The notes under the pieces: generated by a model
What the model saw: the letters and a program-made list of their open reading frames with translations, nothing else
Database searches by the model: none
Told to the model about the DNA's origin: nothing
Assembly (NCBI GenBank): GCA_030698405.1
Contig: JAUYMU010000048.1
Location: 1-41,259, forward strand
Origin: Bacteroidota bacterium
GTDB lineage: Bacteria > Bacteroidota > Bacteroidia > Bacteroidales > Prolixibacteraceae
Direction: 5' to 3'
Length of the DNA: 41,259 nt
Program-made: the position numbers and the translations under genes
Part shown: positions 1 to 41,259 of the stretch, one piece after another
How positions within the stretch are numbered: position 1 is the first letter of the stretch
Layout: each line of letters begins with the position of its first letter

Positions 1-1
1 G

Positions 2-265
2 ATGAAAAAATTTATCATGTTTGCCTTTTTAGGCCTTTTGTTTATGGGAGTTCCCGCTGTTGTAGCTGCACAGGGCGAAGATTCACTTGAGTTTGTTATT
101 GAAGAACCAACCGATACTATTTCGATTGACAACATGGATCCGGTTTATTATGAAGATGAAACCACCGAAGAGTCATCGAATACTTTAATCTTTGTCATCA
201 TTGGCGGTTTGGTGGTTGTTGTTGGTGGCGCAGCGTACTATTTCACTCAGAAAAAGAAGAAATAA
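2..265 (+). CDS. Small secreted, C-terminally membrane-anchored protein, unknown function
   Basis: The 87-residue product has an N-terminal signal peptide (basic MKK, hydrophobic core to about residue 22, AxA-like cleavage region). An acidic, Thr/Ser-rich linker of about 35 residues follows, then one transmembrane helix (about 62-80) rich in Gly and Val and ending in a KKKK tail. This predicts a protein with a short acidic periplasmic segment held in the inner membrane and the lysine tail in the cytoplasm. I do not recognise a family. The ATG lies at the second base of the window, so upstream signals cannot be seen and a longer N-terminus cannot be excluded. A strong intrinsic terminator follows about 25 bp after the stop, so it ends its own transcription unit. 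Confidence 0.7.
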   Translation: MKKFIMFAFLGLLFMGVPAVVAAQGEDSLEFVIEEPTDTISIDNMDPVYYEDETTEESSNTLIFVIIGGLVVVVGGAAYYFTQKKKK

Positions 266-290
266 GTAAATGAAGATTTGCTGAAAATAC

Positions 291-322
291 AAAAAAGCTT
301 CCTGACACCAGGGAGCTTTTTT
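291..322 (+). terminator. Rho-independent terminator after the 87-aa gene
   Basis: A stem of AAAAAAGCTTCC with GGGAGCTTTTTT (one G-T wobble) encloses an 8-nt loop and ends in a T run. It lies 25 bp past the stop of the small membrane-protein gene and about 100 bp before the hexokinase gene, which separates the two. Confidence 0.85.
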
Positions 323-426
323 TATGCCTCAATTTTTATATCAGAAATTGTTCTCTTGCTGAAACAAGATGATTTGCTTAATTTAGCGACTTGCAAAATT
401 ATAAATCATTACCTAATAAGTACAAC

Positions 427-1626
427 ATGAACAATCAATTTGCACTAAGCACCCAACAACTTCTCGAGATTGCCAACGACCTGAGGCAAAAAATCGAAAC
501 AGGACTTCAGAACGATGGTACCGAAATCAAATGTCTTCCAACCTATATACATCCGAAGAAAGATGGAATAAAAGGTGATGCGGTAGTTTTCGATTTGGGT
601 GGAACCAATTTCCGCGCTGCCATAGTTTCGGTTGGTGAAAAAACTGAAATTACCGGTTTGGCTGAAAAAGACATCACCGAAATGAAAATGGAAGGTTTTA
701 CCGAAGATGATCTTTATAATTCTCAGGCGCAGACCATCAATCAGTTAAATATTCCAAAGAACTGCCCCATTGGATATTGCTTTTCTTATCCGGCCAAATC
801 GCTTACCAATGGCGATGCTGAACTGATAAACTGGACAAAAGGAGTAAAAATTGCAGGTATGGCAGGGAACCCAATCGGTGGGCCATTGGTTAAATACCTG
901 AACGAAAAAACGAATGGCAGTTTCAATAAAATTGCGGTTGTAAACGATACCATTACCAGCTTGTTCGCAGGTTTGATGAATCCCGGCTACGATGCTTACA
1001 TTGGGCTGATCGTGGGAACAGGTACCAATATGGCCACATTTTTCCCTTCCGATTACATTCCAAAAATTCAGGATTTAGAAGGTTGGTCTGGCGAAACTCC
1101 GGTGAATCTTGAATCGGGCAATTTTAATCCGCCAAACCTCACTGCGTTTGATGCGGAAGTTGATAACAATTCTGACAACAAAGGATTTCAGCGGTTCGAA
1201 AAAGCGATTTCGGGCATGTACCTCGGTCGCGTTTTCCGTGCTGCGTTCCCGAACGATGGATTGGATATTAACCTGGATGCAGCAGGTTTGAGTAAAATGA
1301 TGAATAATCCTGAGCAATTCAAACTGGAATATGTGGAAACTGCCTTCCAGATTTATGAACGCTCAGCAAAACTGGTAGCTGCTTCAATCGCAGGATTGGT
1401 AATGAACCTGAATTCAGCGGATCCATCGGTGAAGAAAATTCAGGTTTTGGCCGAAGGAAGTTTATTCTGGAGCAAGGTTAAAACCCACGATACAAAATAT
1501 GTTGACATCGTAAATGCCACCCTCAAAGAACTTTTTGCTGAAGGAGGTTTGGGCGATAAAGAAGTACAGATTTCACGAATCGACAATGCAAATTTGATTG
1601 GCGCTGCAATGTCGGTGTTGTCGTAA
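427..1626 (+). CDS. Hexokinase (eukaryotic-type, ATP:hexose 6-phosphotransferase)
   Basis: Phosphorylates glucose and other hexoses with ATP as the entry step to glycolysis; cytoplasmic. The 399-residue protein shows the hexokinase fold: phosphate-1 motif FDLGGTNFR at about 55-63, sugar-binding stretch around CFSYPAKS and INWTKG, VVNDT with the catalytic Asp, and the GLIVGTGTN phosphate-2 motif. This is the large two-domain hexokinase family known from Bacteroides rather than the ROK glucokinases. The frame is open to a TTG at 391, but I chose the ATG at 427 because it opens directly on MNNQF and the upstream residues look non-coding. No clear Shine-Dalgarno is present, as usual in this phylum. 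A strong hairpin terminator lies 46 bp after the stop, so the gene is probably monocistronic. Confidence 0.93.
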   Translation: MNNQFALSTQQLLEIANDLRQKIETGLQNDGTEIKCLPTYIHPKKDGIKGDAVVFDLGGTNFRAAIVSVGEKTEITGLAEKDITEMKMEGFTEDDLYNSQAQTINQLNIPKNCPIGYCFSYPAKSLTNGDAELINWTKGVKIAGMAGNPIGGPLVKYLNEKTNGSFNKIAVVNDTITSLFAGLMNPGYDAYIGLIVGTGTNMATFFPSDYIPKIQDLEGWSGETPVNLESGNFNPPNLTAFDAEVDNNSDNKGFQRFEKAISGMYLGRVFRAAFPNDGLDINLDAAGLSKMMNNPEQFKLEYVETAFQIYERSAKLVAASIAGLVMNLNSADPSVKKIQVLAEGSLFWSKVKTHDTKYVDIVNATLKELFAEGGLGDKEVQISRIDNANLIGAAMSVLS

Positions 1627-1672
1627 GGAAGACTGAAGTCGGGAGTCGGAAGCCCGAAGAAAATAACAATTG

Positions 1673-1710
1673 CTGAGCGGGTGACTTTTAGTTGCCCGCT
1701 CAGTTTGTTT
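1673..1710 (+). terminator. Hairpin terminator after hexokinase; one copy of a dispersed repeat
   Basis: A perfect 9-bp stem, CTGAGCGGG (1673-1681) with CCCGCTCAG (1695-1703), has a 13-nt loop and is followed by TTTGTTT. Its left arm and loop (1672-1697) match a repeat also found just after the res gene (2411-2436) and just after the MBL gene (7326-7350), each time on the sense strand past a stop codon. Confidence 0.75.
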
Positions 1711-1832
1711 ATGGGATGAGCCGCTATTTTTTTCTAAATTCACAAAACTTTCGTGATAGTCATCCAAATTTGTTATTACTCGTCTGGTTTTGTTTGGCAA
1801 TTACAATCACTCAACTTCAATAAAAAAGGTTG

Positions 1833-1840
1833 TATATTTG
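1833..1840 (+). promoter_or_regulatory. Bacteroidetes-type -7 promoter element (TATATTTG)
   Basis: TATATTTG fits the TAnnTTTG consensus of the primary sigma factor of Bacteroidetes. It lies 31 bp before the ATG of the 126-aa gene. I see no convincing TTG at the expected -33 distance. Confidence 0.5.
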
Positions 1841-1871
1841 TAATACGTTTTCACAATAATTCATTCACAAT

Positions 1872-2252
1872 ATGACAGTTAGAGTTCAAATTGAAACCAG
1901 CACCGTAGCCGGACAGAAATTGATAACAGAACTTCGCCGCTATCCTGATGTAGTTTGGTTTGTTGAACCTGACCGGGTTTCAGAACCAGCCCCTGAAGGA
2001 TATGTTCCGGTTAAAGATGGAATTGACGAACTCAGAAATCATTTATTAATTAATTCAAATACTGAAACAGGTAAAAAACTCATCCATAAATTAGAATCCC
2101 ATCCTCAAATTGTAAAACTTGAATACCCTTATCCAACTGATGACAATGGAATGGATATTGAAAGCCTATCTGCAAATGATTCAGCCAAGCTGGCATTTGA
2201 CAGATTAGGAGAAAAATATGATCGTAAATTCAACAATAAATATACCCGATGA
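1872..2252 (+). CDS. Hypothetical protein with an internal duplicated module
   Basis: This is a 126-residue soluble protein with no signal peptide or membrane segment. I do not recognise the family. Two stretches look like copies of one module: residues about 7-33, with TVAGQKLITELRRYPDVV and a closing EP, and about 60-86, with TETGKKLIHKLESHPQIV and a closing YP. They share the pattern T..G.KLI..L...P.(V/I)V. The C-terminus is Lys/Asp-rich and ends in FNNKYTR. A promoter-like TATATTTG precedes the ATG, and a large hairpin follows. A 34-codon frame (2218-2322) overlaps its 3' end and could be the stub of a former partner gene, as in toxin-antitoxin pairs. That reading is only a guess. Confidence 0.65.
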   Translation: MTVRVQIETSTVAGQKLITELRRYPDVVWFVEPDRVSEPAPEGYVPVKDGIDELRNHLLINSNTETGKKLIHKLESHPQIVKLEYPYPTDDNGMDIESLSANDSAKLAFDRLGEKYDRKFNNKYTR

Positions 2253-2358
2253 AGATGTATGCTGTTCGGATAAATCATTGTCTATACTGTTCATGGCAAA
2301 ATTGTTCTTGTTAAAACTGTAATTTCGGGTGCATTAATAAAAAGTTGAGTTTTCAAGG

Positions 2359-2393
2359 CAGTCGGAGTGCGACTTTGAGTCGCTCCCCGACTG
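2359..2393. terminator. Long hairpin between convergent genes (likely bidirectional terminator)
   Basis: The stem pairs CAGTCGG (2359-2365) with CCGACTG (2387-2393) and GCGACT (2369-2374) with AGTCGC (2378-2383) around a TTG loop, separated by a small internal loop. It lies between the + strand 126-aa gene and the convergent res gene, where a shared terminator would be expected. The T tract after it is short. Confidence 0.6.
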
Positions 2394-2410
2394 TTTATCC
2401 CAGTTCCATT

Positions 2411-2436
2411 GGGAGAACTCCAAGTCATCCGCTCAG
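2411..2436 (-). repeat. Dispersed repeat copy overlapping the end of res (left flank of the RM island)
   Basis: The core ACTCCAAGTCATCCGCTCAG matches 19 of 20 bases of the repeat at 7331-7350 in the same orientation. A weaker copy lies in the opposite orientation at 1672-1697. It overlaps the res stop codon. The two matching copies enclose the whole res-mod-ORF6N segment. Confidence 0.6.
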
Positions 2437-4784
2437 CTTTTTTTTGCACCTATGTTGGCGGGGTTAAAATAATCCCAATCCTTTAATACATGTGTATCTG
2501 ATATTTGTTCTCTGCAATAGCGCCAAGTCAACACTTTGGCAATTTCCTCTGGAATGATTATACTTCCTATCAATTTCCTATCGGTTTGCTTTCCGTTTTC
2601 CCTTTCGCAATACGCCAAAAGAGCTTTATGCTTATTGGGTGCTTCCGCGTCGCTTCCTTTGGATTTTGTATCAAAGAGAGCGGTTATTCCCGATTTAAAT
2701 TTCACGATAAAATCTACATAAAAGAGAGCATCTTCCTCCCGAAGATCTTTGTATGGTATGGCGAAATGTTCTTTGCCCTTATCTCCGTTTTTATACCACC
2801 AATCTATGTGCTCAGCCTGCTTTTCCAATTCCATTGCAAATGCTTTTTCGGGTGCTGATGCGCTTCCAGCTTCGTAAAACGGAACCAATGCGTGAAATTC
2901 CACAGCTTCGTTTTTACTGTAAATTTCCGGATAATCGCGTTCTTCGGGAACTTCCCAGCCTCGCTCTTCCATTCGGGAATGTTTGTTCCCCCTTTCCTTT
3001 TGCCAAATGTCATAGCTTTCAAGCGAATCGTTAATCAACTCGATCAATCGAACCTGATTATCGCCATGCAACAGCAACTTGCGGGTTTCAAATTCAATGT
3101 AACCAAGATAATATTCCATAAACCGGATCAATGTATTGCGCATTGTTTTCCAGCTTTTCGAGCGGTTTAAACGGGTAATTGAATTGTAGCAAAACCGATC
3201 GAACATCTCACTCAACTCTGCCTGTGTCTTGGCAAAGTGCATCAAATGATCGCCGTCAACCAGTATGGCATTCACTTCATAAGCATCAATCGTAATGTCT
3301 GCAGCTACCGAAATCTCTATCTCAGTCACATTTAGATTCCACATCTGCGACTTGAAAACTGCACGATTGGCTTCGGTTTGTTGCTGAATGGCCTCAGTTT
3401 CTTCCTGATTAAAAAGGACTCGTTCGGGTATTTGATTTACTCCATATCGTTCTTCCACTTTTTTGAAAAAGATTCGTTCAAAACTACTCAGCAAATAGCC
3501 GGCAGCGGCACGGTCGTTTACCCTGAAAGCGGTGGTTAAACGGTCGTAAAGAAAACAATCTTTCCGTTTGGCAATTTGCATGCTGAAATAGTCCAGATCA
3601 TCGGCAACGATCTGAATAATTTTGTTCTGCAGATTGGTATAAACATAGCCAAAGTTGATCAATTCGTTTTCGTAGTGCTTTTGCTGTGGCATTCGCAAAA
3701 TACGTCCAACGGTCTGAATACCGAAGGTCGGGTTGCCTATTTCCCTGAAAATAATTAACACGGCAGCGCGCGGACAATCCCAACCCTGAGATATGGCTTG
3801 CTTAAATATCAGTACCTTTTGCATCGCATTGGGCTTTTCTATATCGTCTAAGTTGATTTTATCCTTGCTGTCGGAAAGCCAAACTGAGAGTTGGTTATTT
3901 TTAGTATTGATGCCGTAATCCGAATCCAGAAAACCTTCCATGTAATCGCGCAGGTTGCGGTCTTCGTCAGTCAATGTAACTTTTTCGGAAGGTAACTGAA
4001 TCAACAAAAGCGGATTGATGTCAATGCCGGCATCCTGATAGGCTTTGGCTATTTCGTCGCGCTTTTGCATGGCCTTTCGCAGCAGGTGCGTTTCGAGCAT
4101 TTGCCCACGCTGTTCAGTTTCCGATAAATCGATGTTGAGCCGAACCCCTTTTTTGATCATTTGAGCGGCAACAACTTTTTGGCGCTGAATCACCACACTC
4201 ATATCAGGTTGTGTTTTGGGTGTTGCCGTAACCGATATTTCGATTTTTGCATTGATCATTTTCAATACCGCCTTTGCCTGTTCACCGGTGAAGGCCGAAA
4301 GGTGCGCTTCATCAATGATTACAATGATTTCAGTGCCGCGAGATGCCGTCCGCTCAGCCAATGTTTGAAGGTTGTAGTTTTGTTCGTTGTCTCTGCGGAA
4401 AGTGTTTTTTTCTTTATCCACACTGCTCCAATTAATAAACAGAAGATCTTTTGCCTGCAACTCTGTTTCTCCCGACAGATCCTCGATTTGCAAGGGCTTC
4501 AGATCGTTCAGTTCGCTGTAAAAACCTTTTAATGAGTCATAACTTTGCAGATGCAGCGTATTGGGCGCAAGCCAGATAAATGCAACATCGCGGGGTAAAT
4601 TTGGTCGAAGTGCCAACTCCTGCACCAATTGCGAGAGGTAGGCTGCCAGGGTCACTGTTTTTCCTGCACCGGTTGGGGCTTTCAGCAACATTTGAATTTT
4701 CCGGTTGGCCATTTGCAGTGCATCGCAGGTATATTCAATGAGCCTTTCAACGGCTTTTTCCTGATATTCTTTTAGGATGTGCAT
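2433..4784 (-). CDS. res: Type III restriction endonuclease subunit (Res-like helicase-nuclease)
   Basis: ATP-dependent DNA translocase and nuclease subunit of a type III restriction-modification system. The 783-residue protein has SF2 helicase motifs: Walker A APTGAGKT (36-43), DEAH (158-161), SVTATP, and QTVGRILRMP (motif VI). A C-terminal PD-(D/E)xK-type nuclease is suggested by YVDF with D691 and the DTK at 705-707. It is somewhat shorter than many Res subunits (about 900-1000 residues), but all core motifs are present and the frame is uninterrupted. The start lies 9 bp after the ancestral mod stop, the usual mod-res order. Because mod is broken, Res has no functional partner here; type III Res normally needs Mod for DNA recognition, so this enzyme is probably inactive unless another Mod exists in the genome. 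Confidence 0.88.
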   Translation of the reverse strand: MHILKEYQEKAVERLIEYTCDALQMANRKIQMLLKAPTGAGKTVTLAAYLSQLVQELALRPNLPRDVAFIWLAPNTLHLQSYDSLKGFYSELNDLKPLQIEDLSGETELQAKDLLFINWSSVDKEKNTFRRDNEQNYNLQTLAERTASRGTEIIVIIDEAHLSAFTGEQAKAVLKMINAKIEISVTATPKTQPDMSVVIQRQKVVAAQMIKKGVRLNIDLSETEQRGQMLETHLLRKAMQKRDEIAKAYQDAGIDINPLLLIQLPSEKVTLTDEDRNLRDYMEGFLDSDYGINTKNNQLSVWLSDSKDKINLDDIEKPNAMQKVLIFKQAISQGWDCPRAAVLIIFREIGNPTFGIQTVGRILRMPQQKHYENELINFGYVYTNLQNKIIQIVADDLDYFSMQIAKRKDCFLYDRLTTAFRVNDRAAAGYLLSSFERIFFKKVEERYGVNQIPERVLFNQEETEAIQQQTEANRAVFKSQMWNLNVTEIEISVAADITIDAYEVNAILVDGDHLMHFAKTQAELSEMFDRFCYNSITRLNRSKSWKTMRNTLIRFMEYYLGYIEFETRKLLLHGDNQVRLIELINDSLESYDIWQKERGNKHSRMEERGWEVPEERDYPEIYSKNEAVEFHALVPFYEAGSASAPEKAFAMELEKQAEHIDWWYKNGDKGKEHFAIPYKDLREEDALFYVDFIVKFKSGITALFDTKSKGSDAEAPNKHKALLAYCERENGKQTDRKLIGSIIIPEEIAKVLTWRYCREQISDTHVLKDWDYFNPANIGAKKS

Positions 4785-4793
4785 AGTTTAAAT

Positions 4794-6041
4794 TTATTCT
4801 TGTCTTGTTTCAGGCTCTTTATTTTTTGGGGCTGAGACTCTTTTGTCTAGTTTTAATGTGCGGAAAGTGGAGCGGTAGGCATTGTAAATGGCATCGGGCA
4901 ATGGCACCGCTGAAATCCGTTCGGCTACTTCGTAAAAATCGTCGGCCAGTACTTAAGGTTCGCTGCTGAAACCATAAATTTTTACCTTTTCTGTTATATC
5001 GGTGCGCGATGCAATCCAGACGCAGAGCTGTTCGGTTACTTCTATCTGGGTGCGGCTGTAATAAACCACTATTGTATATTTGCCGCGTTCGTTGGTGTGG
5101 ATACTGCAATGGTTCAGGTCGAAACCTTCAGCTTCGGTAATGTCGGTGTAACAATCTTCTTTAATTTGTAATAACTCAGTTGATAATTGAGTAAGTCGGC
5201 GGCGATTGATCTCAGTTTTTGCACTGGGTACAAACTCAGTTTTGTAATACCTTAAATTATTATTGGATAAGCCAGCCACCCATTCACCTTTACTGTTGGT
5301 GTAGCCTTGTATTACCCTGCGGTTACGCTCGTAGGTAACCTCTTCGCAAATATTGTTTTCGTTGTTGGTGACCAAAATGCACTGCCGGTTGCCTCCATCT
5401 TCGGAATTTAATTGCATGGTGGCGTGGAGAGTGGTTCCGGAACCAGCGAAGAAATCAAGAATTACACTTCCCGATTGTGAAGTCCCTTTTAAAGTCTCAA
5501 ATATTAGTTCTATTGGTTTTGGATAGGCAAATTTGTTGTTTAGTAATATATCTTTCAGTAAACCAGAACCTTTATTTGTGTAAAAAAGTTTTTCAAACCA
5601 AATAGTGGGAATTTCACTTCCAACGGTTTTGTTTTCTCCAAAGAATAGAGTAGGTCGTCCTTCTTCGGTGCCTATCACATCTAATTCTCCGGTTTTAATT
5701 TTCTTAATTACTCCTTCTGGAAGATATTGGACACTAAACTTGTTTGGATTCTTATCTGACGTATTTGAACTTACCTTAATATAGCCATTTCCCCAATCTT
5801 TCATCAGTCTTGAAGGAATTAAACGCCAAACACATTCATTACCTTTACTAGAAATTGGCCACAGAGCAGAAGTTCCAATTGGGGCTTCATTAAAATCAAA
5901 TTTAAAATCTTTAGGTTCACCAATAAAACTGCCATCTTTAACTCTCGAAGCTAAAGATGCACCGTAACCAACAATACAGCCCGTTCTATTATCAATGAAA
6001 ATTGGATATGTTTGATTTGGTCTTTGGGTTTTATCAAAAGT
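4794..6041 (-). pseudogene. mod: Type III DNA methyltransferase (Mod), N-terminally truncated and with a nonsense codon
   Basis: Remnant of the DNA-adenine methyltransferase/specificity subunit. Translation upstream of the first available ATG (5804) continues open to 6041 with clear family sequence (TFDKTQRPNQTYPIFID), then meets a stop at 6042-6044 where the similarity ends. The SAM-binding motif DFFAGSGTT is present, but the catalytic DPPY-type motif, which lies N-terminal to it in this family, has been lost. Near the 3' end the frame reads GFSSEP, then TAA (4953-4955), then VLADDFYEVAERISAVPLPD in the same frame to a second stop at 4794-4796. This suggests a Lys (AAA/AAG) to TAA change. 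The longest ATG-started ORF is 4953-5804. Two independent lesions indicate a non-functional gene. Confidence 0.87.
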
Positions 6042-6068
6042 TCAGGTAAGGATAAACCCACAAAAAAA

Positions 6069-6237
6069 GCGTGGACCCCGTCTTACCCGCCCTCAAGGCC
6101 CTCGGAGGCCACACAAGAATGATAAGTCAAAAGCCCACGCCGTTTGGCGCGAGCATTCGCTTATTGATTCTATTCTTGTGGTTCGCTTAAAGAAATTTCC
6201 GAGGTTTCTGAGGGCGCGAACAATAGCAAAATGCTAT
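6069..6237. repeat. Foldback element of nested inverted repeats at the mod breakpoint
   Basis: Several nested inverted repeats pair the two halves of this stretch: GCCCTCA (6089-6095) with TGAGGGC (6209-6215), CCTCGGA (6100-6106) with TCCGAGG (6198-6204), and CCACACAAGAAT (6109-6120) with ATTCTTGTGG (6172-6181). GCGTGG (6069-6074) could pair instead with CCACGC (6135-6140). A perfect small hairpin, ATAGCA-AAA-TGCTAT, closes the element at 6223-6237. The sequence is more GC-rich than its surroundings and begins just where mod homology stops. It could be the end of a mobile element, a structured RNA, or the recombination scar that removed the mod N-terminus. I cannot name a known family. Confidence 0.55.
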
Positions 6238-6271
6238 GTTAATATTTTAAATTACAGTTATTTATCTCTAA

Positions 6272-6868
6272 TTATTCGTCGTCATTTTTATTAGCCAAAT
6301 ATCCAATTTTATTTCGATGTTTTGAATTTTGTTTTTTGTCGATATGCAGTTCAGCCAGGGATTGATTGATCAATTCAATTTGCAAACGGGTATCTTCGTT
6401 CATATCATTGTAATCAGTAAAAACTTCTTCGATATAGTCTTTCAGCGTTTGAAGTTCGGAATGAAGTTCTGAAATTCTATCTTCTGGGCTAATTGACATC
6501 ATATTGCGGACTGCTACAAAAGCACGCATAATATTCATATTTATTTGAATCGCAGTTTTTGAATTTAACACACTGCTAAGCATCGCAACACCAAGTTCGG
6601 TAAAAACAAAAGGCTTTTTTCTTAAGCCCATATTAACAGTATTGGATATCACAATTTGTGATTTCCAATGCTGAAACTCAATATCAGTAAGTTGAAACAT
6701 AAAATCAGACGGAAAACGTTCAGAATTTCTCTTTACTGCCTGATTTAAGGTTCGTGTCTCCACTCCATATATTTCAGCTAAATCACGATCAATCATAACG
6801 CGTTCACCACGAATAGTATAGATCTTATTTTGAATATTGGAAGAATGGATTTGCAAATTTTCAGGCAT
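6272..6868 (-). CDS. ORF6N domain protein
   Basis: The 198-residue protein has an N-terminal ORF6N domain (about 12-95): IYTIRGERVMIDRDLAEIYG, then the tract with RTLNQAVKRNSERFP, then FMFQL. The family core (KKPFVFTELGVAMLSSVLNS) follows, then a helical, acidic C-terminal half with coiled-coil character (RISELHSELQTLKDYIEEVF). ORF6N proteins were first described in phages and are common in Bacteroidetes accessory DNA, often beside restriction systems. They are thought to bind DNA, but their role is not established. A truncated paralogue lies immediately upstream on the same strand (10 bp gap). The neighbouring mod breakpoint and foldback DNA support a mobile or phage-derived origin. Confidence 0.85.
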   Translation of the reverse strand: MPENLQIHSSNIQNKIYTIRGERVMIDRDLAEIYGVETRTLNQAVKRNSERFPSDFMFQLTDIEFQHWKSQIVISNTVNMGLRKKPFVFTELGVAMLSSVLNSKTAIQINMNIMRAFVAVRNMMSISPEDRISELHSELQTLKDYIEEVFTDYNDMNEDTRLQIELINQSLAELHIDKKQNSKHRNKIGYLANKNDDE

Positions 6869-6878
6869 AAAAAATAGA

Positions 6879-7109
6879 TTATTGTTGGTTTTTGTTCAAG
6901 GTCGCAAATTGCGTTCTTGAAAGTATTTCAATTTCATCCTTAGTCAATTGAAACATAAAATCGTTCCCCTCAATTCGTTCCATATTACGACGCACAGCCT
7001 CTTTGAGCCTTTTTGTTTCAGTGCCGTAGAGTTCTGCCAAATCGAAATCTAACATTACCCGCTGACCGCGTATTTCGTATATTTTATTTTGAATAATTTG
7101 TAATTCCAT
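6879..7109 (-). pseudogene. ORF6N domain protein, truncated copy
   Basis: The 76-residue product is the N-terminal ORF6N module only: IYEIRGQRVMLDFDLAELYG, then KRLKEAVRRNMERI and FMFQLTKDEIEILSRTQFAT. It ends abruptly after LNKNQQ, where full-length relatives continue into a conserved F-T-E-x-G-V-A-M-L segment, which is seen in the complete copy just downstream. Either the 3' part was deleted when the second copy arrived, or this is a short stand-alone version. The two copies clearly differ in sequence, so this is not a recent tandem duplication. It starts at an ATG with no obvious promoter match upstream. Confidence 0.65.
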
Positions 7110-7325
7110 CTGGATGGTTCATTTTTCAATCGGTTTTGGGTGGCGCAAATAATAACGAATACAATTTTGAATCTGTTGTAAATCTTCGTATTGGCTGTTT
7201 TTATTAGATATCGTATTTGTATAAGGGATTTCTCTCTTCATTGCTGTGTAAAAATAGGAAAAACCTTTGTTTTGTCAAGGTCGATTTTCGATGGAAAAAT
7301 AAAGTTTACTTTTTTGATACTTATC
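7110..7325. other. AT-rich intergenic region upstream of the ORF6N genes
   Basis: About 215 bp between the ORF6N genes and the repeat that follows the MBL gene. It is AT-rich with several homopolymer runs. I see no ORF, tRNA or clear promoter consensus. It presumably holds the promoter of the ORF6N pair. Confidence 0.4.
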
Positions 7326-7350
7326 GGGTGACTCCAAGTCAACCGCTCAG
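7326..7350 (-). repeat. Dispersed repeat copy after the MBL gene (right flank of the RM island)
   Basis: GGGTGACTCCAAGTC continuing to CCGCTCAG matches the copy at 2411-2436 (19 of 20 bases in the core) in the same orientation. It lies five bases beyond the MBL stop codon, on the sense strand of that gene. Confidence 0.6.
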
Positions 7351-7355
7351 TTTAT

Positions 7356-8180
7356 CTAAAACCTAAACTTTTCCTTCACTTTTGGACCTTTCTCTGTCCA
7401 TTCAACTGTAGCGCATTCGGTGTAAAAGTCGTGTTCAAAGAATAGGATGTAGTTCTTTTCTGCCGCTTCTTTCAGGAAAGTTTCTTTTTCTTCCATCGCA
7501 GTCACCGGATACAAATCGTAGGATGCCAACCAAACGATTGGAACATTTGCCGCAGTCGGAATTAAATCAGACATGTAAACGTAGGTTTTTTCTCCTGAAT
7601 CGATGAACGGAATCATCTGTCCGGGCGTGTGTCCGTCGAACATTCGTACTGAAATTCCGGGGAATAATTCACATGCATCTTCAACCAATTGCATGTTCCC
7701 TTCAGTTTTCAGGAAATCAAGTATTTCAGGATAATAAGCCGCGCGCTCACGGATATTGGAGATTTTGGAATGTTCCCATTGTTGTTTGCTGCACCAGTGC
7801 GTGGCATTCGGAAACTGAAGTTTTAACTGTCCGTTTTCGCTGATTACCGCACCGTTGCAATGGTCCCAATGCAGATGGGTGAAATGCACATCGGTAATAT
7901 CTTCAGGTGAATAGCCTTTTTCTGCCAGCGATTTTTCGATCGCATCGGTTTCTTCATGGCCGTTGTTTCGCTGTACTTTTTCAGGATAATGGTTTCCAAC
8001 TCCCGCTTCAATCAGGATTTTTCGTTCGCCCAAATCAACCAGCAAACAGCGCAATGTCAACTTTGTGATGTTGTTTTCATCGGCAGGATAAACCTTCGAC
8101 CACATCGTTTTCGGGATCACGCTAAACAGCGAACCTCCGTCGCAGCTAAAGTTTCCGGCATGTATTGGGTGAAGTTGCAT
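7356..8180 (-). CDS. MBL-fold metallo-hydrolase (quorum-lactonase-like group)
   Basis: The 274-residue cytoplasmic protein of the metallo-beta-lactamase superfamily carries a complete di-zinc site: HxHxDH at H102, H104, D106, H107 (THLHWDH), then H184 (DGHTPGQM), D205 (SDL) and H250 (FEHDF). The TPGQM signature and overall length resemble the AHL-lactonase/YtnP-like group, which opens lactone or ester rings. The actual substrate cannot be read from sequence. No signal peptide is present. It stands alone between the RM relic and a repeat-rich spacer. The ATG at 8180 gives MQLHPIHAGNF, a natural start for this family. Confidence 0.85.
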   Translation of the reverse strand: MQLHPIHAGNFSCDGGSLFSVIPKTMWSKVYPADENNITKLTLRCLLVDLGERKILIEAGVGNHYPEKVQRNNGHEETDAIEKSLAEKGYSPEDITDVHFTHLHWDHCNGAVISENGQLKLQFPNATHWCSKQQWEHSKISNIRERAAYYPEILDFLKTEGNMQLVEDACELFPGISVRMFDGHTPGQMIPFIDSGEKTYVYMSDLIPTAANVPIVWLASYDLYPVTAMEEKETFLKEAAEKNYILFFEHDFYTECATVEWTEKGPKVKEKFRF

Positions 8181-8221
8181 GTTTCTGATGTTTGAAATTT
8201 CCGGCTAAAGTAAGAAAAAGG

Positions 8222-8244
8222 AGCCCCATCCCCAACCCTTCCCC
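8222..8244 (+). repeat. Left arm of a 23-bp perfect inverted repeat
   Basis: AGCCCCATCCCCAACCCTTC followed by CCC is exactly the reverse complement of 8384-8406. It also forms a local hairpin: CCCTTCCC (8236-8243) with GGGAAGGG (8249-8256). C/G-rich repeats of this kind are scattered between genes in many Bacteroidetes genomes (from memory, not checked). Confidence 0.8.
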
Positions 8245-8383
8245 GAAAGGGAAGGGGGCTGAGTACTGAAAGAATTGAAGCAGATTTCCTTTTTTGAGAA
8301 GATTTGATAAGAAGAGCACAGTTGAAGTTCAATAATGACAGAATAATCTGAATTAAGATTGCCCAAACTCCCTTCCCTATTTT

Positions 8384-8406
8384 GGGGAAGGGTTGGGGAT
8401 GGGGCT
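8384..8406 (-). repeat. Right arm of the 23-bp perfect inverted repeat
   Basis: Reverse complement of 8222-8244 with no mismatch. CCCTTCCC just upstream (about 8371-8378) mirrors the GGGAAGGG of the left copy, so both arms carry the same sub-hairpin. The arm ends one base before the stop codon of the DUF3810 gene and may act as its terminator. The roughly 140 bp between the arms hold no gene I can support. Confidence 0.8.
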
Positions 8407-8407
8407 T

Positions 8408-9490
8408 TTACTTTCCACTCTTTTTTTGCGCTACCGAGTCGGTTTCAAAATCCATCACAAACTGAACGACCCCGAAATAATCTTCAATGCCTTTTTCTAT
8501 TTTGTTGGTTTTCAGATACACATCGTTCACTTTTCCTGCCGCCTTGTCGATTTTTTCATTTCTCATATTTTCCCAGTGTTTCTGCACTTTCCGGATGTCG
8601 TCAATTACAGGTTTGTCGATTTGACGGACTAATTCTGGAAAATTATGCAGGTGTTTCGACTGTGACAAAAAGTAATTCACCATACTGATATTCGCTGAGT
8701 ATTGAAGATGCTTCGAATCACTTTGCGCACAAACCAGCCAGCCGTAAAAATTGGCTTCGGCTTCGCTGGTAATGCCAAACTGGTGCGCAAATTCGTGGGC
8801 CAAAACCTGCGGATATTCTATCATCAGCAAACTGTCGTTCAGGTGAACTTCGCTGAAGAAAGGTCCGTAATAACCGGCAATCGAGGCTTTTGCGAAGAAA
8901 TTGCTTAAAGTGATAGGCTTCGGTCGCCGGTTCCCCTGCGGATATTTCACCTTCAGGAAAGAAGCGTTCTTTTTGTAAGAAGCTTCAACCAACGAATTAA
9001 TGGTTGAAAAACTTACATTTTCGTAGGTGCAATACGAAGCATTTGTTTGGGCAATCAGGTTTTCTAGAACACGGACAAACTGAACTGTGTCGGGTTTCGA
9101 TTTGGTGATGGAAAGTCGCTCGTTGATACCTGTCCGGTAATAATTAAAACCCCAAAACCAGTAAAAAAGTACGTAACAGACTGCCAAAGTTTGTATAACC
9201 ATCAGGAGAAAACGGCCAAATTGTATTTTCCTGAAAATGACTAATATGACAAGTACCACCAGGAAAAGTGCCAGCAATCCGTAAAATGCATCGTCCAACG
9301 AAAACGAAACCCATTTGTTTACGAACGACAAAAGAAACGCAACTATCGGATAGAACGTTTGTGAATAAACGGTTTCGGTAACTCCGGGATGCCGTGAAAA
9401 AAGTTCTGTTAAGCCAAATGTTGCCAATGCCAGCCAGATTGGTAGGGCTGCCCAGCCAAAAAATAGTATGCGGAATTTATTTTGAGCCAT
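8408..9490 (-). CDS. DUF3810 family membrane zinc peptidase-like protein
   Basis: 360 residues. Three to four transmembrane helices occupy the first third (about 10-30, 45-62, 70-87, 95-114). A large soluble domain follows with the zincin motif HEFAH (H232, E233, H236) and acidic residues in TSEAEANFYG (E243/E245) that could supply the third metal ligand. Length, topology and motif fit the DUF3810 family of Bacteroidetes, presumed membrane-anchored metallopeptidases of unknown substrate. The gene is divergent from the outer-membrane-type gene at 9574 and shares the 80-bp spacer with it. Its 3' end abuts the 23-bp inverted repeat. Confidence 0.88.
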   Translation of the reverse strand: MAQNKFRILFFGWAALPIWLALATFGLTELFSRHPGVTETVYSQTFYPIVAFLLSFVNKWVSFSLDDAFYGLLALFLVVLVILVIFRKIQFGRFLLMVIQTLAVCYVLFYWFWGFNYYRTGINERLSITKSKPDTVQFVRVLENLIAQTNASYCTYENVSFSTINSLVEASYKKNASFLKVKYPQGNRRPKPITLSNFFAKASIAGYYGPFFSEVHLNDSLLMIEYPQVLAHEFAHQFGITSEAEANFYGWLVCAQSDSKHLQYSANISMVNYFLSQSKHLHNFPELVRQIDKPVIDDIRKVQKHWENMRNEKIDKAAGKVNDVYLKTNKIEKGIEDYFGVVQFVMDFETDSVAQKKSGK

Positions 9491-9551
9491 GTTTCAATTG
9501 AAATTAAATTGCGAAGATCAGTAATTTTTAGGTGTTTCAACAATTTAGGTA

Positions 9552-9559
9552 TAGATTTG
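9552..9559 (+). promoter_or_regulatory. TAGATTTG, Bacteroidetes-type -7 element
   Basis: Matches TAnnTTTG and lies 14 bp before the ATG at 9574 and 29 bp before the ATG at 9589. A transcription start just downstream would leave a very short leader for 9574, which slightly favours 9589. No strong -33 element is visible. Confidence 0.4.
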
Positions 9560-9573
9560 GCGTTCATTCAACC

Positions 9574-10107
9574 ATGTATAAAAAGAAAATGAATTTAAAG
9601 ATCATCTTGCTGGCAGCATTGTTATCCTTGGCCGGTTTTACAAACGCGCAGCCTTATAATAATGATATTGATGTTATTGTTGGTGCTTCGGTACCGGGAA
9701 TTTACCATGCCGGAATTGGCTTGCACTATATGCCTAGTAGCCGGTTGGGTATAAGCTTTGGGTCTGATTTTATGAACGATGAAAATGGGACGTTGTACGA
9801 ATTAGCTTTAATCCATTCTATTTATTTCGGAAAGCCTGATCGTAAAATACGCAAAAAATTATGGGCAGTAAACACAGGTATTTCGTTTTTAGTTGAGCAA
9901 AGCATCCACGAAAAATCAACTGCGGCCTACTTCGATTTTTACTTTATACGAAAGATTCCTATTACACCTAAAATATTTATTCAGCCTGAATTGGGTGCTT
10001 CCTACTTTCTTTTTGAACATTTAGTGGATGAAGCAGAGATTGTTACAAAGGGAAAAAGAACGAAGATTATCCCTAAAATTGGACTAAGTCTGGTTTTTAA
10101 AATTTAA
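9574..10107 (+). CDS. Small outer-membrane beta-barrel-like protein
   Basis: 177 residues from this start. A signal peptide (KIILLAALLSLAGFTNAQ) is followed by alternating hydrophobic/polar strands with Gly and aromatic residues, such as YHAGIGLHYMPSSRLGISFG and the closing KIIPKIGLSLVFKI ending in a near-terminal aromatic. This is typical of 8-10-stranded outer-membrane proteins of Bacteroidetes. No specific function can be assigned. The frame is open to a TTG at 9532. I use the ATG at 9574, but the ATG at 9589 (MNLKI) also begins a complete signal peptide. Mpl follows 43 bp downstream on the same strand and may be co-transcribed. Confidence 0.75.
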   Translation: MYKKKMNLKIILLAALLSLAGFTNAQPYNNDIDVIVGASVPGIYHAGIGLHYMPSSRLGISFGSDFMNDENGTLYELALIHSIYFGKPDRKIRKKLWAVNTGISFLVEQSIHEKSTAAYFDFYFIRKIPITPKIFIQPELGASYFLFEHLVDEAEIVTKGKRTKIIPKIGLSLVFKI

Positions 10108-10150
10108 ACAGCTATTCTTGAGTTAATTCAGCCTTCAAATTTTCAGAAAA

Positions 10151-11509
10151 ATGAGAGTACATTTTATAGCTGTTGGCGGAAGCGCCATGCACAACCTTGC
10201 CATTGCCCTGCATAAAAAGGGTTATCTGGTCACCGGTTCCGATGATGAGATTTTTGAGCCGTCGAAAAGCCGCCTGAAAAAACATGGATTGTTGCCCGAA
10301 CACGAAGGTTGGTTTCCTGAAAGCATCACTCCTGAATTGGATGCCGTAATTTTGGGAATGCACGCCAGGCAAGACAATCCTGAATTGTTGCGGGCTCAGG
10401 AACTTGGGCTGAAGATTTTTTCTTATCCTGAATACCTTTACGAACAAACCAAGGATAAAACCCGTGTGGTAATTGGCGGAAGTCATGGGAAAACGACCAT
10501 CACTTCAATGATCATGCACGTTTTGCAGTACAACAACATAGCTTTCGATTACATGGTTGGCGCACAACTTGAAGGTTTCGACACGATGGTTTCGCTGACG
10601 GAAGCCGCAAAAATTGCCGTTTTCGAAGGAGATGAATATTTGTCGTCGCCCATTGACCGCCGCCCAAAATTTCACCTGTATTTTCCGAATATTGCTTTGC
10701 TGAGCGGTATTGCCTGGGACCACATCAATGTTTTCCCAACATTCCCGTTTTACGTGGAACAGTTCCAGATTTTTGCCGATCTGATTGAGCCAAACGGTTC
10801 GCTTGTTTACTTCGGGAATGATGAAAATTTACAGCAGGTTGCAGCTAAAAGCCGCGCTGATATTCATAAATTGCCCTACCATTCGCACGAATCAGTGATC
10901 GAAAACGGGATAACTTATTTGGTAGCCGGAAACCGAAAAATCAAGTTGCAGATATTTGGCGACCACAATCTGCAAAATATTTCAGGGGCACAATTGGTTT
11001 GCCGCCAATTGGGTTTGACCGACGAGCAGTTTTATACTGCTATTGCTCAATTTAAAGGGGCTGCCCGCCGTTTGGAAGTGCTGGCTGAAACTAAAGATAG
11101 TGTGGTTTTTAACGATTTTGCTCATTCGCCCTCGAAACTGAAAGCCACAACAGAAGCGGTTAAAACGCAGTTTCCGGAGCGGAAACTGGTAGCTTGTTTG
11201 GAATTGCACACTTTTAGCTCGCTCAAAAAGGAATTCCTTCCGCAGTATAAAAACAGCATGGATGCCGCTGATCTGGCCATTGTATATTTTAATCCGCATA
11301 CCATTGAACACAAAAAACTGGAGCCCATTACAGAACAACAAGTTGCAGAAGCTTTCGATTCGCCGGGACTGATGGTTTTGACCGATTCGGATGAGCTTTT
11401 TGCTTTCCTGAAAACTCAAAACTGGCAAAATGCCAATTTACTGCTCATGACTTCAGGAAATTTTTCAGGAAAGAATTTGAAGGAGCTGGCCGCAGAGTTG
11501 GTGAAATAG
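10151..11509 (+). CDS. mpl: UDP-N-acetylmuramate:L-alanyl-gamma-D-glutamyl-meso-DAP ligase (murein peptide ligase)
   Basis: Recycles the murein tripeptide by joining it to UDP-MurNAc with ATP, bypassing MurC/D/E; cytoplasmic. The 452-residue protein has the three Mur-ligase domains: an N-terminal Rossmann UDP-binding part with VGGSAMHNLA (8-17), the ATP-binding loop GGSHGKTT (109-116), the central domain with FEGDEYLSSPIDRRPKF (Mpl-type, replacing the MurC equivalent) and the C-terminal domain with FNDFAHSPSK. GMHARQDNPEL near residue 69 also favours Mpl over MurC. A 12-bp perfect terminator hairpin follows directly after the stop. Confidence 0.92.
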   Translation: MRVHFIAVGGSAMHNLAIALHKKGYLVTGSDDEIFEPSKSRLKKHGLLPEHEGWFPESITPELDAVILGMHARQDNPELLRAQELGLKIFSYPEYLYEQTKDKTRVVIGGSHGKTTITSMIMHVLQYNNIAFDYMVGAQLEGFDTMVSLTEAAKIAVFEGDEYLSSPIDRRPKFHLYFPNIALLSGIAWDHINVFPTFPFYVEQFQIFADLIEPNGSLVYFGNDENLQQVAAKSRADIHKLPYHSHESVIENGITYLVAGNRKIKLQIFGDHNLQNISGAQLVCRQLGLTDEQFYTAIAQFKGAARRLEVLAETKDSVVFNDFAHSPSKLKATTEAVKTQFPERKLVACLELHTFSSLKKEFLPQYKNSMDAADLAIVYFNPHTIEHKKLEPITEQQVAEAFDSPGLMVLTDSDELFAFLKTQNWQNANLLLMTSGNFSGKNLKELAAELVK

Positions 11510-11513
11510 GAGT

Positions 11514-11552
11514 GAGGATATGCAACCGTTTATCCAATGTTTGCATATCCTC
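11514..11552. terminator. Bidirectional terminator between mpl and the rsbU-like gene
   Basis: A perfect 12-bp stem, GAGGATATGCAA (11514-11525) with TTGCATATCCTC (11541-11552), starts four bases after the mpl stop. The opposing gene ends at 11601, so it probably serves both convergent units. The T/A tail is only moderate. Confidence 0.8.
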
Positions 11553-11600
11553 TAAAATATATCAATTATCAAAGCTGTTTAGGTTTAGGTTAGGTTCGTT

Positions 11601-13178
11601 TTACGAAAGTAACCGCAATGCTAAAATGGTAATATCGTCTGATTGCTCATTCCCGTCAACAAAAAGATTCACTTCTTTCATTGTCTCATCAATTAAATCA
11701 TTTACCGACAGTGAACCCGTTTTCTTGATCGATTCGAGCAGTCTTTCTTCTCCAAAAAGATGATGATCCCTGTTCATTGCTTCTGTTACTCCATCGGTGT
11801 ACATGAAAATGGTGTCGTTCGGGTTCAGGATAAATCGTTCATTCACATAGTTTACATCACTGAAAGCCGCCAAAACCATTCCCGGCGATATTTTACGATA
11901 TTCAGAGAACTTGTTGCCTTTCATTACAATAAACGGATTGTGCCCAGCATTTGCGAATTCCACTTCGCCTGTTTTTAAATTAAGGATGCCAAGGAGTAAG
12001 GTGACAAACATACATTGTTCGTTTTCTTTACAAAGTTCGTTATTGGCTTTGAATAACACTTCAGCAGGACTTAATCCGCTCAAAGTGATGGCTTTAATAA
12101 GTGTATTGGTCATGGCCATAAACAGCGCTGCCGGAATACCTTTGTCGGAAACATCGCCAATTGTAAAAGCCAGATGGTCGTCGTCGATCATAAAATAGTT
12201 GTACAAATCGCCCCCAACTTCCTTTGCAGGGTGCATAAATCCAGAAATAGTAAAGACCGTTTGACCGGGAAAGGTTTCATTGGGGATCATGCTCATCTGA
12301 ATTGCTGTAGCAATCCGTAACTGGCCTTCCATACTTTCTTTGGCGATGGTTGTTGTGCGGAGGTCAACGATATACTGTTTGAGCGATACTTGCATCGATA
12401 GAAAAGCGCCCGAAAGTTTGCCCACCTCATCTTTGTAGCTCGAAGAATAAACATTGAGATAGTTTTGAGTGCTATCGGTAAGCTGAAAGTTATTATTTAC
12501 CAATTCGTGCGTATAGGATACCAGATTTTTGAGTGGTTTTGAAATTTGATTGATAAAGAAATAGGCCAGAGAAACCGAAATAATCAGAATACCCAATCCC
12601 AAAAGCGCGTACCAAACTGCAATTTTAGAAACAAGATCTTTGATATACTCACGCGAATAATCAACACCCACAATATATGTTTTTCCAGTTGCAGTTTTAA
12701 ATGGGATAAAAACAGATCGAACGGCTCCGTACATGTCCTCGTAACTGATGAAAACCGGTTTGTTGTCCCTGAATGGTTTAAAATATATTTCCTGAAGCTT
12801 TTCAGGTTTGTCTAAATATTTGCCATAGAAAGTATCGGCAGCGAGGCTTCCTGATGTCCAGCGCAATTCACCACCGAGCTTGATATAGGTATAAACTTCT
12901 TTAACATCAATTTTTTTTACAAATTCTGCCAATGAACTTACTATCCTGGCATATTCTTCCGGAGTAACCGATGTTGAGTCTTCAATTGAATCGTGATATT
13001 CGTCCCCAACAATAAATTTTGCTCCGTAAGCAGCCGACAAAAGCACTTGATCGATATCTTCTATTTCGGACTTTTGGGTGTAATTGATACTTAGCATTGT
13101 AAAACAGCCTACACTTATCAGGATGATTAGAAATACCAGCAGGAGTATTTTTTGCTTAATGGAGTGTTTTATTAACAT
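11601..13178 (-). CDS. Membrane-bound PP2C-type serine phosphatase with sensor and HAMP domains (RsbU-like)
   Basis: 525 residues: TM helix (about 10-32), a periplasmic sensor-like domain (about 33-186), a second TM (about 187-210), HAMP linker (about 211-265), then a SpoIIE/PP2C domain (about 300-525). Metal-binding Asp residues appear in GGDLYN (D324), GDVSDKG (D342, D345) and QSDD (D514/D515). Phosphatases of this design dephosphorylate a STAS antagonist in response to an external signal, releasing it to capture the anti-sigma kinase. The two preceding genes encode exactly those partners (STAS protein and HATPase kinase), so this is the sensing end of a partner-switching module. It is the last gene of the long minus-strand run, before a terminator. 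Confidence 0.9.
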   Translation of the reverse strand: MLIKHSIKQKILLLVFLIILISVGCFTMLSINYTQKSEIEDIDQVLLSAAYGAKFIVGDEYHDSIEDSTSVTPEEYARIVSSLAEFVKKIDVKEVYTYIKLGGELRWTSGSLAADTFYGKYLDKPEKLQEIYFKPFRDNKPVFISYEDMYGAVRSVFIPFKTATGKTYIVGVDYSREYIKDLVSKIAVWYALLGLGILIISVSLAYFFINQISKPLKNLVSYTHELVNNNFQLTDSTQNYLNVYSSSYKDEVGKLSGAFLSMQVSLKQYIVDLRTTTIAKESMEGQLRIATAIQMSMIPNETFPGQTVFTISGFMHPAKEVGGDLYNYFMIDDDHLAFTIGDVSDKGIPAALFMAMTNTLIKAITLSGLSPAEVLFKANNELCKENEQCMFVTLLLGILNLKTGEVEFANAGHNPFIVMKGNKFSEYRKISPGMVLAAFSDVNYVNERFILNPNDTIFMYTDGVTEAMNRDHHLFGEERLLESIKKTGSLSVNDLIDETMKEVNLFVDGNEQSDDITILALRLLS

Positions 13179-13224
13179 AGCTTTTTGTCTGTCAGGGTTA
13201 AAATAATTGGAACGATTTAAGTAT

Positions 13225-13659
13225 CTATTTGAGATTTACACAGAAAATGTTCCTGTTCTTCCCGTTTTCAAATTCGTATCGAAATTCATCTACATTTTCT
13301 TTGGCAAGCATAATCCCAAGTCCACCAATCGGTCTTTCTTCGAGCGGTAAGGCCAGATCAACTTCGCCGGGAAGTTTATTCTCAAACGGATTAAACGGGA
13401 TAGCCGTATCTTCGAGAGTTACAGTTAACAATTCTTTGTTTGAATCCACAATTACATCGATCATTCCATCGGTTATTCCTGATTTGAGATAGCCGTAATT
13501 AATGATGTTTGTGGCAATCTCGTCAACAGCCAGGCATAATTTGTAGGTCCTGCTTTTATCCAATCCAAGCTTATTTGCTAAACCGGTTAGAAATTCACGG
13601 ATTGGCTCCAGTGAATCCAAATTGGCGCTAAATTTCCTGAATTCAGTGGTTGTGTCCAT
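13225..13659 (-). CDS. Anti-sigma-factor-type serine kinase (RsbW-like HATPase)
   Basis: This 144-residue GHKL ATPase of the HATPase_c_2 type has an N-box CLAVDEIATNIINYGY (E47, N51), a TAIPFNPF segment, and the glycine lid GGLGIMLAKENVDEF. Family members phosphorylate a STAS antagonist on Ser and, when the antagonist is phosphorylated, bind and block a sigma factor or other target. It lies one base after the STAS gene and 46 bp before the phosphatase gene, in the classic antagonist-kinase-phosphatase order. No sigma factor gene adjoins the module, so the client is unknown. The two ECF genes at 26506 and 27121 are 13 kb away and look tied to the Sus locus. Confidence 0.88.
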   Translation of the reverse strand: MDTTTEFRKFSANLDSLEPIREFLTGLANKLGLDKSRTYKLCLAVDEIATNIINYGYLKSGITDGMIDVIVDSNKELLTVTLEDTAIPFNPFENKLPGEVDLALPLEERPIGGLGIMLAKENVDEFRYEFENGKNRNIFCVNLK

Positions 13660-13660
13660 T

Positions 13661-13981
13661 TTATTCAGGGTATTTATCTACAATGGTTACACTGAATAAC
13701 AGGCCGGTCATCCGGAGCGTTTCCACTACCTGTTCTTGTGGTTTTACCAGAAATAGTTTAACTGCTGAACCTAATTTTTGCTTGGCAAAAATGATTACCC
13801 TCAATCCGGCAGATGCCATGAAGTCCAGATTTTCAACATTTAGCACCAGTTCCGTGGGATTTTGCTGAATAATTTTCTGGACTTCTTCGTGCAATTGTGA
13901 TGCAGTTGAAGAATCCAAAGCGCCTTCTATCGTTATTATTGCAACATTTTCAATAACTTCTGATTTAACTGATAAACTCAT
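13661..13981 (-). CDS. STAS-domain anti-sigma factor antagonist (RsbV-like)
   Basis: This 106-residue single STAS domain has the conserved phospho-acceptor loop DFMASAGLRV, with S57 as the expected target of the partner kinase. Its 3' end lies one base before the kinase gene, which suggests translational coupling. An unusually good Shine-Dalgarno for this phylum, AGGAGG (13989-13994), lies 7 nt before the ATG and supports the start. Together with the next two genes it forms a complete partner switch. A second STAS gene (16394-16723) lies upstream within the GlgX unit and may compete for the same kinase. Confidence 0.9.
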   Translation of the reverse strand: MSLSVKSEVIENVAIITIEGALDSSTASQLHEEVQKIIQQNPTELVLNVENLDFMASAGLRVIIFAKQKLGSAVKLFLVKPQEQVVETLRMTGLLFSVTIVDKYPE

Positions 13982-13988
13982 CGTGTGT

Positions 13989-13994
13989 CCTCCT
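13989..13994 (-). promoter_or_regulatory. Strong Shine-Dalgarno AGGAGG before the STAS gene
   Basis: AGGAGG lies 7 nt upstream of the ATG at 13981. Most genes in this window lack such a site, so it fixes this start and suggests high translation of the antagonist. Confidence 0.6.
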
Positions 13995-14124
13995 TTTAAT
14001 TTGATTTTGTGTGATTAATTTTATTCTGAAACTACTTTTTAAGACTTACGCCATTCCGTCCGAAAAATGGGAAAAGCCTTGATTTGCATAATACCGCGGA
14101 CGGATATTGCTCCTGTTCTTTTGT

Positions 14125-14180
14125 CCCCGGGTTCCGTTTCACTTCACCCGGGGTTATTGATATTTTACCCCGTTGGGGTA
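14125..14180. repeat. Two strong hairpins between glgX and the STAS-kinase-phosphatase genes
   Basis: Hairpin 1 pairs CCCCGGGT (14125-14132) with ACCCGGGG (14146-14153) around a 13-nt loop. Hairpin 2 pairs TACCCC (14166-14171) with GGGGTA (14175-14180) around GTT. They fill the only large gap (283 bp) in the minus-strand run after 25879. They could terminate or attenuate transcription from glgX into the partner-switch genes, or be a dispersed palindromic repeat. From memory, CCCGGGG-type palindromes recur between genes in Bacteroidetes. The short ORFs across this gap look spurious. Confidence 0.65.
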
Positions 14181-14264
14181 GAAAAATATGTTTTCTATTG
14201 CCTTTGATTGCTTCCATTTTCTTCAGTTATTCTGCCTTTGGCTGTTTTCCGAAATATTGTGGGA

Positions 14265-16388
14265 CTATTTGCCAATTAAGATAATTACTGAGCGTGCCCC
14301 AACCATAAAATTATGCTGGTCTTCAATCCGGGGTTCATTCGATATCGGATGAAAATCGAAAGGCGAAGGCATTTCTGTATTTACCGATACATGCCATTGC
14401 TTTCCTTCAGGTAATTGTGGTAATTCAAAACCGATTGATTCCCAGTGCATATTCATGGCGACATACAAAATATCATCTCCTACAAATCCACTTTTTGCAT
14501 GGCCACCGTCGAGCATAAACGCGAAAATACGGCTTGACGGAGACCAATCGGCCTGCCAGGGTTTTTTGCCATGAAAGGAAATGTCAGGAAAACCTGTATT
14601 CATGTAATCGGCATTCCTGAAATGATCTTTATTCCTGAATACCGGGTGATTGCGCCTGAAATTAATGATGTGTTTTGCAAAATTATAGAGGTCGGCATTC
14701 TTCTCTTTTAGCTCCCAGTTCAGCCAGTTAAGTTCATTGTCATGACAATACGTATTGTTGTTCCCATATTGGGTGCGCCCCATTTCATCTCCCATCAAAA
14801 TCATCGGAACACCCTGACTTACCATCAGAATTGCAAGCGCATTCTTTATTTGTTTGTGCCTGAGTGTATTGATGTAATCATCGTTGGTTTCGCCTTCCCA
14901 GCCGCAATTCCAGCTTAGGTTGTCGTTGTTTCCGTCCTGATTGTTTTCGCCGTTGGCTTCGTTGTGTTTTTGGTTGTAAGCAACCATGTCGTACAAGGTA
15001 AACCCATCGTGACAGGTTATAAAGTTGATGCCGGCAGTTGCGCCCCGTGCCCAATACATATCGGGCGATCCCTGAATCCGTTGCGATAAATCACCGATCA
15101 CACCTTCGTCGCCTTTCAGAAATTTACGGATGGTATCCCGGTATTTTCCATTCCATTCGGCCCAGCGGCCATAAAACGGGAATGAACCAACCTGGTACAA
15201 TCCACCTGCATCCCAGGCTTCGGCGATCAGTTTGCATTTTGCCAGAACCGGGTCGTAAGCCAGTGATTCGAGAAGGGGAGGGTTGCTCAACGGACTTCCG
15301 TCCTGCGACCGTCCAAGTATTGCAGCCAAATCGAACCGGAAACCGTCGATGTGATATTCCGAAGCCCAGTAACGCAAACAATCGAGCACCATGCTGCGCA
15401 CAACCGGATGGTTGCAGTTCAGTGTGTTGCCCGTTCCTGAAAAGTTGTAATAATAACCTTCAGGCGTGAGCATGTAATAAGTCTTGTTATCAATTCCCTT
15501 GAACGAAATGGTTGGCCCGCGGTGATCGCCTTCGGCAGTGTGGTTGAAAACAACATCCAGCAAAACTTCGATGCCATTGGTATGAAGTTCCTTGATCAGC
15601 GTTTTGAGTTCATCAACCTGCATACCATATTTGCCGGTAGCCGCGTAACCCGACTTAGGCGCAAAGAAATTGAGTGTGCTGTAACCCCAGTAATTAACAA
15701 GCAATTCGCCGGTTTCTGGATCTTTTTTACTGTGCTCGTATTCATCGAACTCATAAATAGGCATCAGTTCAACGCAATTGATACCCAATTCAAGTAAATA
15801 AGGTATTTTCTCTTTGAGTCCGGTAAAAGTCCCTTTGAATTTTACTCCTGAATTGGGATGATTGGTAAAACTCCTGACGTGCATTTCATATACAATCAGA
15901 TCTTCAATCGGAGTTTCGAGTGGCTTGTCGCCTTCCCAGTCGAAATCTTCAAAAACCAACCGCGAACGGAATGGATAAAGTTTGTCCCAGTTGGGTGGTG
16001 CCAGCCACGTGTCGCGACCTCCGATGGCTTTTGCATAAGGATCGGAGAGTATTTTTCCCTTGTCGAAACGATGTCCGGTTTCGGGCTCAAAAGGTCCATC
16101 CATGCGGTAACCGTATTCCAGTGTTTCATAGTCAAGATCGAAAACAATCATCGAATAGACATTCCCGATCATGAACTCCTTCGGAAATGGAATTTCAGCA
16201 AAAGGTTGCTCTGCGTTTTTCTCGAACAAAACCAGCGTGCACGAAGTTGCCGAACTTGAATAAATCGAGAAATTAACGCCGTTGGGAACCATTGTTGCAC
16301 CAAAAGGCAACACGTGTCCCCGCCGGTATTTTATTCCCTCAAACTCATGCGTGGGGTAGTAATCAATTCTGGTATCGAATTCGGCCAT
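14265..16388 (-). CDS. glgX: Glycogen debranching enzyme GlgX (GH13 isoamylase type)
   Basis: Hydrolyses alpha-1,6 branches of glycogen or of its limit dextrins; cytoplasmic. 707 residues: an N-terminal CBM48-like beta-sandwich (about 20-130), then a GH13 (beta/alpha)8 barrel with region I DVVFNHT, region II GFRFDLAAILGR (nucleophile D353), region III IAEAWD (acid/base E390), region IV FITCHDGFTLYD (D461), and a C-terminal beta domain. The order and the substrate-loop sequence fit the GlgX/TreX group. It starts 5 bp after a STAS-domain gene and belongs to a unit with an AGE-superfamily protein. No glycogen synthase or phosphorylase is nearby, so the unit is not the standard glg operon. Confidence 0.93.
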   Translation of the reverse strand: MAEFDTRIDYYPTHEFEGIKYRRGHVLPFGATMVPNGVNFSIYSSSATSCTLVLFEKNAEQPFAEIPFPKEFMIGNVYSMIVFDLDYETLEYGYRMDGPFEPETGHRFDKGKILSDPYAKAIGGRDTWLAPPNWDKLYPFRSRLVFEDFDWEGDKPLETPIEDLIVYEMHVRSFTNHPNSGVKFKGTFTGLKEKIPYLLELGINCVELMPIYEFDEYEHSKKDPETGELLVNYWGYSTLNFFAPKSGYAATGKYGMQVDELKTLIKELHTNGIEVLLDVVFNHTAEGDHRGPTISFKGIDNKTYYMLTPEGYYYNFSGTGNTLNCNHPVVRSMVLDCLRYWASEYHIDGFRFDLAAILGRSQDGSPLSNPPLLESLAYDPVLAKCKLIAEAWDAGGLYQVGSFPFYGRWAEWNGKYRDTIRKFLKGDEGVIGDLSQRIQGSPDMYWARGATAGINFITCHDGFTLYDMVAYNQKHNEANGENNQDGNNDNLSWNCGWEGETNDDYINTLRHKQIKNALAILMVSQGVPMILMGDEMGRTQYGNNNTYCHDNELNWLNWELKEKNADLYNFAKHIINFRRNHPVFRNKDHFRNADYMNTGFPDISFHGKKPWQADWSPSSRIFAFMLDGGHAKSGFVGDDILYVAMNMHWESIGFELPQLPEGKQWHVSVNTEMPSPFDFHPISNEPRIEDQHNFMVGARSVIILIGK

Positions 16389-16393
16389 GGCGT

Positions 16394-16723
16394 TTAAAAT
16401 GAGTTAAGTGCATTTTCGATGGAGTCGGTAATTTCGAAAAAATTGATGAATCCTGTCATCGACATCACATCCCTGATTTCTTCGGAAACTCCAACCAGAA
16501 TTACCTTTCCGTTTTTCGATTTAATTTGCCGGTAAATCATCAGCAAAACTCTTAATCCGGCGCTGGATACATAACTGACACCGGAAAGATCGAGCAGCAC
16601 ATTGTTCGTTTCGGCGACTGTTCCCATAATTTGCGACTGAAGATCTCCGGCGGTTTTGCTGTCGATACTTCCTTCAGCCGTTATTATTACGATATTTTCG
16701 TTTTTACTGATACTTACGTTCAT
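16394..16723 (-). CDS. STAS-domain protein (second antagonist) inside the glgX unit
   Basis: This 109-residue single STAS domain has the motif LSGVSYVSSAGLRVL, where S54 (the Ser before Ala-Gly) is the expected phospho-acceptor. The frame extends to a TTG at 16747, but the ATG at 16723 (MNVSIS) matches the usual STAS start and I use it. It sits between the AGE-like gene (25 bp) and glgX (5 bp). A regulatory protein between two carbohydrate-active enzymes suggests that its level follows that of the enzymes, or that it reports on the pathway. A plausible partner is the RsbW-like kinase at 13225-13659. Confidence 0.88.
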   Translation of the reverse strand: MNVSISKNENIVIITAEGSIDSKTAGDLQSQIMGTVAETNNVLLDLSGVSYVSSAGLRVLLMIYRQIKSKNGKVILVGVSEEIRDVMSMTGFINFFEITDSIENALNSF

Positions 16724-16748
16724 TGTCTCAATTTTTAAAGGATTCAAA

Positions 16749-18587
16749 TTAATCCAACCACGATTTGGGTGAGATTTTCACTTTCACTCGAACCTGCTTG
16801 TCGGTTTCAGGCAATTGAACGGTTAGGTTGTTTGCATCGAAATTCGTGTAAGGTTCGTCGTCGATAAAACATTCTTCTAGAAACACGCTGTTGGGAGGAA
16901 GAATATCAGGAGAAACCCGTAGGATATTGTCTTTAAATCCGTTTGGCATCGGTTTGAAGTACAGGAACAGTGGTTGCTTGGTGATCAGCAGGTTGATGTA
17001 TGTTGCCGATAAATAGCAAAGTTCCATGCTGTGGTAACCGCTCATGGAGTGGCTTCCCTTGAAACGTTCGTTGCCCAAAAGGTATGGTAAGCCATTGGCT
17101 AGTGTATTGAAATAAACTCCGCCATCGTCGTTGTCGAGGAAAAATGAGTTGTAGAAAGCGGCCACTTCTCGGGCGTGTTTGTTGTATTCATCATCTTTTA
17201 AAATGCCGTGCAAAATCAGGTAGGCCAAAACTGCCTGTTCCTGTTGCCACCAGGCTTTCCGGTCGTGCCATACAAATTCGGGATGTTTGCCATCCGGTTT
17301 TTTTGTTCTTTCCACCACATCGTACCAGCCGCCGCGCTGTCTGTCGCACCCGTATTCGGGCATTAATTCAGCAATTTTACGGGCAAATTCGATGTATTCA
17401 GGTTTTGGTTTCAGCGATTGCATCCTCATCAGGTTCCATGCAATCTTCAGGTTATGACCGACAACCGCCCTGTTTTGCTGCCAGCCCCAACTTTGGTCTT
17501 TGCTCCAGTCTTCAAAGAATTTTTCCTGAACGAATGGACTGTTTTCGTAATCGGGAAAATATTTTGTGATGGTATCGAAGGTGTATTCCAGAAACTCGGC
17601 ATGTTTCGGATCGCCGGTTGCCAGGTAAAGATTAATCAGGTAGGCAGGGGCATGATCGCCCACCGAATTCCAGTTTTTGCGGGCACGGTTATGAGCCAGC
17701 GATTCGGCTCTCGGATCGAGTGTAATTGGGTCGATGTGCGAAAAATAGCCCATTCCAGCTTCGTCTTTAAAGAATTTCTCAAACAAAGACAGCGTTTTTT
17801 CGATGTCGGACATGATTTTTGGATCGCCTGTAATGCGCATGGTTTGCGTTGGACCTGCCAAAGCATAAATCTGCTCATACATCGGGAGCGAATCGTAATC
17901 GTCGCCAAATTCGGAGGTGAGCAATTTTGTCTCTTTGTCGCCTTCAACTTTTAAACCGTGATACCAATATACAATGTCCTCGTCGGCATCGTAGAAGCGC
18001 ATGTGATCGCGCAGGTATTCGGTTCCTTTTTCTGCGCCTTCCAAGAATTCCTCTTTCCCGGTTAACAGGTAGGCCGAAGCAAATCCGAAAACCAGCCGTG
18101 AAATGGTGTCTGTTTCCTGCAAGAAATCGCCTTTTTTTGCGCCGCCAAGTTGGAGCATCGTGCGGTATTTCGAATAATCGATAGGCTCGTGAGGGTGGTT
18201 GAATTGCCAGTTGAGGTAGCTGTGTGCAATGGAGTCGATTTGGTTGATCCACCAATCCGGTTCCTCGTGCCGGTAAATTCCGGGACCCTTGCCGGGGAAA
18301 ACCAGCCACTGCGCCTGAAATATTGTTTCAGACTGTTCGGTTCCGGGGTAAAAAGTGCCATAAGCAAAAACCATTTGACGGGGCAGGGCCAGCAGTTTGT
18401 ATATGTCGCCGGTAGCATCCTGGTAGCCTTCATTCAGGTTTCGGGCATAACGTGCGTAGCAATTGTCGGTTAAAAAAGCTTTAAACTCGCGGGCATCGGA
18501 AGTTTTTAATTTAAAACTGCGTTCGCTTAAATTGAAATCGGTAACATAACCGGCGATTGTGTCTGAAAAGGTGAAATTGATTTCCAT
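16749..18587 (-). CDS. AGE-superfamily (alpha/alpha)6-barrel protein, large form with an extra N-terminal domain
   Basis: This 612-residue protein is related to N-acylglucosamine 2-epimerase and cellobiose epimerase/mannose isomerase. Superfamily hallmarks are NRAVVGHNLKIAWNLMRM (H378 of the GHxxxxAW motif) and KAWWQQEQAVLAYL (about 444-457), with HDRKAW just before. Ordinary AGE enzymes have about 400 residues. Here about 110 residues precede the barrel, with an apparent small beta-rich domain (residues about 10-100), and a C-terminal beta tail follows (about 540-612). It probably isomerises or epimerises a sugar or oligosaccharide, but the substrate is unknown. Shine-Dalgarno AAGGAG lies 7 nt before the ATG. 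Its place between LtrA and STAS/glgX suggests a role in storage-glucan or stress-linked sugar metabolism. Confidence 0.8.
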   Translation of the reverse strand: MEINFTFSDTIAGYVTDFNLSERSFKLKTSDAREFKAFLTDNCYARYARNLNEGYQDATGDIYKLLALPRQMVFAYGTFYPGTEQSETIFQAQWLVFPGKGPGIYRHEEPDWWINQIDSIAHSYLNWQFNHPHEPIDYSKYRTMLQLGGAKKGDFLQETDTISRLVFGFASAYLLTGKEEFLEGAEKGTEYLRDHMRFYDADEDIVYWYHGLKVEGDKETKLLTSEFGDDYDSLPMYEQIYALAGPTQTMRITGDPKIMSDIEKTLSLFEKFFKDEAGMGYFSHIDPITLDPRAESLAHNRARKNWNSVGDHAPAYLINLYLATGDPKHAEFLEYTFDTITKYFPDYENSPFVQEKFFEDWSKDQSWGWQQNRAVVGHNLKIAWNLMRMQSLKPKPEYIEFARKIAELMPEYGCDRQRGGWYDVVERTKKPDGKHPEFVWHDRKAWWQQEQAVLAYLILHGILKDDEYNKHAREVAAFYNSFFLDNDDGGVYFNTLANGLPYLLGNERFKGSHSMSGYHSMELCYLSATYINLLITKQPLFLYFKPMPNGFKDNILRVSPDILPPNSVFLEECFIDDEPYTNFDANNLTVQLPETDKQVRVKVKISPKSWLD

Positions 18588-18594
18588 TGTTTAT

Positions 18595-18600
18595 CTCCTT
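18595..18600 (-). promoter_or_regulatory. Shine-Dalgarno AAGGAG before the AGE-family gene
   Basis: AAGGAG is spaced 7 nt from the ATG at 18587. It is one of the few clear ribosome-binding sites in the window and supports this start over internal ones. Confidence 0.5.
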
Positions 18601-18610
18601 TATTAAGTTT

Positions 18611-19828
18611 TTAATTGATTTTCAACTGTGATGATAGCCATAAATGCAAACCCTGTATGGCCGGAATAGCCAGAATTGTACCCAATAAGCCAAGTAGTAC
18701 GAACATATTAAATGAACTGCCAAAAATTCCTATGGCGATGGCCAGGGCTGCACTTATTACTTTGAAAGAAAACAGCATTTGGTTATTCTTCCTGTGAAAT
18801 ACGATTACCTTATGGTGGTGGTCTTCGTTTTCGGAAACAAGTCCGAGCAGACCGGTTATCAGCAGGGTTGAGGCAACTGCGCCGCACAATAACCAGTGAA
18901 CCGGAAATGGAACAAGATTTTCCGGAGAAGTCGTGAAAATTGCCAGAATTCCTGATCCGACTGCAGTGATAGACATTGTCAATGGCAAATGCAAATAGCT
19001 CCAGCCCAGAATGTGCCATACATTTCGTTTAAAAACCCGGTACATTACATGGTCGATGTACAGCCACCAGATAAGAAATGAAATACACAATCCCAATATG
19101 CAGGAAATAGCAGTTCCCCAGGTGAATAAATCAGCAGAGGAAAGTCCGTTTACAGAGGCGACCACCGTTTCGCCTATGGTTAAAATTACCAATAGTCCAA
19201 AACGTTCAGGAATATGAGAAGTGCTTATTTTAGGCAACTGTGCCTGTGTTTTGAGGGTTACAATTGGCGTAATCATATCGATGAACAGGCCGGTTCCCCA
19301 CAAAATAAATTTATATGGCGCCGGAACAAAAATTGAAACGATCCAGATGATAACTGATATAGAAAATCCGGAAGTAAAAATATAGGAAAGCCTTCTTTCG
19401 AGCTTGGTTTCTCCGGCGGTAAGCCACAAATAAATCAGCAGGATGCGCGAGATAAGGTAGGACACGGCAAATATGTTTGCTTTATCGCCCATTGCGCCAT
19501 GAACCGAAAACGCGATTCCAGCCAAAGGAATCATATTCAGAAAGGTGAATATCCGGTGACGGATATCGTTCATTTCGTATCGCTCGTTGTAGTAAGTAAT
19601 GCTGTTCCAGATCCACCAGGCAGGAATAAATAAAAAGATGAACTCGCCAAAGCCTTCCCACGAAATATGTTTGAAGAGCGAATGCGATAACTGGGCAAGA
19701 ATGGATACAAACATCAGATCGTAAAAAAGTTCCAGCCACGAGGCTTTCCGCTCTTTATCAATGTTTTCGTCTGTCCGTATCTTTGGTTTTTGCCACCAGA
19801 TATGCTTGCCGTGTATAAAAACGTTCAT
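18611..19828 (-). CDS. LtrA family (low temperature requirement A) membrane protein
   Basis: 405 residues with about 10-12 hydrophobic helices. The family signature is near the N-terminus: ASWLELFYDLMFVSILAQLS (about residues 29-48). LtrA was first named in Listeria for growth at low temperature. Its biochemical role is not established, and transport has been proposed. The C-terminal helices are followed by a short basic tail. It starts 39 bp after the VOC gene and ends 23 bp before the AGE gene, so it links the DJ-1/ThDP cluster to the glgX unit in one continuous run. Confidence 0.85.
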   Translation of the reverse strand: MNVFIHGKHIWWQKPKIRTDENIDKERKASWLELFYDLMFVSILAQLSHSLFKHISWEGFGEFIFLFIPAWWIWNSITYYNERYEMNDIRHRIFTFLNMIPLAGIAFSVHGAMGDKANIFAVSYLISRILLIYLWLTAGETKLERRLSYIFTSGFSISVIIWIVSIFVPAPYKFILWGTGLFIDMITPIVTLKTQAQLPKISTSHIPERFGLLVILTIGETVVASVNGLSSADLFTWGTAISCILGLCISFLIWWLYIDHVMYRVFKRNVWHILGWSYLHLPLTMSITAVGSGILAIFTTSPENLVPFPVHWLLCGAVASTLLITGLLGLVSENEDHHHKVIVFHRKNNQMLFSFKVISAALAIAIGIFGSSFNMFVLLGLLGTILAIPAIQGLHLWLSSQLKIN

Positions 19829-19867
19829 GAATTGAAGGTTTAATCCTGATGGAGTTTGTTGGTTTAA

Positions 19868-20278
19868 TTAATATTCGTCTTTATAGCCTTCGCTCACTTC
19901 GATGATGTTTCCTTCGGGATCGGCAAGCCAGGCAACCCTCATTCCGGGGATAAATGCGCTCATATCGGCCGGGCCTAAAGTAATTTTCGCAACATTTTCC
20001 AGTTCCTTTAGCATTTCATCGAGGTTCTCAACCGCAAAACATACATGCCGCCAGCAGGGATACATGGGGCCGGCTTCAATCGGAGCATTGTCGGGTCGTT
20101 CTTCAGTTGCTTTGAATATTTCGAAATACATCGCGTCTTTTTTTATCATCACCACCTGGTCGGGACCGGGTGCATAAACGCGCGTTCTTCTAAAACCAAA
20201 ATATTGGGTGTAAAATTCTTCCAGCCTGATTGGATCTTTTGCTACCAATCCGATGTGTGAAAAGGTTGAGTTTGCCAT
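19868..20278 (-). CDS. VOC superfamily protein (glyoxalase-I-like)
   Basis: This 136-residue single VOC domain pair has the four expected metal ligands: H8 (FSHIGL), E53 (MYFEIF), H78 (WRHVCFAV) and E127 (NIIEVSEGY). This is the arrangement of glyoxalase I and related lyases or dioxygenases that act on hemithioacetals or vicinal-oxygen substrates. The substrate is unknown. It starts 6 bp after a DJ-1/PfpI gene and is the last member of the cluster that begins at 25879. Association with DJ-1 and MBL proteins fits a role in handling 2-oxoaldehydes, but this is inferred only from company. Confidence 0.87.
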   Translation of the reverse strand: MANSTFSHIGLVAKDPIRLEEFYTQYFGFRRTRVYAPGPDQVVMIKKDAMYFEIFKATEERPDNAPIEAGPMYPCWRHVCFAVENLDEMLKELENVAKITLGPADMSAFIPGMRVAWLADPEGNIIEVSEGYKDEY

Positions 20279-20284
20279 TTATAG

Positions 20285-20851
20285 TTATTTTGATAGAATT
20301 TCAATTATTTTTTTCGCGAATAAATGTGCATGTCCGCCGGAACGCCCAGTAACGAGGTCGCCATCAACCACCACGTCTTCATCGGTATAAATTGCGCCGT
20401 AGGCTTTCGCATCGCCAATCAGGTTGTTGTGGCATACCAGTTTCCGTCCTTTTATTACTTCTGAAATGGGCGCTGTCAGCCACAATCCGTGACAAATAAT
20501 TCCCTTCAGGATACTTTTTTCAGCAAAAGCTCTTTTCAGGAATTCGGCTGCCGGTGGAATTTTTGTAACATCTTCGGTCCAGCGCAAACGGTCGGAAACC
20601 ATTCCTGAAGGAACGATGATGGCGCTGTAAGTCCGAAGTTCTTCGTCGCTCATATTTTCAAACGATTCCCAACATTCCATCGGAACTTTGTATTCATGCC
20701 CGTGAAAAGTCAACCGTTCCTGACCCCAAAGGCGCGAGAGAAAATGTACTTCAGCGCCTTCTTCGGGGAAACGGTATTTGTAGTAGAAAATCTCGTTTTC
20801 GTAATAATCGGCTTCAAAAAGAATCCCGATTTTTTTTCCTGTCAGACTCAT
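20285..20851 (-). CDS. DJ-1/PfpI family protein (short form)
   Basis: 188 residues with a flavodoxin-like fold. The reactive Cys sits in the nucleophile elbow GIICHGLWL (C120, followed by H121), and an acidic residue in EADYYENE (about 13-20) can pair with it. The C-terminus has the GRSGGHAH tract. The Cys-His order and length resemble PfpI/YhbO-type proteins, which include reported glyoxalase III, deglycase, peptidase and isonitrile hydratase activities. It lies between a SnoaL-like gene (10 bp) and the VOC gene (6 bp). It is one of three divergent DJ-1 paralogues in the same run, so they probably act on different substrates. Confidence 0.87.
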   Translation of the reverse strand: MSLTGKKIGILFEADYYENEIFYYKYRFPEEGAEVHFLSRLWGQERLTFHGHEYKVPMECWESFENMSDEELRTYSAIIVPSGMVSDRLRWTEDVTKIPPAAEFLKRAFAEKSILKGIICHGLWLTAPISEVIKGRKLVCHNNLIGDAKAYGAIYTDEDVVVDGDLVTGRSGGHAHLFAKKIIEILSK

Positions 20852-20861
20852 TTTTCAGATG

Positions 20862-21215
20862 TTATTTAAAAACTGATGTGTCGTGAAAATTTGAAAAATA
20901 CACGATTTTCCCATCTTTCACCCGGTAGTAATTTGCGCCTTTCAAATCCAGTTTATTCCCGTTTGCCATGGGCGATTGAATGTTCCACAATGCAACGGCC
21001 TTGTCGCCTTCGACAATTATTTCAAGCGGAAAATTTCTGAATTCCCGGTTGTTTCTGAGGCCTTCAATACCTGCGGCAACGTTCTCAATACCTTCGATAT
21101 GGCCGAGCAATTGCTCTTCCATGATAACGTTCTGATCGAAAAGTGTGAGATAAGCATCCCAGTTTCCGGAGTTAACAAACTCGAAATATTTTTCAATAAC
21201 TTCTTTTGTAGTCAT
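20862..21215 (-). CDS. NTF2-like / SnoaL-like domain protein
   Basis: This 117-residue protein has the cone-shaped alpha+beta fold signature: an N-terminal helix (TTKEVIEKYFEFVNSGNWDA), a YLTLFDQNVIMEEQLLGHIEGI segment and the C-terminal strand pair NYYRVKDGKIVYFSNFHD. Members are small hydrolases, isomerases or ligand carriers. No catalytic residue can be assigned with confidence. It starts 21 bp after a second NTF2-like gene. Confidence 0.8.
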   Translation of the reverse strand: MTTKEVIEKYFEFVNSGNWDAYLTLFDQNVIMEEQLLGHIEGIENVAAGIEGLRNNREFRNFPLEIIVEGDKAVALWNIQSPMANGNKLDLKGANYYRVKDGKIVYFSNFHDTSVFK

Positions 21216-21236
21216 TACGATTGGGTTAAAATGTTT

Positions 21237-21677
21237 TTACTGAACTTCGGATATTCGTTTGAATGAATCAAATTCACCCACTTTGTATTTCACAATTACC
21301 GCTTTGTTGCGTTTTGTGTCTTTTTTCACTTCCCACTCCTGATGTACACAATATCCTTCCCATTTGCTGTATGCGGCGGGGGCTTCCCATGTTTTGGCCT
21401 GCCAGTTTACAATTACCTTTACTTTTGCACGGTCGCCATCAATGGCGATATCCAGCATTTGAATGATGTGCTGCTGGTCAAAAAAGGTATGGGTAACATT
21501 GTGCAACCATGTCCGAAATTCATCCGCGTTTTTTATCGGGCAATTGGGAAATTCAATCAACAGGTCATCGTCTGAACTTACCAATTCGAGCAATTCTTCG
21601 GCAGGAGCATGTTCTGTAAGTTTTTTAAACCAGTAATAGGCCAATTCTTTTACTTCGGAAGTTGTTAAGGTTTCCAT
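21237..21677 (-). CDS. NTF2-like (SnoaL-type) protein, second copy
   Basis: 146 residues that appear to share the NTF2 fold. Helix 1 carries ELAYYWFKKLTEHAPAEELLELVS, then LLIEFPNCPIKNADEFRTWL, a HNVTHTFFDQQH stretch, and central strands with VKVIVNWQAKTWE. Sequence is very different from the neighbouring copy, so this is not a recent duplication. Clusters of SnoaL-like genes beside DJ-1 genes suggest paired binding or processing of one small molecule, but this is speculation. The gene lies 11 bp after the DJ-1 gene at 21689. Confidence 0.7.
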   Translation of the reverse strand: METLTTSEVKELAYYWFKKLTEHAPAEELLELVSSDDDLLIEFPNCPIKNADEFRTWLHNVTHTFFDQQHIIQMLDIAIDGDRAKVKVIVNWQAKTWEAPAAYSKWEGYCVHQEWEVKKDTKRNKAVIVKYKVGEFDSFKRISEVQ

Positions 21678-21688
21678 TTTGATTTCTT

Positions 21689-22447
21689 TTATTTTGATAA
21701 AACTTCAACCAGTAATTTCCCATAAGCCATTGATGATTCAACCGATAATGCGGTAACGAAGGGGAAATCGTAAGCTACGCAAGGTTTTTCGCGGTTCGCG
21801 GTTTCATCGGCAAGAACAGTCCCGTTTGGTCCGGCAGCATCTTCCACCAAATATTGTAAAGGAAAAACAAACCCTTGGGTAACAAGGTCGGTGCCTTTAT
21901 TTTCGGGGATAGTGTTCACCAAATCGTACGACAAATCCGAATCAAAATCCCATGCATGTGGATGGGCGCATACTTTTTTACCCCAGATAATACTTTTGTT
22001 ATTGTTTTCAGGATTGCGCGTTTGTGCGAGTGCAGCCATGGTGTAGCAAATTGCCCCGATTACTTTTTTTGATTGAAAAGCCTCCAGCAACAATCTGTGT
22101 ACAAACGGATTTCCGGTAATATCCAGGGGAGATCCGGGCCCGCCAACCATCACAATCGCGTCAAAATCGTTCATGTTTGCTTCTTCGATCTTTATTGGAT
22201 TATTCCATTCTCCATTTTGCAGAAGTTCGTTGACCCGATTAACAACTTCAGGAGGATTTACCTTGTAGTTTTGTTTGGGGTCAATCATTTCAGCATCCAT
22301 GCTGATTACCATCGGGAGTGGTGTTTTTCCGAATTTGGTGGCGAGGGTAAGTTCAAAACCTGCATTTTTAAGTGCATCCCAGGGAGCTTGCAATTCTTCG
22401 GCCCACAAGCCGTAATTCGATGCCAAACAGAGTATTTTTTTGTTCAT
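21689..22447 (-). CDS. DJ-1/PfpI family protein (Hsp31-like, medium form)
   Basis: 252 residues. The N-terminus has ILCLASNYGLWAEELQAPWD with an acidic pair (E17/E18), the mid-region VMVGGPGSPLDI, and the nucleophile elbow GAICYTMAAL (C134). The length and the ASNYG/GGPGSP motifs resemble the Hsp31/type-1 glutamine amidotransferase-like branch, in which glyoxalase III activity is known. It lies 17 bp after the MBL gene, inside the cluster. The C-terminal motif VTALSVESSMAYGKLLVEVL resembles the tail of the 278-aa paralogue at 25043, which ends FLTARSLQCSYEFGEVFVQML. These two are therefore closer relatives of each other than of the short DJ-1 at 20285. Confidence 0.87.
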   Translation of the reverse strand: MNKKILCLASNYGLWAEELQAPWDALKNAGFELTLATKFGKTPLPMVISMDAEMIDPKQNYKVNPPEVVNRVNELLQNGEWNNPIKIEEANMNDFDAIVMVGGPGSPLDITGNPFVHRLLLEAFQSKKVIGAICYTMAALAQTRNPENNNKSIIWGKKVCAHPHAWDFDSDLSYDLVNTIPENKGTDLVTQGFVFPLQYLVEDAAGPNGTVLADETANREKPCVAYDFPFVTALSVESSMAYGKLLVEVLSK

Positions 22448-22464
22448 TTCAACTGATTTTTTGG

Positions 22465-23322
22465 TTATAAAACGCCGTCTTTTTTTAATGCAGTAACCAT
22501 ATCGTCAAATTGCCAACCGGTTAAAAAAAGTAATTTGTCGCTTGGCAAATAGGATTTCAAGGTATTGAAAAGTAGCTGTTGTTCCTCTGGAGAAAGTGTT
22601 GGCTTATCGCCCAGCAGATCTTTTAATTTCCGCAGAAAAGCCTGAATGTATCCTCTTTTCCAATAGAGCATTTCGATTCCCATTTCTTCGCCATGTCCGG
22701 CATGGAAAACGGTATTGGTATCAAATTTTGAGATGCAGTAGTCAAGCTGTTTTAACCAGTTGCTTACATGCCCGTCCCTGAAGAAAGTGTGCATGTGGTT
22801 ATAAACGATATCGCCGCTGAACACATGCAACGAATTATCAATCTTCATCGACCACAACGAATCATCGTCTGATTCACATGCGCCTAAATTTTCAATGGTG
22901 AACGAAAGATTATCAAAGGTAACGGTATCGCCACTTTTTACCAGTTGATTTGCAAATACCCTTTCTTTTGGATACAAAGCGCCAAAAGCCTGATCGCTTC
23001 CAAGATATCCGCTTTCCTCTTCGTCGCGGGCCAGACATTGATTTAAAGCGCCCTGTGTAGCAATTACCGGAATGTCGCCATATCCTTTAATCAGTTCGGC
23101 TACACCGGTATAATGGTCGGGATGACCATGGGTGAGAAGCACTCCAAGAAGTTTTTTCTTTATTTTATCCTGAATGATTTCCCGCAGATCGTTTGTTGAG
23201 GGAATTGCTAGGGTTGAATCAACCGCGATTACGCCATTTTCCGATTCAATTAAATAGGCATTTACAAAGAAGTTGCCAATGGTAGCTTCGTATTTGTGGA
23301 TTTTTGGTTTAAAATCAAGCAT
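22465..23322 (-). CDS. MBL-fold hydrolase (glyoxalase-II-like)
   Basis: This 285-residue metallo-beta-lactamase-fold protein has the motif LLTHGHPDHYTG (H65, H67, D69, H70), FSGDIVYNHMHT for the bridging Asp, and a VFHAGHGEEMG His. These residues fit a di-metal hydrolase such as a thioester or lactone hydrolase. The last part is helical. The likely role is hydrolysis of a product of the ThDP enzyme or of a thiol adduct, but the substrate cannot be read from sequence. It starts 24 bp after the ThDP enzyme gene. Confidence 0.85.
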   Translation of the reverse strand: MLDFKPKIHKYEATIGNFFVNAYLIESENGVIAVDSTLAIPSTNDLREIIQDKIKKKLLGVLLTHGHPDHYTGVAELIKGYGDIPVIATQGALNQCLARDEEESGYLGSDQAFGALYPKERVFANQLVKSGDTVTFDNLSFTIENLGACESDDDSLWSMKIDNSLHVFSGDIVYNHMHTFFRDGHVSNWLKQLDYCISKFDTNTVFHAGHGEEMGIEMLYWKRGYIQAFLRKLKDLLGDKPTLSPEEQQLLFNTLKSYLPSDKLLFLTGWQFDDMVTALKKDGVL

Positions 23323-23346
23323 TGTTTTTATGTTATTATTGTTAAA

Positions 23347-25053
23347 TTATTTGTTAGTAATTTCTCGTATTAACTCGGGGTGAACGTTTCCTTCGATTAC
23401 CAGATCAATCAAAAATGGCTTGTCGTCGGCCAGCATCTTTTCGATTGCAGGTTCAATATCTTCCGCTTTTTCAACACGCACAGCATCCACTCCCATTGAT
23501 TTTGCAATCTGGTCGAAGTGCAAAGCCGGATGCGATAAATCAAAACTTAGCGGGAATCCATGTTTTTGAACCTCTCTTTCTTTCCAGTATTGGTCAATAT
23601 TAAGTTGTAGTAATCGATAGGACGAATTATTACATACGATAAATTTTGCTCCTATCGAATGTCTAACTGCCGACCACAATGCCTGAATGGTGTACATTGA
23701 ACCGCCGTCGCCGGTAAATCCGATAACAGTTTTGTCGGGTTGATGTAATTTTACTCCCATTGCCCCCGGAATGCCCACACCCAATGAACCGCCACGAGTT
23801 ACAAAATAAGTTCCAGGAGATTTTGGCGGGATATACCGGGTAATGGCCGGAGAACTTGTCAATGCTTCGTCGAAAATGATCGTATCCGGCGGAATCTTTT
23901 TGGCCAATAGTTCAGCAAACTCCGACATTTGAAGAGGTTCTTTTCCCATCAATTCTTTGTCCGCTTCAATTACTGCTGAATTGTTCTTTTCCTTTTGAAG
24001 TTTAAGGGTTTCAATCCTTTGTACAGCTGCATTTTTTTGTTCCGGAGTCATTGATTTTTCGAGCGCTACGGCAAGCGCTTTCAGGGTTAATTTCGGATCG
24101 CAAACTGCGCCAATATCCACGCGGTGATTCTTAGCTATTTCATAAGCATTCAAATCAAAATGAATCACTTTTGCGTCTTTTGCATACACATCTCCCAATT
24201 CAGGAAAAACTTCCGGGAGCATGTAGGTTCCAACAATAAGGTTCGCATCTCCTTTTTGTGTGATTGGCAAACTTGCCGATCCGAACATGTGGCCGGTTGT
24301 TCCCTGATAGAGTGGGTGAGTGGTGTCCATCAGGAAGTCGCCAAAGTCAACGCCAAATACTTCGGCTCCCAGCAATTCAGCAACGTGTGTAAGTTCATCG
24401 GCCGCTCCTGAATATGCAACTCCATCGCCAATAAAAATCATTGGTCTTGTTGCTGCTGACAGGATTTTCGCAGTTTCCTGAATTATGCTTTCTTCAGGAA
24501 TTACTCGGGTTGACGGAATGAATGTTGGTATAATTTCTTCATTATTTGCCGTATCTAAAATGTCCATGGGGAGACAAACATAAACTGGTCCCATTGGTGG
24601 AGTTGCTGCAATTTTAATTGCCCGGCGAAGCGTTCTCAGCAAATTTTTCGGTTCGGTTACAATGGTTGAATATTTGGTAACCGGAGCCATCATGGCCACC
24701 AAATCGTTGGCCATCTGGGCATCCATGTTCATGTATTTCACACCGGCATCGCCACCAATTACAACCAATGGCGAATGTCCACGTTTTGCCTGGTACAAAG
24801 CTCCGACAGCATTGCCGATTCCGGGAGAACTGTGCAATTGAACCAGTGTGGGTTTTTGTGTTGACCGGGCATATCCGTCGGCAGTTAATACAGCAATACT
24901 TTCCTGAAGGCTAAGAATATATTTCATGTCGGGATATTCAGTCATCGCATCCAGAAAACCTTGTTCCACGGTTCCCGGATTTCCGAACATGATATTCATT
25001 CCGTCAGCAAGAAATTGTTCTATAATTTTATGGTTCCCCGTATTACCAGCCAT
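23347..25053 (-). CDS. Thiamine-diphosphate enzyme, benzoylformate-decarboxylase-like
   Basis: 568 residues in the three-domain layout of 2-oxoacid decarboxylases and acetolactate synthases. The N-terminal Pyr domain has FGNPGTVEQGF, the ThDP-activating Glu in LSLQESIAVL (E51), and LHSSPGIGNAVGAL with H74. The middle domain is nucleotide-binding-like. The PP domain has the Mg-ThDP motif GDGGS (448-452) with NN about 24 residues later. The LHS..G.GNA.GAL and GNPG patterns resemble benzoylformate decarboxylase more than acetolactate synthase, but the position of the catalytic Ser in GNPGS is Thr28 here. A 2-oxoacid decarboxylase or carboligase is likely; the substrate is unknown. The start overlaps the end of the preceding DJ-1 gene by 11 bp. 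Confidence 0.87.
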   Translation of the reverse strand: MAGNTGNHKIIEQFLADGMNIMFGNPGTVEQGFLDAMTEYPDMKYILSLQESIAVLTADGYARSTQKPTLVQLHSSPGIGNAVGALYQAKRGHSPLVVIGGDAGVKYMNMDAQMANDLVAMMAPVTKYSTIVTEPKNLLRTLRRAIKIAATPPMGPVYVCLPMDILDTANNEEIIPTFIPSTRVIPEESIIQETAKILSAATRPMIFIGDGVAYSGAADELTHVAELLGAEVFGVDFGDFLMDTTHPLYQGTTGHMFGSASLPITQKGDANLIVGTYMLPEVFPELGDVYAKDAKVIHFDLNAYEIAKNHRVDIGAVCDPKLTLKALAVALEKSMTPEQKNAAVQRIETLKLQKEKNNSAVIEADKELMGKEPLQMSEFAELLAKKIPPDTIIFDEALTSSPAITRYIPPKSPGTYFVTRGGSLGVGIPGAMGVKLHQPDKTVIGFTGDGGSMYTIQALWSAVRHSIGAKFIVCNNSSYRLLQLNIDQYWKEREVQKHGFPLSFDLSHPALHFDQIAKSMGVDAVRVEKAEDIEPAIEKMLADDKPFLIDLVIEGNVHPELIREITNK

Positions 25054-25879
25054 AGCGTTTCAACCCTTTTTCAAGCATTTGAACGAAAACTTCGCCAAAC
25101 TCATAAGAGCATTGTAACGAGCGCGCAGTAAGGAATGGATAATCAAGAATGACAGAAGTTTCTTTACCGAAATTTCCGTGGTATTGCCCTTCGGATCCGA
25201 CAGCATCGGTTAAAACATATTCCAGGACATAGGGTGGAGGCCCAATATTGAAGTCAGTATGCAGGAAACCTGTTCCATCGTGGTAATCGTATTCAATGCA
25301 ATGTCCGGTGACATGTTTACCGCGAATGATGCATTTCCGTTCATTAAAATCGCGTGCAAAAGCAAGCGGAGCAACACCATAGCATATTCCGGCAATGGGC
25401 AGGTTTTTATGGTAGAAACCAAGAATCAATTCATGTAAACTTTGATTGTTTACCATATCTACAATTGGACCACTGCCGCCAACCAGCAATAATGCATCAT
25501 ATTCGGAGGTTAATTTCTGAACCGACTCTTTTACTTTTACATAGTACGCTTCTAATTTGCGTAAAAAATCGGGAGCCGAATGATAAGGGCGTTCAGGAAT
25601 AAAAGATTTTAAACTTAAAGGACTTGCAGTGCGGTTTTTTGCAATAAATTCCTTTACGTCTTTTTCATGTTGAGCCGTTGTAACGCATACTCCAAGCGGT
25701 GGGTCGGTGTATTCCGGATCGTAACTTGGCGGAAGAGCGTCCGCTGCTTTGCCGTTTGGAGTCATAAATTCAACTTTATAGCCTGCGGCTTCCAGCTTAT
25801 TTAACGGACCTACCAGTTCAATTCCCCAATATCCGTATTCGGATAAAATGGCCAATACTTTTTTTGAGCTCATATTCAT
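25043..25879 (-). CDS. DJ-1/PfpI family protein (Hsp31-like, long form)
   Basis: 278 residues and first gene of the cluster. The N-terminus VLAILSEYGYWGIELVGPL carries E21. A helical insertion (about 70-125) interrupts the fold. Then come LLLVGGSGPIVDMV and the nucleophile elbow AGICYGVAPLAF (C166). The long form with an insertion resembles the Hsp31-type holdase/glyoxalase III branch. The overlap with the ThDP gene suggests translational coupling. An ATG two codons downstream (25873) is an alternative start. An inverted repeat (25901-25922) lies 21 bp upstream and may be an operator. Confidence 0.87.
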   Translation of the reverse strand: MNMSSKKVLAILSEYGYWGIELVGPLNKLEAAGYKVEFMTPNGKAADALPPSYDPEYTDPPLGVCVTTAQHEKDVKEFIAKNRTASPLSLKSFIPERPYHSAPDFLRKLEAYYVKVKESVQKLTSEYDALLLVGGSGPIVDMVNNQSLHELILGFYHKNLPIAGICYGVAPLAFARDFNERKCIIRGKHVTGHCIEYDYHDGTGFLHTDFNIGPPPYVLEYVLTDAVGSEGQYHGNFGKETSVILDYPFLTARSLQCSYEFGEVFVQMLEKGLKRYGW

Positions 25880-25900
25880 ATTTTTAATTGAAATTGTAAC

Positions 25901-25922
25901 TATAGATATACCAGTGTCTATA
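25901..25922. promoter_or_regulatory. Inverted repeat upstream of the DJ-1/ThDP cluster (possible operator)
   Basis: A perfect 6-bp dyad, TATAGA (25901-25906) and TCTATA (25917-25922), is separated by 10 bp. It lies in the AT-rich 180-bp region before the first gene of the cluster. Its size and position suit a dimeric repressor or activator, but no regulator gene is adjacent. A dyad this short can occur by chance in AT-rich DNA. Confidence 0.35.
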
Positions 25923-26061
25923 TGTACAAGAAAAAAGCATGATGTTAAATGTGCATAAATTTAGGAATATTATTTTATTAACTATTATAAGATTCATTTT
26001 TTTTTTGATGTTTATTAATGCTGTGTTTCATTATACATTCTATACTCCTTCCTTGATAAAC

Positions 26062-26334
26062 TTAATTGAGATTATATGGGATTACGGCTTCATCAGGTGT
26101 TACAACAACCCATTGATCGCTTTTAAGTTCATGTTTGAGGATGTATATTTTTTTGCCTGCTGTGCGAACTTTAAAATAGTCAGCCACCGGCGAGTCCGGC
26201 GTTTCTTGTGTCTGGTACCAACGATCCGCTATTTCTTTAATTTCGAACTTAATATTTTCCCAATAAAAGCAGATTGGATATTCGTTGGCTTTATAGCCCG
26301 AATGACATTCAACTTTTACCGGAATCAGTTTCAT
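26062..26334 (-). CDS. Small conserved cytoplasmic protein, unknown function
   Basis: This 90-residue protein starts MKLIPVKVECHSGYKANEYP and contains CFYWENIKFEIKEIADRWYQ, SPVADYFKVRTAGKKIYILKHEL and SDQWVV. I recall short proteins with this layout as conserved unknowns in Bacteroidetes, with a mainly beta structure and no signal peptide. The frame is antisense to a longer + strand ORF (25939-26505), which I reject as coding. It lies 182 bp upstream of the DJ-1 cluster on the same strand. Confidence 0.7.
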   Translation of the reverse strand: MKLIPVKVECHSGYKANEYPICFYWENIKFEIKEIADRWYQTQETPDSPVADYFKVRTAGKKIYILKHELKSDQWVVVTPDEAVIPYNLN

Positions 26335-26409
26335 TTTTCACAGTTTAATCCTGAAAAAACTTCTCATAACAGTTTAAAATACCTTTTATACGAATTGATC
26401 ATTAATCGG

Positions 26410-26438
26410 TTGAGCTACTTCCCGGAAAAATATATTTG
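26410..26438 (+). promoter_or_regulatory. Promoter candidate for the first ECF sigma gene (TTG-18-TATATTTG)
   Basis: A -33 type TTG (26410-26412) and TATATTTG (26431-26438) are separated by 18 bp, near the 19-bp spacing usual in Bacteroidetes. A second TATATTTG follows at 26467-26474. The ATG is at 26506. Confidence 0.5.
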
Positions 26439-26466
26439 TTTAGCTGGGGTACTTGTTTTTGATAGC

Positions 26467-26474
26467 TATATTTG
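26467..26474 (+). promoter_or_regulatory. Second TATATTTG element
   Basis: An identical octamer 36 bp downstream of the first and 31 bp before the ATG at 26506. It has no clear -33 partner. Two tandem -7 elements could give two start sites. Confidence 0.4.
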
Positions 26475-26505
26475 CCAGCAATCTTTTGGATTTTACAAAT
26501 CAGGT

Positions 26506-27102
26506 ATGTCGAAACAAAATTTTAAAAACGATACGGAAGCCTTGTTGCAGATGTCGGATGGGAGCATCGCGGCTTATCGTTTTCTGTTCGACCAGCATTT
26601 TTCCGATTTGTGCAATTTTCTCCTGATTTATTTGCATTCGAAGGAACTTTCCGAAGAAATCGCGCTCGAAATTTTCACGCACATTTGGGAAAAGCGCGAA
26701 GATCTTGTGATTAAAGCTACTTTTAAATCCTTCCTTTTTGCTTCGGCCAAAAACAAAGCCATTAGTTATTACCGCAAAGAAAATAAGGTAATGTTCGCCA
26801 CGCTTGAAGCCGGTGAACCAATGATATCCGAAGTTTCAAACGCCCAGCAATTTATGGAGAACAACGAACTTCGTGAATTAATTGATGCTGCAATAGGCAA
26901 ACTTCCGGAGAAAAGCCGGCAAATTTATCAGTTGGCCTGGGAGGAAAACCTGTCGCACAAAGAGATTGCCGAACAATTGGGAATTACCCCAAAAACCGTT
27001 GAAAACCATGTGGGCATTGCCTTGCGTAAACTTCGCGAATCGCTGAAACCATATTACAAACAGATTTTCATGGTTTGGGCGGTTCAGTTTCTTCTGAAAT
27101 AA
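26506..27102 (+). CDS. ECF-type RNA polymerase sigma factor (first of two)
   Basis: 198 residues. Region 2 is recognisable at LSEEIALEIFTHIWEKREDL. Region 4 with its helix-turn-helix is at LPEKSRQIYQLAWEENLSHKEIAEQLGITPKTVENHVGIALRKLRESL. Layout and length fit the Bacteroidetes ECF sigma factors linked to FecR. The frame is open back to 25939, but the upstream part is non-coding and antisense to the 90-aa gene. The ATG at 26506, preceded by two TATATTTG elements, fits the conserved start. The protein ends in a hydrophobic tail (IFMVWAVQFLLK), also seen in the second sigma. It has no dedicated anti-sigma gene of its own; 18 bp separate it from the second sigma gene. Confidence 0.88.
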   Translation: MSKQNFKNDTEALLQMSDGSIAAYRFLFDQHFSDLCNFLLIYLHSKELSEEIALEIFTHIWEKREDLVIKATFKSFLFASAKNKAISYYRKENKVMFATLEAGEPMISEVSNAQQFMENNELRELIDAAIGKLPEKSRQIYQLAWEENLSHKEIAEQLGITPKTVENHVGIALRKLRESLKPYYKQIFMVWAVQFLLK

Positions 27103-27120
27103 TTGATACTTTTACGATAA

Positions 27121-27720
27121 ATGATTGCGAAAAATTTGCCAACCAATATTGTAGGGGGTTTAATCATCGGTGATGAAGAAACATATATTTTCCTGTTCAG
27201 GGAATATTATGTGAGCCTTTGCGCCTATTCCAGAAGGTATGTTGGACGTAAGGATATTGCTGAGGAAATCGTTTCTGATACTTTTATGCGAATCTGGGAA
27301 ACCAGGGAAACAATCAAAATAAAGACTTCGGTAAAAGCCTACCTTTTTCAGGCAGTTTGCAACAATTCACTCAACTATTTGCGAAAGCTGAAAAAAGAAG
27401 AAGTTTTGGATGAATACTTTCTGGAAACATCTGCCGAAAACATCGGATTTGCTGCTACTTCAGAAGAAATTGAAGAGCAAAGCCTGACAATGGAAAACAT
27501 CCATGAGAAAATTGAAGAAGCGGTCAGCCTGTTACCCGAACAACAGCAAAAGGCATTCAGACTAAAACGGTTTGAAGGTAAAAAGACCAGGGAAGTCGCT
27601 GAAATTATGGGCTTGTCGGTAAAAACAATAGAAATGCATCTTTCAAAAGCCACCCTCCGGTTACGGCAAAATTTAAAAGACTACCTTCCATCATTTCTGT
27701 TGTTTTTATTGTTGAAATAA
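27121..27720 (+). CDS. ECF-type RNA polymerase sigma factor (second of two)
   Basis: 199 residues with region 2 at YVGRKDIAEEIVSDTFMRIWETRETIK and region 4 at LLPEQQQKAFRLKRFEGKKTREVAEIMGLSVKTIEMHLSKATLRLRQNL. It shares the hydrophobic C-terminal tail (LLFLLLK) with the first sigma factor. It directly precedes the FecR gene (75 bp), so it is the likely client of that anti-sigma factor and a probable activator of the susCD genes. The two sigma factors differ widely in sequence, so this is an old duplication or an assembly of unrelated genes. Confidence 0.9.
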   Translation: MIAKNLPTNIVGGLIIGDEETYIFLFREYYVSLCAYSRRYVGRKDIAEEIVSDTFMRIWETRETIKIKTSVKAYLFQAVCNNSLNYLRKLKKEEVLDEYFLETSAENIGFAATSEEIEEQSLTMENIHEKIEEAVSLLPEQQQKAFRLKRFEGKKTREVAEIMGLSVKTIEMHLSKATLRLRQNLKDYLPSFLLFLLLK

Positions 27721-27795
27721 TTTTTTTCAATTTTTCTCCATTTCCAATACAGGGTTTTTTCATTTCGTGCATCTATACTTTGAAAACACATAAAA

Positions 27796-28791
27796 ATGGA
27801 AAACCAATCCGATATAAATATTCTTATTATCCGCCTGCTTTCAGGAGAAGCTGAGGTGAATGAAAAGAAGATAATTGCCGACTGGCTCAGCCAATCGGAT
27901 GAAAACAAAAAGCTGTTTGCCGATCTGAAGGAAATCTGGCTGAGTTCAGGAATTCAAAGTAATGCCGACAATTATCATTTGGAAGAAGCTATCCTGAAAT
28001 TCAGGCAACACATCAGCAAATCAAAACAACCGCAGAAACTTCGGATCAATTTCATGCCCTACCTAAAATATGCAGCCATTGCCATTTTGATTCTGGCGCT
28101 TCCGTTCAGTTATTATATCGGAACCCGAAACATCCCGGCTGACAATTCTATGACAACGATCTCCTGCGCTTTTGGCGATAAATCGAGCATCGTTTTGCCC
28201 GATAACTCCAGGGTATGGCTGAATTCAGGCAGTAAATTAACCTTCAGTTCCGACTTTAAAAATGGCAGAAAGGTTTCTCTTGAAGGTGAAGCATTCTTTT
28301 CGGTTTCCAAAGATAAAGACAATCCATTCAGGGTAAAAACTACTGATATTGAGATTGAAGTTTTGGGCACCGAATTTAATGTGAAAGCCTACGCGGAAGA
28401 AAATACAGTTTCGACCACATTGGTAGAAGGAAGTGTGAAAATTTCAAGCAAAAATCAGCAGACCCTCCTAAAGCCAGATCAAAAACTGGTGTTTGACAGA
28501 GAAAATAGGAAAATGAGGATTCAGGAACTCACTGATACAGCACCGGATACAGAGTGGAAAGATGGCCGTTTTGTTTTTCGCAACGAATCGCTGGCCGAGT
28601 TAGCGCCAAAGCTGGAACGCTGGTTTGACGTTGACATTGTTTTTGCCGATGAACAGGTGAAAAACAGGAGGTTTACCGGGGTTCTGCAGCGTGAAAGTAT
28701 TCTGGAAGCCATTTCGTACTTCGATCATTCCCGGTTTGTAATCTGCCGGGTGCAAGACAATAAAATCATCATTAAATCTCAAAATAACTAA
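27796..28791 (+). CDS. FecR-family anti-sigma factor
   Basis: 331 residues with an N-terminal cytoplasmic anti-sigma part (about 1-88), one TM helix (about 90-107, AAIAILILALPFSYYIG), a periplasmic FecR domain (about 120-215: SSIVLPDNSRVWLNSGSKL, VEVLGTEFNVKAY) and a C-terminal DUF4974-type domain (about 250-330: WKDGRFVFRNESLAELAPKL). The family senses substrate binding by the STN domain of a TonB-dependent transporter and then releases the sigma factor. Here the following SusC protein has an STN domain, which completes the signalling chain. Confidence 0.93.
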   Translation: MENQSDINILIIRLLSGEAEVNEKKIIADWLSQSDENKKLFADLKEIWLSSGIQSNADNYHLEEAILKFRQHISKSKQPQKLRINFMPYLKYAAIAILILALPFSYYIGTRNIPADNSMTTISCAFGDKSSIVLPDNSRVWLNSGSKLTFSSDFKNGRKVSLEGEAFFSVSKDKDNPFRVKTTDIEIEVLGTEFNVKAYAEENTVSTTLVEGSVKISSKNQQTLLKPDQKLVFDRENRKMRIQELTDTAPDTEWKDGRFVFRNESLAELAPKLERWFDVDIVFADEQVKNRRFTGVLQRESILEAISYFDHSRFVICRVQDNKIIIKSQNN

Positions 28792-28825
28792 AATGAAATG
28801 CGTATGACCTATTTGAAATGAAAAA

Positions 28826-28848
28826 GGGAAGTGCTACCAACACCTCCC
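28826..28848 (+). promoter_or_regulatory. Leader hairpin upstream of susC
   Basis: GGGAAGTG (28826-28833) pairs with CACCTCCC (28841-28848) with one internal mismatch around a 7-nt loop. It lies 48 bp before the susC ATG and 34 bp after the fecR stop. It is followed by GTAATTATT rather than a T run, so a leader structure seems more likely than a full terminator. Confidence 0.45.
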
Positions 28849-28896
28849 TCCAGTAATTATTAAACCGAAGTTTAACTTTTTAAAACGTTCAAATTT

Positions 28897-31800
28897 ATGA
28901 AATTAAATCGAAATGTCTTGTCCATTTTTAAAAATGGGCAGTTAAAAAAATGCATGCGAATTATGAAACTAAGCTCCTTTCTAATTCTGTTTCTAACCCT
29001 GCAAATGAGTGCATCGGTTTGGTCACAAACCACCACCATGAGTGTCAAGTTGAAAAATTCGACTTTGCAGGAGTTGTTTCTCCAAATTGAGAAAAGCAGC
29101 AACTACCGCTTTTTCTACAACAACGATGAAGTGGATGTCAGCCAACGGATTTCGGTTGATGCTGAAGAAAAAACAGTTGGAAAGATACTGGAAGCTGCCT
29201 TCGAAGGCCTGCCGTATTCATTCAAAGAGCTGGAAAACAAACTCATCCTCATTGAGCGGAACGGGGCTAAACCCAATCCAATTGGAATAACCATGCAGCA
29301 GCAAAAATCTGTCTCGGGTAAAGTCACTGATTCTTCAGGTGCTTCATTGCCTGGCGTTTCTGTGGTCGTGAGAGGTACAACTATTGGAACCATAACTGAT
29401 GCCGATGGAAAATATTCTATTTCGAATGTCCCGGACAATGCAACTTTGCAGTTTTCGTTTGTCGGAATGAAATCGCAGGAAGTTGCGGTCGGAAATAATG
29501 CAACAGTTAATGTGACGCTCGAAGAAGAAACAATTGGAATTGACGACGTTGTTGTGATTGGTTACGGTACAAAATTAAAAGGGGAATTAACGGGATCTAT
29601 ATCAAAAGTAAACAACCAGGTTTTTGAAAAAAGGCCCATTACCAATACCATGAATGCCTTACAAGGGGCTTTGCCTGGAGTAGTTGTTACCCGGGGAAGT
29701 GGCCGACCCGGTGGTGAAGATTATTCACTGCAGATCCGTGGTTATTCTTCAATTGCCGGGAGTAGTCCTTTAGTATTGATTGATGGAATACCTGGAGATT
29801 TGAATACTCTTAATCCAAACGATATTCTTGATGTTACGGTATTAAGGGATGCTGCAGCATCAATTTACGGTGCGCGTGCTGCTGATGGGGTACTTATTGT
29901 TACTACTAAGAGTGGGAAAAAAGGAAAGCCAACTGTTTCTTATTCAGGAAACTTCGGGATAAAAGTACCGCAATATACAAAGACAATGACAAATACTTTG
30001 CAAATGGCGGAAATGTATGATGAGGGTATGAGAAATATTGGCCAGAAGGGAGTAACCCAAGAAGTTTTTGATAAAATTAAATCTAATGCATCACCAGATA
30101 TTAATGGAGGATGGATGAAATATTTGGAAAACTATCCCGGATTTTATGGAAACACCAATTGGACGGATGCAGTATTTGGAAACGGCCAACAGCAGTCGCA
30201 TAATATCAGTATCTCAGGTGGAGGGGATGAAAATGATTATCTTTTTTCTGTAGGTTACAAGAGCGATGGTGGAATATTAAATTATGGGACAGATAAGTCA
30301 CAACTTTTCAACTTAAGATTAAACTTAGGCTTTAAACTTTTCAAAATAGTGAATTTTGAAACTCGTACTAGTATTGATAATCACATAATTAATGAACCAT
30401 CAGGTTTGGATGGAGCCTTATTGCTTACAAACGTAATGTGGAGTTATCTGCCTATATACAATCCAAATGGTCAGTTATATTCGTACCAGGGCTATGGTAA
30501 TCCAATTCAAACTCTGCTTGAAGGTGGCCTAAGCAAGAAGGACTATTCTAAAATTTCGACTAGTATTAAAGGAGATGTAAAGATCTTAAAGGACTTGAAA
30601 TTAGTCATGCAAATGGGACTTACGCTGGGAAGAAATGATGCAAATGCCAACTATCGCACCTTCAATCAATTGAACTGGGCAGGTGGTTTACAGACTGTCT
30701 CTAACAATCCGAATAATGCTACTTATTCAAATACTAAAAATCTTTATGGGTCATCTACTGCTTATCTGGAGTATAATAAGATCCTTTTTGACAAGCATCG
30801 GTTAAATTTGATGACTGGCACCTCTCATGAGCAGAATGATTTCCAGAGTCAATCCACTACGGGATATAACTTCATTAGCAATGATTTGTTTACATTAAAC
30901 CTTGCTGATAAGACAAAAACAGCATATATGAATTTTACCGGATCGGCTAATGATTGGTCGTTGAACTCCTATTTTGGAAGATTTAGCTACTCTTTCGATA
31001 AAAAGTATAATGTAGATATTACCACAAGGATGGACGGGAGCTCAAAATTTGCTCCTTCAAAACGATGGAGCGCCGTATTCCCTGCTGTATCTGCATCATG
31101 GAACTTATCAGAAGAAAAGTTTATCCAATCCTTAAATACGTTTGATAATCTTAAGTTGAGGGCTTCATGGGGTCAATCCGGAAATCAGAATCTTAGTTTT
31201 GGAAACTACGACTATATTGCCCTCCTTTCTGTCTCTGGTAATTACCCTCTTGGCTCTCCAAATGTAGGATTAACCGGAGCAACCTCAAGTATTGCATCTG
31301 AATCACGTACATGGGAGACAATACAAACCACCAATGCAGGAATCGATTTTGCAGTTTTAGCATCAAGACTGACCGGAAGTTTAGACTATTTTATCAAACA
31401 AAACAATAACATGCTTGTTGCTGTCACGTTGCCCGCAACATTAGGTGGAACTCCACCAACACAAAACTTTGGTAAACTGGAAACAAAAGGTTGGGATGTT
31501 TCAATCGGCTGGAATGATACGAAAGGTGATTTCAAATACAGTATTTCAGCAATAATCAGCGATAACAAAACCAACTTGATTGATGTGAAGGGTAATGATA
31601 GTTATAAAGAAGGTTTGGTTTATACGCGAAAAGGATACCCGCTGAATTCTTATTTCGGGTACCAGTTTGATGGATATATTCAAAATACTGAAGAGCAGAC
31701 TGCTTATAAAAAATTGGGAGGTGTACCTTCAAATATAGGTTTGGGAGATGCAAAGTATAAGGACCTTGATGGTGATGGTAAAATTACTGCATTTGGCGAT

Positions 31801-32364
31801 CCTGCACTGGGGACCAAAGGGGACATGAAATATTTAGGTACCCTAACCCCCCGTTATACTTACTCGTCAAATATTAATTTATCCTACAAAGGTTTTGATT
31901 TAGGAATATTTTTACAAGGTGTAGGTCACAGAGACTTTATAAGAACTTCAGTCGTAAGCCGACCTTTATACTTTGTATGGTATCAGCCATCAGCGTGGTT
32001 TTATGGTAAAACATGGACCCCTGAAAGAACCAATGCTGAGTTTCCAAGGATCATACCAGGAGGTATGGGATTTGATGCTCTGGCAAACTGGAACTATAGA
32101 TATTCTGACAGGGTCGTTGACAATGTTGCTTACCTGAGAGTAAAGGTACTTACGCTAGCTTATAATTTGCCTCAATCAGTATGTAGTAAACTGAAAATGC
32201 AGAGTATACGTGTTTATGCAAGTGGACAGGACTTATTTACGGTATCAAAAGGGACATGGGGTAACTCGTACGACCCGGAAGAACAACGTTCTCCAGATGT
32301 GCATTACTACAATACGTATCCGTTTAGCAAGGTAATCTCATTTGGTACGGATATTAAATTTTAA
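28897..32364 (+). CDS. susC: SusC/RagA TonB-dependent outer-membrane transporter with STN domain
   Basis: Imports oligosaccharides across the outer membrane with its SusD lid. 1155 residues: an extended signal sequence (hydrophobic core about 25-40, SxWSQ cleavage near 44), an STN secretin/TonB N-terminal domain (about 45-120) that signals to FecR, a carboxypeptidase-regulatory-like domain (about 138-210), a TonB box-like DDVVVIGYG (216-224), a plug (about 228-340, RGYSSIAGSSPLVLIDGIPG) and a barrel ending in KVISFGTDIKF with terminal Phe. The ATG at 28897 is about 20 residues upstream of the usual signal start; the internal Met at about residue 23 (MKLSSFL) would also work. Confidence 0.95.
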   Translation: MKLNRNVLSIFKNGQLKKCMRIMKLSSFLILFLTLQMSASVWSQTTTMSVKLKNSTLQELFLQIEKSSNYRFFYNNDEVDVSQRISVDAEEKTVGKILEAAFEGLPYSFKELENKLILIERNGAKPNPIGITMQQQKSVSGKVTDSSGASLPGVSVVVRGTTIGTITDADGKYSISNVPDNATLQFSFVGMKSQEVAVGNNATVNVTLEEETIGIDDVVVIGYGTKLKGELTGSISKVNNQVFEKRPITNTMNALQGALPGVVVTRGSGRPGGEDYSLQIRGYSSIAGSSPLVLIDGIPGDLNTLNPNDILDVTVLRDAAASIYGARAADGVLIVTTKSGKKGKPTVSYSGNFGIKVPQYTKTMTNTLQMAEMYDEGMRNIGQKGVTQEVFDKIKSNASPDINGGWMKYLENYPGFYGNTNWTDAVFGNGQQQSHNISISGGGDENDYLFSVGYKSDGGILNYGTDKSQLFNLRLNLGFKLFKIVNFETRTSIDNHIINEPSGLDGALLLTNVMWSYLPIYNPNGQLYSYQGYGNPIQTLLEGGLSKKDYSKISTSIKGDVKILKDLKLVMQMGLTLGRNDANANYRTFNQLNWAGGLQTVSNNPNNATYSNTKNLYGSSTAYLEYNKILFDKHRLNLMTGTSHEQNDFQSQSTTGYNFISNDLFTLNLADKTKTAYMNFTGSANDWSLNSYFGRFSYSFDKKYNVDITTRMDGSSKFAPSKRWSAVFPAVSASWNLSEEKFIQSLNTFDNLKLRASWGQSGNQNLSFGNYDYIALLSVSGNYPLGSPNVGLTGATSSIASESRTWETIQTTNAGIDFAVLASRLTGSLDYFIKQNNNMLVAVTLPATLGGTPPTQNFGKLETKGWDVSIGWNDTKGDFKYSISAIISDNKTNLIDVKGNDSYKEGLVYTRKGYPLNSYFGYQFDGYIQNTEEQTAYKKLGGVPSNIGLGDAKYKDLDGDGKITAFGDPALGTKGDMKYLGTLTPRYTYSSNINLSYKGFDLGIFLQGVGHRDFIRTSVVSRPLYFVWYQPSAWFYGKTWTPERTNAEFPRIIPGGMGFDALANWNYRYSDRVVDNVAYLRVKVLTLAYNLPQSVCSKLKMQSIRVYASGQDLFTVSKGTWGNSYDPEEQRSPDVHYYNTYPFSKVISFGTDIKF

Positions 32365-32388
32365 ATCTTAAACGTAAAATTATTCGTT

Positions 32389-34077
32389 ATGAAACATATA
32401 TTATTTATTGTGTCACTTACAGTTGTTGTGCTGTTGGCCGGATGTTCAAAAGAGCTTGATTTATACCCAAAGGACTCAATTTCTGATGTTACATTTTGGA
32501 AATCATCATCTGACTTTAAATTGGCTGCAAATAATCTGTATAATTCCTTGGGATCGTTTGATATAATTATGGGTGATGTTGAATCAGATATTGCGTACAA
32601 TGTAAACAATGCAATTAGCAATGGAACTTATTTGGTTACAGAAACTGATGCCAATTGGAACACTCCTTATGGATATATCCGGCAGTGTAATAAAATTATC
32701 GCTTCAGGAGCGAATTCGGCTGTTGCAAGTGATGCTGGTGTTATAAGGTTTGCCGCTGAAGCAAAATTTTTCAGGGCATGGAATTATTGGAATTTGTTTA
32801 GATTATATGGTGGAGTCCCGCTAATTAAAGATGTACTGGACATAACCTCCAAAGAGTTATATTCCAAACGTGCCACCAGAAAGGAAACAGTTGATTTTAT
32901 ACTTCAGGATTTAACTGAAGCAGTTGCCGGCTTGCCATTGAAATCAGCTTTAGTATCCTCCGAAGTTGGTAGAATCACCAAAGGTACAGCGCTTGCTTTG
33001 AAGGCAAGAATTGCTTTGTTCGAAGGAACCTGGGGAAAATATCGGGGTGATGCCGGGGCAAACGGATATCTCGACATAGCAATTGAAGCCTCTAATAGTC
33101 TTATCAGCAGCGCCCAATATACTTTGTACACAGGTTCTGGAGCTAAAAGTTATTGGAATTTATTTAATGAAAAGGGGGATGATTCTCCTGAATCCATTCT
33201 TGACAATCGTTATGAACTGAATGTTAGAGAGCAACGTCTTCTACAGTTAATCCATGACACCAGAGGTTACCTGGCGACAAAAAAAATGGCTGATATGTAT
33301 TTATGCAATGATGGTTTGCCTGTCAAACAATCTCCACTATTTCAAGGCTATGCTACCAGAGTTTCAGAGTTTCAAAACCGTGACCCTCGGATGACTTTAA
33401 CTCTTTTAACCCCGGGAAGCTTTGTTGTCCAGCATCTTTTCCCAACAGTTCCAATAGAAAGCTGGCCGTTTTTTCCGCAGCGTAATGGCAACACTGGTTA
33501 TATTACGGATAAATTCAGGTCTGAGGATGTTTATGGCAATACAACTCAGAAATTTGGCTTCGATATTCATCTTATTCGATATGCAGAGGTGCTATTAATC
33601 TATGCAGAAGCCACTTTTGAAAAAAATGGAACCATAAGCGACGCCGATTTGAATAAATCTATTAATGTTATCCGGCAGAGGGTTGGAATGCTTGCTTTGA
33701 CCAATGCTTTTGTTACGTCAAACGGATTGGATATAAAGACGGAGATAAGAAGGGAAAGGACCATTGAACTGGCTTTTGAGAATTTCAGGTATGATGATTT
33801 GAGAAGGTGGAAAACTGCTGAAAATGAGTTGCCTCAGGCTTTACTTGGAATTAAAGTCAAAGGTTCACAGTGGGGTACAGATCCGATTATTGTAAATGGA
33901 GTTGATAAAAATCCATACTCCACCCCTGCCTACCAAAGTAAAACAGACGAAAATGGATTTCTTGTTGTTGAACCTGCTGGCGGAAGATCTTTTAATCCGG
34001 CTAAACATTATTTAAGACCTTTACCATCAAAAGAAATTCTAATAAATCCTGATTTGCAACAAAATCCTGGTTGGTAG
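32389..34077 (+). CDS. susD: SusD/RagB outer-membrane glycan-binding lipoprotein
   Basis: 562-residue partner of SusC. It begins with a lipoprotein signal peptide whose lipobox is VVLLAGCSKE (Cys19), so it is anchored to the outer membrane. The N-terminus SKELDLYPKDSISDVTFWKS is typical of SusD. The body is TPR-helical with EAKFFRAWNYWNLFRLYGGVPLI, TKGTALALKARIALFEGTW, and a C-terminal RRERTIELAFENFRYDDLRRWKTAE, family hallmarks. It starts 24 bp after the susC stop. A strong terminator follows, 33 bp beyond the stop. The bound glycan cannot be told from sequence. Confidence 0.94.
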   Translation: MKHILFIVSLTVVVLLAGCSKELDLYPKDSISDVTFWKSSSDFKLAANNLYNSLGSFDIIMGDVESDIAYNVNNAISNGTYLVTETDANWNTPYGYIRQCNKIIASGANSAVASDAGVIRFAAEAKFFRAWNYWNLFRLYGGVPLIKDVLDITSKELYSKRATRKETVDFILQDLTEAVAGLPLKSALVSSEVGRITKGTALALKARIALFEGTWGKYRGDAGANGYLDIAIEASNSLISSAQYTLYTGSGAKSYWNLFNEKGDDSPESILDNRYELNVREQRLLQLIHDTRGYLATKKMADMYLCNDGLPVKQSPLFQGYATRVSEFQNRDPRMTLTLLTPGSFVVQHLFPTVPIESWPFFPQRNGNTGYITDKFRSEDVYGNTTQKFGFDIHLIRYAEVLLIYAEATFEKNGTISDADLNKSINVIRQRVGMLALTNAFVTSNGLDIKTEIRRERTIELAFENFRYDDLRRWKTAENELPQALLGIKVKGSQWGTDPIIVNGVDKNPYSTPAYQSKTDENGFLVVEPAGGRSFNPAKHYLRPLPSKEILINPDLQQNPGW

Positions 34078-34110
34078 TTTTAGGTTATCGTTTTAAGAAA
34101 TGTTATTATA

Positions 34111-34140
34111 AAAAGGGTGGCCTGATCCACCCTTTTTATT
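34111..34140 (+). terminator. Strong rho-independent terminator after susD
   Basis: A perfect 10-bp stem, AAAAGGGTGG with CCACCCTTTT, has a CCTGAT loop and continues into TTATT. It should separate susCD from the downstream enzymes, which then need their own promoter or read-through. Confidence 0.9.
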
Positions 34141-34259
34141 GATGCTGCATTCTTCTCACAATTGCATTTTTTTGAATAGACAAAAAATGAAAAATCATTC
34201 AAATAAATGTTTTAGCCTGAATATACTATCCACCTTAAATAAATTCTAATAATTCTGAC

Positions 34260-35312
34260 ATGAAAACAATAATAATTTCAGCGATCTGTCTATTACAATT
34301 GATGTCTGCCTTTGCACAAGAATCCAAAACAATTCCTTTGGATGGCTCGTGGAGAGTAGCACTTGATGTATTTTATCAAGGTACCAAAAAGCAATGGTAT
34401 AAAATGGAATTACCCAGCTCCAGAGATCTGCATGTTGATTACGTTTTATATTTTAGAAGATCAGACTATTTAGTTGCCGATTGGATGCATTTGCCTGGAA
34501 CAATGGAAGAGGCCAATATTGGGGTGAAGGTATATCCCGAAAAAGCATTTTCAGAAGGTTTGCAAAAAAAAATAACGTGCGATGCCCCTTTTTGGATTCC
34601 ACGCACGGTTACGGATGCCCCTTTTTGGATTCAACGCACTGTTACAATTCCTCCTGGTTGGAACGATAAAGCTATTGTTTTTTCGATGGAAAGAACAATT
34701 GGCATATGTACAATGTATTGGGATGGCCAATTAGTTGGTGAAGCTTCTGGCTATGAAGTTCCACACAAATTTGAATTAAATAATTCGTTAACATCAGCGG
34801 GTGATCATATAATTACTGTATTTGTAAATAGAAACGACAAGAGGTACAAACAAGTAGGACACGGTGTGGTTGGCGAGAATGGAACCGAATGGATTGGTGT
34901 GGTTGGGAAAATTGAAATGCAGGTGCAGAATAGTATTTATGTAAAAAATTTACAAATCTATCCTAATATTGAAAACGGCACCATAAAAGCCACATTCGAT
35001 TTTGGACAAAACAGTAAGCAAAATAAAGATATCACCATTAACTTCTCCGTGCGTAAAAAGAAATCAGGCGGCAAGTTTGAAAAGATAAAAACCTTAAAGA
35101 TTCAAAACGAAAACATCAAACAACAAAGTCTCGATTTAGTACTTCCTAAGCCGGTGGAATTATGGACCGAATTTAATCCTTGCTTGTATGAATTAAAAAC
35201 AGAAGTACTAATGAATGATTTGTCTGAAGATGAAAGTTTTACAACTTTTGGAATGCGAAAATTTGCCACCGAGAACGGAAATTTCACATTAAATGGTAAA
35301 AAAATTTTTTGA
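34260..35312 (+). pseudogene. GH2-type glycoside hydrolase, N-terminal half (frameshifted gene)
   Basis: 350 residues: signal peptide (IIISAICLLQLMSAFAQ), then the jelly-roll sugar-binding domain (MYWDGQLVGEASGYEVPHKFEL, about 150-225) and the immunoglobulin-like domain typical of GH2 enzymes (about 230-340). It ends in FTLNGKKIF followed by TGA at 35310-35312. Family members continue here with (L)RGTEYDG into the catalytic barrel, and exactly this text resumes in the -1 frame at 35309. The cause is most simply loss of one T in the A7T6 tract at 35298-35310. A 33-bp tandem duplication (34581-34646) adds 11 residues. Without the barrel this half cannot be catalytic. Confidence 0.85.
34581..34646 (+). 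repeat. 33-bp in-frame tandem duplication within the GH2 gene
   Basis: Units 34581-34613 and 34614-34646 are 30/33 identical and encode DAPFWIPRTVT then DAPFWIQRTVT. The duplication keeps the reading frame and adds 11 residues in the first beta domain. Confidence 0.9.
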
Positions 35313-37108
35313 GACGAACTGAATATGATGGTGCTTCGCCAATAAAAAACTATCCAAGTATGGAGAAATCCGATTGGCTACATCTGATTGGAATTGCAAA
35401 AGAGTATGGGTTAAATAGCCTTCGATTCCATTCCTGGTGCCCGCCAAAAGCTGCATTTGAAGCAGCAGATGGTTTAGGGATTATTCTTCAGATAGAATTA
35501 CCTTATGGATTTGGTCCAGGTCAAAAATCTGATTATCCTCTTTTGGAGTTAAGAACTATCTTGGACGCATACGGCAATCACCCCTCTTTTTGTATGCTTT
35601 CTTTAGGAAATGAGCGATTTACACATAATGATGATACAAAAAAATCAATTGCCGATGCCAAACAGTATGATCCAAGGCATCTTTATACTTGTACTTCACA
35701 CCCACTTGCTATGAATTGTGTAGATGACTTCTTTGAAGCTGCTGATGGTGGAACGAATGATAAACTGATAGTTGGAATTGAATGGGGTGGTGGTGATGTT
35801 GTTTCTTCTTCCAGGTTTAATACAAAATCGCCTGAAACAAAAAGTGATTACAGAAATGTTATAAAAGATTTTGATGTACCAATCGTTTCGCACGAAGCAG
35901 GACAATGGGCGATGTTTCCAAACCTAAACGAAATATCAAAGTACACAGGAGTTTTGCAAAATACAAACTACGAGAGAATCAAGCAGGCATTAGACGATAA
36001 GGGCTTGCTTGACTATGCCGGTGATTTTGCGATGGCTTCCGGCAAATTTGCAGCAATTCTATATAAAGAAGAAATAGAATCTGCACTAAGAACTCCAAAT
36101 TTTGGAGGAATTTGCCTGTTAGGATTAACTGATTTTCAAGGACAAAATCTTGCTGTTGTAGGAATATTAGATGCTTTTTGGGAATCAAAAGGGATCGTAA
36201 CGCCAAAACAACATCGAATGTATTTTTCGTCTACTGTACCTTTGGCAAGAATGGTAAAACGAGTTTGGAAACAAAACGAAGTTTTTACTGCTTCTGCTGA
36301 AATAGCACATTTTGGCGAAAAGGATTTATTCAAAACTCATTCTAATTGGACTATATCATCAGAAGATGGCAAAGTGCTATTTAATGGGCAGTTTAAGACT
36401 TTAAATATCCCAATTGGAGGGTTGACTTCATTAGGTGACATTTCGGTATTATTCAACAAAATAAAAGCACCTCAAAAGTTGATATTATCAATTGAAATCC
36501 CATCAACTGAAATAAAAAATACGTGGGATATTTGGGTATATCCTTCGGAGGTAAATTTAAGTATTGGTAAAGTGAAGGTGGTAAATACGTGGGATAACAA
36601 TGTAAAAAAGGCATTGGAATCGGGTGAAAATGTATTGCTTATACCCAAATTAGAGTCGCTCAAAGATGGCTATAGAGCAAGTTGTTTTACAACTGTCTTT
36701 TGGAATTCAATTTTTAAAAAATATCAAAAAGCCCATACTTTAGGGATATTATGCGATCCATCAAATCCTGTTTTCAGCAGCTTTCCCACCGATAGTTTCT
36801 CCAATTGGCAATGGTGGGATGTTACAATGAATGCCAATGCCATGTATTTAAACAATATGCCTAAACAGCTAAAACCATTAATACATGTTATTGATTCATA
36901 TCACATTAACGATAGATTGACGTATGTTTGGGAATGTAAAGTTGGAAAGGGAAAACTATTGGTATCAACAATTGATTTTACAACTGAAATTGAAAAAAGA
37001 ACAGTATCAAAGCAATTAGAAAAAAGTATTCTTGACTATATGAATAGTGAGCAGTTTAATCCAAAAACAGAATTGCATTTTACAGACATTGATAACTTAT
37101 TTTATTAA
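35309..37108 (+). pseudogene. GH2-type glycoside hydrolase, catalytic half (frameshifted gene)
   Basis: 599 residues from a TTG that is a Leu codon in the original gene rather than a proven start. It contains the TIM-barrel catalytic domain: RRTEYDGASPIKNYP, GLNSLRFHSWCPPKAAFEAAD, acid/base Glu in MLSLGNERF, and the probable nucleophile in PIVSHEAGQWAMFP. KEEIESALRTPNFGGICLLGLTDFQGQ is typical of a GH2 branch common in Bacteroidetes and Planctomycetes loci. C-terminal beta domains follow. Joined with 34260-35309, the enzyme would have about 949 residues. Both active-site Glu are intact, so the break looks recent, or the sequence is in error. The next gene starts 28 bp past the stop. Confidence 0.85.
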
Positions 37109-37136
37109 TTTAGGTACTTTGAATAAAATAAATGGA

Positions 37137-39089
37137 ATGAAAAAGGAATATTTATTAATAATCGCACTCTTCATTGGTAGCCTTTCCGCGTCAGCAAATG
37201 TGACTTTGCCAAAGATATTTGCTGACAATATGGTCTTGCAGCGCAATACGTTGATTCCAATTTGGGGCTGGGCAGACGCCAATGAAAAAGTGGAAGTTCG
37301 ATTTAATAAGCAGGTTAAAACAACAAAGGCAGATAAAAACGGTAAATGGACGTTAAAGCTTGATGCTGAAATCGCCGGTGGACCTTATGAATTGTCTGTA
37401 AAAGGCAAAAATATTCTACTGATAAAAAATGTACTCGTTGGCGAAGTATGGCTTTGCAGCGGCCAGTCCAATATGGAAAGGAATGTAGGTCAATCAGACA
37501 ATGCAAAAAAGGAAATAGCATCGGCTAATTATCCGTTCATACGACATATTAAAATTTCGCATTCAATTAGTTCATCTCCCCTATCTGATCTAAATCCGGA
37601 TGAATGGAAAGTATGCGATTCAACAACAGTTGCAGGTTTTTCAGGCGTCGCCTATTTTTTCGCCAGAAATATTTACAACAGCTTAAAGGTCCCGGTTGGT
37701 TTAATCAATGATTGCTGGGGTGGCACCAATATTGAAACCTGGATAAGCCGTCAGGGCTTTGAAAGCAGTGATGAGTTTAAAGAAATGATTGCAGGAATGC
37801 CCAGAATAAATTTGGATTCACTTTCTAAATTAAAAGTACACGACAGTCAAATAAAGATTGAAGCTTTGCAGGGAACAAAATTGAAAGAACTTGATGCCAG
37901 TTTATTTAAGGATGGTTCTTTCGACGATTCAAAATGGCCATCGCTAAACGAACCGCAACAATGGGATAAACAAAGTATCGGAGAATTGAATTTTGTAGTT
38001 TGGTTACGAAAAACAATTGTATTGTCAGCCACAGATATAAAAAATAAAGCCACGTTAGAATTTTCGGAAATTGCCGATGAAGATATTACGTATGTAAATG
38101 GAATTAAAGTTGGAAGCACCAACAAATGGGATAAATTCCGAAAATACAACCTTCCTTCCGGGGTATTAAAAGAAGGGAAAAATGTAATTGCTGTCAGAGT
38201 CGTTGACAGTAAGGGTGGCGGTGGTATTTATGACGATGCGGCAGATTTAAAATTCACAATAGGAGAAAATCTTATTCCGTTAAGCGGGAATTGGAAATTT
38301 CAGATAGAATCTGTAAATAAAATTCCCAAACCAAATTCATTGCCTTCTCTTTGCTATAATGCGATGATAAATCCTTTAATTCCTTTTGCTTTTCAAGGCG
38401 TACTCTGGTACCAGGGAGAGTCAAATGCCGAGAGGGCTTACCAATACAGAAAAGCATTTCCGTTATTAATCAACGACTGGAGGCAAAAATTTAATAACCT
38501 GAAAATGCCATTTTATTTTGTGCAACTTGCAACATTTAAAACAGGTGGCAACAGCAATGAAGGATGCGGCTGGGCAGAATTACGGGAAGCACAAACGATG
38601 ACATTATCATTGCCAAATACCGGCATGTGCGTTACCACAGATATTGGAAACCCCTCGGATATTCATCCCTCAAACAAGCAGGATGTTGGCAAACGGTTGG
38701 CAGCAATTGCGTTAAATAATTTGTACGGAAAGCCAATGATTTGCAATGGTCCCACTTATAAATCAATGGAAGTAACCGGAAATAAAATCATTCTGTCATT
38801 TGAAAATATCGGAACAGGTTTATTCACCCCCGATAAATATGGCTACATCAAAGGGTTTGAAGTTGCAGGAAAAGACCAGATATTTCATTATGCCAAAGCT
38901 TTTATTTGCGGAAATACTGTGAAACTTTTCTGCGAAAACGTAGAAAATCCAATTGCGGTTCATTTTGGATGGGTTGGAGATGCCAGCGATTGTAATCTGT
39001 TCAACAAAGAAGGATTTCCTGCCGGGCCTTTCAGAACAGATGAATGGAAGACCATCACAAAAGATTCAAAGTATAAGATTGAAAAATGA
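37137..39089 (+). CDS. Sialate O-acetylesterase-like (SASA/SGNH) carbohydrate esterase
   Basis: 650 residues from the ATG at 37137. The frame is open upstream to 37047, but that part overlaps the GH2 gene and lacks a signal peptide. The signal peptide is KKEYLLIIALFIGSLSASA. The N-terminal beta domain (LPKIFADNMVLQRN) is followed by the SGNH core: Ser111 in CSGQSNME, GGTNIETW, WYQGESNAERAYQYR, and the catalytic Asp508 and His510 in DIHPSN. A GH2-like jelly-roll insertion (about 250-400, NGIKVGSTNKWDKFRKY) is typical of Bacteroidetes members. It removes O-acetyl groups from glycans outside the cytoplasm. It follows the GH2 gene by 28 bp and overlaps the next gene by 4 bp (ATGA), so the three enzymes form one operon. 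Confidence 0.92.
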   Translation: MKKEYLLIIALFIGSLSASANVTLPKIFADNMVLQRNTLIPIWGWADANEKVEVRFNKQVKTTKADKNGKWTLKLDAEIAGGPYELSVKGKNILLIKNVLVGEVWLCSGQSNMERNVGQSDNAKKEIASANYPFIRHIKISHSISSSPLSDLNPDEWKVCDSTTVAGFSGVAYFFARNIYNSLKVPVGLINDCWGGTNIETWISRQGFESSDEFKEMIAGMPRINLDSLSKLKVHDSQIKIEALQGTKLKELDASLFKDGSFDDSKWPSLNEPQQWDKQSIGELNFVVWLRKTIVLSATDIKNKATLEFSEIADEDITYVNGIKVGSTNKWDKFRKYNLPSGVLKEGKNVIAVRVVDSKGGGGIYDDAADLKFTIGENLIPLSGNWKFQIESVNKIPKPNSLPSLCYNAMINPLIPFAFQGVLWYQGESNAERAYQYRKAFPLLINDWRQKFNNLKMPFYFVQLATFKTGGNSNEGCGWAELREAQTMTLSLPNTGMCVTTDIGNPSDIHPSNKQDVGKRLAAIALNNLYGKPMICNGPTYKSMEVTGNKIILSFENIGTGLFTPDKYGYIKGFEVAGKDQIFHYAKAFICGNTVKLFCENVENPIAVHFGWVGDASDCNLFNKEGFPAGPFRTDEWKTITKDSKYKIEK

Positions 39090-40954
39090 AAAAACGAATA
39101 ATTTATTGTATCGCTGTATGCTTTTTTCTTGGCAGTTCATACAGTGGGTTTAAGGCAACAAAAAAAAAACTAATTCCTGATAAGATGAAATCTAAATTAA
39201 TTTTAATCAATCTGTTATTTCTTTGTTTTGGAATACAGAATGGTTCTTCTCAAACCTATCCCAACCGAAACTATACTAAACCCTTGCCTGAGAATGTAAA
39301 GGCAATTGCAGCAAAGTGTAATCAAACTTTGCTGGGTAAAAACACATTTGTGTTCGATTCTTCTATGGATATGACAGAAGTTCAAACATTGATCGACTCC
39401 ATTTATGCCGGGCAGGTCTATCCGACGAATGAGTTTTCCAGAAACCGTTATGCACTGCTGTTCAAGCCCGGAACTTATAAGTTGGATATCAGGGTTGGCT
39501 ATTATATGCACATAATGGGTTTAGGAAATTCGCCCGAAGATGTGGTGATTATTGGCGCTGTCAGGTCTAATGCATCGCAAGGTCATTCGTTGTGTAATTT
39601 TTGGCGGACAGCCGAGAATTTGACGATTGTTCCTGCAAAGGATTCAACAAATACCTGGGCGGTTTCGCAGGCGGCTCCTTTGCGTCGCGTTAATGTGAAA
39701 GGAAATTTAAAGTTATTTGAAGGAGCTTCCAGCGGAGGCTTCATGGCCGATTGCAAAATTGATGGAACAGTATTTTCCGGTTCTCAGCAACAATGGTTAA
39801 CACGAAATTCTGTGTTTAAAAAATGGGATGGTGGTGTATGGAACATGGTATATGTCGGCGTTTCAAATGCGCCAAAAGAGAATTGGCCGGAAAAGCCTGT
39901 AACCACCATCAAAGAAACACCTGAAGTTCGCGAAAAACCATACTGGACTTATTCAGGAGAGAAGTTTACTTTAAAAATACCGGCATTAAAGAAAAATTCA
40001 ATTGGTGTTGACTGGGACAAACAAATTAGCAACGAAAAGACAATTTCAATCGATGATTTTTATGTCGCCAAAGCTGATGCGGACAATGCAAAATCAATTA
40101 ATAAAGCGTTGAATAAAGGGAAACACATCCTTTTTACGCCTGGGATATATTCGTTAAGCGAAAGTCTGAAGGTCAAACGTCCCGGAACAGTAGTGATGGG
40201 AATCGGAATGGCAACACTGGTTCCAGAAAAAGGGAACAAGACAATTGAAGTTTCAGATGTTGATGGAGTGACGATTGCTGGCTTGCTGATTGATGCAAAC
40301 CTCATTCCTTCCGAAGCATTGATGCAGATTGGAAAACCCGGATCGAAGAAGAATCATTCAGCAAATCCTACCTATTTATTTGATGTGTTTTTCAGGATTG
40401 GCGGTCCTCAGGAAGGATCTGCCTCACATTGTCTGGTGATCAACAGTAATAACGTTTGTGTCGATCATGCGTGGTTTTGGAGAGCCGACCATGGCAATGG
40501 TATAGGTTGGGACAAGAGCAAGTGTGCCAATGGCTTGATTGTGAATGGCAACAACGTCACCATTTACGGACTATTTAACGAGCATTTTCAGAAATACCAG
40601 ACCATTTGGAATGGCGAAATGGGTCGGGTTTATTTTTATCAATGCGAAATGCCTTATGATGTTCCATCCCTTGAAGTCTGGAAACATGGAGAAATCAATG
40701 GATATGCATCTTACAAAGTTGGAGATCAGGTAAAAGACCACAAGGCTTGGGGTATTGGTATATATGGTTTTTTCGACATCCCGATGATTGTTGATCAGGC
40801 TATTGAAACACCAACGGCAGTTGAAGATGGTTTTTACCATAAAGTACTTGTCATGTTAGGTTGGAGTAAAGAAACCAGTACTGTAGTAAAAAGTGTAATT
40901 AATGGTAAAGGGGGAGAACTCAACACCAAAATTCGCAAAGTGATGATGGAGTAA
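39086..40954 (+). CDS. Secreted right-handed beta-helix protein, probable polysaccharide-active enzyme
   Basis: The 622-residue protein shows the short repeated strands of a parallel beta-helix (VTIAGLLIDANLIPSE, VCVDHAWFWRADHGNGIGWD, ANGLIVNGNNVTIYGLFNEHF). A conserved segment is YQTIWNGEMGRVYFYQCEMPYDVPS. I recognise this layout from actinobacterial proteins often called adenylyl cyclase or F5/8 domain proteins, which look like pectate-lyase or GH55/GH87-type folds. I do not assign a family. Two signal peptides occur in tandem: from 39086 (MKKRIIYCIAVCFFLGSSYSG) and from 39185 (KSKLILINLLFLCFGIQNGSS). The ATGA overlap with the esterase favours 39086, and the second signal favours 39185. Confidence 0.75.
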   Translation: MKKRIIYCIAVCFFLGSSYSGFKATKKKLIPDKMKSKLILINLLFLCFGIQNGSSQTYPNRNYTKPLPENVKAIAAKCNQTLLGKNTFVFDSSMDMTEVQTLIDSIYAGQVYPTNEFSRNRYALLFKPGTYKLDIRVGYYMHIMGLGNSPEDVVIIGAVRSNASQGHSLCNFWRTAENLTIVPAKDSTNTWAVSQAAPLRRVNVKGNLKLFEGASSGGFMADCKIDGTVFSGSQQQWLTRNSVFKKWDGGVWNMVYVGVSNAPKENWPEKPVTTIKETPEVREKPYWTYSGEKFTLKIPALKKNSIGVDWDKQISNEKTISIDDFYVAKADADNAKSINKALNKGKHILFTPGIYSLSESLKVKRPGTVVMGIGMATLVPEKGNKTIEVSDVDGVTIAGLLIDANLIPSEALMQIGKPGSKKNHSANPTYLFDVFFRIGGPQEGSASHCLVINSNNVCVDHAWFWRADHGNGIGWDKSKCANGLIVNGNNVTIYGLFNEHFQKYQTIWNGEMGRVYFYQCEMPYDVPSLEVWKHGEINGYASYKVGDQVKDHKAWGIGIYGFFDIPMIVDQAIETPTAVEDGFYHKVLVMLGWSKETSTVVKSVINGKGGELNTKIRKVMME

Positions 40955-41201
40955 TTTTTAAAATCTAATTACAGAAAGAATATAAAATATTAAGTATGAG
41001 CCGAATATTTGCTTTTTAATTTGCATTTGAGCATTGATTCCGGTTCCGGGTTCAGTTGTTGATCCCATTCAAACCTTCAACACTTACATGCAGAAGAATA
41101 TCAAATCTGAGGTCATAACATCAGACATCCAATACCTATGCTTGATTATCAACGCCTAACAGGATAATTGCCGTAAAGTAATAATCCTTATCTTAGCGGT
41201 C
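40955..41201. other. Intergenic DNA after the enzyme operon
   Basis: About 247 bp with no supported gene. AT-rich at first, then mixed. I see no T-tailed hairpin that would end the enzyme operon. An imperfect dyad, GGATAAT (41162-41168) with ATAATCC (about 41181-41187), lies just before the partial frame at 41202 and could be part of an element end, but this is weak. Confidence 0.3.
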
Positions 41202-41259
41202 ATGGGACAACTATTACTACCAATATTTCCAAGCGATACCCGAATGATCACTCTGACAC
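41202..41259 (+). CDS. Partial frame at the window edge, possible transposase-type protein
   Basis: Only 19 codons are visible: MGQLLLPIFPSDTRMITLT. The opening LLLPIFP.DT(R/K)MI resembles, from memory, the N-terminus of a helix-turn-helix transposase-type family in Bacteroidetes. The gene runs off the window. An imperfect dyad lies just upstream. With so few residues the identification is tentative. Confidence 0.35.
   Translation, partial: MGQLLLPIFPSDTRMITLT

Follow-up and report, generated by a model that had tools for sequence, protein, structure and literature searches.

The window analysed here, a stretch of 41,259 nucleotides from a Bacteroidota bacterium (contig JAUYMU010000048.1), carries a block of 15 genes on the minus strand, running from 25879 to 11601 according to the ORF list and Pfam labels. 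In gene order, the products are DJ1A, a ThDP enzyme, MBL, DJ1B, two SnoaL-type NTF2-like proteins (SnoaL_4, SnoaL_2), DJ1C, VOC, LtrA, an AGE (epimerase-like) protein, a STAS protein, GlgX, a second STAS protein, a HATPase kinase and a SpoIIE phosphatase. An earlier note on this DNA had described the front part, DJ1A to VOC, as a cluster of eight genes ending at 19868, with gaps of 6-24 bp and one 11-bp overlap. The ORFs, coordinates and spacings (24, 17, 11, 21, 10 and 6 bp, and the single overlap between DJ1A and ThDP) agree with that description, and Pfam backs each family, but the proposed end does not hold: seven further genes follow 3' of VOC on the same strand, with spacings of 39, 23, 1, 5, 283, 1 and 46 bp. 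In the same-genus genome G014 (L200), the counterparts of window positions 10127-11506 and 26488-29568 adjoin with 45 bp between them. The region 11507-26487 is thus missing in one piece from this relative, indicating that it is one block, which would probably be co-transcribed as a single operon.

Between convergent genes at the block's 3' end lies an inverted repeat with 17-nt arms and a 5-nt loop (11514..11552), a possible terminator. No signs of a mobile element were seen at the block ends, with no tRNA in the window and no direct repeat inside either end, each end being searched by itself. Upstream, an ECF sigma factor (likely start 26506, not 25939, as judged from the sequence) was rejected as a block member, as it adjoins a Mur-ligase gene where the block is absent. 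ORF 26062-26334 (90 aa), upstream of DJ1A, had no match in the other loci fetched by then and was left out of the parts.

The surroundings of the ThDP gene were compared by six-frame profile searches across 90 loci, which belong to 14 named phylum-level groups, the profiles being built from the same loci and ORF calls being incomplete in L009, L011, L012, L014, L080 and L087. Of 402 confirmed relatives, the best 80 make up the named loci, and the rates hold for close relatives only; rows L001-L005 (the genome itself, its own 28% paralogue and same-genus genomes) were dropped before counting. Phylum names are those of the record titles, among which metagenome-assembled genomes may be mislabelled: one set of identical ThDP rows bears two phylum labels, and L020, titled Chitinophaga, shares coordinates with the same-genus genome G002, while L019 is a 3.6-kb contig. 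The tree was built quickly, and its branches are long. The grouping of ThDP, DJ-1 and SnoaL genes, for which the earlier note had suggested a search across Bacteroidota, recurs far beyond that phylum, and the possibility that it occurs together in no other genome fails. We found no description of this gene combination in searches of one open-licence library.

Among the 90 loci, SnoaL/NTF2 genes were found in 79, DJ1C in 65, AGE in 62, VOC in 53, GlgX in 50, STAS in 36 and HATPase in 27; SpoIIE was found in just 8, with models each made from four rows. MBL (13), DJ1B (10) and LtrA (5, every one labelled Bacteroidota) are accessories. Accessory genes of other loci include GMC (44) or xanthine-dehydrogenase-type (11) oxidases, and EthD was counted in 17; the one GMC protein compared is closer to choline and alcohol oxidases than to sugar oxidases. 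Porins also recur (OprB type in seven loci, alginate-export type in four). Nine plasmid records examined carry the combination, making up 9 of the 14 plasmid rows with at least 49% identity among the matches listed (20 of 1664).

DJ1A (25043..25879, 278 aa; ThiJ_like, PF17124; ORF, Pfam, alignment and fold) is the partner most closely linked to the ThDP gene. It accompanies ThDP in 89/90 loci, the lone miss sitting at a contig end, and the pair is the most frequent adjacency (88/90) among 13 gene pairs counted. A start codon giving the 11-bp overlap is present in all 33 Bacteroidota and all 3 Chlorobiota loci and is not general (46/88 over all groups); the count scores any start codon that lies in frame at this site, so chance matches are possible outside these two groups. 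The annotated DJ1A and ThDP genes of L007 are 76 bp apart. Protein distances of DJ1A and ThDP correlate (r 0.73, 85 loci), and 0 of 1000 permutations gave a value as high. The ThDP gene was found in 4 of 149 relatives, all of the same genus; these four, which include the genome itself, are also the 4 of 23 same-genus genomes that have AGE. Across 395 genomes of the phylum, in surveys that scored the three best first-look candidates in most genomes and six for DJ1A, DJ1A and AGE were each present in 13 (own included), and these 13 are identical; six of them have DJ1A and AGE without a close ThDP gene. Substitution there by a phosphoketolase or other ThDP enzyme was ruled out for the neighbours tested, a 785-aa MFS-HEAT protein (L189) and a 715-aa ankyrin protein (L192).

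DJ1A has an Hsp31-like fold, with 1u9c, 4p5p, SAV0551 and Hsp31 as the nearest structures. E21, the elbow C166 and the following Y167 are invariant in an alignment of 33 of the DJ1A sequences at hand. In HchA-type glyoxalase III, the elbow Cys is neighboured by His. DJ1A shares its fold, Cys and Glu with Hsp31/HchA glyoxalase III but differs in having Tyr, not His, after the Cys, and its score against the NCBIfam HchA model (26.6 bits) is below the cut-off of 365.

The ThDP enzyme (23347..25053, 568 aa; BFDC-like subfamily; ORF, Pfam, NCBIfam and alignment) keeps the ThDP fold, the cofactor Glu (E51) and the GDG motif, within GDGGS at 448-452 (G448-D449 in 90/90 loci). Residues T28, E51, H74, R91, Q113, M114, V282 and F283 are likewise found in 90/90. 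Benzoylformate decarboxylase (BFDC) is both the closest solved family, with E51 and H74 in common, and the closest NCBIfam model, although the score (302.6) does not reach the cut-off of 493, nor does that for acetolactate synthase (255.8 versus 538.35). In BFDC, His70, Ser26 and His281 act in the active site. The counterpart of His70 is kept as H74, whereas Ser26 and His281 are lost (T28 and V282), and His281-Gln282 is replaced by Val-Phe in all 90 loci. Because two BFDC active-site residues are missing, the earlier assignment to the 2-oxoacid decarboxylases of BFDC type is not established.

The passages available on glycolaldehyde synthase (GALS; PDB 6A50), a man-made formaldehyde carboligase derived from BFDC, list H281V and Q282F among its changes (PMC6435721, PMC8411744). 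The ThDP enzyme likewise has Val-Phe at these positions, and it also resembles GALS in having Leu/Ile at the position of A460M. It differs in having Gln/Met and Arg where GALS has Gly/Glu (109/110) and Thr (87), and the Arg of GALS position 86 occurs in just 3/90 ThDP enzymes. Only two of the seven GALS changes match exactly in all ThDP rows, in a comparison confined to this ThDP set.

The remaining cassette genes were assigned by Pfam, with alignments for MBL and DJ1C. The accessory MBL (22465..23322) is a metallo-beta-lactamase-fold hydrolase with HGHPDH at 65-70, D172 and H210. MBL enzymes usually carry a further His ligand beyond HxHxDH, and in glyoxalase II this motif is accompanied by further His, Asp and His ligands. 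The HxHxDH motif, previously taken as a full site, is indeed there, but 'full' overstates it: a Glu occupies one usual ligand position in 15/15 aligned rows (two of which duplicate the window or L015), and MBL scores 30.1 against the GSH_gloB cut-off of 200.8. Next come DJ1B (21689..22447), the second DJ-1/PfpI protein and an accessory, with C134; the SnoaL_4 (21237..21677) and SnoaL_2 (20862..21215) NTF2-like proteins; and the PfpI-type DJ1C (20285..20851), in which C120-H121 and E20 are invariant in an alignment of 23 of the available DJ1C sequences. The PfpI/YhbO deglycase has a Cys-His dyad and a Glu, and DJ1C has the same; its scores against the corresponding NCBIfam models (71.6 versus 139.05 and 53.9 versus 330) stay below both cut-offs. 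In the glyoxalase-fold VOC protein (19868..20278), the four putative metal ligands are present in 52 (E53), 50 (E127), 49 (H78) and 44 (H8) of 52 rows, and the YaeR-type equivalog score is 32.7 (cut-off 140). The LtrA-family membrane protein (PF06772; 18611..19828) is a further accessory. The elbow cysteines (C166, C134, C120), the VOC residues and the ThDP E51 and GDGGS named in the earlier note are all present.

The back half of the block contains an icfG-type combination of AGE, STAS and GlgX, together with a second STAS protein, a kinase and a phosphatase. The AGE protein (16749..18587; Pfam, fold and alignment) has an AGE sugar 2-epimerase-type fold and is nearest to 8h1k, the D-glucose 2-epimerase of Runella slithyformis; relative to this and other AGE enzymes, identity is about 20%, and it has extra beta regions at its N- and C-terminal ends. 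H378 is conserved in 57/57 sequences, and Gln370 (54/57) apparently lines up with Asp254 of glucose 2-epimerase, making epimerase activity doubtful; 25 of 36 AGE sequences at hand were aligned. The other genes, assigned by Pfam, encode STAS protein 1 (16394..16747, TTG start assumed), between AGE and GlgX; a GlgX-type glycogen debranching enzyme (isoamylase; 14265..16388); STAS protein 2 (13661..13981), which adjoins the RsbW/SpoIIAB-type HATPase_c_2 kinase (13225..13659); and a SpoIIE-type phosphatase (11601..13178) with a weak HAMP match, below the Pfam cut-off.

As far as the published passages go, the icfG operon of Synechocystis sp. PCC 6803 (slr1852-slr1862) contains an AGE-family gene, STAS, GlgX, STAS, a SpoIIE-type phosphatase and a HATPase kinase, is linked to glucose and carbon regulation, and is repressed by salt (PMC12329169, PMC8670252); slr1853 is listed as a carboxymuconolactone decarboxylase and slr1854 as an unknown protein (PMC3564720). 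Judged by this published gene content, the back half has the same six part types, whereas no DJ1A, ThDP, VOC, SnoaL or MBL is named there, and the gene numbers place the phosphatase ahead of the kinase, the reverse of their order in the block. The AGE-STAS-GlgX order is kept in 31/49 loci having AGE and GlgX. Among 40 cyanobacterial AGE regions (from 40 of 55 AGE genomes), 26 combine a DJ1C-like gene with STAS and GlgX, while the stretch gave no ThDP match. In 25/90 ThDP loci, the stretch examined lacks all five icfG-type parts, and of three cyanobacterial ThDP genomes that were searched whole, that of L092 gave no AGE match at E 1e-40, indicating that the cassette can live apart from the icfG-type genes.

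We regard it as highly probable that the icfG-type genes and the cassette form one conserved block here. Our fuller explanation, to which we assign a probability of roughly 0.45, is a transferable 15-gene unit in which a partner-switch-controlled glycogen/sugar operon is combined with an aldehyde cassette; its substrates, order of steps and icfG-like role are ones that we infer. GlgX would open glycogen, and the AGE-family protein would act on the sugar released. By analogy with icfG, the SpoIIE phosphatase and HATPase kinase would set the phosphorylation of the two STAS proteins and so switch the system by carbon state. The products of two overlapping genes, DJ1A and the ThDP enzyme, would form the cassette core; instead of decarboxylating an aryl 2-oxoacid, the ThDP enzyme may make or cleave a C-C bond beside the carbonyl of small polar aldehydes that carry a hydroxy or oxo group. 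DJ1A, DJ1C and VOC, and here also MBL and DJ1B, could convert or clear 2-oxoaldehydes, and the SnoaL/NTF2 proteins could isomerise or bind intermediates. The pathway for a reactive 2-oxoacid or 2-oxoaldehyde proposed in the earlier note survives in part: the predicted chemistry of the Hsp31-like DJ-1, VOC, MBL and ThDP proteins fits reactive 2-oxo compounds, but the icfG-type module had been missed, and MBL and DJ1B are infrequent.

The occurrence of VOC and MBL alongside three DJ-1 proteins in the window, a DJ1A fold closest to Hsp31-like proteins including SAV0551, and the PfpI Cys-His and Glu of DJ1C would also suit an operon for detoxification of methylglyoxal or glyoxal and protein deglycation, along the lines of the earlier note, with the glycogen genes as passengers. 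We consider this unlikely: no protein of the window reaches an NCBIfam glyoxalase or deglycase cut-off, MBL and DJ1B are much rarer than SnoaL/NTF2 and GMC, and a ThDP enzyme and a debranching enzyme are not needed for detoxification by itself. About equally improbable is a biosynthetic cluster turning glycogen sugar into a specialised metabolite through a ThDP carboligase, SnoaL-type cyclases, VOC and GMC or xanthine-dehydrogenase-type oxidases. The near-invariant DJ1A-ThDP core amid varying tailoring genes (GMC, EthD, xanthine-dehydrogenase type, several SnoaL families), carriage on plasmids and patchy occurrence (8/395 genomes) would accord with it, yet no polyketide or peptide synthase is among the Pfam-labelled gene clusters (small clusters being unlabelled), no dedicated exporter was recognised despite the recurring porins, and many partners are sugar-metabolism enzymes. 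A general stress operon (drying, cold, osmotic), with remodelled glycogen, DJ-1 chaperones and an incidental ThDP enzyme, appears less probable still; it draws on the partner-switch regulators, LtrA and GlgE/TreS-type neighbours in two Streptomyces plasmids, but leaves the DJ1A-ThDP adjacency unexplained, and, from the passages available, salt lowers rather than raises icfG expression in Synechocystis.

In a more novel and rather doubtful reading, DJ1A and ThDP would be one system, a natural carboligase/lyase for formaldehyde, glycolaldehyde, glyoxylate or sugar-derived oxoaldehydes, under icfG-type glycogen control and spread between phyla, partly on plasmids; STAS 1 would then be a direct phospho-switch on AGE and GlgX and not a sigma-factor regulator. 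If true, storage glycogen would be connected with C1-C3 aldehydes by a route that has not been described. Should the ThDP enzyme prove to be a small-aldehyde carboligase, it would provide a natural equivalent to the enzymes that have been engineered to use one-carbon compounds. The passages available on icfG do not give the function of its AGE-family enzyme (PMC12329169, PMC8670252), and an icfG-like module joined to a tightly linked DJ-1/ThDP pair in many phyla offers an approach to what the module produces or consumes.

All eight open reading frames that the earlier note had placed in a minus-strand cluster at 19868..25879 were borne out in strand, spacing and named residues by translation, Pfam/NCBIfam typing and a coordinate check. 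However, the cluster does not end at the eighth gene, as seven further genes continue in the same direction beyond the VOC gene: LtrA, an AGE-family protein, STAS, GlgX, a second STAS, a HATPase_c_2 kinase and a SpoIIE phosphatase. AGE was found in 4 of 23 same-genus genomes, our own included (G000, G002, G012 and G021), and these are the same four that carry the ThDP gene, which encodes a BFDC-like enzyme, among 149 relatives. The same-genus genome G014 has neither gene; there, 45 bp past the counterpart of the window's Mur-ligase gene (10127-11506) comes that of 26488-29568. Because its flanks adjoin in G014, the segment 11507-26487, containing all 15 genes and the region upstream, was gained or lost as a single piece. 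The ECF sigma/FecR/SusCD genes past this block are a separate unit; the ORF at 25939-27102 starts too early, a relative's sequence pointing to a sigma-factor start at 26506. Elsewhere in the window, positions 2433-5804 hold a Type III restriction helicase with a short, 283-aa DNA methylase, which are perhaps a decayed restriction-modification system, and two long ORFs with no Pfam match (35309-37108 and 39086-40954) lie within a SusC/SusD-type locus with GH2 and SASA esterase domains.

These genes form a real and conserved set, bigger than first described. A tblastn search against plasmids gave 14 rows at 49-74% identity among the matches listed, the next row being at 31%, and a scan of genome contigs reduced 467 candidate stretches to 402 confirmed relatives. 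The best 80 of these 402, nine plasmid loci and the window made up a set of 90 loci from 14 named phylum-level groups and one more. DJ1A, the DJ-1/PfpI gene adjoining ThDP, was present in 89 of the 90, the sole exception being L066, where the ThDP frame is open from contig base 70. The other two DJ-1/PfpI genes, DJ1C and DJ1B, occurred in 65 and 10 loci, respectively, and SnoaL/NTF2 genes of any kind in 79 (SnoaL4 in 63, NTF2 in 48). AGE was found in 62 loci, GlgX in 50, STAS in 36, HATPase in 27 and SpoIIE in 8, with VOC in 53, MBL in 13, LtrA in 5, GMC in 44, EthD in 17 and a xanthine-dehydrogenase type in 11. In 62 loci the stretch extends beyond 8 kb on both sides, and there the counts were 62 for DJ1A, 52 for AGE, 50 for DJ1C, 42 for GlgX and 31 for STAS; zero of the five icfG-type parts lay within the stretch compared in 25 of the 90 loci. 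In the nearest relative, L015, the stretch runs as far as the HATPase gene, and from DJ1A up to that point its gene order matches that of the window. Five loci (L007, L010, L066, L068 and L081) carry Nif11-like leader-peptide genes close to the cassette, next to GMC or EthD genes, and no peptide-modifying enzyme is named in the two of these stretches that are annotated.

DJ1A and ThDP were consecutive family matches in 88 of the 90 loci. All 33 Bacteroidota loci and all 3 Chlorobiota loci have a ThDP-frame start codon giving an 11-bp overlap with DJ1A (46 of 88 over all groups), and the annotations of Runella L006 and Streptomyces L014 carry the same overlap. Protein distances of the pair were correlated (r 0.73, 85 loci), a value that none of 1000 permutations reached and to which shared descent contributes. 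The predicted DJ1A structure is good (pLDDT 87) and resembles 1u9c, 4p5p, SAV0551 and Hsp31; neither E21 nor C166 varies among 33 aligned rows, but the residue after the Cys is Tyr.

A further, independent sample comprised 395 genomes from this phylum, our own included; ThDP was found in 8, DJ1A in 13 and AGE in the same 13, which do not represent 13 independent events because they fall in five genera. Seven of the eight ThDP genomes have DJ1A and AGE, and in the eighth (G454) ThDP runs from base 3 of its contig. DJ1A and AGE also occur in six genomes that lack a close ThDP gene. In five of these, STAS and SpoIIE flank DJ1A, and after it come a SnoaL4-like gene, STAS and, where the contig permits, GlgX; in the sixth, it comes after DJ1B and MBL and before DJ1C, GlgX and AGE. 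Therefore, DJ1A goes with icfG-type genes even without ThDP. Two loci from one family, probably Chlorobiaceae (L189 and L191), have DJ1A in an icfG-type operon with no close ThDP gene; an ankyrin-glyoxalase (VOC) fusion occurs in both operons, though weak in L191, and in L189 AGE and STAS are separated by an MFS transporter-HEAT fusion.

The part devoted to regulation and glycogen belongs to a known type. Two papers (PMC12329169, PMC8670252) describe Synechocystis slr1852-slr1862 as encoding an N-acetylglucosamine 2-epimerase (Slr1855), the STAS protein Slr1856, GlgX1, the STAS protein Slr1859, the IcfG phosphatase Slr1860 and the kinase Slr1861, which phosphorylates both STAS proteins, Slr1856 being dephosphorylated by IcfG; carbon and glucose use is impaired in mutants. 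The joining of such a part to a DJ1A-ThDP cassette appears undescribed, our literature searches having found no account of it. Within one cyanobacterial order, 195 genomes were sampled and 55 of them had AGE; 40 AGE regions were compared: 26 had GlgX, STAS and a DJ1C-like gene with no ThDP match within the stretch, and 6 had a ThDP match. The DJ1C-like gene scored 121-137 bits in 23 of the 26, versus 336-352 bits in the five ThDP-bearing stretches where such a gene is present, and from this split the cassette-linked DJ1C seems to be a distinct branch. The remaining three (L139, L141 and L145) look like cassette loci cut by the stretch boundary, because their DJ1C-like genes score 344-347 bits and GMC, AKR, SnoaL4 and VOC are also there. 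The order AGE, STAS, GlgX was seen in 31 of 49 loci having both AGE and GlgX, and in 27 of 38 in the cyanobacterial set. However, whole-genome searches of three cyanobacterial ThDP genomes found one (that of L092) without AGE at E 1e-40, which counts against a fixed link.

Phylum clustering in the ThDP tree was stronger than in shuffles, but the tree requires 19 label changes, compared with a minimum of 13, and the five Pseudomonadota rows were scattered across it. Together with carriage on plasmids and patchy presence among relatives and in the phylum sample, this suggests some transfer, although some MAG labels are doubtful, which calls for caution.

The closest solved and curated family of the ThDP enzyme is benzoylformate decarboxylase, with a score under the family cut-off. 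E51 and H74 are kept in 90 of 90 sequences, whereas Ser26 of that decarboxylase is replaced by Thr and His281-Gln282 by Val-Phe, likewise in all 90. The best PDB match, 6A50, is an engineered glycolaldehyde synthase with seven changes, listed in PMC6435721 as W86R, N87T, L109G, L110E, A460M, H281V and Q282F. All 90 natural sequences share this V and F and have Leu (85) or Ile (5) at 460, but they differ from 6A50 at 86, 87, 109 and 110, except for Arg at 86 in 3 of 90. Counted within this ThDP family alone, Val-Phe and the accompanying residues may hint at small polar substrates; the chemical role of the cassette, read in the earlier note as a 2-oxoacid or 2-oxoaldehyde pathway, is something that we infer.

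GlgX keeps the residues of its catalytic set, D353 (44/44), E390 and D461 (42 each). The AGE protein has an epimerase fold closest to glucose 2-epimerase, and H378 is present in 57/57, but 54/57 have Gln370 at what appears to be the position of Asp254 in that enzyme. VOC metal ligands are mostly kept, and MBL (22465-23322) has Glu at one metal-ligand position in 15/15 aligned rows. An S-[AS]-G-L motif is present in 61 of 63 STAS copies, and the HATPase kinase has E47 and N51 in 27/27. In Dyadobacter and its kin (L023-L041), an nSTAND1/NACHT-type NTPase gene, typed by Pfam from one copy of a 15-locus cluster, lies downstream of the HATPase gene, after the partner-switch genes.
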